Shown: positions 1 to 64,000 of the stretch, in pieces
Numbering within the stretch: position 1 is the stretch's first letter
How the letters are laid out: every line of letters starts with the position of its first letter
Assembly (NCBI GenBank): GCA_963971425.1
Contig: OZ020524.1
Coordinates: 18,231,845 to 18,295,844, forward strand
Source of the DNA: Bryoerythrophyllum caledonicum
Taxonomy: Eukaryota; Streptophyta; Bryopsida; Pottiales; Pottiaceae
Direction of reading: 5' to 3'
Length of the DNA stretch: 64,000 bases
Notes under the pieces: generated by a model
The model's input: only the letters and a program-made list of their open reading frames with translations
Database searches by the model: none
What the model was told of the DNA's origin: nothing
Program-made: the position numbers and the translations under genes

Positions 1-543
1 GGGTTAAAATGTTATAATTGTGGAAAGGAGGGTCATATAGCAAGGAATTGCCCTTATGGTTATTATGCCACCGCAAACTATGTTGAGGGAGATACTTATA
101 TGGATAGTGAGTGGGACTCCACAGAAGCTAATCTCATGGAATACCAAAATGCCACGTGGTATATGGATTCTGGGGCAAGTCATCATGTAACTGGAGCTTA
201 TGCAAACTTACACAACATAGGAGCTAGCTCTTCTGGGCACAATGTGACAACTGCTGATGGCAATGCCCACCATGTAGCAGCAGTTGGGTCTGCCAATGTC
301 AACACTAGCAATTCCGATGGAATAAATATCGATCACGTTTTATATGTCCCGGCCTTGAAGAAGAATCTATTATCTGTAGGCTCCTTTGCTGATCAAGGTC
401 ATACCATCATTTTTACAGGCAAAGATTGTCTTGTACTTAATGAAAACAAATCTATTTTAGCAAGAGGATATCGCAATTTATCAAACGGTCTTTATCAATT
501 CACCAACATACAAGATACAACTATGGCGAACTCGGTTGTCTGA
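1..543 (+). pseudogene. Copia gag C-terminus and aspartic protease
   Basis: Frame 1 is open from the first base. A CX2CX4HX4C zinc knuckle (CYNCGKEGHIARNC) occupies about residues 4-17 and would bind RNA as the nucleocapsid part of Gag. The protease active site follows as WYMDSGASHHVTG, the usual Copia DSGA form, about 40 residues downstream. The frame ends in TGA at 541-543. In an intact Copia element protease and integrase form one polyprotein, so this stop is a lesion. The N-terminal part of Gag is outside the window. Confidence 0.88.
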
Positions 544-552
544 GAATCAAAT

Positions 553-1464
553 ATGCACCTATGGAATAAACGGTTTGGTTATATGAATTATGCTAGTCTC
601 CAACATTGTGCCAACGCCAAGCGAGTAAATGGGCTTCCTATCTTTCCTACTATAAGGAGTATCTGTGGCGATTGCTTGGCAGGAAAACAACATAGGGAGC
701 GCTTTCCAAAGGAATCTATCAACTGCACAACTCAGGTACTACAACTCATTCACTCAGATCTTGTAGGTCCCATTCGTACCCCGTCATATAGCGGTTCACA
801 ATAATTTATAGTCTTTACAGATGACTACTCAAGAAAGAGCTTCATCTACTTCATGAGGAGTAAGAGTGAATCCTTTCGAAAATTCATAGAGTTCAAAGCT
901 AGAGTTGAAAAAGAAACTGGCAAAAATATTATGACACTTAGAACCGACAGAGGGGGGGAGTATCTTTTGCATGAATTTGCAACCTACCTAGTACACCATG
1001 GCATCCATCACCAACTTACCATGGCACTCACCCCTGAACAAAATGGTGTTAGTGAACGTAGAAATAGAACCATCATTGAAAAAGCACGAACCATGTCTAC
1101 AACTAGCAAACTTCCTGGATATCTATGGACAGAGGCCGTTAACACAGCCAACTACCTAATCAATATTAGTCCTACTCGAGCCAATCATGGCATCACTCCT
1201 GATGAAAAATACTACAACATCAAACCGTCTGTTAAACATCTTAGAGTATTTGGAGCCTTGGCATATGTTCACATTCCAGACACTAGAAGATCCAAACTTG
1301 ATAGCAAAACCTTTCCGAGCATCCTCCTAGGCTATGACAGTCAAAGCAAAGGTTACAGACTCTTTGATCCTCAAACCAAACGCATCCATTGTAGCAGAGA
1401 TGTGGTATTTGATGAAGATCAAATTGGACTTAATGTTATCCCATCAAAGGTCAATCCCCGATGA
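553..1464 (+). pseudogene. Copia GAG-pre-integrase and integrase
   Basis: LWNKRFGYMNYASL matches the GAG-pre-integrase zinc region, but the usual His residues of the HRRLGH-type motif are changed to N and Y. The integrase core triad is visible as IHSDLVGP, LRTDRGGEY and NGVSERRNRTIIE. A TAA at 802-804 breaks the frame between the first Asp and the rest of the core. The frame ends at TGA 1462-1464 while frame 2 takes over the downstream linker, which indicates a frameshift. The protein would have joined cDNA to the host chromosome; this copy cannot make it intact. Confidence 0.9.
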
Positions 1465-1465
1465 T

Positions 1466-3217
1466 ATTGAACTATTTTCCGAACCCTCAGACTCAAACTT
1501 AGGTGACCCCACAGATCATTCACCTATGCAAGATCCATCAGCCGCTGAAGAGGATCCACCGTCACCTCCTCACGCAGCTCCAGTTGATCAACCACAAAGA
1601 TATCCACTTTGCGAACGACGTCCCAGTACGAGGTTCAAAGACAGTTACCTCTTCTCCGCAGAAACGGGGACATTTATTGAACCTCGCAACTACAACAAAG
1701 CCATCAAACACCCAGGCTAGAAAGATGCTATCCAACAAGAGGTTGATTCAATTAAAGAAAATGACACATGGAAATTAGTAGACCTACCTCCTGGCAAACG
1801 TCCAATATCTGCAAAGTGGATATTTAAAACCAAACCTAGACCTAGCGGCAAAATTGAAAAACTTAAGGCTAGGCTTGTGGCTCGAGGATTTGAACAAGAA
1901 GAGGGTATCGATTTCTTTGAAACATTTGCCCATGTGGTTCGTTGGTCTACTATTCATAGCGTAGTTGCACTTGCTGCAGGACAAAAATGGAAAATACATC
2001 ACCTTGATGTTAAGACTGCCTTTCTAAATGGTGAAATTGACGAGGAAGTCTACATGACCATCCCCCCTGGATTTGAAAATAGCGGCAAGGTGTGCAAGCT
2101 CCAACGAGCGCTATATGGCCTCCGACAAGCCCCTCGAGCCTGGTATGGTGAAATTAACGCCTATCTTCAACAACAAGGACTCACAAAGAGTAAAGAAGAA
2201 TCTAACTTTTATTTCTCTATTCGTGATGGGAAATACACCTTACTTCTCCTATATGTTGATGATATTATTCTAACAGACGATGACCATGAAAACATTGCTA
2301 ACCTTGACGCACAGTTGACAAGACAGTTCAAAATGACACACCCTGGAGACACACAACTATATATTGGTGTTGAACTACTCTACACTGATGATGGAATTTA
2401 CTTTCACCAACGAAGCTATATTGAACGCCTACTTGAGCAGTTTGGAATGCAAGACTGCAATCCCCTCTCCGCACCCATGAACTCCAAGATCAAATTATCG
2501 AAAGACACAAACACAAATCCCGTAGACAAACTTGTCTACCAGAGTCTTGTAGGTGGATTACTCTATGCTACTATAAGCCGCTGGGATATACAATATGCAG
2601 TCAGTTGCGTCTCTCGCTATATGAGCAATCCTCAACAAGCACACTTGACTGCCGCAAAGAACATTCTCCGCTATCTAAAAGGGACACTCAACTATGGCAT
2701 CTTTTATCCTTCCAACGATACTGGAGAATTATTCGTCTTCACAAATGCGGACTAGGCAGGAGAATCAGACTCACGAAGATCAACCTCTGGCATTTTATTT
2801 AAACTAGGCTCTTCTCCAATTGCTTGGACTAGTAAACTACAACCCACCCTTGCCTTATCTTCCACTGAGGCTGAATATCGTGTTCTTTCAAAAGCAGCTC
2901 GTAACATCACCTACTTTCGACGTCTCCTAGATGAGCTAAAACTCAGTAGCCCTTCTCCTACCCCTATCTTCTGTGACAACATTAGTAGTATCAAACTTGT
3001 CCGTAACCCGGTAATGCATCAGAGAACTAAACACACCGAGTTAGAACACCACTATATTCGAGAGAAATATATTGATGGCTCAATAGTTATTACATATGTT
3101 CCTTCTCATCACCAAGAGGCAGATTTACTCACTAAACCTTTAGCCACCAACCCATTTATTGCCAATAGAGATCTTACAGGTCTCAAACCTATACCATCAT
3201 ACCATATCTCTATGTAG
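1466..3217 (+). pseudogene. Copia reverse transcriptase and RNase H
   Basis: Frame 2 reads the Copia RT signatures: KWIFKTKP, LVARGFEQEEGIDFFETFAHV, LDVKTAFLNG, and the catalytic YVDDI near 2251. RNase H follows with TNAD, SSTEAEY and the C-terminal [17 protein letters not shown] at 1718 sits where a Trp precedes the conserved KDAI block, and another TAG at 2753 replaces a residue right after the RNase H TNAD motif. Both are single nonsense lesions. The last stop at 3215-3217 is probably the natural end of the polyprotein. Confidence 0.92.
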
Positions 3218-4106
3218 AATATGATCCTAAGTGTAGATATATCTCTTCACCTCTCTTCTCACTTCAACATGTGATTCTAGTCTTAGTCCTCTTATTGTGA
3301 ACATTAGTCTATACACTTGTGTCACTAGCAACCTCAGTTGATCTCTCAGCTGTGTCATCACCCCTTGAACTCTCTCTTCGATTTTGACACCGTGGCTACC
3401 CCAATGAGGTTTGAGAGGGGATATTGGAGCAATCAAACCTCCTTGTACCATAAGCTTAGGCATACCTTGTAATACTGCCACCACCAACGTAGTCTCTGTA
3501 GATTCATCCTTCACCTCGTCATCAAAACACTTGTACTTAACCAGACACATTGCCTCATTGTGATTAAGCTTGTGAGCTTACACTTCAACACTACTGTGAA
3601 GGTAGTGATTTGGAGGCGCCCAATGTTAACCTTCACCGGATTGATTGCATTGTAGACCATTAGGTTGATTCCTCTAGTATCCACGCCTTGGAGCATTGTT
3701 ACGTTGAACTCAATTCCGGCTCGAACATGTCCGGACTTTGTTTCAAACTTTGTTTGAATGGAGGCGAAGGCCAGCCAATTCGGTTGATCTTGGGTTAATT
3801 GCAGGTATTTATACTTCGTCAATGGGGTCATGTGTAAGCTCGACAAGTTGGGGGACTTGTTTGTCCATGCCACAATACTCAACTTTAAAGAACTGATACT
3901 TGTAGTTAGAACAATTTTGTTGTAAAAGTTTGCTTGAAACTTTACAGGTAGATAAGAACTAAGGACGTTGCTGTAATACTGCGCGTTATAGAACTCGTCG
4001 GTATTGTTGTGTTTTGTCTTTGCCTCGTATCATGTTTGCATATCTCTTTTGAATTATATATCTAGAGATTCAATATTCATGCCACTTCACAAATGTGACG
4101 TTGTGT
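3218..4106. other. Unassigned DNA between Copia coding region and 17.4-kb element
   Basis: No gene is recognised here. The segment should include the Copia 3' LTR starting just after the purine run at 3406-3420, but without the 5' LTR I cannot set its limits. Two minus-strand open frames (3511-3882 and 3227-3550) have no recognisable domain and I do not call them genes. Confidence 0.4.
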
Positions 4107-4136
4107 ATATATGCTGTATTTAACTATTTCTGGACT
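4107..4136 (+). repeat. Left terminal inverted repeat
   Basis: Begins ATATATGCTGTATTTAAC and ends in TTTCTGGACT. All 30 bases match the reverse complement of 21446-21475. A short part (TTCTGGACT) recurs at 4146-4154 just inside. Confidence 0.93.
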
Positions 4137-4331
4137 ATGAGGTGAATTCTGGACTAAGGACTAAAAGAAAGATCCGGAGATGTGCCTCATAAATGAGAGT
4201 GAAGCGTAAAAGCCGAGGAGTTTCGTGTACTTTCCAAGCATTAAATGCATCACCAATGACACTTATGAAGGAAGAAATGGCTAGAGCGACCAAATTTGAA
4301 TTTAGACAATACGTGAGTCCGGAACATGCAG

Positions 4332-4517
4332 CCGGATATCTCCGGGTGAATATCAAAGTGGAAACCAGAAGAAGAACCGAGTCCTGAAAACAGAAATTAA
4401 TGGACATACGGTACATCACAAATGTGTGGTTGGGAAACATGTGGAAGGAAAAAACGGGACAGAGATGCGGACAGAAATTACTCGCAATTGATAGAACATG
4501 CAACCGGATATCTCCGG
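4332..4517. repeat. Two end-proximal palindrome variants (CCGGATATCTCCGG)
   Basis: Sites at 4332-4345 and 4504-4517 read CCGGATATCTCCGG, one base off the perfect palindrome. Their upstream flanks are also alike (ACATGCA before both), so the two lie in a short direct repeat. A half site CCGGAGAT starts at 4174. They are the palindromes closest to the left TIR. Confidence 0.85.
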
Positions 4518-4633
4518 ATGAAATCAGAGTAAGAGTCCAGTACTAAACTGTTTCATTATAAGAAAGTGTCATACAAAATATGAAGGGTAGCCGTTGATAA
4601 GAGGCGCGTGTAATCTACGGAGAATCGAATCAA

Positions 4634-5086
4634 CTATTCTAATTTTAGTGCTTTACAGATGCCCTCTACCCGTCCTGTATGGTGTCTCCCATATGTTAGA
4701 TAATGAACTATAGCCTTTCTAGGATTCTTGAATGGATCTAGATCTGCAACAACAACAGATTTTGGCCACAAATAATGCCTTGTTCTAGGATTAAATGAGG
4801 CCTTCTTAAAGATGTGGAGAAACCTAACATAGCTGGGCCTTCGAGTCTGTTTGCTGGCATAGCAAAAAAGAATATCTGATAAGATGTCTGGGGGCAATAA
4901 CACTTGGGCCGCCTCCATGAGCCTATCTGGACGCATAGGAGACCAGATCCCGACATTGAAATACCGCAGTAGTATTCGAATAACATCTGCGGTGTCATCA
5001 AAGGAAGGCAGCTGCGCGGATCGGGACTTGGCCGAGTCAAGGACCTCGTCCGAGCAGAGAGGACCACGGAGAGATATGATTATGAC
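4634..5086 (-). CDS. Degenerate FCP1/NLI-type HAD phosphatase domain (second copy), probable terminal exon
   Basis: The exon starts after a good acceptor (TATTTCGCAG at 5087-5096) and ends at TAG/TAA 4634. It reads 150 residues. Landmarks of the plant NLI-interacting-factor-like HAD family are present in order: a hydrophobic strand where motif I should be (VIIISLRGPLCSD), then VGIWSPMRPDRL (motif II region) and KSVVVADLDPFKNP (late acidic motif). The nucleophilic Asp of motif I is replaced, so phosphatase activity is unlikely. The reading frame is phase 0 at its acceptor and would fit the donor at the end of the neighbouring HAD domain (5477/5478). The intervening 391 bp holds one palindrome site, as do several other introns of this unit. 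It may therefore be the last exon of the ParB-like gene or a separate captured gene fragment. Confidence 0.55.
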   Translation of the reverse strand, partial: VIIISLRGPLCSDEVLDSAKSRSAQLPSFDDTADVIRILLRYFNVGIWSPMRPDRLMEAAQVLLPPDILSDILFCYASKQTRRPSYVRFLHIFKKASFNPRTRHYLWPKSVVVADLDPFKNPRKAIVHYLTYGRHHTGRVEGICKALKLE

Positions 5087-5177
5087 CTGCGAAATAGATG
5101 GCACGACCATAGAATTAGAAATTGAACATTGAAAAGAAGAGAAAATATGGTAGGAGGAACTGAAGTCACATCCTAGA

Positions 5178-5191
5178 CCGGAGATCTCCGG
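5178..5191. repeat. Exact palindrome site CCGGAGATCTCCGG
   Basis: Exact 14-bp copy, lying in the inferred intron between the two HAD domains. Confidence 0.95.
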
Positions 5192-5477
5192 GTGCCCCTC
5201 CCAGACCAACGTTCTGCAGTGGAAATGGTCAGACCAAGAGTTCATAGATATTAACTTCATAGATATGAACTTAATAGAGTTCATAGATATTAAGGGTGAA
5301 GTTTGGGGGCGAGACACCAACAATAACAAATAAAATGAAGGACCTCAACAAATAACGTTACTGACAAGAACATTAGTCTTCAAAATTGAAAGGTCAAAAT
5401 CCGACAGACATTCATGACGAAACATTTACAAAGCATAGAGTTAATACTATCCAGTATATTTCATTGTTCTAAGGCAC

Positions 5478-6142
5478 CGAAATTATGCCCTTCACCACGG
5501 AGCGAGCCTGAGTGGAATTTTTGTCTACTGGATCACTGGCAAACTTCAATTGATTCCGTCTAACAAAGTCGGGAACATCCTCATTTGACGCTAGTAGTCC
5601 GGAGAGCCATGGGAGAAACATGGTGGTCAACCAGGCTTCACCCGAATTCCCAGTCCATGATGGCGGATGAACTGCGCTGAAGGGATCGTTAAGGATGTTC
5701 TTTAGTGGGGTATCGTCCACAAGCAAGACATCCTTAGGAGATGTGGACGACGCTTTGCTATTATAAACTGTCAGGTCCTTTAGGAAAATTGGCTTCTTTG
5801 GCTGAGATGGAAGCATTTATGATGTTTTTGTGCAATCGGCCTGTGTCAGGATTCTGGCGCCTTCCGGAATGGTAGCACCTTTCTTGCGCAACTCCTTGAT
5901 GATATCCACAATATTCTTTTCCAGTACACTGCTCCAGAATGAGACAGTAGCCTTCTCTTCCACGAAGTTCAGGATTTCAGTGGAACCAGGCCTTACTTTG
6001 ATGTCTCTCGGTTGTCCCTGTTTAAATTCCCCCCTGTGCACAAGAACTCCATTTAAGTCAAACACGACATGATAAACCCGTTGTTGTGTTACCTGATCCT
6101 CGATTGGAGGCTCTCGGACGATCGTCGTAAACTTCTTCAGAC
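5478..6142 (-). pseudogene. FCP1/NLI-type HAD phosphatase domain (first copy) with an in-frame stop
   Basis: The family landmarks run in order: VVFDLNGVLVHRG (motif I; DxDx is changed to DLNG, with Asn for the second Asp that normally acts as acid/base), VSFWSSVLEKNI (motif II), ADCTKT, KKPIFLKDL, DVLLVDDTP (acidic motif) and NSGEAWLTTMFLPWL. Plants have a family with a DLNG-type motif I, so that change may be inherited. A TAA at 5817-5819 lies in the same frame between ADCTKT and KPIFLKDL, in the middle of the fold; no phase-compatible intron removes it. It begins after an acceptor (GGGTTCAG) at 6143 and ends at a possible donor at 5477. The family dephosphorylates phosphoserine proteins such as the RNA polymerase II tail; this copy is probably inactive. 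Likely captured from the host. Confidence 0.7.
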
Positions 6143-6303
6143 CTGAACCCAAAATACGAGTACGTCGGCTGAGATGAGGAACTTGTACAGCTTAGAGAAA
6201 TTGCAAAGATACATATAAAAGTGTTCCGCACTCAGAACCCATAAATGCTGGATGAAAGAATGAGCACTATATAGATGATGGCACGTAAGTATGAATGTCC
6301 ATA

Positions 6304-9300
6304 TTAGGCACCTGGGACAGTAGGTGTAGTATCCCTAGAAGTCTGAGCTACACCAGCGACTTCAGCAGACTGTGCGAGGCTTCTGCCACCGACATCCTTC
6401 GACTGTGTTGATCCGGCCGACACCTGAATACCAGTAATGTAGTGGTAAGAACACGGTCTGAAGAGAGTGCACTGTCTTGAGAACAATCAAGAAGGTTTGA
6501 TGGACAAGTAACTGTTCACCTTATCTTTTTGGGCCCTTGTCCGAACTGTAGGCGGAGGAGGAGGAACTTTCGGCACAGGATTCTTCGCGATTGCCTTCTT
6601 CTTCTCTTTTTGAGCCAGCTGCCCGTGGCTCCGTGGAGGGCTGCGCGGAGGGCTCATAACCTGTAATTCACGCAATGTTTGTTGCGCCGATGCCTCATCC
6701 ATCGTGTGATCAGTGTCACGCAAAGTCAGGTCCTCGGCAGTCTTGGACACAACCTCCACTTCAGGACGCGTCGTGGAAGGGTTGTCCAGCGGGAGATCTC
6801 CGGGTTCTCTGTGGGTGTGGTCGAACTCCAGGCGATCGGACATTGCCGTGTCATCGTCCAGATCTGGCGGAGGAGAACGTTGCCTATCGGAATGCGAACT
6901 GGTTTCCATTTGAGAGGGACGCCGTCTACTGTCCAGAGTAGAGTCGCTTGTTGAACTAGGCGAGGCACGCCCGACAGCAAGATGTGGTTCATCAACGTTT
7001 ACCTGCAATGGGTCGATTGGGGTGCCCGCACCGATGATCCGAGCGGCTGTAGCCAAGGACTTGAGTCTAAAATTGGAAACCGCTGATGAACTTGGTTCAT
7101 TCCGCACATCAACATCAAGCATCGTGGCATCAGTCGTCTGCGTCACATTGACGAAGTCAGTGTGGACTACATTAAGACGCAATACGAAATAAAACGGTAT
7201 CATACACCCGGAGATCTCCGGTTCAAAGTTGTCCGAGTCTACCGAGGGAACTAAAAATAAACATGGCAATGATAAAGACGAGTCCTAAGGAATGGAGGGC
7301 ATCCGAATGGAATAAACATCCGGAGATCTCCGGGTCAGGTAGTATCCGTAGGCGTTATACCTCGCCGGTGTAATTTATCCTCGACATAGCCCGTGTTTGA
7401 ACTCCAGCGGCTTGGGTCGACCCAGTGATGTCAGTCTCCAGTAACTCCTCAGGATCGGTGTCGGTAACGTCAGCTAAGATATTCAAGTGGAATTTGAATA
7501 TTTGTTCTGCGCAGGATTCGGCATTTACTTTGGCATCTTCGCTGTTCACAATCTCGAGGACCCGCGCGTCGTGAGTCTGCAAACCAAAAAAAAATTAGGA
7601 CGGCGATATCCAGTTCATATAACTGTATGCGGACCGGAAATCTTAGACATTGGATTGCTTGGGAAGGATGTCTTGCTTACCAAGCCGAGGTATGTAATAT
7701 GTGGTCCTCCATGAACATTGACGACCACCATACCCTCTCTGATGTATCCCGTGAACAGCGAATCGAGGACCGAGATCCTCAGCTGTGGGACACCGGTTTG
7801 CTTCCTGCGCTGGATGGTTTCTTTATGTTGAGCGGCTGAAAAGAAGGCCGGCATTTTTTCGGGGTGGCCTTTGAAGAGCCTCTTGAATGACTGAGCAAGC
7901 GTCTCGCTTGAATCGTATTCATACAGGAATACGCAGTATACTGTCTCCTCGACCCCAATTACTGGAACCGGAAATCCATCACCAGGGTGTGGGAAGTAGT
8001 AGACGACATGCGTTGCCCACAATTTTACCTTGCCTCTGGCCTCTCTCTGCCGAAGACTGATGTACCTCATTAATTCAACGAATCCTGCGACGTCAGTGAT
8101 AAGAACTGACGGTGATCTGACCCTCGTCCGCCCGTCCTTCGTGTCCACTTCGAGATGGTCGAAAATGGTTCTGAAGTCAAACACATCGAGCACCTGTGCA
8201 CGGCATATGTCGTCTTTAACGCAGTAAAGGAAAAAGAAGTAAAAGTGAGGGTCAGTGACGTTACGCCACTGCTGAATGTTCGGCATAATAAGTACTTCGG
8301 CGATCTCGCCCCCTCTGTCAGGCATAACCCTGCAGGTGTATTTGGAGTCGAACAGGGACGTATCATCCGTGGGTATGGCCTCGGCAGCATCTTCAATGAT
8401 GTGTTGACTCCAAATGGACACGAGGAAGTCTGGAGTGGGGTCGGTATCCTTGTTTATCGCCTTCAGTCGACCCTCAAGCCAAGCTTTACCCTTGGCAGAG
8501 TGATTAGCGGCGTCGACCCAGGACTCGAGCTGGACCCTTCCAATATTCCTCTCTTCGGCAAATGCGTCCCACTGCTCCTTCGTGTATGGGACGAAGTCAG
8601 CAGACTTCGAGGGAAGGGGGTGCGACTTGTATTTAAGCATCAGTTCATTCTTCATTGCACGGACTCTCTTCTCTCTGTTCGCCACGTTTTCGAGAGTCTC
8701 CGCCTGCCCTTTCATAGTACCCTGGTTTGCCGCTTTGGAGGACTTCACACAGACCTTCTTCTCGAGCACTAATTCCGCGAGGTAGTCTAGGTCTTCAGCG
8801 CGCATTTTGTAAAGAGGCTTGAAGTCGTTCTGCACCAGAGGTTTCCGCTTCAGCTTAGCTGGGTCCCCCGTCTTCCCGTTGGAGTCTGGTAAGACTCCAG
8901 TGACGAACAGCCTGTCGATTCGGATCCACTTCTGGACCACCGCATCATCCATCTCGAATAGAAGTGGGACCTTCGCATCTTTGGGGTCTGTTTTACCGAG
9001 GTGTGTAAAAACCGTTGGCACCACTTGCCGTTGGAACGTCTGCAATGAAAACAATTACAGGGTGTAAGCAGCCGGAGATCTCCGGATGATTGGTTTGGTT
9101 GCTGTGAGGATAGAGCACATCCACGGAGTAAAAAATATTTTCAGGTTGAGAATGTATATTTACCGAGAATGCGTCAGATTGAGGACGACCATATAGTTGG
9201 GGGGCTGGTTTACCGAACTCAAACCACTTCACTCTGCACGTCTGCAGCTGCTCAGTGAAACTCTGCTCCTTCCGCAAACCCGTCAGATCTTGGTTAAGAG

Positions 9301-11478
9301 CGCGCGAGAGCTGTAGCAGGGTCATGTCTTTGGGGTCCGGTTTTGTCCAAACCGGGATGATAGAGAAGTGGGAGATCTCTTCGAGCGTCCACGTTGCTGG
9401 CAATTCGTGTGACAGAACCTTGTGCGCCGCCACAGTATGCTGACCTCCGATAATGTAAAAGTGTGTCGAGTCCCTCAGGCAGTCCTCCTTCGTCGGCTTG
9501 GTCGCGAAAAACTCTACCTTACTTCCTTCAGGTTTCTTCTTCAGTGGCAGGACTCGAATGTGAATCTCAGGTGCCGTGGCCTTCGAAGACGCGCGAACTG
9601 CGTTGATAATTCCTTCAAGCCGTTCTTTCTGGATGCCCCTGTATACTAATCCTCCAGGGGGGGCCCGGTGCAGCTTATCAAAATGAACGAGCTTCACGAC
9701 ATCCTTCTTCGTGTCAGGGTCTTCTACTGTCAAAGGCTTATTATTGTGTATGTAAACGTTTTTGAACGCGTCGTCGAGTACCTTACCAATTGCTTCCACT
9801 TCAGTCCGCTTCATTTTGGTGAGGTCAGCCTGTGTGAAGTTCAGGCACCTTTCGATCGCGAGGGCAGGCTCATCGGCCTTCGCTTTTTTCCCCTTCTCCG
9901 CCCGCGATGAAGAACCTGGGGTCGAAGTCTTCAAGGTGGTCTTGCGTTTTCTTGCCAAGGTCGATGCTGGTGTCAGAGACAGACTGGGAGTTGCGTCAGG
10001 AACGGGCATTCGGGACTTCTCTTGTGCTTCAGCCATCCACTTCCACTGCTCATTCACGTACTCCGGATACCACGTATCACCCGTTGGAGGGGCAAATAAA
10101 AAGTTCTCACTCTGGCAGGTCTCCACCATCTCATCCGAAATCTTAGATGATTCTAGGATCAAGCCATATATATGTGGCTCGGTGGAGGAGTCCACGTTCT
10201 CCTGGACGATAACGAGACTGACCTCGTCATCAAGACCCTGCAACTCGAGAACCTGGAGTCCAATGTCGGGGTGACCCCGTTTGCCAATCCGAAGTTGAGG
10301 GACGAATTCCCAGGCACCGTCAGGGTTTTTTATGAGCTTGATGCCCCACTCGGTTATGCTCTTTCGGCAATTGTATACGTAGCCGACATTGTGTATCCCT
10401 CTGTAGACAAACTCAGGGAGCCAATACTCTACAAATGCCCCAAGTTTCCCGGGTCGACATTCAGTCGGAAGTGTGGATGTCCACGAATCCCTGCAAGATG
10501 ATTTTGAAAGAACAAGCAGGCAGTTTAGAATCGATGCAATTGTCTGGTCAATAACAAGAATCCGAAACATAATCACCTCACAAGTTCCTAGATGTTGAAA
10601 CCATGAATCGTGCTTCCAAATCTGTATCACAGTGCCAGCAGGGGACAGTTTCCGGAGATCTCCGGCTGATTTGGGGAAGTCGAGTGCATCCGACAAGGAA
10701 CGAATCCTGGCTGCTCTGACGGGTCTATTTCTGACCTGAACCGGAGATCTCCGGTTAATGACCCCTCAACGCGAATTTCCACTGTTTCGATACGTCCGGA
10801 GATCTCCGGCTGCTTTCGAGAATAACTAACGCCTGTATAGGGTTTACATATTCCTCTGATCGCTACATCATCCGGAGATCTCCGGCTGATTACTGGAACT
10901 CCGTATTTTCAGCCGGAGATCTCCGGCAGAAGCACGTACGGAACTTCGAAGCACTAATCGGATCATATCAGGACTCGAATATTTACATTCATTTACAGAG
11001 AGGTTTGACGTATAACTCTTGAAGTTTGACATACTTAAATAACAAGTTACATAATTGAGAACATAAATACATTTATCAAATGAGCTCACACAATTCTGTT
11101 ATAACTCGACCTTACACACTAGAAGAAGAATCCGCTAATGTTTCGATGGAACGCCAAATTTGACGACTCTACATGGATTAAACTATATACATTGAATCGA
11201 ACCAGACTCGACAGACTCAGTGAGGAACAACACATTCAAACATTCATGGAATTCCAAAATCATTTGCATATTCATGAATAGATATACAGATATGTTCACG
11301 GGACAACAAAAAACCAATCGACTATAGCCAAACAGACATCGGAATTCTAGTACGCATTTTTTGAGGTTTTTCAAAATCATTCAAGTGTGCCCGGACTGAG
11401 CATAAACAGTTCAATTGTGTATACTTACCGGTTTCCATCCCACGCAGTCTCATTCCACGTCCCTGCTATAGTCGCCAT
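6304..11478 (-). CDS. ParB/sulfiredoxin-like domain protein of the 17.4-kb element (about 1229 aa, spliced)
   Basis: My exon model (minus strand) is 11478-11429, 10490-9164, 9039-7681, 7576-7361, 7137-6520 and 6423-6304. All junctions are GT-AG and keep frame. The start is in a strong plant context (GAAATGGCG) and its donor is GTAAGT. The protein has an N-terminal globular region, a basic stretch (about 197-221, NLS-like), then a ParB-like region (about 300-430) with IIGGQHTVAAH at 363-373 and ALNQD at 414-418. These resemble the GxxRxxA and ENxQR-type boxes of ParB and the related sulfiredoxin fold. Exon 3 encodes an unrecognised domain ending HGGPHITYLGL. The C-terminal 250 residues are low-complexity, rich in S, P and K. 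Four introns lack coding signals, and two of them plus intron 1 contain the palindromes. An alternative start at 10696 would read through intron 1 sequence. Function inferred: element-encoded DNA-site binding or nuclease factor. If the last exon is spliced at 6312, it continues into the HAD domains. Confidence 0.72.
6790..6803. repeat. Degenerate palindrome site inside a coding exon
   Basis: Reads CGGGAGATCTCCGG, one mismatch at position 2. It lies in the low-complexity exon of the ParB-like gene and is read as PGDLP on the minus strand. Confidence 0.7.
7208..7333. repeat. Two exact palindrome sites in one intron
   Basis: Sites at 7208-7221 and 7320-7333, both exact, inside the inferred 223-bp intron 7138-7360 of the ParB-like gene. 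Confidence 0.95.
9072..9085. repeat. Exact palindrome site in an intron
   Basis: Exact copy inside the 124-bp intron 9040-9163, whose donor (CG|GTAAAT) and acceptor (TTGCAG|AC) are clear and phase 0. Confidence 0.95.
10652..10926. repeat. Cluster of five exact palindrome sites in first intron of the ParB-like gene
   Basis: Sites at 10652-10665, 10741-10754, 10796-10809, 10872-10885 and 10913-10926. This is the densest cluster in the element (five in 275 bp). Three are followed by CTG, as are several others. The inferred intron 10491-11428 holds the whole cluster, so it may act as an intronic regulatory or binding array. Confidence 0.95.
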
Positions 11479-11696
11479 TTCGCAATCTCCTCCAGTAACT
11501 GCTCTGGATTAAAGCGTATACACAACTCTGCAGTACATAAGCATTCAACAACTCAGAACGACAAACTATACAATCTCTCAAATGCCCTAGAATGTATGGT
11601 CCAGTTCTGACATATAGGAATTCGGTGGAACAAATTTCAACACTGCATAAATTGCTCAATTACGGCCCTTCGAAACTGAATGCACAGAAAACTAGA

Positions 11697-11714
11697 ACCC
11701 TAAACCCTAAACCC
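11697..11714. promoter_or_regulatory. Telo-box-like CCCTAAACCC motif upstream of the ParB-like gene
   Basis: ACCCTAAACCCTAAACCC lies about 220 bp upstream of the inferred start codon at 11478. Telo-boxes are known in the promoters and 5' leaders of plant genes expressed in dividing cells. Its role here is inference. Confidence 0.4.
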
Positions 11715-12563
11715 TTCTATTTCGCTCAAACGATTATCAACATCAGTACTATTCGACTCTCTCGAACCCTAATGAAGCTTACCGAACCCTACACCTGCTC
11801 CAGTGACGATTCTATGAAGTCCTGTGCAAATTCAACTGAAATTTCACTGAAAGCCATTTTTGAGACTTTACATACCTCTTCACTTGCCGAATCGGCGCAC
11901 CCGTACGTCGTGGTCGTTCGTGTTGACGCCACCCTCAACCGCAACGTCGTTCACTCTTGGCTACTGAACCTAGGCGCTCTTCAAATTTCTTCCTAACGCA
12001 TTCGCTCTCTTTCAGTCCTACTCTCTGACCTTCAGTCCATATCCAGTTAACAACCTCTCCACGGCACGCTCAATGTCCCTCACATAAATCAACACTCACC
12101 TCGCACACCAACAGCCTCTTACAGCGCATACGAAACTAACCTAATGCGTCGACGCCCACTCCGCAAACCAAGAAAGAAAACCCCTCCCGCAACTTCCGCT
12201 CACTACCTTCGACATTACGAAGACAAAAGCCAAAAAAAATCAAGAAATGGTTCATTCTTGGAGTTCCCAAAACCCAAAGAGGACAAGCTGGACGGCTCAA
12301 GGGTGTGACGGCTCATGATGACAGTGGGTGAAGTTAAAAATCAGCTGAAAAGACGTACATGTACAACATGTCCATTTCACAATCATGACATTGTCAATGT
12401 CGTGAGCATGCGTGAGAAGACGTATTGATACCCGGTTTCATGGGTATTAGATATGACTATAATAGATACTCGGGTTCACCGGATATTAGAGTAATAATTA
12501 TACTTGAATTTAAAACGACATTAGTGGAAAAGCTGAATCTCCCTTTCCGTTACTCTCCCTCCC
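11715..12563. other. Intergenic DNA in the element's centre, left part
   Basis: No coding signal stands out. The plus-strand open frame 11592-11996 overlaps the leader of the divergent minus-strand gene and has no recognisable domain. A good minus-strand donor (GAG|GTATGTAAAG near 11880) suggests an upstream untranslated exon. From about 12,420 the sequence turns AT-rich. Confidence 0.4.
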
Positions 12564-13833
12564 TTCTTTCCCTCACTTGTTTTTCTTATTTTTGTTTTAC
12601 TCTCCCCTCCTTCTCCATCTCCATCTCTTTTTTAATCTTGATTCTAATATTTTTTAGACTCCTCGTGATTCCAATACTTACACATTCTATAATTAACTTA
12701 CTACTCTAAAAGAATCCCTTACTCTCCCTATTTTACTCTTCCTCGCCCTTACTCTCCCTCCCCATCTCTTTTTTACATTTGATTTTCTTTTTAGATTCCC
12801 CTTATTACATATTCTAAAAATATAAACTACTCTAAAAATAAATCCCTCAAGTCTCTTCCTCCCTCCCTAACTCTCCCTCATACTTGTTTATTTATTTATT
12901 TTAGTTTTACTCTCCCTATTTTATCTCAATCTCCATCCTTAGTTAATAATATTGAACTATTGTAATAGTATTTTTTTACTATCCTATTCTTTCCCTCACT
13001 TGTTTTTCTTATTTTTGTTTTACTCTCCCCTCCTTCTCCATCTCCATCTCTTTTTTAATCTTTGATTCTAATATTTTTTAGACTCCTCGTGATTCCAATA
13101 CTTACACATTCTATAATTAACTTACTACTCTAAAAGAATCCCTTACTCTCCCTATTTTACTCTTCCTCGCCCTTACTCTCCCTCCCCACCTCTTTTTTAC
13201 ATTTGATTTTCTTTTTAGATTCCCCTTATTACATATTCTAAAAATATAAACTACTCTAAAAATAAATCCCTCAAGTCTCTCCCTCCCTCCCTAACTCTCC
13301 CTCATACTTGTTTATTTATTTATTTTAGTTTTACTCTCCCTATTTTATCTCAATCTCCATCCTTAGTTAATAATATTGAACTATTGTAATAGTATTTTTT
13401 TACTATCCTATTCTTTCCCTCACTTGTTTTTCTTATTTTTGTTTTACTCTCCCCTCCTTCTCCATCTCCATCTCTTTTTTAATCTTGATTCTAATATTTT
13501 TTAGACTCCTCGTGATTCCAATACTTACACATTCTATAATTAACTTACTACTCTAAAAGAATCCCTTACTCTCCCTATTTTACTCTTCCTCGCCCTTACT
13601 CTCCCTCCCCATCTCTTTTTTACATTTGATTTTCTTTTTAGATTCCCCTTATTACATATTCTAAAAATATAAACTACTCTAAAAATAAATCCCTCAAGTC
13701 TCTCCCTCCCTCCCTAACTCTCCCTCATACTTGTTTATTTATTTATTTTAGTTTTACTCTCCCTATTTTATCTCAATCTCCATCCTTAGTTAATAATATT
13801 GAACTATTGTAGTAGTATTTTTTTTTCTATCCC
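12564..13833. repeat. Three tandem copies of a 423-424-bp CT-rich repeat
   Basis: The block starting TTCTTTCCCTCACTTG recurs at 12564, 12987 and 13411. The copies are almost identical apart from single-base changes. The + strand is rich in C and T (many CTCTCCCT runs). Near identity suggests recent amplification. It is non-coding in all frames. Confidence 0.93.
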
Positions 13834-14448
13834 ATTCTATTACATTATTCAAATTAATGCATAGGTTTCAAAGATATATTCATATTTTATGTAGATTGTT
13901 GTTACCTTTTTTCTTAAATACTTTGTGATATAAAAACTACATGAAAATGGTTGATTTAATGTGTTACAAACCAAGAGCCAACTCCTAGTCATACTACTAA
14001 AATCATAATTTGTGCAGTAAACCACGGAGTGAACTATCATGTAGTCAACCATGCAGTGAACTACAAAAACGCTACAATCAACTGCGTTGTCAACAATATA
14101 GTGAACCATTCCACCTTTTACTTTTTAATACTTTTTAATATTATAAATACATAAAAATGGTTGGGCTAATGCATTGCAAAGCAAGCGCCAACAGCTAGTC
14201 TACTCTAAAATTAAATCCATTACCCTCCTTCTCTTCTTTATTCTCTCTCTAACTAAATTATAATGTATCAAAATAAATAGTTATTGTTCAATTCTCGCTA
14301 AATTTCCTTACACTCTATAGTATCCAGGTTTTTTTTAAAAGTTATGGTTATGGATAAACTTAAGGTTATAGTTCATAGTTATAAAATATTTTTAATTTAT
14401 ACATTTATAGGTGATATAAGCCCTCAACCTTCATGAACTCAGACCCCT
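13834..14448. other. AT-rich spacer in the element's centre
   Basis: No gene or recognisable RNA. A short sequence (TTTTAATATTATAAATACATAAAAATGG type) echoes the flank at 13,900-13,960, showing old local duplication. Confidence 0.35.
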
Positions 14449-14662
14449 CCACGGTGAACCGTGAACCCTGAATCCTTAACCCTAAACCCTAAAACCGTGA
14501 ACTAGAAATCGTGAACCCTAAACCCTAAAACCGTGAACTAGAAATCGTGAACCCTAAACCCTACACCGTGACAACCATGAATCCTAAAACCTAAACCCTA
14601 AACCCTAAACCTAAACCCTTAACCGGACACATTAAACCCTAAACCCTAAACCCTAAAACCCT
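14449..14662. repeat. Interstitial telomere-like CCCTAAA repeats
   Basis: Imperfect runs of CCCTAAA (plant telomere repeat TTTAGGG on the other strand) alternate with copies of ACCGTGAACTAGAAATCGTG, which occurs at least twice. The array lies in the spacer between the two divergent genes of the element. Confidence 0.85.
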
Positions 14663-15723
14663 GATGCACAATCCAGCCTGAACACGGAAGCTGTACCCGA
14701 ATTCATAGGACCGGGTTGCTATACTTCTAAAAGCATCTGCTCAGTTATTTGTGCACGTTTCTTCTCAAGCATCCATATAACTTCTGTCGAACTAGGCAAT
14801 ATTGGAGATTATTCTAATTGGTAACGAACGCCGATGTTCTACTTGAGTCATGTATTGCCTGATGAACAATACTAGTAGGCAGCAGAGGGCCGTCTCCTTT
14901 CCTTGGGTAGGGTATAATTTAATTAACAAAGGTGAGTACGAGAAGTCCTGTACGATTACATTTTACTGTGATTTAGTCTAAGACGTGATACGGCCCTAGT
15001 ATATTCAAAGATACATCATGGGGCATACTTCATCATCCGTTTTCAAATTTGCAGCACTCTGGGAACTAGATGGTATCCTTACAATACGGTCATCCCATGA
15101 GTACGAGCCTTTCATTATCATGAGTGGAATGTGGCCTCGGTCGTGGGCACGTCGAAGAATGCGCACAATCATGATGGTGTACAGCAGTTAGTTTGAAGGA
15201 GCATGCATGCCCAAGATTCGTTTCAAATTTGAGCGCCTGAATTTTCCCTCCACGAGGTGATGGAAAGGTGGATAAGAGTATCCTTCAACTCAGCTCTCCT
15301 CCTTTTTTGCTCAGGATGTTTGAGATACTATGGGAGCTAAGCGAGTCAGTGACAGTGTTCGCTTGCGCGACATCGTGCTAGATAACTGTAGGGAAACGAA
15401 TCGACATTATTCCAGGAATGTTCAGTATGTTCCCTCGTATAATTCCGTATTCGCAGTCTGTCTGTGAGGATTGGTGAAGATTGTGTTGCATTCTGTCCTC
15501 TGAGTCGATCGGGAGCTCTCGAGTAGAGATTTTTAAACTAATTCGTCTCCGAAGATACAGTCATAGCCCTGAAGCAGTAAATATATTCGACTCGAGTATA
15601 TTGATGACGTAATTGCTTGGCGTGTGAATCCGAACTGTTTACCGGGTTCTGCAACTGTATCACACCGCCAGACCCGCGAATATTCCGTACGGCTGTTGAT
15701 TCGATCAAGGCCAAAAAACTCAA
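14663..15723. other. Putative promoter/leader region of the + strand gene
   Basis: No convincing coding frame. Base composition is more balanced than the tandem-repeat region. It ends at the palindrome cluster 15724-15933 just upstream of the start codon at 16032, so it is probably promoter and 5' leader. Confidence 0.35.
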
Positions 15724-15933
15724 CCGGAGATCTCCGGCTGTTCATGCCGTGCTATTCTAGATTCTGCCAATCTCGCCCGGTAACCACGGTTTCACCCCTT
15801 GATTCCAGTGGCTGTCAGAATCATCGAGAGCAGGATTCCCGGAGATCTCCGGCTACTTCTGTTTTGTTCTCTCTCTAAATCATACAAGTAGTCGTCGTTC
15901 TTGATCATTCTCCACTCTGCCGGAGATCTCCGG
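15724..15933. repeat. Cluster of three exact palindrome sites upstream of the transposase-like gene
   Basis: Sites at 15724-15737, 15839-15852 and 15920-15933, ending 98 bp before the start codon at 16032. The spacing to the gene suggests autoregulation by a site-binding protein; this is inference. Confidence 0.95.
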
Positions 15934-16031
15934 CTATCCCTGACGAGGATATTGAGGTTGGTCATCCAAATCGACTCTACATACACACAATTTCTCATTC
16001 AGGACATCAGCCACCAACCGAGATTCCACCG

Positions 16032-19000
16032 ATGCAGAACGGGACTATGTCTGACTCAGATTGGTGGGAGAGTGACTCGGAAGACCTTGCCATGGTCGTA
16101 GCTCATTGCTCCGATTCTGGACATGGGAATTTCACGGAAGAAGATGATCCATCTCAGGAGTCTACAGGAAGATCGGAGGTCCTGTGGTCAGGAATGTCCG
16201 TGAACCTTATGAGGCCAGGTTCAGGCGAAATTGGAGAAGCGTCCATTGTTGAGGTTCACCCCATGGGTCAATGGCTTGGAGTTGACATACCAGTCGGATC
16301 TAGTGAGTTCGTATTACTTAGACCAACGGCCATATGCCCCGCGGCGGAAGAATTACCACTCATTCCTTTGCAACACGGATACGATTCACTTATTCACACA
16401 CTCCGGCGGACCGTTTTATGGAGAAGGGCGGATGTCATGATTCCAACCGGAGATCTCCGGTCCGTCGAGTCCCCATTCGTACCACGAGAGCGATGGGTTG
16501 GACTTGAAGTGCAGCGGTTGGACGGAGATGGTTTGGTGCTCTGCTCTGGGAGAATCATGGCCGCTTTCCCAGCAGATCATTTCCGAAGTGGATGTTTGGG
16601 AGAAGATAATATTGGTGTAACTGTCCTTGATGTTTTTGTGGGAGACACGGAGAGAATTATGAGTCATGAGTCGTGGCCCATTCTTGAATGTTGTTTTCCT
16701 TCCGGTCGTTCTTTGAAATGCACAATTGATCATTTCGCATCCCTGCCCTTAGAACCAGATTCTGGCGCTCATTTGGGGGGTCGTGCGAAGGAGCCTTACC
16801 GCTTCATTTCCCGACAGCAAGACCTTAACAAGAAGGAATCCTTGTACACCAAGAGGACTACCGACGACGAAATTCGCAAAGTCAGCCCGGAAAGGTGCTG
16901 TCCCAAACGATGCTGCCAGTATTTTCAACAATCCCAGACTCTTTCTGTTAGACAGAAATTCTATGACAAATCCTTTGAAGATAGAAAGGAGTATGCGATC
17001 TCGGTAGGTGGGCAGTTCCACTCCATTGATGGGGACCGGAAGAGAAAGTACGTCACGCTCTTGGGAACGGAGGTTTGCTCCGTTGCATGGTACACGATCC
17101 ATGGAATTCGGAAGTCCACGTTTCACACGTACATCGCACATTTCAGTAGAGGAATCATTAATGCAACTCACGGTAACAAGGGCATCAAGCGCCCACGGCT
17201 TGCCACTATACAGGCGATGGGCTCAATGACGTCGATTATTAATGACAACGCGGATCAAATGCCTCACCAAATGCGGAGTGTCGGGAATGGTCGGATTGAC
17301 ACTCTCAAGTATCTTCCTGCGGGAAACAACTGGAAGCAAATTCGAGCCAGCGTCAATGATGTACGTTATCAGTCCCCGCATATTGCAATGGATTTGTACT
17401 CTCCTTGCTCCGTCGACCGATGTCCAAGTATCTTAACCGGAGATCTCCGGCTGGGTCATCGTTGTTCTGCATTGACCTTCAATTGATTTTCTCTGTACTT
17501 CGCACCGTCTGTTGGATTGTACTTCTAAATTTTTCCTCTCACTAGGCTAAATTTTCATTTTGCAGACAAACGACTCCTATGGTCTCCCTCCTGTAAGTCA
17601 GTCCACAGTTAGTAGGGTAAGGAAGGAATTCTTCGGGAATGTTGCTATTAAGCCGTCTGGAAGCACCTTCGCAAAATGCAGTACTTGCGATGAGTTCAAT
17701 CAGTTCTTACTGACAACTCCTAAGGGTACGCCCGCATACGAGCTCTTCTATAGCAACAGGCAAGCTCACTTGAATCACCAACAATCATGCCGGAAGCTTT
17801 ACGCGACATGGAGGGAGGAGTCGAAGGCGAAGCCGCTGACCTTTCTCTGTGTCATTCACGACAAGATGGACACTGCGAAGACGGCCCTTCTACGCATGTG
17901 GAGGACTACTAAGGCGACATCTGGTCTCGGACAGCTTCCCATGAATGTCACCGGAATGGTGGCTCACGGTCATGTCGACGGAGCGTATGCTCACTATGCT
18001 CCTGCTTTATGGCCGGGAGATTCGAACGCCACCATATCCTCTCTGGCAAAACTTTTTAGGCGGCTTGAGGGAGCACCATTGCATGAGACGCGTGCGCTCT
18101 TCGAGCACCCTCCTCCAAACTCGATGTTCGCGGCGCTCATGAGGGGAAAGAGCAGGTGTGTCGACGCTTTAGAGCCCGTGGAGCCCAGTGCTTTTAAGGG
18201 ACCGAAACCGTTGCCACCGAAATTGTTTCTGCAGCTCGACAACTCAGCGAAGGACAACAAGAACCAATACTTGATGGCATTCTTATCACTGCTAACTGCT
18301 CGAGGTGTTTTCAAGGAGATACAGGTTGGCTTCTTGGTTGTCGGACATACGCATGAAGATATTGATGCTTACTTTAGTCATCTATCGAAAGAACTGAAGA
18401 AAAGCAGTACATATATTCTAGCGGATTTGATGAAGGCATTCATGAAGTCACAGAAACTAGCCTTCATGCCGGAAGTTATCCAAGAGGTGGCCGACTTTAA
18501 ATCTTACGTCGATGGCTTCTTATGCAGTGGGGCGGCACGTCTGGTGGGACTTAGTGATATGCATCTTTTCAAGTTCTACGTTGACAATGATGGTGTTCCG
18601 GTCATGAAGTTCAAGAAGTCTGCCGTTGACGCAGAGTGGTTGCCGATGAACAGAGAGCCGATAAAACTCTGGAAGGTAGATGACAGCGGGCGTCCCATGC
18701 TTCCAACAGGCTCTCCGAAGCCCGTCCCTTTCAAGCCCATATGGGGTAATGAGGAGCAGAACCCGGTCGGAAACCAAGATGTTGCCAGAGACAAGGCCAG
18801 AAAAGCGACAGAGAACAAAAACTTCATTAAGACGGGGCTTCGGAAGTACGTGGACTACTGGGCGTCTGGAATGTCAAAGTGCGCAGGTTACGCAGACTCC
18901 ATCCGCCCATACCTGCAGTACTGGAGGGACGTGATCGACGAGCTTGACAAGCCACTTCCACAGACGCCCTCCGAGCTCGAAGAGGGATTCTGGCCTGCCC

Positions 19001-19503
19001 ATGATTGGAGAGGCGCTCATGAGGGAGGTGGAAATCCGCTAGGATCGCTTCCACAACCATTGGATGTCACCCCCGAAGATGAGGTTCTCGAGCCTTACTG
19101 TGGACCCGCCAATGAAGCCCCAAAGTCCACATTTAATCCTTGGCGTGATATTCGTCTCGGGTCCTGGATTTTAGTTAGACCTAGTGATCCAGACATCTAT
19201 CCTGTCTGGCAGGGTAGAGCAGTTTCGGACGTCGTCAGGGATGAGGGTAATGTCAACCACGGAAAATTCCTCGTTAAGTATTGGGAGCCTCATAACAAGC
19301 AGAAGAATCTGAAGCGGAAGTACCAGGACTGTTGGGAAGCCACTTGGGTTCCAGACCAAGAGAAGCCTGTATGGTGTCATGTGAGTTCTGTTTTGTTTGC
19401 GACTTGGTCTAGCAAAGTTAACCAACTCACGAGATCCATTCCACGTAAAATGAAGGAAGCAACGCTTGTGAACTTAGAGAAAGCGAATGCCGCTGACCCT
19501 TGA
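16032..19503 (+). CDS. Candidate DDE transposase of the 17.4-kb element, DUF7869-like (about 1088 aa, two exons)
   Basis: Exons 16032-17360 and 17566-19503 join in phase 0 through a GTACGT...TTTTGCAG intron that contains a palindrome site. Order of regions: N-terminal acidic stretch; unknown region; CSVAWYTIHGIRKSTFHTYI (about residues 355-375, helix-turn-helix-like); a Cys pair (KCSTC, near 481-484) and a later His/Cys pair (HLNHQQSC) that could bind zinc; then VIHDKMD (D542), FLQLDN (D668) and VVGHTHEDIDAYFS (E707). These three blocks are spaced like an RNase H-fold D-D-E core. I recognise the LQLDN and VGHTHEDID blocks as the DUF7869-type signature from memory, not from a search. The C-terminus has a W-rich beta segment. 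It is intact, divergent from the ParB-like gene, and the best transposase candidate in the element. Confidence 0.75.
16447..16460. repeat. Exact palindrome site inside coding sequence
   Basis: Exact copy within exon 1 of the transposase-like gene, read in frame as TGDLR. It is the only exact site inside what I consider coding sequence. Confidence 0.93.
17437..17450. repeat. Exact palindrome site in the intron of the transposase-like gene
   Basis: Exact copy, in intron 17361-17565. Confidence 0.95.
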
Positions 19504-20469
19504 TACGGTGATCAGTCCCGATACCTAAAATTCTGTTCTGTGAAATTCTGTTTCTGAAAAATCTCGTCGAGTCTCTTCGTCCTCACGGAGGAGCACCGGA
19601 GATCTCCGGCTGTGAAGACTATTATTTTCTGGTCCAGACTTCGACATCCCTCCTATCAGCTCTCGCCACTTTTCGAGAAGAGAACCGGATTTGAGCTCTT
19701 CCATTCACTGTTATTAAGATTCATTGAGTAGTGACACAATTATTATTGACTGGTGTATTCCACCGGAATATTTTTAGACCTGCATATCTCATAGGACGCT
19801 TACCGGAGATCTCCGGCTATGGAAGACAAATTTCGTGGTCGGACGAATGTTCATGTATTGCCTTGTTCAAGTGGGTGAGATCTAGCCGGAGATCTCCGGA
19901 TACGAGATTCACATCTACCATTCTTAACAATGGGGTCCACATTTCCCAATTTTGAGCTTCCCTAGGTGTTCTGAATATTATTGAATCATATCCGGAGATC
20001 TTCTGTGACTACGATACTGCAATTTCTCCATCAATGGAACTTGTTTCAAAATGACAGAAACCTTTTTGGCATTCTCCTGGCTGGTTCCATCTTTGATTTA
20101 TGTCATGCCACTGCTAATATGAAAGTGGGCGGTCAATTACACACTTAATATCAGTCATCCGAGTTCCATCATTTGATTGAAGTGATGCTGATGGTTGGCG
20201 GCGGAGATTGTACTTCTCACATCTCATTATCACAGGACGTTTGACGCGTGGCCTACCATGTTGTTCGTTCATGAATTTGGCATCTGCCATTAAGTCCATC
20301 AGTCTCGGTGTTATGGCGACTTAAATCAATGTACCTACGCTCGAGAAGTGTAGTTAGTGGGTGGGTGGGGAGGATTGTATAAGAGTGGGTTCAGGGCTGC
20401 AGTAATCCATATGTTTTGTCTTTCAACCATAAGTCTTCTTAGGCCATAGCCACGGTGGAGAGAGAGGAG
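19504..20469. other. Intergenic DNA between the + strand genes of the element
   Basis: Holds palindrome sites 19596, 19803 and 19886 and no convincing coding frame. It must contain the 3' end of the transposase-like transcript and the promoter of the short acidic gene. Confidence 0.5.
19596..20005. repeat. Three exact palindrome sites and one half site
   Basis: Exact copies at 19596-19609, 19803-19816 and 19886-19899. At 19992 the sequence reads CCGGAGATCTTCTG, with an intact left half and a broken right half. Confidence 0.93.
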
Positions 20470-20907
20470 ATGGCCTTCGGAAGTAGAAAGAGGGAGAGGG
20501 ATGTCTCTGATTCGGTAGATAGGAGAGTTTCACGAAGGATGGTGAGCGAGGCTCAGGGTTCGGAGAAGGGAAGACTGCTTTTCTTACAAGTCGAGTACAG
20601 AAGGGAGATCTGTTCCGATCGGCGTGTTCTAGACGAATTGGAGGATGACGCTGAGAGCAAGTTTGTTCAAGAGGAGGACTACGGCATCGACTGTGATGCG
20701 GAGGACGAGAAGCAGATCGACTCCGATGTGGAAGAGACCCTTGATAGAGCTGCTTCGGTTGAAGAAGAGGTGGAGGACGACCCCTGGTATGAAGACGAGG
20801 AGGAATCTTCTTCGGATGGCGGCTGCAGCCCATTTCAAACTGGGTGTGACACAGGGTCTGATGTCGATTCGGATATGTACGCACCGGCTCACTGGAAGGA
20901 TCTTTAG
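20470..20907 (+). CDS. Small acidic protein of the 17.4-kb element (145 aa)
   Basis: I choose the ATG at 20470 because it has a good plant context (GAGATGGCC); the open frame extends 15 bases further upstream without an ATG. The first 35 residues are basic (SRKRERD, RRVSRR), NLS-like. The rest is strongly acidic, with runs of D and E and a WYEDEEESSS segment. No domain is recognised. It sits between the transposase-like gene and the right TIR, on the same strand. An acidic nuclear partner protein or transcription activator would fit the composition, but that is a guess. No intron is needed. Confidence 0.55.
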   Translation: MAFGSRKRERDVSDSVDRRVSRRMVSEAQGSEKGRLLFLQVEYRREICSDRRVLDELEDDAESKFVQEEDYGIDCDAEDEKQIDSDVEETLDRAASVEEEVEDDPWYEDEEESSSDGGCSPFQTGCDTGSDVDSDMYAPAHWKDL

Positions 20908-21093
20908 AGCTCTTCAGAGAGGTTGTGCAAGGATAGAATTTGTTGTTAGATCCACGAATTTTGCTCAGACCAGTCACTGCTTTTTCCTACATTTGGTCTT
21001 GTATCAAACGCTTTTGTAAAGAGACTTCATTCCAGAGTAGCATTGTCGTTTTTGAGCAGCCTAGCAATTATATTTTTAGTACTTTGCTTTCGA

Positions 21094-21344
21094 CCGGATA
21101 TCTCCGGATGTCTGAACGGCATTCCTTGCATGTCAATGCTTCAAGCTCTGAAATGCACTGTACTCATCTTCTACACGATATTACCACAGAAATGTACAGT
21201 ACACTATATTACATGGTTGTTTTATAAACGTGTTAGCTTGAAAGTTGTTATCATTTTGTCGATTACGACGAACGAAATTTCACGCTTGTTTTATCACTAT
21301 ATTCGATTAGTCATGTATCACTGAAACCATCCGGAGATATCCGG
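21094..21344. repeat. Two end-proximal palindrome variants, right side
   Basis: 21094-21107 reads CCGGATATCTCCGG and 21331-21344 reads CCGGAGATATCCGG, which is its reverse complement. These are the two palindromes nearest the right TIR and carry the same one-base variant as the two on the left. The rest of 20908-21427 shows no gene. Confidence 0.88.
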
Positions 21345-21427
21345 CTGAATGATTAAAATAAATTAACTGGGTATCCCTTTCATATTCTTTGGTGCGACTA
21401 TTTTACGAGACTAAAATCCTTCTTCCT

Positions 21428-21457
21428 TATTTCTGGACTTTGCAAAGTCCAGAAATA
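21428..21457. repeat. Perfect 30-bp palindrome overlapping the right TIR
   Basis: TATTTCTGGACTTTG is followed directly by its reverse complement. The inner part of the right TIR is thus repeated in inverted orientation just inside the element. The left end lacks this hairpin. Confidence 0.92.
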
Positions 21458-21475
21458 GTTAAATACAGCATATAT
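21446..21475 (-). repeat. Right terminal inverted repeat
   Basis: Begins AGTCCAGAAATAGTTAAAT and ends in CAGCATATAT. All 30 bases are the reverse complement of 4107-4136. Confidence 0.93.
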
Positions 21476-24400
21476 GTCTCTCGTTTCATTCTTTTCAACT
21501 TTCACAACTTCGCCTCAATTTATCAGCCAAATGAGTAATCCGGAGACAAAAAGGGTTATCATTTACATTTGCAAAAAGGGGGAATCTAGAACATGTATGG
21601 CGGTAATGGGACCCTTGTTTTTCCAAATTTTATAGTTTATCTTTGAAATTCCAATGATTCAAAAATCATTTACATTTGTCATAAGAGAGAATGAATAAAA
21701 TGTTCTACGAGAATAGGTCTATATTTTCCAAATTTAGATAGTTTAAATCTAAAAATCTAATTTTAAATCCCATTTTTTAAAACGATATTTGTAATTTAAA
21801 AATTCTAATTTTAGGTCTTTTTTAATGCTCACTGCTCATCGCAAATGCTCTCCAATTGCTCACATGGTCTCATTGTTGTGTGGATCACCTACACCAATCA
21901 ACATCAAGCACATGCATGTCAAGTTCAAAAAAGGCATTGGTTTTCAAGCAAGTGTGTATTTAGTAGACGACTGTGTATAAATTCCCAATTAGTGTAGAAT
22001 CTCAAACTACTATGGTCCACACTATATTTAGAGAACGGTGTAGTTGATTCTTTGGAAACATAGTACTATGGGGGAGCTTTAACTTACATTGAATATGAGA
22101 CAAGAACATTGATTGCCAACACTTCTCAAGCATTTCATTGGTGCAAAAAAAGATGACACAAAACCCAATATACTCTATATTAGTATATATAGTGAGCTCC
22201 TTTTACAACAACCCTATTGGGTTTGCTTGTTATACATAGAGGTTGCTATATTGAGCAGCTGTTATAATGGAAAGAGTGGGTGAAGGTTGTTACATGGGAA
22301 TGTTGGACGTATGGTTCTATTAAAGGACGACATCACTCATCTAATTCTGACATGCATCTACTTCTCACATGCTTTATTTTGAATGGATGTCATGCGGGGT
22401 GACAATTTGATTTGATGGATGTCATTGTAACACCAACTTGTGACTGTTGTAAAAAGCAAATATTTGTTCTGGACCCACGCCGCCTATTATAAAGAATTTG
22501 TTGTTGTATTAGATGCTTTTGTAAGGAGAACCCACTGTATCCAAATCTCACCATCTCTTTCTCTTCTCTTTGTCCTTTTGGTAAGACTTTTAGGAAGTCA
22601 TCCAGCTCTATTCGATGGTTTGAAGATGGACCTGTTTACCGCAAGCGGCAAACTAAAGTTGCCCCTAATTTGAAAAAATCACTGACAAGCACTCGACGTG
22701 AAAGTGCCAAATGTGGATTTGGTGACACTTTCTCTCTTGACGCCTAAAACCTAAACTATGTTTGACGAGAACCACTCCAAAATTGATTCTTTAAGATGAG
22801 AGAATATGGACTAATTTAAACACTTTTTATTCTTTTTTATTGTTGGATCTTGTAGTTTAGTACTACAAGAAGGCACCTAAAATATTTTGTAAACTATGAG
22901 ATGCGAATTGTATGATACATGCATTTGAACACTGTAATATAGTTTTTTTCTACCCTGGTTAGACAGGGTCAACATACTTTGTCTCAAAATAACGGTATAT
23001 TTTTCCCCGACTTCCATAGGTCCAAATTAGGTTTTACTTTCTAGTGAGAATTTAGGTCCTTACGCGGGCGTATGATCTCTCAGACTTGCTCCAGATGGAG
23101 TGCCCCGTGGTTTCTCGAGTGCCACAGAAGCTAATGCCATCAACTGCGGGTTTGACATCCACTACACATTGCTTAAATTTTATGGAGCCATGTTCTACCT
23201 TGTGTTAGGTCATTGAGAGCCAAAAATTACAAGTAATGAAGGGTTTAGGATAAGAAAAAATCATGCACTATCTAAGTGTACCAAAAACAACCATTTCCTA
23301 AGCATTGCTATTTTTTCTTTTCTTAAAGAATATTTTGGTCAAAAATTTGAAGGGTAGATGAAATCATTTGGCCTCTTTTGTCATGCAAAGAAACATGTGA
23401 AAAGAAAATCCTTAATGTTTATGTCATTTCTATGCATTTGGATTGAAAACATCAAGGATTTGTAGAAACTTTTGACCACTACTCTCTGTAAAAAAAATTG
23501 TACTATCCAACTCTTCAGTATCCTTTCTAACAACCCTTGAATTCAACTTTTGATGTTTGAAGCACCATAACTTTGTTCCCAGTACATCCAAAAAAACAAT
23601 ATAAAAATATTCCTATAGAGCTTATCAAATTGCCTATTCTCAACAAAAATTTAAAAACCTAGTTTTCAAAACTAAAATTTTAAGAACATACCTCAACTCT
23701 CAAAAGTCCCTGAGGATCAAAATGTCCCTTAGGAGTTGTTTCTTGAGCATTGAGGAGACCAAAATATGGTCAATGTATGAATGGAAATGACCCTCATTGA
23801 TGAAAAAAAATCATTTGTTCTTCCAAAATTAAATATAGATGTAGTCCAATAGCATCTTTAATACATTCACTTTGTTTCAACCTCTAAAGGAGCGAGACAT
23901 TTTAGTACCCAAGCTCATTGAAAACTACTAGTTTGAGTGCATTCAACACAAATTGCAAGTAAACACAAATTTTACATATCTAATTGTAGGATCTTGTACT
24001 AAGATCACTAAAATTTTGTTCACTTTGACCGCATGGATTGAAAGATATTAGCCTTTGAAGTGAGACATAAACTCTTCTTGAGGTCCATACTAAACACCTT
24101 CAACAAACCTCAACCACCTTCTATGGCAACTTTTTGTACTACGGTCGATGATTTTCTAATTTTAACAAAGAAAGGATCATGTTAAAATTTGGTGCACATG
24201 TGCACCAAATTTTAAAAGTAGAAGAGGGATAGATGTCCTTCAAAATCTTGCAATGCAACTACATTGTGCTAAGAATTAAAAATACACTTCAAGTTTTGCA
24301 TATATCATATCCTTCTTGTATTTTTGAAATTCAAAAAACCCGTATGGTAGATGCAAATCATTCCATTCCCTTTCTAAGAGAAATTTATATTTTTTAAAAT

Positions 24401-25700
24401 GGATTTTAAAAAATAAAAATTAACCATAAGTTGGATTTCTACAAAATGCATGTCTACAGGAAGCTAATAAAAAGTTACCCATTCAATAAAAAATCTCAAA
24501 AAACCTATTTTTGAGATCGTGGGACCCTATCCAAACTCAAAATGTCCCCAAAGGAGACAATGGTCCTTGGACCTTTAGGAGTTAAGCGATGCATGATAAT
24601 TTGGAGTGAATTTTGGGCCATGGTAGAAACATACATATTAAAAACGAATCTAAATTTAATGTAATTGGAAGGTTTTGGTTCTTTTCTTATCAAGAAGATT
24701 ATTTTTAATACATGAACCATGAACCATGAAGACTATCTTTGATGCATTTTAGTTGTATAGATAAAGTGAAGTTTATAAAGTCAACTTTTGACTCCAACTT
24801 TTATTATTTTCAAATCACTAAAAGTAATTAATTTATAGCATACCCCGGCATCCCCAAACTGTAGAACAACTATCACTATGGACTAGTAGTATTTTATACT
24901 AATTTAAGACATGGATGATTTCCATCCACCTTATTAATCTTCACAGGTAGGGGTATGTGGAAAAACCTCGTTTTTTTTGGTGTAGTTGTCTGAACTATAT
25001 GATTTCGCTTAGGCTTTCCCTTTACAAATCAAAATAACTTCAATTCTTTGCCAGAAAAATTGATTCCACACCTAGAAACATATCAACCTCTAAATTTGAG
25101 TTTGAAATTGAACAAACCGAAAAGTACCTATGACCAGAATGAATCCATGACCGTTCAAGAGTCAATCGGCAAAACAACAAAAACAACAAAAATGCTATCC
25201 TCTCGAATGTAAGAATGATAATAATGCGCGTCGCCATTACTTCCAGTAAATGCCAAATTGATTGATTCGAGTCGTGATCATCAATTCATAGCTGTTATGT
25301 GCTGGTGCATCGCTCAATGCCCTTTGTCTTATGCACAATTATAGCCCTGTTACTCATTCCACAACCAGACATTAAACATTCCTCACGTTGAAACCATCAC
25401 GATTCGGCCTCCTATCCGTACCTGTGTGATACCCGAGAGATACCGTGCTCATACTCGTCACATAACATGGTTGATATCCTGAAGAAATGGACCCTGATCA
25501 AGCGAATCATTCCTCACGAGAAGTTACATACTAAGGTGACATAATGCATATCCGCCTAACACTCCCCCGGGTAGCTCTCAAAGTCTGCTTCTGTGGTCTG
25601 TCAACGTCCACTTTTCACCACGTAATCTGACATTGTCTACTTTTCACAGTGCAATCTATCACCGTCCACTATTGGGAATTTAAGGTGCGGACGTAATACC
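21476..25700. other. AT-rich intergenic DNA with degenerate dispersed repeats
   Basis: No gene is supported; all open frames are short and without known domains. Blocks around 23,560-23,900 and 24,380-24,720 share motifs such as AAAATGTCC and CTTTAGGAGTTAA with repeats at 53.3-54.6 kb. A short inverted motif (CTTGTAGT...ACTACAAG) lies at about 22,854-22,874. Confidence 0.5.
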
Positions 25701-27900
25701 CGCCTTCTACCCAGGTGATATCCTCCTTCTACCCATGTGATAGTGATGTGATATCTAGGTCCGGGTATCTCGTGTAGTCGACATGGTTTGGGAAGCTGCA
25801 GCTGTGTTTGCTGAGGACGCTCCACGCTTTCAGCGTCTGCTCTCACAAGAAGCTCGCGCCGTGCTGCGTTGCACATCAGTGCCGCTCGTCACGTGAACGC
25901 GCTGCTTCCATCTCCAGCCGCAGATCGGCCCCGAGGCCGCATCTGCTGGAGCCTTTTCCGAATACAGCGCCGCTCCCCGACGGACCGCGGCGACGACCAC
26001 GACCGAGCGCGATCTGGTATGTTCCAGAATTCTCGCTATGGTTTGCCGATGGCGCTCGTAGCCGCTACAGTCTACGATTGCGTATGCCGCAGGTGCGCAT
26101 GGTTGATGGAGAATTGGCGACCGTGCTGCTGTAGCCGGGGAGGGAGCCTGCCGGACGGGAAGCGAAGCGGTGCGCGAAGGATCAAACCTTGAGGTCTGAC
26201 GTTTCTCTTGGCAGTTTTTTTTAATTCTGGTGCGTCCGAATTTTTGGCTGCAGTGGTGGTGCTGCGTAGACAAGGTTTGATGGATTCTTGATGAGTAGTT
26301 CGGGCTTACGTTGCGTTGCTATGGTGATTTGGAAGGGAAAGCGAAGCACACAACGTCTCCAGCAAGGAACCTTGTGGTTCTTGGAGTTTTTCTAATGTTC
26401 GCTTAGTTTTTATGGAGTTCTGGTGCGTCTGAATTCTTCGTTTCGATGGAGGTAGTTTGTCACACTACAGCTGCGCGAGCTAAAAATGGAGCCTTCTAAA
26501 AGTAGTAGTGCACGGTCGCGTGATGCGGTTGCGACAGTAACCGGGAAGGCAATGGAGCACTGTCTTGAGAAGCTGACGTTCAGGTTCTGGTGTGTCTAGT
26601 TCTCTGGCGCCTTTTTGGAGTTCTGGTGCGTCCGAATTTCGGTGTGTAATGTAGGAAAGGTTCAGTGGAGTCTTGAAGATGTAACGTATGAGCTTATGTA
26701 AGGAGTCATCAGGAGCAAACATTGAGGTCGGACGGAGATTTTCATTCTGTTCAGATTTGGCACTTTTTGGAGTTCTGGTGCGGTGGCTTCTGAGGGAGTA
26801 CATGTTGGTAGTGTATGGCCCTGGAGTGGAATTGTGCGACGAATTAAAGTGCGATTGCTGTAGTAGCTGGGAGGGGAAGGAAAGCGCACAGCGTCTCCAG
26901 GTTTCTGAGTTTCTGGTAACAATCCTTTAGTTTCCGGCATTTTTCTGAAGAGTAGTTGTGAGGAATCGAGAGAAGGAACTTCGATTTCAGTGGAGCTGCT
27001 ACGTAGACAAGATTGAGTGGAGTTTTGAAGACTAGGTGTGGTCGCTGGGATAGACATGGAAGCAAAGCGTACGGCGTCTTCCAGAATGGACGTTGAGGTT
27101 TTGGAGTTTTTAAAGTGTTTGTTTAGATTTTGGCACGTTCTTAGAGTTTGGTTGTGTCCATAGTTTGGCTTCAATGGGAGCTATAATCTGGGTGCACTAG
27201 AGTATCACAATAGTTGCGTGAAGAATAGAGTCGTGTGCCGAGGTTGCGACTTTTGCCAGGAATGGGACACCATAATATAGGAACTACGAGATTCTGGAAG
27301 TTTTCTACGTTTATTAGATTTTGTTCAGAGATCTGCAGTTTTTTTGGACTTTGGAATATCGCGGTGCTGCTTGGCTGGTTTTAGGCTAACGCATGTGGAG
27401 TTAGATGCTAGTTTAGAGGAATTGTGTATGTATTGTGGAGCATTTTTTTAGCTTCGTTCATATGTTTAGCTGTTCTCGTTGGAATGCCAGGGTCGCTGCC
27501 CATTTTGTGTGCGTGAGATTGCGTCATGATGTTTCCTTTTAGGGAGCCCGTGCGCATGTCGGAGGTTGTGAGGGGAGGACGTGAATGCTTGCGGAGTTCC
27601 GTGGGAGTTTTTCATACGCCAGGATGGCAGAGTGCAAGTCGATCGCAGATAGTCTGCCTTTGTGAGCATCATTTCGCGTCTGTAGGTTTTTCTGCTTGCG
27701 GTGAAGTTCGTCGGCTGTCGGATTTGCACGCCTTGGGACGTGAGTGTGGATTCGAAGTTTGAACATGATTGGTGCACTAAGGAAGTGAGAGGTTAGGGTG
27801 CTGGTTTGGATATCATATCGGAGGTGCGTTTGAGGATAAGTGTTGAAAGTCAAATGCGGTCAAGAAGAGGCTCGGATGTAAGAGAGACAGGAATCGAGTG
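25701..27900. other. Upstream region of the MoCo-sulfurase-like gene with degenerate repeats
   Basis: GC content rises from about 25,750. Between about 26,160 and 27,130 two motifs recur: TTCTGGTGCGTCCGAATT-like (26,226; 26,415; 26,618; partial 26,775) and an AGCG...GTCTCCAG-like block (26,339; 26,880; 27,061). They form an imperfect repeat field. Open frames here have no domain and are not called. The part nearest 27,900 is probably promoter and 5' leader of the downstream gene. Confidence 0.5.
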
Positions 27901-30620
27901 ATGTCCACCATGTTTTCGAAGCTTTCGAAGTTTCGTTGCCAGGGTTCTTCCCGAAATGGCTCAGGTCGTTCGTCACAGGTAGTTTTCTCTCCTCGCATTT
28001 TCTTGGGGCAGACGAACTCAATTTTTAAACTACCGAAATCTTGTGGATAAACTGAAATTTGGAACAACAGATTTTCATTTCTTGAGAGAGCATAGAGAGT
28101 TCACCTGCTGTTTTGATTATTTTGACAGGGGGGAGATAATCAGTATGGTCACAATGAAATAGAATATAGCAGATATAACTTCAGCAGTGGTACGCCGTAT
28201 CCAACTGAGAGTTCACCGCCGCCGGGGTTTCCTGGAACTGCGCCACTTGTCCATCTCGTTCGCAGACCGAGCTCTTTGCCCTTGGGGCAAAATACAATGC
28301 CAATCCCATCTGTTGCACCATTGATAGAGAATTACGACTCCGACACCGACGACAATGTATCTTTTGCAGAATGCTTGTTTCCCATCACTCCTCCGGGCGA
28401 AGTGCTTCTTGGGCGCAGGTTGAGCAACGAAGGCTTGGAAACCATGGGTGATGACGGCTTGTTTTATCCCAGTGCCGACTTCTCGTTAGGCCCTTCCATC
28501 GGCCTTGAGAAGTCGCCCCTTGTGTTCGAATCGAGGAAGCAGGTTGAGGATGGGAGGAGGAGCGTGGACATTGCGATGATCAAGAAGACGTGGTCGTCGA
28601 AGCATGTCGACCACGCGAGAAGGAGCTTGGACGCGACCATGATGAAAAAGTCGTGGTCGTTGCAGAATGCCGAGAAAGAGACCAGGAAAGTGGATAAGAC
28701 GTCGAGCAAGAAGTCGTGGGAATCGCAGGATGTTGAGGGTTTCAGCGACTCGTCCATGAACAGGAGGAGCAGCTTTGAGTATAACAGTAAAGATTTAACG
28801 TATGAAAGCAGAAGAGCGATCTGGGAGGCGAGCCACAAACAGGTGTGGGTGCCCAATCAAACTGTAGAGAGAGGGAAAACGAGGAGTTGGGGGTCGGCGT
28901 CGCTGCCGGATAAGGAAGGGATTGACACTGGCCCGGTCGTGTTGCCTCCGTACGAAGACGCCGAGGAAGAGTTTTTGGAGGAGTTTGAGGAATATTTCAA
29001 TAACGTGCGAGTCGACAACGTGCGCCGCATCCAGTACCCTACGCTCGAGCTCCGAAAGATTGTCTACCTTGATTACGCGAACTTTTCCCTGTTCTCCAAT
29101 TCCCAGGTGAGCTCATTCAAATTTTCTCTGCAGGCATGACTTTCCAAATTATGCTTGATTCTGGCCGCAATGGAGATCGAGCGCTGAAAATTAGAGGTTG
29201 CACTAATTTCAGGTAGAAGAGCACCTGAAAATTCTCTTGGCACACGGGCCTTGCCTGGGTTCTGCATCCTTATCCTCGTCCTCAGACAATCCTCTCTTCA
29301 AGCATGTCGCCGACACGCAGAATCGACTTCTGCGCATGCTCAATACCACACCAAACCACTACTCTATCATCTTCACAGCCGGGTTCCAGGAGAGCTTCCG
29401 CTTGGTTGGGGAGTCCTACCCCTTTCAAAAGGGGAGTCCTCTTCTCGTGTGCCAAGATAACCACGCCGTTGTTCGTCAGGTTGTACCCTGACTTTGCTAA
29501 TCGTTTCCTGCCTTCTTTCTGTGCCTCTAAGCATCCATAGCAACATGAATGTCGTGATTTACTGACATTACAAGACTTGTTGATGCTCCTCTTGAATCAG
29601 GTTGTACAATCATCTCAAAGAGCCGGAGGGAAGCCGATAATGTTCCCAGTTACAGAGAAGGAGCTCTGCTTCCATAGCCACGCTCTCCACAAACACTTGC
29701 GTCACCATACAGGGCGGCTCAGAATTGGAGGAAATGGTCACGGCGGTCTGTTCATCTATCCCGCACAATCGAACCTCTCGGGGATAAAGCACTCGCTGGG
29801 CTGGGTGGTGGAGGCGCAGCAGAACGGGTGGAACGTGTGCCTGGATGTGTCCACATTTCTGCCGACGGGGTCGCTCGACCTGGACATCCACCAGCCGGAT
29901 TTTGTCGTCGGCTCGTTCCACCACATGGTGGGCTACCCTTCCGGCATGGGCTTCCTCCTCGTGCGGCGCGAGTCGTTCTGCGTGCAAGCTTCGCCGTCGG
30001 GCGAGAGGTTGCAGTTCCTCCGCAACAAGCCCGCTGACGAGGGCGAGCAGTGCCACATAATGTGTCCGGCCGACAACACTATGAACCTCCTCCAATTCGC
30101 GGCTCTGAATCTCGGCCTGATCCAGCTGGAGCAGATCGGCGTCACTGCGATCCAGAAGCGGGTGCGCTCCCTGACCCAGTGGCTCGTCCAGCGGCTGCAC
30201 TCCCTAAAGCACAAGGATGGCGGGAAATCGTTCCTGCTGCGCATCTACGGCTCCCTCGCCACTAAGGACCGCGGCAGCATCATCTCCTTCAACGTGGTGG
30301 ATCCCTCGGGCGCTGTTCTCCCTCCCGACATCGTCCGCAACCTGGCTGCAAGGTGCAGCATCCAACTCTCCGTGGGAAACTTCCACAACCCGGGGCTATC
30401 GAATCTACTGGAGGCGCAGCCGAGTGAGAGATTCATCAAGGATTGCAGCGTCTTCGAAGGGGTCTCGGGGTTCACGGCCGTGCGCGCTTCCTTCGGCGCC
30501 GTCTCCAATTTTGCAGACGTGTACAGATTAGTGCAGTTTCTGACGAGGTTCAGAGACGAGGAGTATCTCTCATCCGAGGCGATCGGTTTCGTCGAAGAAC
30601 GGTTCCATCAGACGCAGTGA
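27901..30620 (+). CDS. MoCo-sulfurase-like class V aminotransferase-fold protein (about 780 aa, four exons)
   Basis: Exons 27901-27978, 28129-29106, 29213-29479 and 29601-30620, all phase 0 with GT-AG borders; a second ATG at 27910 is in frame. The first 330 residues are S/K-rich, with repeated KK(T/S)WS segments. The aminotransferase-like part starts at IVYLDYANFSLFSNSQ, the cognate of the YLDxAG(A)xxYS-type start of MoCo sulfurases, and continues through IIFTAGFQESFRLVGE, GWNVCLDVS and QPDFVVGSFHHMVGYPSGMG. In true sulfurases a Lys in the SFHK-like motif holds PLP; here His (residue 549, codon 29922-29924) takes its place. A known plant group of MoCo-sulfurase-like proteins also lacks this Lys. 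A role in sulfuration is therefore doubtful; the gene looks intact and host-encoded. Confidence 0.88.
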
Positions 30621-32434
30621 TCGGTCGATTGATGATGCAGCAGCTCCGTGTACATTGATCATCCATTTTTTTTATTCTTCTAGCCACGATTAGTGATGAG
30701 AACATCATCGATGAGCTGATTGCGAAGATCTTCAGAGAACCCGATTCTTAATCAGCACTCAGCATCACGAAGGTGAGCCACACACAGCGCCTTGAACGTG
30801 TTTGTTTTATCAGAATTACACCAGCAAATATTATCCGTGCAATTTGATATTATTTTGTGAATGTCAATAAGTCATTTGGTTTTGGTTGCAAAGAGTCAAT
30901 AAGAACAATCTAGCCATGTCTTGGTTGTTGCATAATCAGAATTGTTTAGTCCAGTTCAGCTTGACAGCATATTGAGCTCATACAGAAGATTTAGTTGACA
31001 TGTTTCGGTTGTCAACGGAAGTTGGAATTGAGTGATCTTTTCGCGCCCTGATAGCTTCCATAGCTAACATTGCATAAGTTTATTGACTGAATTTAAATTG
31101 TTGTCAAATCCAGATCGGCATACATGTATATAGGCTTGTTCACGACCGAACTGGAGATTCTCTTGGGAGAGTCGTCGATGATGATCTCGGAGTTCGAGGT
31201 TCTTCGAATCCAACATTGCATTCTTAGTTTGCAGAGACTCTTCAGCTAGGACTTCGTAAGTTTTCTCTTGAATCATGTGAGCCGATGTTGACGTAACGTT
31301 GAAGGTTTTGTTTGGTATTAAATGACACATGTACTTTGCTGAAAAACGGTATCACCTGCTTCTGGACTCCTTGAGGGCTTATTATGTACCGATATAATTC
31401 TCATTGCTTTTCCTCATTGTTCATAGGAATGAGCAAAAAATGTATAGAATGAAAAATAAAATTACGTGTGGCTTTGATATATGATTATATAATTCTTGTT
31501 TTTTTCATGTGTAAGCATTTTTTTTCTTGTAAATTAGGTTATGAACGAAAATTTGTAATGCCTTTAATTTTTTTATGGAAAAATCCACATTCATTTTTGG
31601 CGTAGAAGGTTTAGGATATGTCCAATTCATTTGTACTATAGGTCCCAAAAATAATTTGTATTTTATTTTCCTAAAGTAAATCAGAACAATGACCATGAAT
31701 CTTGAAAATTCTTGTTGGTTCAAAAATGCACAAACCCTTAAAGGTATGAGTAGCTAGATTTGAATTGCAACATGACATTTTCTGTGTATTTGACATACAA
31801 GGTATAAGATTTGATGTATATTATAGTTACAAATGTTTGTATTTGTGTTGAGCCCAATCCAATGACACATGATATTTTAAAATTAAACCATTATTGCACC
31901 TATTACATGTTTGAGAAGTTGCAAGTTTGTCATGATTTTTACATATCAAATTGACCTTCATGTGATAGATGTTACTTGAAGAATCTTTAATCTGAAAGTG
32001 TACGTCTTACTAAATTTTAATACATTTTTGTATTTTAAGAGTAAAATACGTCTTTGTATATATGGTTCCCGATAGACCTTCAACCCTTTAATGCAAATGA
32101 GGTTTCTAGACCATGCATATTATCATCTATGTACAGGATAAATTTCATCACAAACCCCTTTTGCAGACACCACTAGCTCGCCGATGCTTGCATTGATTTT
32201 TGTAGCAATGGTCTCCATAGATGCCCATCTTCCTCCACCTTTGTGTCCTTATTTGAATTTTTCATGGAGGTGGCATGTAGCGTTTGCTATCAAGATTATC
32301 CTGCCTAAACGACCCAAATATGAATTTTAGGTCTTGTAGGGTTAAGGGTTATTTCTCAATTTATTAAGTACATTGTGAGGATGCTAGAGTCCAATTAAAG
32401 TATATTAAGTTTACATACAAAGTTATAGTATGAT

Positions 32435-32482
32435 TAATAATAATAATAATAAATAATAATAATAATAATAAAACAATAATAC
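32435..32482. repeat. (AAT)n microsatellite, interrupted
   Basis: Runs of AAT/ATA broken by AAA and AAAC. Confidence 0.9.
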
Positions 32483-32644
32483 AATATCTACCATCTAGTA
32501 TTGCCATGTTTGACGAGGTAAACATTGGCTTTTGAGATTGACCTATCCTTATGTTTCCTCCTAAATACCTTGAACAATGAACTCTCCGACTTGACATGCA
32601 ATTTCATGGCGATCACCAAGCTCAACGCCATATGCATGGTAACA

Positions 32645-32791
32645 AGCAGGCGCACGTGGCCCCGGACCTAGACTACCTTTAGTTTGTTAGGCTCAACCCA
32701 TTTGGTCACCCGGGTCCCAATCTAGGATTCCAAGGATCACATGGGGGTTGAAAGTTAGCTACGCCACAGCTGACATGTGCGCCTGCTTAAT
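32645..32791. repeat. Short inverted repeat pair (possible small foldback element)
   Basis: AAGCAGGCGCAC at the left is matched by GTGCGCCTGCTT at the right, about 145 bp apart. The interior is more GC-rich than its surroundings. No clear target duplication is seen. Confidence 0.45.
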
Positions 32792-34378
32792 GCTAAGGTC
32801 TTCTTTGAACTTCTAGCTCCAAGCTCTCATCCACAATATCACCATTACTAGACTTGGTTATCTGCGCCATTCACTTAGAATCATTGACTGAATTGCTTGG
32901 GCCGCTTTGGCTAGTTATTAAAGTTGTTTTCGTGTGACACTGTCATCAGATGCGATTCCTTGAACATTAGCTTCACTACGACCATGCTCGATTATCAATA
33001 GCTCTATAAAAATGGTTAAAGAGAGATGACGCCCATACACCACCACCAACAGCAGCCTGTTCACCGCTACCCTATCGCCATTGCCGGAGACACACTCTTT
33101 AAGAAGTGGCAAAAATTGATCATACACTTTTGACTATCATCAAAACCATACTTCATGGTTTGTACACGCTAGAATATCAAGACACAAAATTGTCAGAAGG
33201 ACAATCACATGTTGTGATGCACTACACAGACCTCCGTACCGATCTCTATACAAAATCTACAATAGACAAATCCAAATAAACCACATTTACACGTTACAAT
33301 TCGATATATGAACCTTGTATCTCTATTTTATTATGAATAGACCCCAACAATAATTGATCTAATGTCATGACTTAACATGCAGAAGAAACCACATTTTGCA
33401 AACTCGATATACATAAACAGTTCTAATATAGTTCTAGTGTAGGCAAAACTTTCATTATCATTCTATGTATAAACATCTTGCAAACAAATATTAATTTAAA
33501 CAAACTTCAACAAATGCCAATATAAACAAATCTAAATTTATGTTAGTAGAGATAGACATAGAATCGTGTTAATGTAGACATACTACAACAAACAAAGACA
33601 TCACAACTAGATTGAATAAAGACATCACAACACGACTACAAACAAACTTCTCCCTAATCAAAATCACTAGTTTCTCATCTCTCTTTCTCTAGGCTATCAT
33701 CATAGCTTTCACCTTCAATCACAATTCACTAGACTTCCTCCGGCTTTGTATACAACTTCCATACGCTAACAACTTCATTGGTTCATTCATAATAGAAAAT
33801 ATACATGAATCGAGTTCCTATCGGGGATGGGGGAGAGTTGCAAAAGCCAAGGTGTATTGATTATATAGCATGAAAAAAGACTAGGGCAAGAACAAGAAGG
33901 AAAAGGATTAAATAGGGAACAAGATCACCAAAGGTGTTCTTGAACTCAATGACGATGAATGTTTAGCCTATTTTTTTGTTGTTTTAAGGGAACGGGTGAA
34001 GAAGGTGAAAGTATGAGCCAAGTAAGAAAATGAAAAAAAAGTGTAAGTTACTTCAGGAAAAAAATATATATTCGGGACTTTTTTATTGTAGTATAGATAA
34101 ATATTGGAAATAAACTACTTGCAAATAAATTTAGTATTGTCCACCAATTAAAACAATGGTCTTGATGTGAAAAACAAGGAATGCTCTGGAGTGTTCTTTT
34201 AAAAAAAAGGAAGCTTTTAAAACATGTAGGATATGTGAATAATGCATATTTTGGAGGTCTAGACTTGGCCAATTCTACATTGCGATTGATTATTTCCTTG
34301 TATTGTATTTCACCTCCATATATAAAGGCCTGAGTTCGGCCCCATGTGAATGATATTGTTGCTATAGTAAAAATCCAC

Positions 34379-35270
34379 TTACAACTCCAATTCCAAAAGT
34401 TGGTAGAGAAACATACGTGAAGAGTTCATCTTTTGTATCATACTCAGGTTGCATGTTGTTGGCACTACACGGCTTTTGTATAACAATCCCACACAGTAGA
34501 CTTGGATTTCTTGGCAAATAAGAAGATATTCCAAATGTATTGAATTGATTTCTAGTAGGAATAAAAGTATTGAAATCTTGGAGTAATTCCTCTTTCTAAT
34601 TTGTTGCTGGACAAAATCAAGTATTGCATTCCCGTAAGATTTGTGATTCCTATTGGAATTTCTCCCTCGAATGCATTTGAAGACATGTCCATAGAAGTTG
34701 TTGGCCAATAAAACGTAGCAGTATTGAAATTCCATGTCTTGACCTCCACGTGACAAACTCATAGTGGTGTTCATTGTGAAGGCTGACCCTTGTGAACATG
34801 AGAAATAATTAGATTGTATGTTGTACCCTTGTAAACTACTAATGTTTTGAGGGATAAATCCGGTCAGCTTATTGTGTGACAACCTCAATACTTGCAAGCT
34901 TTTCAAGTCACCAAGCCATGATGGTATTGGTCCTTTGACTTGATTGTATGAAACAACAAAGACTCGTAAATTAGATAGATAACTTTTATCCACTTTGATA
35001 GGTAGTCCACCTGCAAATTGGTTCTTGCCAAAAATTAATCAAAACATTATTTGAATTGATGCTAGCAAAAGATGATGAAAAGTGTCCTTGCAGCTTATTA
35101 TTTGAAATGGAATATGATTGTAAACTTGGCCACAAAGTAAAGTCTTCAAATCCATTTGGTAGAGAGTACTAGTGAAGTTGTTATTTAAGAAGATGACTTG
35201 TAGTACTGAGCAGTTTTCCAAGGATGGTGGAATATGGCCAAAGAGGCTATTTGATTGTAGAACTTCCAAT
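34379..35270 (-). pseudogene. LRR receptor-like protein fragment, frameshifted
   Basis: Minus-strand pieces in different frames give LRR units: LFGHIPPSLENCSVLQVIFL (about 35,180-35,240), then NLRVFVVSYNQVKGPIPSWL and LKSLQVLRLSHNKLTGFIP (about 34,850-34,990), then SSNAFEGEIPIGITNLTGMQ (about 34,620-34,690). These have the LxxLxLSxNxLxGxIP pattern of plant extracellular LRR receptors. A third frame near 34,400-34,510 gives NPSLLCG and YDTKDELF, like the juxtamembrane end of receptor-like proteins. At least two frameshifts and loss of the N-terminal half make it a pseudogene. The intact protein would be a membrane receptor with extracellular LRRs. Confidence 0.85.
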
Positions 35271-38200
35271 CTTTGTTTTGAACAGTTTGATTCACATTAT
35301 TATCTTGTATAAGAGCAACCTAGGAGGCAGCTTTTGTCATGGACGGTTCTGTTGGTTGTCATTGTTGTTTTCAATGAAAAAAATTGTTGAAGCAGGGCAA
35401 CTAAACCCTTTGACGCTCAGTTCATGGTTCTCAAAAACCAAGATATGTGCTGATTTTTTTCTTTGAGCTAACTTTGATGGAAATACAATGCCTCATTTTA
35501 GTATCCAACCTTACAAAATTGAACTTAAACCATGACCAGAGCTTTTGAAAAAATTTGCACGGCATCCAACAATTGATAGAATAGATTATAGTGTTTAAAG
35601 TTATTGTATATTGATAATGAAATTTGTGGACTTTGGAGGGTATCCATCAATAGATTCTTGCAAGAATTTTTGTACTTTGAGTAAAAGAGGTTTACATGTG
35701 CATTAGGTTGATAGCTTCGCATTGACATATCATATGTGAAGAAGACATTTTTACATGATTATTGATGATTTTTTACTTTTGTCTACTTGATTGTATACAA
35801 AAATGTTCCAAACTTGTACAAATTAAAACGGAAGTTTTGTATGCAATAAGAGAGATGAACAATCACACAATAATGAAGAACCACTTATAGACAAATTTCA
35901 ATCAAAATTTTAGACCAAAATCTCTTCGCATGTGTATGAAATACAACATAATATGCAACATGGTGTTCATTGTATTTTAGTGTATATGATATATTTTGTG
36001 TTGTATTCCTAATTTTTCCATGAGTTCTATCACTTTAAAATGCTATGTGTGCGCAAATATGATCTTCAAATTTCACAATGTGATTCGTCATGGATGTCAT
36101 GCAAATTGAGATTAAACACCTCTACAATCCTATTTTGGGTCTTGTGGGCTCCAATAGGTTAAGTTGCCTTGTTGTGACACTATTCAAGCACTATTCACAT
36201 ATTAACTTAAGTTAGCATGTGATGGCACAATTCCCACAGGCCCGCTTAAGCGGACATGTTGTAGTGCTATTCATCCACTTGCATTATTCATCCAATGCTA
36301 TATTACTCCCATATGCCCTTCATTATTTCACACCAAATTGCTTCTTGGACACAATGCATTTCTTCAAGGACTAAAATGGTGAAGCATCAAGGATATTCCA
36401 TGGAAAGGAAGATTGTTTTTTATAAAAGAATAGTATGCCCATTTTGATAGCCATCTATTACATTTGCACAATATAGGATCAAATGATGGCGATGTAGATA
36501 AAAATAGTAACGGTACAATTAAATTGTAGCTAGTATAAATGTTATATATCAAAATGGCTATTTCCAACAAGTGAAAAGTGATGTACTTTTATTATAGGTA
36601 TAGATGATATATCATATTGATTAGTAAATAGCATTCATATGGTGTCTTCATTAAGTTCATTTCACGTGAAGCTTGATGCATTTATGTAAGTCTATGTAAG
36701 TTTTTAATAAACACATAATTTTGTATATGGATTTGTATTGTTGGAAAAGGCGTGCAATTTGAAGAGAAGAGGGAAAAAATCCAAAGTTAACGCCCATAAT
36801 TTCAATACAAGTTCATAGAGAAAGCAATACATGATGAAATCATGTGGTCCTTGAAATTGAAAATCAACATTCAATTATTTTTTTCATTGCAAATGAACAA
36901 TATATAATCTTATGGCTCTTATGAGAGGAAGAACTTTATTTTCCAATTTTCCAAATCATTAGAGTTCTTTCCAAGGTCACTCTAAATTTCAATAAGATAC
37001 TAGTCTTTTGCTTTAGTTTCTGTGCTCTTTATGGCTACTAAGAGCTTGGTCGTCAATCCTTCAATTAAGTATCGAGGAGCTTGCATGACATGTCTTGGTT
37101 ATCATTAGCTCTACAACAAAGGTGGAGCGTAAAGAGAGACAACGCCCAAAAACCATAATGATAGCGGAAACATTCAAAATGGAACAACAATTGCTTAAAT
37201 CCTAAACCCTAGCTAAAACCTTCCACGTTCAACCACACTATCACAATCTTTCTCAATACTTTGATACAAAGACTATGTGGTACACAACCTCCCTAGATCG
37301 CATCAACCAATATGCGGAAAAGAACAATGTTCTATCTACTGCCCATGACAAAATGTTGGTAAGCTTGATGCAAATCAATTGGATAACTGCCTCATAGGAT
37401 TCAACAACTCAAATCTTAGAAACTCAACATTACAACACCAACAAACAATGCAAAAGCGTAAGATAGTGTCACACATCTTCCCACAACATGTTCATATGGT
37501 TGAGGTAAGTTTCTTTCTTTTAGGTGGCGTTATGTAATCTTAAGTTAATAGAAAGTAAATAGAAATTTGAACTGTAAATAGTAAATGTCAACTGATGGTT
37601 TTGTGTGTCAATTTTTTTAAATTTTGAATCGAATTTTAGTTTTAAGTTTAGGCCAATTGGTTGTGTGAAAAAGGTGGGCACACATTTTTGGTGAAGAAAA
37701 ATACAACCTTGAAGAAATATAACATCTTTATATCAACATTTGCAACCACATGCCTCATCTTTCCACGCATTGTGTTGACAATCATCCCCATACATCACAG
37801 TGACAATCCTTCATGGTAATCCGCCGTAATCCACCATAATACATGGTTCACATAAAATGCATCACATGCCATACTTTCACCATAGGGCACCCTATCTTTT
37901 TCCTTCTTTCCAGCGTATGCTACAATGCAAGGCCCAAAGAATCATCTATTTACAAAGTTGTAGCTATCATAATCAAGCGATCAATTGTTGCATAGTCAAA
38001 GTTTGTTGCAATCGATCCATAGTTAGAGTGCGCTTCTACGTTCCAAGTACATTAAACCTCATAGATCAATGAATAGTGGAAGACTTGGAAAAAAAACAAT
38101 GTCAAACAATCTCATTTGGGCCTCCTTGACACTAAAGGGTTAATATAAGAATAAGAATATCCAATTAGATCCATTGACTTCCATACAGTTCTTGATAAGG

Positions 38201-39219
38201 CTTAGAGGTTTACAATACCAATATTTGCTTTCACGCTTGTTACCACAACATACTAGGTCTCATTACTTCCCCTAATTATTTACACAAATTAGTACAGAAG
38301 TTTAGCCTCTAATATCATCAATTTTTGCATATAATTTGGTCAACGATCTATTGTATACTCAAGAGAGGTGCAATGCCATCAAAGCTATACAATGTTATTT
38401 TTAATTTTAAGTATATTAGGAGTGATAAGATTTTTTGTTATTTTAAGTATATTATGAGTGATAAAATTTTTTACAATCTTTGAGGATTTCCTCATTCAAT
38501 CGGTCTAAAGATGTTTATTAGACATATCATGGTAAATTAAATACAAGAATCCAAAAAAGATTCAAAAAATGAAAAATACAATTATATGTGGGTTTGATAC
38601 ATGGAGTTTTTGAGTTAAGTATGAACATAAAACAAATCATACCTCAAACACACTCCGCAAATGGGAGCCGCCAAATGCAGCTGGAGTACTCTCGCAATGA
38701 AACTGACAATCCTTTCGCTTTCCGGCATTTTGAAAAATGAATCTGATGATCACCAAGTTTGGTTAAATAGAAATGTTCTTAGGCCTGAACCTCCCGATAA
38801 AACCCTAAACTACAGGGGAAGCCTACAAACAGAGCCCCTTCATTCCGAGCATAATTGAAGTCCTGTCGACTCTCTCACAAAGCGAAGAATGACCGATAAA
38901 TGGACGTTGGAATTCGCTCCAAACCGCCAAGCTGCACAATTCGCCGAAAAGGAAAAAAGAGATCCCTCTCTTTTACCACTTGAAGCAGTCTTCCGCGAAA
39001 CGAAACACCACTCTCCAGTCCCCAAGCTCTCAAAATCTAATCTCCCTCTCAATAAACACATCAACTAACCTGACAAACTTTTGACGGCCGAGACAGCCAA
39101 CAAGGGCCCACATGCTCGTCACAGCACCATGATCTACACTCTGTAGCAGCAGTTGATGAAAAAATAGACGACCAGAGTGAGATAAATGAATGTACAGTGA
39201 GAAATTGATTAAGTATAAC
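35271..39219. other. Intergenic DNA
   Basis: AT-rich with no supported gene. Some bases near 35,270 could belong to lost upstream LRRs. The part next to 39,219 must hold the 3' UTR of the CSB-like gene. Confidence 0.5.
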
Positions 39220-42200
39220 TCATTGATCTTGGTACTCAGGTTTCAAAACCCACTTTGACTCCTTCGACCCTTTCTGCAAAACCGCTATCTGCTTCAATAG
39301 CTGTCGAAACAGAGGCGCGTCGCGATTCGAGACCCGGTCCCTGAACTGGTTCACAACGTGTGAAGATGCCACGCTCCCGCCTTCCTTTTGAATGAAGGTG
39401 CACAGTTGCCGAATGAGAACTTCGGGCTGAACCGGTGGAATCTGTCCATTCCTCCCTGCTCCCGAAGTAGGCGGTCTGGGCCTGCTGCTGGGACCGGCAT
39501 TAGAAGGCTCACTCATGCTTGCACCTGCAATTTATTCACATGAAGTTTAATCACCTCAAAAAACCGACAAAATTCGAACTCCTCACCAAATGAATGCAAG
39601 TTTACAAGATGCAGAATGAGATACTTATGATTAGATCCTTGCCTGAAGTATCCAGCTTCCTCTCTCGAACTCTAGCCAGGAGGTCAGCAGAAGTGAACGC
39701 TCTCCCAGCAGAAGCACCGGCAAGATTGCTGCTTCCCATTGTTGCGGGTTGCTGACCAGTTTCACCACCATTCCTTGTTTGGTTCGAAGATGCTACTAGG
39801 CGGGTGTTGGAGGTGGAGCCAAATCGTTGACGCACGCCAGCAGGAGCTCCGGCGCTGCCCGAGCGACCTGTCCACGTGGGCACCGCGACGTTCTCCGTGC
39901 TGCGTAACCGGCGGGACTGCTGCAGTGCAAGCGCTGCTCTCTCCGCAACCCGGCTTGCTTCGTGGTCAATTATCGCCTTCTCGGATTCGTGCACTCTGAG
40001 AATGGCATCATGATCCATTGCTGACTGTTTTCACATCCCACAAGCACACATCATCATTGAGGTAGAAAACAGCCTGATTTTGAGAAGCACAAGAATACCA
40101 AAAACACTGATGACGATAATCAACCCAATAGAATTCGAGCGAGAAATTCAGTTTCTTACATGAATGCCATTGGCTTCAAAAAGGCTCTTCAATATCCTTG
40201 ACTCCTCTTCTTGTGGCTCCCCATCAGCCTCTTCCTTCACTTTTCCATTCTGTTCCATTCCGTCCTTGCTTGGAGCATTCTCCGACTCTAAGTCATTGGT
40301 TTTATTCACCCCCTGCCCTCCATTACCTCCCCCGCCCTGCACATTTCTATCTACCCCTTTCGGACCAGCTCCGTCTTCAATCTCGATATTGCCACCCACC
40401 TCTGCAAATAATGTCGATGTCTCTGTCGCAGCATTCTCTTCTTGCAGGGTAAAAAGATCGCGCATATCCCGCGCCTTAAAAAATCGGCGCTGCTGTGGGT
40501 CACGCAAAATCTTATTCGTCAAAAAATGTTTGTAAATCTGTCGGTGGTAGACTTTCTCTTCGATGGTGCCTCTGGTAATCAGCCGGTAAATGACAACCTC
40601 CCTCGTTTGTCCTATGCGCCAAGCTCGCTCTCTAGCCTGCAATGTTGTATTCATCCCAACCGATCATGACACTGAACCAAGTTACATTCATGCTAGTACA
40701 AAAATAATAGCTAACCTTTGGAAAATCAAAGAGGCTCCCTGTAATAGCAGCTGCATAATTTGTTGACGTTCAATAACAAGGAGTCTAGCATAATTTATGC
40801 AAGGCTGGCAATGTACCTGCATGTCTGTTGACGGATTCCAGTCAGGGTCGAAAATAACCACCCGGTTGGCACCAATAAGGTTCGTCCCAAGACCTCCCAC
40901 TTTAGTAGTAAGAATGAATATAAACACATGATCGCCCTCATTGAACTCATCGATCAAATCCATCCGCTGCTTGATTGGGGTATTGCCGTCCATTCTGCGA
41001 TACACAAGGCCCTTCGCAGCGACATAGCTCTCAATAATATCCAGCATCTGCTGCGTTTGCGTGAATAGGAGCACTCTGTGGCCTTGTGTTTTCCACAAAT
41101 CCAAGACCTGAGCAAGCACTACGAGCTTCCCGCTGCGTTCCGGGTTTCCGTAATCGGGATGACCGGAGCTTTGTGCTCTCTCCAAGAGATCCGGATGGTT
41201 GCATATCTTCCGTAAGATATCGATTCCGAAAAGCGAGTTCCGGTTGCCATCGAAGATCTGCTCCACCTCTGAACTGGCCAGAAACGCCCGATAAGCTGCC
41301 CGTTGATCCTTCGTCAAACTACAGAACAGAACATGCTCGGTCTTCTTTGGAAGCTGTGCATCCACGTCGGACTTCATGCGCCGCAGCAGGTACGGCATGA
41401 TCAAGTCACGGAGCACAACCGCACACCGATACGCAGTCGATACCTGCAGTGGAGTTGCATTGGAATATCCCCCAATTTGGATTGGCAGCGAGAACTGAGC
41501 CTGAAACACGGGCAGCACACCCAGCTTCCCAGGAAAAACGAAATCGAACAGGGACCAAAGCTCCGTCAGCCTGTTCTGAATGGGAGCACCTGTCATGATG
41601 ATTCGGTGCACTGTTTGCAGCTGCTTGCACACCAGAGTGATTGCAGCATCCGGATTCCTTATTCGATGCCCCTCATCCAGAATGGCATACCCCCAATTAA
41701 TGTCCAATAATTTCTCTCTCACGATGCGCAGCTGTTCGTAAGTGGTCAGGATAAGGCCGTTTGACGATTCCACAACGCGATCAATCATAGCATCCCACCT
41801 ATTCTCTCTCTTTGCTGCGGACGCTTTCTCTTGCAGCTCTTCTTCACTAACATCAGATTCTTCTTCATATTCATCGTCCGATACCCGCCTTGACTTTCCT
41901 TTCTTCTTTTTGCCGGTCTTCTGTGATGAGAACAGCCCAGAATCATGCAAAATTACTACATTGAGAGCAGGGTACCACTTCTTTGCTTCTCTCTTCCACT
42001 GGCGGAGGAGAGTAACAGGGCAAATGACGATACTAGGGGAGTACATGCCACTGTTGTGCAAACCTGCCAGAAACACCAACACCTGTATAGTTTTCCCCAA
42101 GCCCATTTCGTCACCAATGATTCCCCCTGCTTTCTGGCAATGCAGCTCCCATAGCCACTTCACTCCTGTCTTTTGGTAGTCGAAAAGCTTGTTGTAGATT

Positions 42201-44514
42201 TTAGCCGGTATCTTCAGTCCACCATCGAGTACCACATCCTCTTCGCTGAGGCCTTCTTCTTCGGCAGAACCGTCCTCTTCCGCACGCTTCTGGCTCCTCT
42301 TAGAGCGTTTCTTTGGACGCTCTTCTTCGCCTTCACTCCAGCTCACTTCACATGCCAATAATACTTCAGAGTCGAGAACAACTTTTCGAGTATTAGCGGT
42401 CCTACAAACATCCATAAAGTGATTGCAGACCTATGAAAGCATACCGTCCTCTTCATCGGCCTCAAAATCTTCATCATCGCTAGATTCCGTGGCCCTCTTT
42501 CTCCACTTCTTCTCGGCTTGCGGTCGCTTTAGCCTCTTCTCAACCTTCCTCTTAGCTTTCAACTGCCCTTCCTCGGCTTCGGTGCGATTTTTCATAGGTA
42601 CCCGTAAACGTCGAAACTCTCGTGTTGGAGGTTCTTGCCTTGGAAGCTCAGAAGCATCAAGCAACTTGCTGGTGGGCCTGAACATGGCAGCAGCCGCCAG
42701 GGATGACGCCAAATTGGCAGCAGCTTTTTTGGCTCGAATCTCATCTTCGGTTTCAAGCCTTGGAACTCTTTGAACCTTGCGTTCAAAACCTTTCACCCTG
42801 TCGAATGGTGTAAGCATGCCTGTGCGAATCAACCTGTCACGTTCCTGCCACACAACGATATGCCAAACTAATCCAGATGTCAACAAAAGGTGCAATGCAA
42901 GCAAAACTTAAGCCCACGAATGCACATCACTCAGCACATGATTTGCACATGTAATATCCCTCGGGAGTTGTTTGGTTCATTACTTGCAACTACTATGATC
43001 GTCATTAATTCTTCCATAATCAAAACGGTATAAGGCTTACAGTTTCCATCAATCCAGATGAAGCATCCAACGCCGCATCAAAGTCGTCATCCTCAACAAA
43101 GGAAACCGCCTTCTTCACAGTCTTCGTTGGCGCCGCCACTACCGCCTTCTTCTTCCCCTTCAGCTTACTTGTCAAAGCTTGAGTAGTAGTGTCTTCAACA
43201 AGTGTTCGTATAACATCATCATTCTCCTGATCCTGTTTAATTAAAGCCCTGAGCTGCGCCCTCAACTCTTTTTTCTTTTTCAACAAACTTTTAAGTCGAT
43301 CCTGCGCCAAGGCGTGATGCAAAGCCGCCCCCCTCACGACGGCGCCATCATCATTCTCTCCATCAGGCTCCTCCTCCAACATACGCTCCTCATCTCTATC
43401 AACTCTCGAACTCTCCGTCGCCGCCTCATCCACCGAGGCTTGGAATGCCTGCGCTCCATCAGCAACAGCCTCAATCTCCCGGTCCAATGCAACCAACTGC
43501 TTCTGCAAGCGCAAACGCAAAACGGTGTGCGCATCCTCTCCATAATCATCCTGCTCTCCTGCCGCCTCATCGTCATCATCACTGCTCCCAAAAACCTCCC
43601 GCAACTTCTTGCTCTCACGCGCCTTCTGCTTCACCTGCTCTCACAGAACGCAAACAAGCAGCCAATTCAATAAACTCCATCTAGTTCCTTCCACATCACC
43701 ACCGTAGCTCACGCAACCACTGCATCCGACAAACATTCACCTCATAATTGCACCAATCCTCACACTATTCACGCCACAGTCGCCATCAACACCGTAAAAC
43801 TACTTTCCACTCCGCCAGACGTGCATCCTAATTGCAACGGTCCTCACACACAACTCACGCCATGAGGTCGCCATTGACACGACAAACTCGCCAGGAAACC
43901 TACTATCCATAAACTCAACTAAACAGAACGCAACGGCGAACGCTAACAAAAGATCAATTCACTGAGCTCCACCTCATTCCTTCCCCGGCGCCGCCGCAGC
44001 TCACGCACTCCATGCAATTCTCACACATCCTCGCAACGCAACTCTCGACGGAGCTCGCCATTGACACGAAAAAACTACCGGAGAACCTACTTTCCACAAA
44101 CTCGACAAAACAGGACGCAAAGGCACGCGCTAACAAGAGATCAATTCACTGAGCTCCACCTCATTCCTTCCCCGACACCGCCGCAGCTCACGCACTCCAT
44201 GCAATTCTCACACATCCTCGCAACGCAACTCTCGACGGAGCTCGCCATTGACACAACAAACTCACCGGAAAACCTAACACGACATAAAGAGACAACAGCA
44301 AACGCATCTCAAACTCTCCTAATTCCACCAGTTAACCGATTCTCACAGACAATAAAAACCTTAACTCCAAGTAGGTCGACGAAACAGAGAGCACCGAACG
44401 CACCTGAGCCAGCAACGTCCGCTCGATGTCGTCAGGGTTTGCCGAAGTGACTCCCAGCGTAGACAGAAGCGCCGCATCGTCCTGCACTTCCTGTGAACCC
44501 CCGGCCGTCTCCAT
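39220..44514 (-). CDS. CHR8: CHR8/CSB (ERCC6-type) SWI2/SNF2 DNA-repair ATPase (about 1265 aa, seven exons)
   Basis: Exons on the minus strand: 44514-44404, 43634-43041, 42844-42445, about 42345-40817, 40636-40160, 40024-39643 and 39524-39220. The start METAGG leads into [20 protein letters not shown], the characteristic N-terminus of plant CHR8. SNF2 motifs are intact: [14 protein letters not shown] (Walker A), [10 protein letters not shown] (motif II), [49 protein letters not shown] and RAWRIGQ. The C-terminal ubiquitin-binding/winged-helix-like part ends [15 protein letters not shown]. The protein should remodel stalled RNA polymerase II in transcription-coupled repair, in the nucleus. Intron 6 uses a GC donor (TCAG|GCAAGG) that keeps phase with the next exon. 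The exon 3/4 acceptor is not settled: three in-phase AGs lie within about 35 bases (exon 4 beginning at 42363, 42345 or 42330). The gene looks complete. Confidence 0.95.
43943..44280. repeat. 187-bp tandem duplication in intron 1 of the CSB-like gene
   Basis: The block beginning CTAACAA(A/G)AGATCAATTC recurs at 43943 and 44130 with few changes; a more diverged relative lies upstream at about 43,730-43,900. It is intronic, so it should not affect the protein. Confidence 0.88.
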
Positions 44515-44570
44515 CGCGACTCCGAGCGCACACTTACACACCGCGGTGTCTGTCACTCCTCACACCCCGC

Positions 44571-44593
44571 CGTCGCCATCGCCATCGCCATCA
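44571..44593. repeat. (GCCATC)n short microsatellite in the 5' leader of the CSB-like gene
   Basis: Three to four GCCATC units, about 60 bases upstream of the start codon. Confidence 0.8.
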
Positions 44594-46242
44594 CTTTCAC
44601 TCAAATCATGGCGAGAGCTCTCTCAAGTGTAATTTGGTGAAGAACAAATGTAGCTGAGTGGTACATTTGGGGAGGTTTTTGGTGTTTGATGGCTTGTGGA
44701 GGAAGACGCGACGGGAAGGAAGAAAGATGAGAACTGGAAAGATGGAGGGGGGTTTGCGAGGGGATTCGAGGTGTGTTTGTAAAAGATTTGGTGGTGGAAA
44801 GATGGGGGAGGAGGGGTGATGTGGAGCCTCGGTGACCTGGATCGTTGTCGGCGTGCTCGCTCACGCTTGGATCTCTGGCGAGGGAGCAGGTGGACCAGAT
44901 ATCGGAGCGGGTATCTGCTTCGTCATCAGTTATTGGAGAGGAAATTTGCTTCGTCATCAATATACCCATATTCCGGGTACGAACGAGGTATCTACTTGGT
45001 CACCATCCGGCGCTGTTTCCTTCGTCACCAACATGGTCACGCACCGGGTATCAGCTCTTTCTTCCCTCTCTTTCTTTCCCTTATTTTTATTCCTTTCCTA
45101 CACAACATTCTAGAACTAACGTATAGATGGGTTAGCCTCCCATTTAGGAATCATATAGAGGAATGGGTCTTAACCCATTATGGCCGGGAAGACCCATATG
45201 TAGTCTCCGAGGGGGTATAATCACACCGTAGCAGTGTATTGAGGAAACATGGTCAAAAATTGTCTTCACAGTGGACGTGCAGCACGTTACGATGATCCTA
45301 ATGAGACCATTTGTGCACCAATCGGGGCCAGGAATCGGTGGTAAGCCTCATTTTTGTGAAGTGGGATCGCAATGAAATTTACCAGATTATGTTTTTTTGT
45401 GATCTATCACACTCAAAGATTATTTCTAGGCTTCGTGAGCTCTCAAGCCTTAAAGGATTAAATTTTGTTGGAACCAAACCAAATAGAGAGGAGGCTTATG
45501 AAAATGATGCAACAAGCAGGCTTTGAATAGAAGGAGTAGATGTATCTAAATAAAAGAGTGAACATGGCCTATTATAAAACTAGTAAATCACTATTAAGAC
45601 TTAATAGTGATTTCAAAAATCACAAAAGGCGGTTGTAACATTGATTCTGGAATGTTATGTTTCTGTGAGTTTTGGTCGGGAAATTGTGGAAGTTTGAAAC
45701 TCCCACTTGGTAGCCCCTACCAAAAAAAATGAGCTAAAATTGTGATTCTTAGTTTAGATAACGGGCAAAGTAGTTAGTATTACATAGAAGTATGTTGTAT
45801 AGTAATTAGTAAGAGTAGGTGAATGCTTAACTAGTTAATTAGTGTTTTAGTGGTGATAAAACGGGGCCTTAAAACCACCAAGTTTTATGCCCGGTAAAAC
45901 CTTAAAAGAATCTCCGAGAAAAGGATCCCAATCACCACTTGGACTAACTTAACTAGTCAAAGCTTTCCTTAGATAGATAGATTAATTGTAGTTTTTCTTT
46001 CTAATTGTTTAGGTCTTTTTCTAGTATAGAGGTTTTTTTAGAGACTTAAATTCTTATTCAAAGAATAGGAGTTTAATTTTATATGAAAGAAAAAGATAAA
46101 AAGGAGAGAAAAAAGCTACAAAAAAATAGAAAAAAAAAAAAAAAATTACAATTAAAAGGCTTCATACTCGGGCTAAACCCGGGTATTGACCGGGTATTGA
46201 CCGGGTGCCGGGCCGAGCCTAGGTATCAGGCAGGTACCACTA
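44594..46242. other. Promoter side of the CSB-like gene and repeat-like DNA
   Basis: 44,594 to about 45,000 is probably leader and promoter of the minus-strand CSB-like gene. Beyond that no gene is supported. The stretch 46,090-46,150 is A-rich and 46,170-46,230 carries short repeats of CGGGTATTGAC. Confidence 0.45.
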
Positions 46243-46539
46243 GTGGGGAGAAATACGGGCTTCTTGAGCACAAACTATAAGGAGGAAGACTCGAGGGAGG
46301 ATGAAGACCACAAGGATGAAGACCGTGAGGATGAAGACCACAACGATGAAGACCGTGAGGATGAAGACCACAACGATGAAGGCTGTGAGGATGAAGACCA
46401 CAAGGATGAAGCCCGTGAGGAGGAGGACGACGAACTCGAGGAGAGTTCCGTACACAACCATGAAGGGAGCTTTGTGCACGAGCACGAGGAGGGTTCGGTG
46501 CACGAGCAAGAGGAGCAAGAGCAAAAGAAGGGTTTTTAA
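46243..46539 (+). CDS. Short acidic repeat ORF built from a 30-bp minisatellite
   Basis: Four units of 30 bp (46300-46419) encode variants of DEDHKDEDRE, followed by more E/D-rich sequence ending EQEQKKGF. No domain is known to me. It could be a gene fragment or merely a repeat that happens to be open: the 30-bp period keeps the frame without selection. Low confidence as a real gene. Confidence 0.3.
   Translation: MGRNTGFLSTNYKEEDSREDEDHKDEDREDEDHNDEDREDEDHNDEGCEDEDHKDEAREEEDDELEESSVHNHEGSFVHEHEEGSVHEQEEQEQKKGF
46300..46419. repeat. 30-bp minisatellite, four units
   Basis: Unit starts GATGAAGACCACAA(G/C)GATG at 46300, 46330, 46360 and 46390, with small differences. Confidence 0.92.
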
Positions 46540-47425
46540 GTTACAACCACCTAAGGTTTGTAGAGCTAGGGTTTGGAAGTTGCAACCTAGGGTTTGTGAG
46601 AAGATTGTCGCGGAGAGGGTTTTCTATGCAACAAAGAAGCAATTTCTAAGCGTGGAAGTGGTGCGAGAAGATTCAGAGACTAGACCACAATTGCAAGGAA
46701 GTAGCAACTACAATTGAGAGGAGGCAAGAAATTGTGATCAAGGTATTTTTTGCCAATTGTTAAAGTTTTTTTAGTTTATAAAATCCCCTTGTTTGTAAGT
46801 CTTCTTTTTCACTTGTTTCCTTTATCTTCTTTTCTCGGGATAAAATTCGGTTGCCTTCTTTCCAGTCTAGAGAAAGTCTCCCGGTAGTCTCTACTTAGAC
46901 CTTCTGCAGCTTAAAAGCCTTGAGTTGTTGTTATTTGTGCATCTATCTTTTATTCCGTTTATTCAATTTCTTCCTTTCCATTGTTCCAGCCTTGTGGCAA
47001 AGAACTCTTTTGTGTGATCACTATTCTTCCCCTCTTCCTAACTCTTGCCTAAATTTTCCATCTTTTTCCTGGTCTCTCCAGTCACCCGGAAAAACCCCCC
47101 TTCAAAAAATCATGTTCTCCTAAGTCATCTCTTTTGCTTGAAGTGGTTAATTGTTATATTGTTTCGTTAGTTGTGTTACTAGATATGTGAGATGCCTACA
47201 TCCACATTAATCTAGAAAGGTGTTCCGGAGAAAGTGCACCGATTGCCCGGTATACTTGTATTTTCGGAGCCGGACCAGAAATTGTGATAAGTTGGTAGGG
47301 TGATTGGTGGAAGTACAGGCACATCCCGGAGATAGTCCATTCTGGACAACATGACTCCACCAAGGACATTGAAGCTTTCCAAGATTGATCATAACTAGTG
47401 GGAGAGGACGGAGCAAGGCGGAGAA
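46540..47425. other. Intergenic or retroelement-leader DNA
   Basis: No coding frame recognised. May be the leader of the gag-like region that follows. Confidence 0.35.
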
Positions 47426-47770
47426 TTGGAGGTAGACATCACCCGGATGGGTTGCATGGGATTATACGAGAAACCGTGGGTCTTCCAGAAGGGATATGCG
47501 GCTGCGGAGTTGTTACCTCCCGGGACACCCCGGGGAGTCCACCGGGCTAATCTCCAGACATGGACCACAAAAGTATGGCGTAAGGTGTATTCTTTTCAAA
47601 AAGAGGAGCGATGGATATCCGGGGTCAACCAGGAGTTGCTGGATAAGCACTTATCAAACTCCTACGATGTATTGGACTACTACCGGAGTGATCAATTTAC
47701 AAACAATCAGTTGAGGAGGGTGGTTGAGTATTTAAAGTTTAAACCCAATCTTCCACCTCAACCAACGTGA
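47426..47770 (+). CDS. Unrecognised ORF (114 aa), possibly retroelement-derived
   Basis: Reads from an ATG to a stop with a W/Y-rich composition (LYEKPWVFQKGYAAAELLP, TWTTKVWRKVYSFQKEERW, YDVLDYYRSDQF). It has no domain I know. It shares style and strand with open frames at 48733-49344 and 49438-49644, all within a stretch that may be one decayed retroelement lacking pol. I cannot assign a function. Confidence 0.3.
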   Translation: MEVDITRMGCMGLYEKPWVFQKGYAAAELLPPGTPRGVHRANLQTWTTKVWRKVYSFQKEERWISGVNQELLDKHLSNSYDVLDYYRSDQFTNNQLRRVVEYLKFKPNLPPQPT

Positions 47771-48732
47771 AAGAATTATAGCACAGCTCGCCACCACCTA
47801 CATACAGGCATTCTTCGAGGATTCCTTCTCGGACTAGGAATTTTTGTTGGAAGAAGTGGGTGATCGCACACTATGGTCGCTCCCCTGGCCGTTGTATAAA
47901 TTGTATAACATGTACAATTTGTACAATATTGGGAATCTCCAAATTCCCGGCGGATTTATGAATATCATTCCTATCGTGCACATGGTAGATTTGTTGTATC
48001 TACTGACATCCAATTACAATTCACACATTGAGGATTTTTAAAAAACTATGGCAAAATAGGGAGTATAATCTTCAATGCAAGAAAAGAGGAGAAATAATTT
48101 TTTTTTTATAATTCAATTGTTGGGCCCATTTGCACCAATAGTCCTTGTATCTAGTTCCAAAAACAAATTAGAAAAAAATAACTTTAAACTCATGTTTTTG
48201 GGACTTTCCAAAAAAAGCACATTTGTTATATTTTTGGTCAATTGGCTATCAATTAACATATTTAATTAGTAGAATATAATAGCCGAAGAGTAGAGGATCA
48301 TATATAGCTCTTTAAAACGTAAAATTGCTATCAATAAGTTTACATAATTAGTACAAACATGTGAATTGTGCAGTGGGAGAGTACAAACATTTTATATTTG
48401 TGTTCATTATAAGGTTTTTTTTCAATGCAATAAATATTTTGATTCTTAATCTTCAATATATGCAAGATGTAGGGCTATACCTACTGATTTTTCCTCCAAA
48501 ATGTAAAATGATCTAGTCTAGAATTGAGTCCAAACTTGCACCCTCCCTTGAATTGTGCCTGGGACAGAAATTCGTACAAGCGTAGTGTGCTTTCATCTAA
48601 GCAATTTTGCCACACCTCCTGGAAATTCAACAAGGTGGATGTTCCAAGACCTTCTTGACCCCATACCTCATGCAATTGTATGAGTATTATTACTAACCAA
48701 AACCGGAAGATAATAGAGTTTGGAGACAAGGG
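47771..48732. other. AT-rich DNA between gag-like ORFs
   Basis: No gene supported. 48,040-48,480 is very AT-rich and may be a separate insertion. Confidence 0.35.
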
Positions 48733-49344
48733 ATGGCTCCCCAGGACCATTCTCTCCGAGCCTTTCCCCAACATACTGAGCTACGGTTGGCCTTACCGGC
48801 AATTACATTGGAGGCGTCATCATTTTATTCACTCTTGAACGATGGTAGGTCATCCCGGTCTCATCGGGAAAATCCACCACCACCCCGCCCATCCAAGAAT
48901 CTCACACTGGTAGAGAACATAGCCAAGTTCTCCCGGGATGTGACCCGACATATCCAACAGATGGAGATGGAGCTTTTGGAGGCAAGGAGTCATCAGAGGG
49001 CTCTCCGGAAGGTGTTTGGAGTAGAAAACACTGGAGACATTTAAGCTACAGTTTGGGAGGACCGGGAACAGTTGACCAAGATGAAGAAGGATCTCTACAC
49101 ATCCCAGAAAGAGCACCTTGACACAAAGGTCAAGGCACAAGAGACTATGGTGACACTAATCAAGTTACTTGTTGCACAGACTAGTGCCACAATACCAAAG
49201 CAAGACGGGAGCCCAACCCGGAAGAAGAGAAGGTTTTTCTATACAAGTTCTCTTTCTTCAAAAGTTGATGATGCACCCACTGAATGTCCAATGAGTAGAG
49301 CAGGTTTTCCATCTTTCAAGGAGTTGGGTGTAAAAGTCTATTAA
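48733..49344 (+). pseudogene. Gag-like coiled-coil ORF with one in-frame stop
   Basis: Frame 1 reads 103 residues, then TAA at 49042, then continues in the same frame to 49344. The two halves are predicted coiled coil from their heptad-like charge pattern (FSRDVTRHIQQMEMELLEAR; REQLTKMKKDLYTSQKEHL) and the C-terminal part has a basic patch (RKKRRF). Such a layout resembles plant retroelement Gag, but no zinc knuckle or pol gene follows. Could also be a decayed host gene. Confidence 0.35.
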
Positions 49345-49437
49345 TGACAATAAGGTCCCCCGGACAAACCTCTCGGGAAGGAACCGATTGATCTTTCTTT
49401 CTCACAAACCAATTCCTTAGTTGAGTCTCTGGTAGCT

Positions 49438-49644
49438 ATGCTTGTTGATCTGGTGGAGACTTCTCATGTATCGGTGGATACTCCCAATATACCGGTGGAT
49501 ACTCCCAATCCAGCAATAGACCTCCCGGTTGAAACTTCCAACCTTCCAGTGGATTCTTTTTACTATGTACCCGTGGATACTCCCAAACTTCCAGTCAATC
49601 CTTCTATGGATCAACCGGAAGATAATTCCTCTCTTCCGGATTAG
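49438..49644 (+). CDS. Short PVDTPN-repeat ORF (68 aa)
   Basis: Contains four or five imperfect PVDTPN/PVETSN repeats. It follows the coiled-coil frame on the same strand and may be its remnant C-terminus. No function can be given. Confidence 0.2.
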   Translation: MLVDLVETSHVSVDTPNIPVDTPNPAIDLPVETSNLPVDSFYYVPVDTPKLPVNPSMDQPEDNSSLPD

Positions 49645-50288
49645 TCTTCCAATTGAGCCTATGTTATATGTTATATGTTATTGTGGATTAATTCTATATG
49701 TTGATAAAATGATACTCGGTGCGGTAGATTAACGAAAGGGTGAGAGTAGTGATGTCGATGGGGCCCCACTGTGCACCTGATTACTACCACTTGAGTGATT
49801 TCCCCGGCTACTTACTATTGTTAAAGTATATTTTTACCGGTCTCGGACCAAGAGTCTTCCGGTTTATCGGTTTAATCGGTAATCCGCTGGTGACTAGGCA
49901 ACCCTCAATTCTAGGATCTAGATGTCGTTTTCCACCTATTGTGGACCTAGATTTTGGAGGGTACCTAGTGGCCTTTCTATACTTAAGAAGCCTTGGGCTC
50001 TTGTTTTAAGTACTCTTCTCTTTGATAATTTGCTTGTGTCTTGCCTTCATTGCTTGTGTCTAGAGTTATTGTTGAACTTGTATGAGTAGAGAGGGAGGAA
50101 GTTGAGTCCTCCTAGTAGGTCTTTGCTAGAATGTGCAAGGTTGTGGCTTGTTGGGTGTTATGTGGTTGAATGTAAGCTAAGGCTTCCAGAGAGAGTAGGA
50201 TATCCAAGCTAGATGGTGGAGTAAGATCGGGGATCTACTTCAAATCCTAGACCGATTAGACCGGGTAGAGTTGCTTACCAGATGGGAT
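49645..50288. other. DNA flanking the first CACTA element
   Basis: No gene supported. An open frame 49740-50009 has no recognisable domain. Confidence 0.35.
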
Positions 50289-50291
50289 ATG

Positions 50292-51683
50292 CACTATAAG
50301 AAACCCGTGATTTTTGTGACGTTAGCTGTGATCTAGTGTGTTTTTCAAAACATGTTTTTGCGAACAGGCCGTGCCTTGGGCTTTCGGATTCTGGTGGATG
50401 TTGCACCAAACATGAAAAATTGGCGGAAAAACGCAGAGATGTTAGCATAAACGTATTTGTTTTGCGGGACGTCCTAGTGAACATAGTCATGTTTTAGACA
50501 ACGTCCTCAGAAAGGTGACAATGCCACGTCGGCAGGGGGATTTCAGATTCACTGTGAGTAACTTCGAGATTGTTACTGCAACCTCCCGTAAAACACTGCC
50601 CAACGGTTAAAACACAATGGAGATGGGCTGACCTCTACAAAAATAAAAACGTGGATGTCGTTACTGACGTCACAAAAAACGTGGATGTCGTTACTGACAT
50701 CACAAAAAACGTGTTTGAGCCACGTAGGCAAGGTAGAAATTGGATTCTTTTAAAAATGTTTGTGCCACGTAGGCAAGGTTGAAATCAGCTGCCACGTAGG
50801 CAAAGAGGATGTTGGAACAGACGTCTGGATGGACGTCTACTGTGACATTTTAATGTTTATGCTAACACGAGGCTAACACCATGACAAATCCAATAATCCC
50901 ATATGGATTGTCACCACTTGTGCATCCCATCGTATATATATGTAAGGCCTTCTCTCCTATCTCATCACACTTGAATCAAGAGTGATTCACTTTCATCCAT
51001 CTATTTGGATGAATTTGAATTACCCTTGAAACTTAAAGTGACACGGTACTTTTTGATGACATGGTGCTTCTTTTTGGTGACGTGGCGCTTCTTTTTGGTG
51101 ACATGGCACTTGCTTTTGCTGACTTGGTGCTTGCTTTTGGTGACCTCCATCTCAACGAACGTCACAGAAAACGTCATATCGAACGTCACAGAAAACATAC
51201 CGTGTTAGAAATGACGTTCCAATTTACACTGTCCACAATTAATTATTGCATTAAACTATGCTGATTGGACATGCCACGTCATATTTTAAAAAGTGACACG
51301 TCATATTTTAAAGGTGCCACGTCATAAAATGGCGGGTCCACGTATGCAAGCCTAGTCACAATCGTATGCCACGTCATGCGCCACATCATGGGCCACATTA
51401 CCAAGGGCCCGGATGAAAAAGTTCGGGATGTGGCACTGCCCGTCCATGTGGCGATGACGTGGACGCAACGTGGCAGCCACATGGCAGATTTTTAACACCT
51501 TCGACCCCCAAGTTTTTGTGACGTTTTAAAAAACGTGGGCCTGTTTTTTGAGATTTTGGCATGTTTTTCGCATGTCAATTATTACGGATTTTTTTGGATG
51601 TCAAGGTTGACGTGCCGGATGCTGCACAAAACGTAATTGCACGTTAGTTGCCCTGTCACAAAAAACACGGGTTTCTTATAGTG
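50292..51683. mobile_element. Non-autonomous CACTA transposon, 1392 bp, 3-bp TSD (ATG)
   Basis: The left end starts CACTATAAGAAACCCGTG and the right end is its inverted complement over about 29 bp, with one mismatch. It is flanked by the 3-bp duplication ATG at 50289-50291 and 51684-51686, as expected for CACTA (En/Spm) elements. The interior has many short GACGT/ACGTC and CCACGTAGGCAAGG repeats near the ends, typical of subterminal transposase sites, and no transposase. It needs a TnpD/TnpA-type source elsewhere. Confidence 0.93.
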
Positions 51684-51686
51684 ATG

Positions 51687-52620
51687 GGAAGCCCACTGCT
51701 ATTTATGATAGCCTCCCTTAAGTGAGAAGTGTTTGGATTGGTGGGAAGGAGGGGTGACATTCCGGGCCCCTCTTGGTACATCGAGAGAGATCCCGGCTGA
51801 GCCTGAGTCTGGAATATTCCCGGTTTTCTACCCTTACGGTGGATGAGATCCCTTGATCTGCGTGGAAGGTTGTCTTGCTTATGTAAGTTACTTGCATTAG
51901 ATTGTTGTGATTCTTGTATCTTCCTTGTTTGATTCATTGGGTGTGGTTGTAGTTGGAACCCGGCTTTGCGTGACCGGTTTACCAGAACTATTTTCTGGTA
52001 GATTGTGAAGGCTCATGAACTAGCTGCAACCTTTTAACTCTTTCATGGTGCAGAGTTATGTTGTGGATATTGTGGCCTCTGGACTGTGAGAACGGAGGGC
52101 ACTGACTTTCGGGGCTCTGTAAAAACTTACCGGAAAGCTACTCTGACGCTCATCAAAGTTTAAACTAAACAATTGTAATTACTTCTTATCGGTGACTGAG
52201 GTACTGGGAAGCCATCCTTTAGGACACTGAGGTATTTAGTGCAAATTGTCCTTAGATTTAAAAAGTTTGACACACGATGTGGTTAGGTGGGCTCGCTTAA
52301 GATTAATTTCAATTAACTTTGAGAACTACAAACTACTAGGCTACGACAGGAATCAATAACAACATTTTATTAATGGCAGGGCATCCCCACCATGAACATA
52401 GACAGGACGAAAAGTGATGTTTGAGACCCTCAAACCTATGATAAAGTAAAGAACAAATTAAAGATTATAAAACTCACATTGAAAATACTTCTTATTTTTG
52501 TGTACAGTTAACTAAACCAACTAGACAAAGATATGTAAACTTTTAACCCCAAAAGGCCCAAGGCATTAATCCCTAAAGGCTTGAGGCACCTTTCCATCAA
52601 GAAACATTCCAAACTTGCCA
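51687..52620. other. DNA right of the first CACTA element
   Basis: No gene supported. Confidence 0.35.
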
Positions 52621-54560
52621 CTATCAAAAAGTGGCAAGAAAACATACTTTTGAAGTAAATTTTTGGGCATTTAACCGTATGATCTTAAACCATACTTCTA
52701 TAAAAAGATACCATAGTTCTTTTGCTACAGACCACCCCATGGATATAAGGATTGTAGCATTTGAAATCAATAAAATGGTTCTTTTTTTTCCTTGCATTGA
52801 TTGGATCAACAGACTTTGACTTCAATTGATGTCAAATTTTTCCACCATACAAGGTCTGAATCCTTTTACATTGTGTTAAGCATGATGTTAGTCCCTTATA
52901 CACTAATTTTTAGAGGTAGGGAAAGGGTGAAGCATATTTAAAACAAGTGTGCAAGGAGTGGAGGTTCAAAAATTGCCTATTCACGTATTATTTATTTGTA
53001 AACTTAATTTTTTAAAATGATAATCCAAATGGTCAATAAAAAGGATTTTATCACATACTATTTTCAGAAAAATAAAAAGTGAAAAATATGAAGATTTCTA
53101 GGTTTTATGTAAAAAGAATGAAGTTTTTTTGGTATCTTGCCCGATAATGTGTGAAAATGTTTGACATGGGTTGAAATGTTTTTTTTCAGTAAAGAAAAGA
53201 TTTTATTTTCTTACATCTTCAAAGACGGTAATATTGTCTGTATGTATGAAAAATATCAATGATAATAGAAACTTCTAGCAATTTTTTTTAGGTTCCCTAA
53301 GCCCTAAGAGCATAATTGTAGGTGGGGCGTACGTTTTGGATTTTGGGTAGGTTCCTAAAATTCAAAAGAAAAATCTTTTTTTTGAAACTCTTATACTAGA
53401 TTGTACCTAATAAAAGCTCTATAGAGATATTTTTATTATTATTTTTGGATTCATGGTTTGAAAGTTAGTACCACTAAAAGTTAGAAATGGGGACTCTGGG
53501 CACCTCCAAAATTTTGCTAGAAGTCTCTATTGAAATTGAGATTTTCCATACATGTAGAGTATCACCTTCTTTGTAGAGGTCAAAAAAAATTCTTGTCTTT
53601 AGTGTAAAAAACATTTTAACTCAAGTCAAACATTTTTACACATTTTGGACAAGTGGGGAAAAAAACTTCATCTTTTCTACATTAAACCTAGAGATCTTCA
53701 TATTTCTCACTTTTTATTTTCTCTACGACAATATGTGGTGTAAACCTTCTTCTTGACTATTTGGATTGTCATTCTAAAACATATTAAATTCTCAACAAAA
53801 AAAAATCATGAATTGACAATTTTTGAACCTCCACTCTTTTGCCCACTTGTTTTGAATATGCTACACCCCTTCTCTACCTCTAAAAATTGGTGTATATGGA
53901 ACTAATATCATGTTTAACCCGTTAAGGCCGGGAGAGCCCAAACATGGTCGATCCTAGGTGTATTTGGAGAGGTCCGGCCTTTAAGGGTTAACACAATGAT
54001 AAATGGATGTATTTGGAGCAGGTCCGACCTTTAAGGGTTAATACAATGGTAAAAGATTTAGGCCTTGTATAGTGCAAAAATTTGATTCCAAGTGAAGTCA
54101 AAGTTTACTGATTTACTCAACGCAAGGAAGAAAATGAACCAGTTTCTTGACTTCAAACACAATAATCTTTCTATCCGTGCGGTCAAAGTGTATGAAATAT
54201 TGCAAGTATGTTACTTAGTAAGTCTTAATGGAGATCCTAGGATCAAAAGGATAAATGTAAGGTTTTATTTCCTTCCTTACTCATTGCACTAGAATCAATA
54301 ATTTTGAAGTGTTTTTGGTGTGAAATTGTCACGGGCCTTTAGAGGCTAGAATCCCCATTTCTAACTTTCAGTGGTACTAACTTTCAAACCATGAATCCAA
54401 AAATAACAAAAAAACAAAAAAACCTCCACAAAGCTCTTAAAAGGGACAATATATAATCAAAATTTCAAAAAAAAGATTTGTTTTTGAATTTAGGAACCTA
54501 CCCAAAATTAAAATAGACCCCCAAAGAGGAAATGGTCCCTTAGGGGTTAAATGAGAAGAA
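52621..54560. repeat. AT-rich dispersed repeat, with inverted internal copies
   Basis: The block 52.8-53.2 kb (CTTTGACTTCAATTGATGTC, TTAGAGGTAGGGAAAGGGTG) has an inverted relative at 53.6-54.1 kb, and the block 53.33-53.51 kb (TAGGTTCCTAAAATTCAA) has an inverted relative at 54.33-54.50 kb. A direct relative lies at 61.3-62.1 kb. A short tandem pair with TTTAAGGGTTAA occurs near 53,960 and 54,007. The family is non-coding and unnamed to me. Confidence 0.7.
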
Positions 54561-55104
54561 TAACAATGGTGGTATTGCCAATTCTACAGTGACAAACAAA
54601 ACCAAGTACAAAATTTAAAAGTGCCAACTTTCAAGATCAATTACAGAAATTTCAATGATTGCTTTATACATCTAAAAGTTGCATGAAAGAATACACACAG
54701 TCTTGTACACATGTGCAAAGTTGCACATCAAAGAAGAAGAAGAATGCCGGTCTCCGAAGGAGGCCGGCGTGAATAAAGTCTCTGTTTGTTCCACTACTAA
54801 GACCAAGTCCACCGAACGGGGAATTAGTAAGCTGGAACTACTTCCCCCTTTGAGGGTAGACACTATGTAACAAGTAGCCAGAAACCACAAAACCAATCAA
54901 CAAAAGAGCACCAAGGGAGGAGGAGGGGGGGAGGGAGAGAGAGGGGGGAAGATGAAGGAGAGGGGGGAAAGGTGGTGAGGGGTGTGTTTACATGTTGTGT
55001 TTTGAAAATAAAATGAAGAGGAAGGTTTATGGGGGGTCTTGTGTACTGGAGAGGGCTTGGTTGTTTTCAATTTTGCGTTTATGTAGAAGGATGGACATAG
55101 CATG

Positions 55105-56599
55105 CTATATGGCAATGATGTTAATGTTTTTGAAAGTATTTGTAATTGTATCAATAGGGATTTTGAAGGTATCTTCCAGGATTTTTATAGATGGTATAAA
55201 GGTGGTAACACGAGCGCCAACAGTGATTACAACAAGGGGGTCCACTTTCCATCCAAGGGCAATGATATCATCCATAAGGGGTTGGTATTTATTGATTTTG
55301 TTTTTGATTGTTTCCAGGGAGAATCTGTCATTACAATATGTAAATTCGATGAATTGGATGGTGTAATCTTGGTTTATGTGGTCAGGTGGAGGATCATTGT
55401 ATGGTAGGCCTCTAACGCAGAGTATATCCGGTTTAAGTCTAGCATTGCAGTGGCATCTTTGAGTTACACATGTACATGGGAGCAACCATGGGGGCACCGT
55501 ATTTTCTTGTGGGTTGTTGTTAAAGGTGCCGACATTTATGAGGATAAAACATCTTGATTTGTTATAGGAGGTGATTAATTTACGTATTTCCCATACGGCT
55601 TTGTTATGTCATTTGACAATTAGGGCATGTATGTGGTGGTTGTGACATTTAAGAAGCACATGTAGCCATGTGTCAGGATCCGTGGAAGTGCATATTGGGC
55701 ATGTTATGGATGGGAATATTTCTATTCCAAAGGAAGAGTTGTTTTCGAGCGTTTCCCATGTATTGTCCGGTACAAAATTTGATGAGGCATGTTATTTGTG
55801 AGTCGGTGATGATGGGGTTTTTCCAGAAATTTGTAGAGAGTTCATTGTCTATGTTGTTGTTACTGGTCCACTTTTCTATGTTGGAGAAGTTGTCTGAGAT
55901 TGTATCAAGGTTATTATATAGGTCTTGTTTTTTGAGGTATTTACTCACGAATCTAACCGGTCCTTTATCGGGGGTGTCTTCTTTGGAGGGCTAGTCTTCT
56001 TTTTGGAAGTAATATGGGGTAGCGTGGGCGTGTTTGTGTGGATCTTTGGCATATTAGTGTGATTTTTCTCGGCCCTCTTTTGCAAGTTTATCCGCTTGTT
56101 CGTTCCCATCAATATCGGCATGGGCTCGGATTTTGTGGAGGGTTGTAATTTGATTTCTTTTTAGTGTCATTCGGACCATTGATTCTAGTATGATTTGGTC
56201 GGGGTGGCTATAGTGAAGGGTAGGGTGTGTTATTTGGGTGTTTAGTATATATAGTGCGTTAATGCAGTCTGTAAATATGTGCACCGGTTCATTGTTGTAT
56301 TTTGTTGAGACGATTTCTAGTGTTTTGTGAATGGCCATGAGTTCTGCTCTGAGGATATTTTGTAGTCCATGTAGTCTTTTGGCTAATTTGATTTCTTTCG
56401 TGGAGTTGTATATTCCATAGCCAACCTTTTCTCTACACCAATTACCCAGGCTAATTTGTTCTGGTGGTTTTAAGGAACTATCGGTATAGTAGCTATATGT
56501 AGGGTCAAATTTAGGTGAGGTGGTAGTTTGGTTGTCTAGAAGGGGTGGGGTGTTAGAGTGTAATCTAGTGTATTGTTGTTGTAATTTATTTTTGACCAT
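55105..56599 (-). pseudogene. 5'-truncated LINE with RNase H and restriction-like endonuclease domains
   Basis: Read on the minus strand. 56599-56054 is an RNase H domain: YYTDSS (first Asp), ILRAELMAIHK (Glu), HIFTDCINALYIL (Asp) and GNEQADKLAKEG (final Asp). Downstream, IKFCTGQYMGNARKQLF leads, after a frameshift, to a Cys/His knuckle (CPICTSTDPDTWLHVLLKC), then HNKAVWEI where the expected Arg codon is a stop (TGA), then LKPDI and IQFIEFTY. The knuckle-RHN-KPD-E order is the restriction-like endonuclease signature of R2/Dualen-type LINEs. No RT is present upstream, so the copy is 5'-truncated. At least two frameshifts and one stop. The intact enzyme would nick the target for target-primed reverse transcription. 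Confidence 0.75.
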
Positions 56600-56630
56600 T
56601 TTTTGTTTCTGTTAACGCGCGTTTGTGTAG

Positions 56631-56971
56631 ATGTTGGTGGGGCCAACATTGTGTGTATCCGGTGTATGTTTAGAGGACTCCGCCTTGTCGGTCCCCCATG
56701 TAAACATGCGTCCACCCCTCGTAGTTGATTACTTGGATAGTGAAGACAGGTCCATCGAGGCTTCGTTGCAATCCAAGGGCGGTGGTCGGACTTCCAACAC
56801 AAGGGACTCGGATAGCAAGTGTGCATCGGAAGAGGACAACTCCTGTAGCAATTATATAGTCCGTGAAATCATAATGTTGGTCGATGCTGACACAGACGAG
56901 TGTGATGGAGTGTGGAGCCCATCTGTAGAAGAGACTCCAGGTGCAAAAATATATGCCGTTGAGGGAGATGG
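56631..56971 (+). CDS. Unrecognised acidic ORF (about 117 aa)
   Basis: D/E/S-rich open frame (LDSEDRSIEASLQS, CASEEDNSCSN, VDADTDECDG). It overlaps the start of the opposite-strand LINE remnant only at its edge. A second acidic frame on the same strand begins at 57502. They may be exons of one gene, but I cannot place a reliable intron. No function assigned. Confidence 0.3.
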
Positions 56972-57501
56972 TGGAAAATGTTAGATGACCCCAATGTCTC
57001 GAGGGTGCACATCAGCTTCAGGAGGTTAGTGTCTACATCCAAAGCTCCATTTGTAATTTTTTAGGTTTTTGTGCTTGTCTCCTCTTATTTTCTTTCTGGA
57101 ATCAACCCTTTCTTCAAAATAGAGAGGCTGTAAGAACCTCTAAACAGATAGGAAACGCCCTCTAGGGTCCCACTTTCTTCAAATGTAAGCATGTCCTCAT
57201 TTCTTCAAATGCAAGCTATAAGTTGTAGAATTTGTTTGTTGTGCGTCTCTATCGAGCCTGTAAGTACATATTTCATAGTTGTTTAGATAATGTCGTGCTT
57301 GTATACGTGGTCGTATTCTGTGCACTCGATTGTACATCAATGGCTATTGAGGTTCCTCTATATTTTTGTGCTCATCAATGGTTGTAGGTTCGCCATGCTT
57401 ACTTGGGGAGGAAATCATGTATTCTTACATTGTTTTGGTTACTTAAATTTATTATGTTGTAATGGAGTTGTTGACCCCGAATTTTCCAAGATCACATAGG
57501 G

Positions 57502-59448
57502 ATGAGGGCCGACAAATGCACAAGTGGTCTCAAGGAAGGAGACTCTCCTTGTGACGACGTACACTTCGATCATCCTGGCAACAACGTTAAAAATCCATTG
57601 GTCTTGGACGAAGATGCAGAGGACTCTCAGGGAGGTGTAGACTCATACTCGTCTACTTTAGAAGATTATAGCTTCAACGCTCTTTGTTTTTGCCATCCAG
57701 TTGACTGCATGACACTCATTCATAGTGGCACCGAGAAGTGGGAAGAGGAGAGTATGGCCCCAGTGGGACAGATTCCTGCGTTGCATAATAATATCGATGT
57801 GGAGAATGTTCACCTTGCAGTGGATAAGCGGCCGAGTGCAATTGAGGAGACGCACCACTACAAGAAAACCAACCCAATGTGACTGGATGTGACTAAGCGC
57901 ATATGACTGCGTAGTCACCTCAGTCATTGGTTTAGTCTAAAATCAGTCCTAAGAGGGTCCAGTCATGCACTAGTCATATATGTAGTCATATTTTTGAGGA
58001 CCTGGGTGGGAACGGCTACGGGAACGGGACATATGTTCTCTTGCCCGCTTCCCAGAGTCATGCTCTGAGTGCTTACTATGTGTAGTCATAATAATGTAGT
58101 CATATGGTAAGGGTTATTGGTTTATGTATGACTTATTGTAGTAAGAGAGTTGGTTTGGGTGACTACAGGCAGTCAAGTAGTAAATAACCTGACTAGTAGT
58201 AGTCATATAATAATATATGAGAGCATACATTTGAAACATGTAATCACATTTATCCCATATTCTTTGCGAACAAGTCACATATTCTCTCTTATTTAGAGAT
58301 GCTTCTTCCTTGTGTACTTTCAAGCAATTTGGAAGAGGGGATGGCAGACATAGAAGGTTTGGAAGTTGGGGTGCTTGTTGGGTGCTAGTTTGCTACACTT
58401 GAAGCTTACAATACTTGATTCAGCATCTTTCAGGCACATCAATCAGGGTCAACAATCAGGCACAGGTACTGTATGGAGCTTTTTCCTTTTTTCTTTAAGC
58501 TTTAAAAATCTCACTACAATTCGTCATAGCATTCAGAAGCTATTTCAATATTCGTGACTATGGGTAGTCTAATAGAAGTGACTCCAAAGAGTCCTATTCT
58601 CCAAACTCAATGTATGACTCAATGCGTGCAAGATCTCATTACTATGCGCAGTGATAATACCAATCATGTATTAACTGATACCTCACTACATTTAGTCATA
58701 CCATTTGGAAGCTATTTGAGTATTTGTTACTAGGGGTTGCCAAATAGATGTGACTCCAAAGAGTCACGTTCTCCCAACTCAATGAATGACTCAATTTAGT
58801 CACCATCTCACTACTATGCGTAGTGATAAAACCAATATTATGTTGACTTATACCTCACTAGAAATAGTCATTCATTCAGTCACTATTTACATATGGATGA
58901 CTACGTGTAGTCATACATATATGACTATATAGAGTCATATGGACCCAAGTCCCACTGCAGGTCTTGTTTTGAGGTCCCAAAACACTGTGGGAACGCAGTA
59001 TTGGGAACAAGAAGTGTCCGATATGACCCCCAGTCAGATTGTCCGAAGCGACTAAGTCAAAATGACTAGAAACAGTGCTAGTCACATTTTGGTTTATGCC
59101 CAACTGTAGTCATAAAACCTAGTCACATTGGGCTGGTTTTCTTGTAGTGCACAACATAGTGGCAACAAACGTTCTCTTATAAGTTTGCTGCATTTTATGG
59201 GAGTGGACCTCTACTGTAGTGTTATTCAATCCACTTTAAGGAAGTGACGAGCTTTGCGCTGATTCGGATGCTAATGATGAAATCGACATGGACCAGCCGT
59301 GGAGACAAGGATGCTCAAGTAGTACTGCAAATGAGAAGGGAAGTAGATGGAATGGAGTTCCAGACATACTTACAGGAGATGGAGTATTGCCAGATGATTT
59401 CAAGAACAAACAAACTAAACTGAATGTCAAGCGCCGAATATGAAGATA
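57502..59448 (+). pseudogene. Acidic ORF interrupted by a CACTA insertion
   Basis: The frame 57502-57855 (VKNPLVLDEDAEDSQGGVDS, CFCHPVDCMTLIHS) is open up to the CACTA left end and then runs into element sequence. After the element, 59150 onward continues with related acidic composition (LCADSDANDEIDMDQPW) up to TGA near 59448. Removing the element and one TSD would restore a continuous non-element sequence. The protein family is unknown to me. Confidence 0.4.
57856..59149. mobile_element. Non-autonomous CACTA transposon, 1294 bp, 3-bp TSD (CAC)
   Basis: The left end starts CACTACAAGAAAACCAACCC, the canonical CACTA terminus. The right end is its inverted complement over about 28 bp, with one mismatch. 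The TSD is CAC at 57853-57855 and 59150-59152. The interior is full of AGTCAT/ATGACT motifs in both orientations, likely subterminal binding sites, and codes for no transposase. It belongs to a different subfamily from the element at 50292. Confidence 0.94.
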
Positions 59449-59609
59449 TCATGAATGCATGACGAAGGGGTGATCAGCTTCAGCTGTGAGCAAGAGGTGT
59501 GGACAAGGAAGCTACTATTGACATACGTCAACTGCTAGGGAAGTTGAAACGAGAAGCCATGAAGAAAGGCAAAGCAACTCAACAAGTTATTTTGTTATAA
59601 AACTGCTAG
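59360..59609 (+). repeat. Repeat block a, first copy
   Basis: From CCAGACATACTTACAGGAGA to AAAACTGCTAG the segment is closely similar to 63754-64000. It covers the end of the acidic frame and its 3' flank. Confidence 0.88.
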
Positions 59610-60206
59610 GAAGTTTTAAAATTTGCTATATTTGCTATATTGTTGATGTGGTACTTGAAATTATTTTGGTGATATGTAAAGACACGTTGAAGTCCTGAAC
59701 TCTAGATGCGAAACTTGTTTATATTTCAAGAAGTAAACCGGATTCGGTAGTATGATTATAATCTTGACTTAGAACGTGAGCTTCTGCTTATGTTTCCACT
59801 GTAATAGTTATGGTTGTTAAAAACTATGTCTAAAGTTGATACTATCAGTTCAGCAATTCACTATAATACAAACTAGAACCTTCATATCTTGTGATAAAAG
59901 CTAGTCTTATTATTTGGTTGCGATAAAGAGTAGTTGTTTGGTTGTAGAGAATAAGTTACTGAAAAGATGTAACTAGAAAAAGAGTTTAAGTTTGAACTTA
60001 TGAGATCTAAAATTCATGTTCAAATTTGCAAGTAAAACACGCAAAGCACAAGTAAGGTGCTAGTGTTCATCAATATACTAGGGATGCCTTTGAAGTTATC
60101 TTGACGTTAGTAGGTAAGCACAACAAATTGTTGAACTTTAAATATTGACCTTGTCTGGATCTCAAGGCAACAATATGATTATGGCAAGTCTGATTATAGA
60201 TTCAAC

Positions 60207-60930
60207 TGGAACTGTGCTTCTAGATTTATGTTTACAAATTTGAAGTTGTGACCACTGTTGCCATTCTGAAGCTCTTGTTTACAAGCTAGCATAGTAAAAA
60301 TCCAACAACTGGCCTGTTCTAGGAATTGTTAAAAACAAATTGTTAAAAAGAGCTGAAGAAGGTTAAATACTTTGGAATAAATCTGTGAGATCTGAAGTTA
60401 CATTGATCAAGTTTTACTAAGGAGTATGAAATAAAAAGACGAAGGTCATCAACAAATAATTTGTGGCAAACCAATTCAGTTTAAAAGACTATCACCAAGT
60501 TTCTTTTGAAACTATGGAGTTAGGATGACTAATTAAATGAAACCAAATCAGGATAACTAAAAGTAAGATATATATTTTGAAAAAAATAAAATAAAAAGAT
60601 TGGTGTCGTTACTGGACAAGTGCAACTAACCTATCTAGCTCGACGGAGTGCAACTAAGCTACCTAGCTCGGCGGAGTGGGGCGGGACTCTGGAGGTGCTA
60701 CTCAACCCGGCACAAGCACCCAAGGATTGCCACGGCAGCGAAGAGCACTTCACGAGTTAACCAGGCCACTCAAGCCGGTCACTGAAGGATTCAAATGCAG
60801 ACCACGTTCATGTAGTAGATCTCGTGAACAACACCAAAGCTTATGGGATAAGTAGGGAAGGGCGCCTTAGGGAGACGGTCGGTTACCTGTAACCGACGAA
60901 GAGAGCCCTCTCATCGTGACTTCATGACTT
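60207..60930 (+). repeat. Repeat block b, first copy
   Basis: Starts around TGCTTCTAGATTTATGTTTA and contains AAGCTTATGGGATAAGTAGG near its end. A diverged direct copy lies at 62189-62850. No clear coding frame. Confidence 0.85.
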
Positions 60931-61260
60931 CATGACCTCATAACCGCATTGTTAAGTAGCTTATTGTTCATTATAAGTAGCTCATTGTTAAGTAGCCACT
61001 TAAAAACAATGAGCTACTCATGTACGCGTTGTTAAGTAGCTCATTGCTACCGAAATAATGGGCTACTTCACAGTAGTAAAGTATGGGCCCTGTTTTTCCT
61101 TCTCTTTCCTGCTTCATTTCCTTCTATATTTCAAATAGTTGGCATGCTAATGGTGTGATGGATATCCGGTAGCACGGTTGATGGCTATGTTGACATGTCA
61201 ATGATTTGTGAAACCTCAAACAGAAACAGCAGCAGGCAACCAATAAATATTTATTTAAAA
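60931..61260. other. Short unassigned DNA with GTTAAGTAGCTCATTG repeats
   Basis: The motif TTAAGTAGCT(C/T)ATTG recurs several times between about 60,950 and 61,050, once inverted (CAATGAGCTACT). It could form a hairpin. Confidence 0.5.
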
Positions 61261-62160
61261 TTTAAAAAAAAACCCAAGTCAATAGAGTTTTCGAAAAGAG
61301 CCTCATTTTTTAAAAGGCACCTTGTGACAGCCAAAAGGATCCTTTATAGCACGTATTGAGGACCTTGTGTCTTTTTTGAATCACAAAAGTAGGGTGAGAT
61401 TTAACCCCTAAATTTCTTTGACAATTTCGCCCCAAAAACACTCCAAAACTGCTAGTTTTAGTGCAATGAGTAAGCAAGAAACGAAAAACTTCTATTTCTA
61501 AATTTAACCAAAGGATCTTAATAAAGACTTACTATACAACACACTCACAAAATTTCATAAACATTGAATACAAGGATTGTAAGATTATAGTGTTTGAAGT
61601 AGAAAAAAGATTCATTTTCTTTGCTGGGTTTAGTGGATCTGCAGACTTTGACTTCACTTGGTGTCAAATACTTGCACTACACAAGATCTAGATTCATTTC
61701 CATCATGTCAAAGATGATACTAGTTCCTTGTGCACCAACTTTTAGAGGTAGAGGTAGGGTGTAGCATATTCAAAAAAATTGTGCAAGTACTCGAGGTTCA
61801 AAAAATGTCAATTCATGTTATATGTTTCTTGTGAACTTATATGTTTTGGAATGAGAATCCAAACGGTCAATGCGAAGGTTCACACCACATGATGCTATGG
61901 AAAAAATAAAAAATAAAAAATAAGAAGACCTCTATGTTTAATGTGGAAAAGAAGAAGTTTTTTTGTACCTTGATCAACAATGTGTGACAATGCTTGAAAA
62001 TGCTTGACTTGGATTTATATGCTTTATTTTCACTAAAGACAAGAGATTTCTTTTGACAGTTTGAAAGGAAATATTACTATTTGCTAGTAATGAAACTCTT
62101 ACATTCAATAGAGTGTTCTAGCTAAAGTGTAGGGTGTTGCCCAACGTGCCCGTTCTCCCC
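61261..62160. repeat. AT-rich dispersed repeat copy
   Basis: Shares CAGACTTTGACTTCA, CAACTTTTAGAGGTAG and ACTTGGAT-type blocks with 52.6-54.1 kb in the same order. Confidence 0.7.
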
Positions 62161-62188
62161 ATTTAAACTTCAAAACCCCATAACTTTT

Positions 62189-62850
62189 TCAACTATGCTT
62201 CTAGACTTATGTTTACAAATTTGAAGTTGTGACCATTGTTGCTATTCTGAAGCTCTTGTTTACATGCTAGCATAGTAAAAATCCAACAATTGGCCCGTTC
62301 TAGGAATTGTTAAAAAAAATTTGTTAAAAAGAGCTGAAGAAGGTTAAACACTTTGGAATAAATCTGTGAGATCTGAAGTTACATTGATCAAGTTTTACTG
62401 AGGAGTATGAAATATAAAGACAAAGGTCATCAACAAATAATTTGTCGCAAACCAATTCAGTTTAAAAGACTATTACCAAGGTACTTTTGAAACTATGGAG
62501 AGAGGATAACTAATTAAATGAAACCAAATCAGGATAACTAAAAGTAAGATATGTGTTTTGAAAAAAACAAAATAAAAAATTTCGTACTCCTACTAGCCGA
62601 CGCAGTGGAGCAGGTTTCTTGAGGCGCAGGTGAATCCGGAATTAACATCCAATGGTGGCCACGACAGCGGAGAGCATTTCACGAGTAAACCAGGTCACCC
62701 AAGCCAAATCCAGGTAAATATGTGTGCAGACCACGTTCATATAGTAGACCTCATGAACAACACCAAAGCTTATGGGATAAGCAGGGAAGGGCGCCTTCAG
62801 GACAAAGGTCGGTTACGAAATAGAGAGCCCTCTCACCGTGACCTCATTAT
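62189..62850 (+). repeat. Repeat block b, second copy
   Basis: Direct, diverged copy of 60207-60930 with the same order of motifs. Confidence 0.85.
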
Positions 62851-63753
62851 TTGACTTGCAGGTTCAAGTGATCAAAGCAATGCTACGACACGAAGCAGGT
62901 ACGTTAATTGTGGAGAATTTCATTATCCCATTGTTCAGGCCCACATGTATGAGTATGGTCATTTTAACCGTGTTCATAATGGAGATTTTCCATGTCCTTA
63001 AGGATTAGTCATGATCCTTGACATGAGCTTTGATTCTACATCCATGGACAAATCCATGTCCGATTGAATGCAAGCTTCATGATCTTTTCTGATGTTTTGT
63101 GATTGTTGTTGATGTTTTGTGATTGTGTCTGATTTCTCGTGATTGTTTCCGATGATTTTTGATATGTAGATTGATCCAACCCTAAACCTTTTTGGATTTC
63201 TATCTAAATCCAAGATGGAATCTAAAATGATTGAACACACCTTTACATTCACGTCACGTCCATGCTCCAGACGGAGTGAAACTTGTTTTCTCATGGTCGC
63301 CAGATACAGAACCTGTTTCATAATACAGTCTAAACCACTTTTGGTATTCGGTACTTGTAATTGGTATGATCTCGATCTAAATATTGCAATTGAAGCGTCT
63401 ATCTACAACTTATGACCACCCTAAACCACTGTATTCATCGAAATGACCACTACCTAGTCCTTCAAAATCCAACGTCCCTGAATCAATCTGGGACTTAGAG
63501 TTGAACGGAGTCATTTCTATGTTGAATAACTCTAAGATTTCACTCTTTTGTTTGGAGGCGTCGTATTTAAAAAACCCACTGGGCTTTTAGTTTGTCCTTC
63601 ATCCAGGGTGTAGGGTGCTCAGTAGAGAGTCTTGCAAATCAATTTCATGCTGAGATTTCTTACTCATCGCTCAAGAAAACTAGGGTTAAGCAGAGTTATA
63701 GTCACATAAACGTACTAGGTTTAGGGTTTAGGAACATAGATGTATTGGAGATC
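62851..63753. other. Unassigned DNA between repeat blocks
   Basis: No gene supported. TTTTGTGATTGT-type motifs recur around 63,090-63,160. Confidence 0.4.
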
Positions 63754-64000
63754 CAGACATACTTACAGGAGATGGAGTATGCAAATGATTTCAAGAACAA
63801 GCAAACGAAACTTAATGACAAGCGCCGAATCTGAAGATATCATGAATGCATGACGAAGGGGTGATCAGCTTCAGCTGTGAGCAAGAGGTGTGGACAAGTA
63901 AGCTACTATCGACATACGAAAACTGCCAGGTAAGTTGAAATGAGAAGCCATGAAGAAAGGTGAAGCAGCTCAACAAGTTATTTTGTTATAAAACTGCTAG
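63754..64000 (+). repeat. Repeat block a, second copy, runs into window end
   Basis: Direct copy of 59360-59609, about 4.39 kb downstream; it continues beyond the window. Confidence 0.88.

Follow-up and report, generated by a model that had tools for sequence, protein, structure and literature searches.

A giant, probably Sola-like transposon family of a green plant with divergent DUF7869 and putative ParB-like genes and a two-class palindrome system

The 17,361-bp element at positions 4111-21471 of the window (the whole 64,000-nucleotide stretch of DNA that was analysed) is one copy of a multi-copy transposon with terminal inverted repeats (TIRs), and its family, a real multi-copy mobile element, is shown to carry a palindrome system with an interior and an end class of sites. 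The preliminary description had proposed a single mobile unit, which is borne out by the TIRs, the 4-bp target site duplications (TSDs) and the many copies. The element and its borders are as follows.

4111..21471, no strand: whole element, 17,361 bp (paired ends and 10 further whole copies)
4107..4110, no strand: left TSD, ATAT (same letters as 21472-21475)
4111..4136, + strand: left TIR, 26 bp, perfect (both ends aligned; other copies compared)
21446..21471, - strand: right TIR, 26 bp (alignment with the left end)
21472..21475, no strand: right TSD, ATAT (same letters as 4107-4110)

The borders had originally been placed at 4107 and 21475 with a TIR of 30 bp, and both are corrected here to a 26-bp TIR plus a 4-bp duplication on each side. 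In a repeat search of the window the inverted arms (4107-4139 and 21443-21475) are 33 nt long and 97% complementary; past the 26 perfect base pairs the TIR alignment consists of one mismatch and then two more matches. The ATAT duplication is self-complementary by coincidence; the 30-bp TIR is rejected, since its outer 4 bp belong to the TSD. The right end also bears a perfect 30-bp palindrome (21428-21457), which overlaps the right TIR, and the ends of a sister subfamily begin with ATGCCCAATTCA.

The genome was searched with both ends, the best 40 of 283 candidates being scored for the left end and the best 40 of 302 for the right end (all 40 full matches). Of the 40 left ends listed, 32 have a correctly oriented partner among the right ends listed, at a spacing of 16.2-34.2 kb, whereas for the other eight no partner is in that list. 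In the proposed check for other copies in this genome, 10 further whole copies measure 16.5-17.8 kb. The insertion junction could likewise be mapped: the 4-bp TSD is exact in 23 of the 24 copies counted (three of four base pairs in the remaining copy), and its sequence differs from copy to copy. Chance inverted repeats are excluded, because the ends recur at many loci genome-wide and pair in the right orientation. A segmental duplication of host genes with fortuitously inverted ends might be entertained given that no classical plant transposase domain exceeds the Pfam cut-offs in the nine element ORFs scanned; however, the exact yet varied duplications, the near-identical ends and the 32 end pairs on at most 11 contigs with unrelated flanks make it scarcely credible, and it is rejected on the TSDs and paired ends. 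The family, which has many nearly identical copies, has probably been active recently.

The TSDs also bear on classification. KDZ and hAT elements have TSDs of 8 bp, CACTA of 2-3 bp and Harbinger of 3 bp, piggyBac targets TTAA and Tc1/mariner targets TA; all six are rejected, since the duplications here are 4 bp long and of varied sequence. VANDAL elements have a Mutator-like transposase and a long TSD, and membership of VANDAL/VANC is rejected on the 4-bp TSD and the lack of a Pfam match to a Mutator-like domain in the nine ORFs scanned. Mutator TSDs measure 7-12 bp (PMC10741241). The Sola superfamily, as described in the same source, has 4-bp TSDs, TIRs of 11-1124 bp and a DDD transposase; its plant members are mostly 2-9 kb, some exceeding 15 kb, and are known from the moss Physcomitrella (PMC10741241, PMC9033089). 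With its 4-bp TSD and a 26-bp TIR within the reported range, the present family is putatively Sola-like, an assignment made by TSD and TIRs.

The element contains two divergent multi-exon genes, as had been claimed: the ORFs and splice phases agree, the splicing itself being predicted. In the rows below, N/S ratios were computed from 11 copies.

16032..17360, + strand: predicted exon 1 of the presumed transposase gene (gene model; N/S 0.56)
17566..19503, + strand: predicted exon 2 of the presumed transposase gene, DUF7869 (Pfam E 2.7e-45; N/S 0.30)
11429..11478, - strand: predicted exon 1 of the ParB-like gene, MATIAGTW... (gene model; splice phases fit)
9164..10490, - strand: exon 2 of the ParB-like gene, GGQHT box (N/S 0.24; motif alignment)
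7681..9039, - strand: exon 3 of the ParB-like gene (gene model; N/S 0.33)
7361..7576, - strand: predicted exon 4 of the ParB-like gene (gene model; N/S 0.49 on eight changes)
6520..7137, - strand: predicted exon 5 of the ParB-like gene (gene model; N/S 0.61)
6312..6423, - strand: predicted exon 6 of the ParB-like gene (gene model)
5469..6142, - strand: predicted exon 7 of the ParB-like gene, FCP1/NIF HAD domain (Pfam NIF E 1.9e-7)

This arrangement recurs in the genome: when the best 68 of 4,508 candidate DUF7869 exons and the best 91 of 1,344 candidate ParB-like exons were scored, 53 of the 68 listed DUF7869 exons were preceded, at a distance of 7.5-25.8 kb, by one of the listed ParB-like exons in divergent orientation; among listed pairs within 40 kb every one had this arrangement.

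The + strand gene is predicted to encode a protein of 1,088 aa plus stop. The Pfam scan of the nine ORFs gave its DUF7869 match and assigned no domain to the N-terminal 442 codons, and we infer that this protein is presumably the transposase acting on the TIRs. The gene had been called DDE-like; what stands is a DUF7869 protein, its DDE/D nature resting on a DDE_Tnp_ISL3 match under the Pfam cut-off (E 0.043) and on the anatomy of the element. No paper naming DUF7869 was found among open-licence PMC papers, and an AlphaFold model of the DUF7869 exon from the single sequence reached pLDDT 37.

The seven-exon gene on the - strand is predicted to encode one protein of about 1,450 aa with a ParB/Srx-like motif and a C-terminal FCP1/NIF domain; the predicted product of exon 5 is proline- and serine-rich and probably disordered. 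As for the label ParB-like, the likeness is marginal and suggestive only: hhalign sets the GGQHT box against the ParB GERR box (P 0.053 and 0.037), nine of 300 shuffles score equally well or better, and Pfam ParB has no match in the gene. A tblastn search of plasmids and phages with the ParB-like core gave no match, and the AlphaFold model of the core from the single sequence has pLDDT 33. Exon 3 matches no known domain in Pfam and may hold a degenerate methyltransferase fold; the predicted protein has no [DNS]PP[YFW] motif, only EPPI, and no Pfam methyltransferase match. The first half of the FCP1/NIF domain reaches 31.3 bits, above the cut-off of 21.8, whereas the second half, a separate ORF, lies under the cut-off (17.8 bits, E 0.0027). 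The domain is split in the window copy by an in-frame stop at 5817-5819 that is private, being absent from all 10 other copies; the HAD domains described earlier as captured are HAD as stated but a single FCP1 domain, joined by the gene model to the ParB-like protein.

The core exons of both genes are under purifying selection, the ParB-like exon giving a dN/dS of 0.187 at a dS of 0.39 in the comparison with L079 (9164-10570). The FCP1 part shows no sign of constraint, with an N/S of 0.97 on 25 changes (5472-6131, 11 copies). The rate of C>T change among the 11 copies is 0.083 at CG, 0.097 at CHG and 0.039 at CHH; the higher rates at CG and CHG are as expected if the host methylates the copies. 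In the assembly rbcL is present on three small contigs, and 309 aa encoded on one of these have their best PDB matches in the Rubisco entries of pea, spinach, tobacco and rice; taken together with the CHG decay, this indicates a green plant, perhaps a moss-like one.

The palindrome CCGGAGATCTCCGG occurs exactly 17 times within the element and, with up to two mismatches, nowhere else in the window; in the genome it occurs 2,718 times against three for a reversed-letter control, in agreement with the private palindrome family first noticed. The GATATC variant of the palindrome, subterminal in the copies checked, occurs 663 times against none for its control. The principal sites are given here.

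4332..4345, + strand: subterminal variant site, CCGGATATCTCCGG (motif search)
4504..4517, + strand: subterminal variant site (motif search)
21094..21107, + strand: subterminal variant site (motif search)
21331..21344, - strand: subterminal variant site (motif search)
10652..10926, no strand: five clustered internal palindromes within the first predicted intron of the ParB-like gene (motif search)
15724..15933, no strand: three clustered internal palindromes upstream of the start codon (ATG) predicted for the transposase gene (motif search)
19596..19899, no strand: three internal palindromes beyond the 3' end of the presumed transposase gene (motif search)

Outside the predicted coding exons lie 16 of the 17 exact sites (binomial P 0.0004). 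The first 50 listed genome places of CCGGAGATCTCCGG all fall in four arrays; location was looked at for these 50 and for the fetched copies, the rest being assumed to lie within copies, and if every palindrome sits in a copy the family is a high-copy one of about 160-210 copy equivalents. The sites stay in register in the array at C1:1.56M, where 13 of 15 intervals agree to within 3 bp, and in that at C1:3.74M, where nine of 15 do so and several non-coding spacers have changed. Variant sites recur in other arrays with near-fixed spacing, and none lies within the span of the internal sites in the four arrays compared.

The palindromes resemble docking sites of a protein that the element itself encodes. 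A host factor binding them, or an action through RNA or chromatin with no element-encoded binder, would fit the finding that they show no excess conservation over other non-coding DNA (17 of 280 against 410 of 6,832 positions polymorphic among 11 copies); we consider it quite unlikely, since the site is rare outside the family as checked and its confinement to four arrays among the first 50 places is ill-suited to a general host site.

We give about an even chance to a reading in which a cut-and-paste transposon of Sola-like type encodes an accessory protein that regulates or de-silences it by binding the palindromes, in the manner of VANC. The DUF7869 protein would act on the TIRs as transposase, and the long ParB-like/FCP1 protein (less likely the transposase) would bind CCGGAGATCTCCGG and the subterminal variants, a binding that we infer from sequence. 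These palindromes are scattered over introns, the flanks of the genes and intergenic DNA, and by binding them the protein may control how the element is expressed, brought into synapsis or silenced. The likeliest single role of the ParB-like protein would be sequence-specific anti-silencing, as with Arabidopsis VANC. The marginal likeness to ParB, the unconstrained FCP1 part and the ordinary conservation of the palindromes among the 11 copies speak against this reading.

In some plant elements the transposase binding sites are subterminal and at the promoter. That the palindromes are the transposase's own sites, the ParB-like protein doing something else, would accord with the four variant sites near both ends and their near-fixed spacing elsewhere, and with a transposase N-terminus free of assigned domains; we regard it as somewhat unlikely, because 17 of the 21 sites are internal, across introns and flanks of both genes, and the TIR bears a different repeated motif. 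Partition or cohesion of the parS type, with the ParB-like protein loading at the palindromes and spreading or bridging copies, has in its favour the palindromic sites, the ParB-like box and the five sites within 275 bp. In the alignment a Thr takes the place of the last residue of the Spo0J GERR box, an Arg tied to classical CTP-dependent ParB spreading; this speaks against such spreading, and ParA has no match among the nine ORFs scanned, so that this reading is very improbable. The present system shares with bacterial ParB/parS a ParB-like box and a palindromic site, and differs in the marginal similarity, in that ParA was not found and in being a eukaryotic transposon.

The anti-silencing reading has a model in VANDAL21/VANC of Arabidopsis (PMC5735166, PMC10398659), where VANC21 is directed by a private motif to the introns of the element that encodes it and to the intergenic and terminal non-coding parts; the motif is the 9-mer YAGTATTAY in same-orientation arrays, and binding has been shown (PMC5735166). 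Here too an element-encoded protein accompanies a private motif mainly in non-coding DNA, whereas the site is palindromic, binding is only proposed, the TSD is 4 bp and the presumed transposase carries DUF7869, with no Pfam match to a Mutator-like domain. The closest precedent is Sola1-1_Ec32 of the brown alga Ectocarpus, of 21.5 kb with an opposite-strand ParB-methyltransferase gene, whose ParB-like protein of 1,104 aa includes a DNA methyltransferase domain. Parallels in green and red algae are cited in that study, which suggests that proteins of this kind are able to bind the transposon encoding them and to modify it epigenetically (PMC12477816). Both elements are giant and have a long ParB-like gene on the strand opposite the transposase, but in the present one no methyltransferase motif was found, its predicted protein ends in FCP1/NIF and its host is a green plant. 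The claim that no described plant DNA transposon has this combination is therefore true only narrowly.

ParB-like proteins of giant transposons have been noted in algae (PMC12477816), and the present green-plant family gives a concrete candidate recognition site for these accessory proteins; no description of such a site was found among open-licence PMC papers. The candidate site has thousands of occurrences, is linked with the family in the places checked, has end and interior classes and is almost only non-coding. It is conceivable, although unlikely, that the family marks itself: a ParB-type module joined to an RNA-polymerase-CTD-phosphatase-like domain would use palindromes in gene bodies and one-base variants near the ends, so that copies stay transcribed despite CG/CHG methylation and ends are told from interior during transposition. 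The properties of the site make this idea directly testable.

Of a viral origin there was no sign from Pfam (nine ORFs) or from PHROGs and NCBIfam (four of the nine), where the matches were at chance level (E 0.31 and 0.044); viral contigs yielded no relatives, and a PDB search by sequence gave no match. Three minor features complete the element.

4634..5110, - strand: small ORF, possibly coding, 158 codons (N/S 0.63, with N 8 and S 4; no Pfam match)
20470..20907, + strand: small acidic ORF, possibly coding, 145 aa (N/S 0.81; no Pfam match)
12564..13838, no strand: 424-bp tandem array between both genes, three units (repeat search, other copies)

The acidic ORF is free of internal stops in 10 of 11 copies, and the number of units in the 424-bp array differs between copies.

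The borders of the element were set at 4111 and 21471 of the window by comparison with other copies in the 437 Mb assembly (894 contigs), in which the window spans G000:C12:18231845-18295844. A repeat search of the window gave inverted arms at 4107–4139 and 21443–21475 (33 nt, 97%), and the preliminary description had reported perfect 30-bp TIRs; the inverted ends are real, and alignment of both ends corrects this length to a perfect TIR of 26 bp plus a 4-bp target duplication, ATAT, which is self-reverse-complementary. As the mapped junctions indicate, the 4-bp duplication is exact in ten of 11 copies (the window copy and ten fetched whole copies), with three of four bases in the remaining one, and in 13/13 additional copies; one more copy outside this tally carries AATG. 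The duplicated sequences are varied, including ATAT, TTAA, CAAG, ACAA, AAAG, GGTG, TAGG and ACTA, and there is therefore no fixed target. A perfect 30-bp palindrome, built from the inner part of the TIR, was seen at the right end only (21428–21457), and the two ends are thus not equivalent. Directly left of the element, window 805–3217 (+) holds Copia-type polyprotein fragments in several frames, of which RVT_2 at 1721–2755 matched with E 2.3e-70 and the rest were judged by eye.

The element is a mobile family, and full-length copies of it recur in this genome. The left 200 bp matched at 40 places, the best scored of 283 candidates, and the right 250 bp gave 40 full-length matches, the best scored among 302 candidate places. 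Among the matches listed, 32 of the 40 left ends are paired with a right end in the same orientation at 16.2–34.2 kb (below 19 kb in 29 of the 32), the other eight being without a partner among the right-end matches listed. Ten other whole copies were retrieved, which are 16.5–17.8 kb long and about 97–99% identical to the window copy over long aligned stretches. In a sister subfamily, the left end starts with ATGCCCAATTCA. Stretched copies, with 26 kb (G000:C7:13248268-13274439) and 34 kb (G000:C2:10653855-10688076) between matching ends, possibly represent nested insertions. The interior of the window copy is organized as follows.

11478 down to 5469, minus strand: ParB-like/FCP1 gene, seven predicted exons with fitting splice phases
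12564–13838: 424-bp tandem array (minisatellite) between the two genes, unit number differing among copies
14457–14662: degenerate telomere-like AACCCTA array, inside the transposon between the genes, after the minisatellite
16032–17360 and 17566–19503, plus strand: predicted exons of the presumed transposase gene (gene model, splicing predicted)

The 424-bp array, which accounts in part for the length differences between copies, gave one to four exact probe matches in eight of the 11 copies, counting the window copy; the remaining three gave none, yet BLAST aligns array sequence there.

The second exon of the plus-strand gene matches DUF7869 in Pfam (E 2.7e-45), with a weak DDE_Tnp_ISL3 match below the cut-off (E 0.043), and its product is presumably the transposase; DUF7869 is not named in the open-licence PMC papers searched. 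The minus-strand gene, whose exon 7 start (6142) was read by eye from the acceptor list and the sequence, would make a single protein of about 1,450 amino acids with a C-terminal FCP1/NIF domain. Among the matches listed, a ParB-like exon lies upstream on the opposite strand for 53 of 68 DUF7869 exons and no other arrangement of the two occurs within 40 kb, in agreement with the divergent gene pair first described; the ParB-like list is the best 91 of 1,344 candidates, on which the remaining 15 cannot be judged.

The plus-strand gene lacks internal stops in 8/11 copies, and exons 1–6 of the minus-strand gene are stop-free in 7/11. Across the 11 copies, nonsynonymous to synonymous changes per site are 0.30 for DUF7869, 0.56 for the transposase N-terminus, and 0.24, 0.33, 0.49 (on eight changes) and 0.61 for ParB-like exons 2, 3, 4 and 5, respectively; the cores of both genes are therefore maintained. 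Against L079, a diverged copy, the ParB-like exon gave dN 0.072 and dS 0.387 (ratio 0.187) over 9164–10570, a stretch of which as many as 80 bases are intronic in the current gene model. In the FCP1 part (0.97), the acidic ORF (0.81) and a small ORF (0.63), where the numbers are small, no constraint is clearly seen. Within the FCP1/NIF domain, the window copy carries a stop at a codon that is sense in all ten other copies.

When compared with a ParB profile (11 proteins), the HFYIIGGQHTVAAHKVLS box lines up with YDIVAGERRFRAAKLAG in Spo0J (P 0.053 for the window and 0.037 for L079; 9 of 300 shuffles were equally good); scores were lower for the sequence in reverse and for other parts of the element proteins. 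A Pfam ParB match is absent from the element ORFs scanned, as is a canonical methyltransferase motif IV from the predicted protein. The accessory protein is ParB/Srx-like as a lead only.

The palindrome family described as private to the element is so within the window, where 17 exact 14-bp sites lie inside the element and none elsewhere, and is abundant genome-wide (2,718 versus three for a reversed-letter control). These counts exclude two degenerate sites, at 6790 (one mismatch, in predicted exon 5) and 19992 (two mismatches). Site counts imply about 160–210 copies, assuming that every palindrome sits in a copy. For a one-base variant, CCGGATATCTCCGG, the genome-wide count is 663 (364 + 299; control, zero), and the four variants in the window are precisely the four outermost of its 21 sites (chance 1 in 5,985). 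The first 50 exact-site places listed form four arrays, all on contig C1, in which the internal span is free of variants; one array is a right half only. In three arrays the left variant pair is spaced by 172, 187 and 172 (172 in the window) and the right pair by 238, 237 and 237 (237 in the window). With sites matched by hand, 13/15 intervals of the array at 1.56M lie within 3 bp of those of the window; the 16 sites of the array at 3.74M follow the order seen in the window, 9/15 of their intervals also lying within 3 bp, and the array at 6.77M has 11 sites with looser spacing. The 3.74M array is probably more diverged, because its exons are absent from the best-scored DUF7869 and ParB-like exon lists.

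All but one of the 17 exact sites fall in sequence predicted to be noncoding (P 0.0004), and four of seven predicted introns contain sites. The sole exception, 16447–16460 in the transposase N-terminus, is identical in 11/11 copies and in register in the 3.74M array. Sites are as polymorphic as other noncoding bases (17/280 versus 410/6,832 in 11 copies), which, at the finest scale, speaks against selection.

Per-site C>T differences are 0.083 (CG), 0.097 (CHG) and 0.039 (CHH), and stop codons in degraded exons are mostly TAG among the matches listed, the pattern expected if CAG is methylated as a CHG site. Judged from these mutation patterns, the elements are probably silenced by the host. 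Alongside the observed traces of mobility, gene pairing, selection and site system, the ParB-like protein may bind the palindromes and act in de-silencing of the element; such a role in anti-silencing or regulation is ranked first, and binding of the palindromes by the transposase second. The site distribution (introns, gene flanks and terminal noncoding DNA) resembles that measured for VANC21 (PMC5735166).

We infer that the element belongs to Sola. Sola is defined and placed in Physcomitrella in PMC10741241, Physcomitrella Sola1 is listed in PMC9033089, and PMC12477816 describes Sola1-1_Ec32 and cites parallels from green and red algae (Iyer 2011; Petroll 2025).

Elsewhere in the assembly, rbcL lies on three contigs (G000:C821, C590 and C894), one of which has a longer reading frame and scores slightly differently, possibly reflecting two plastid types or contamination. 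Right of the element, an ORF at 28126–29139 without Pfam matches precedes a class-V aminotransferase domain (29541–30620, +), and an SNF2-family helicase ORF lies at 40688–42430 (−), with adjoining ORFs that look like further exons.
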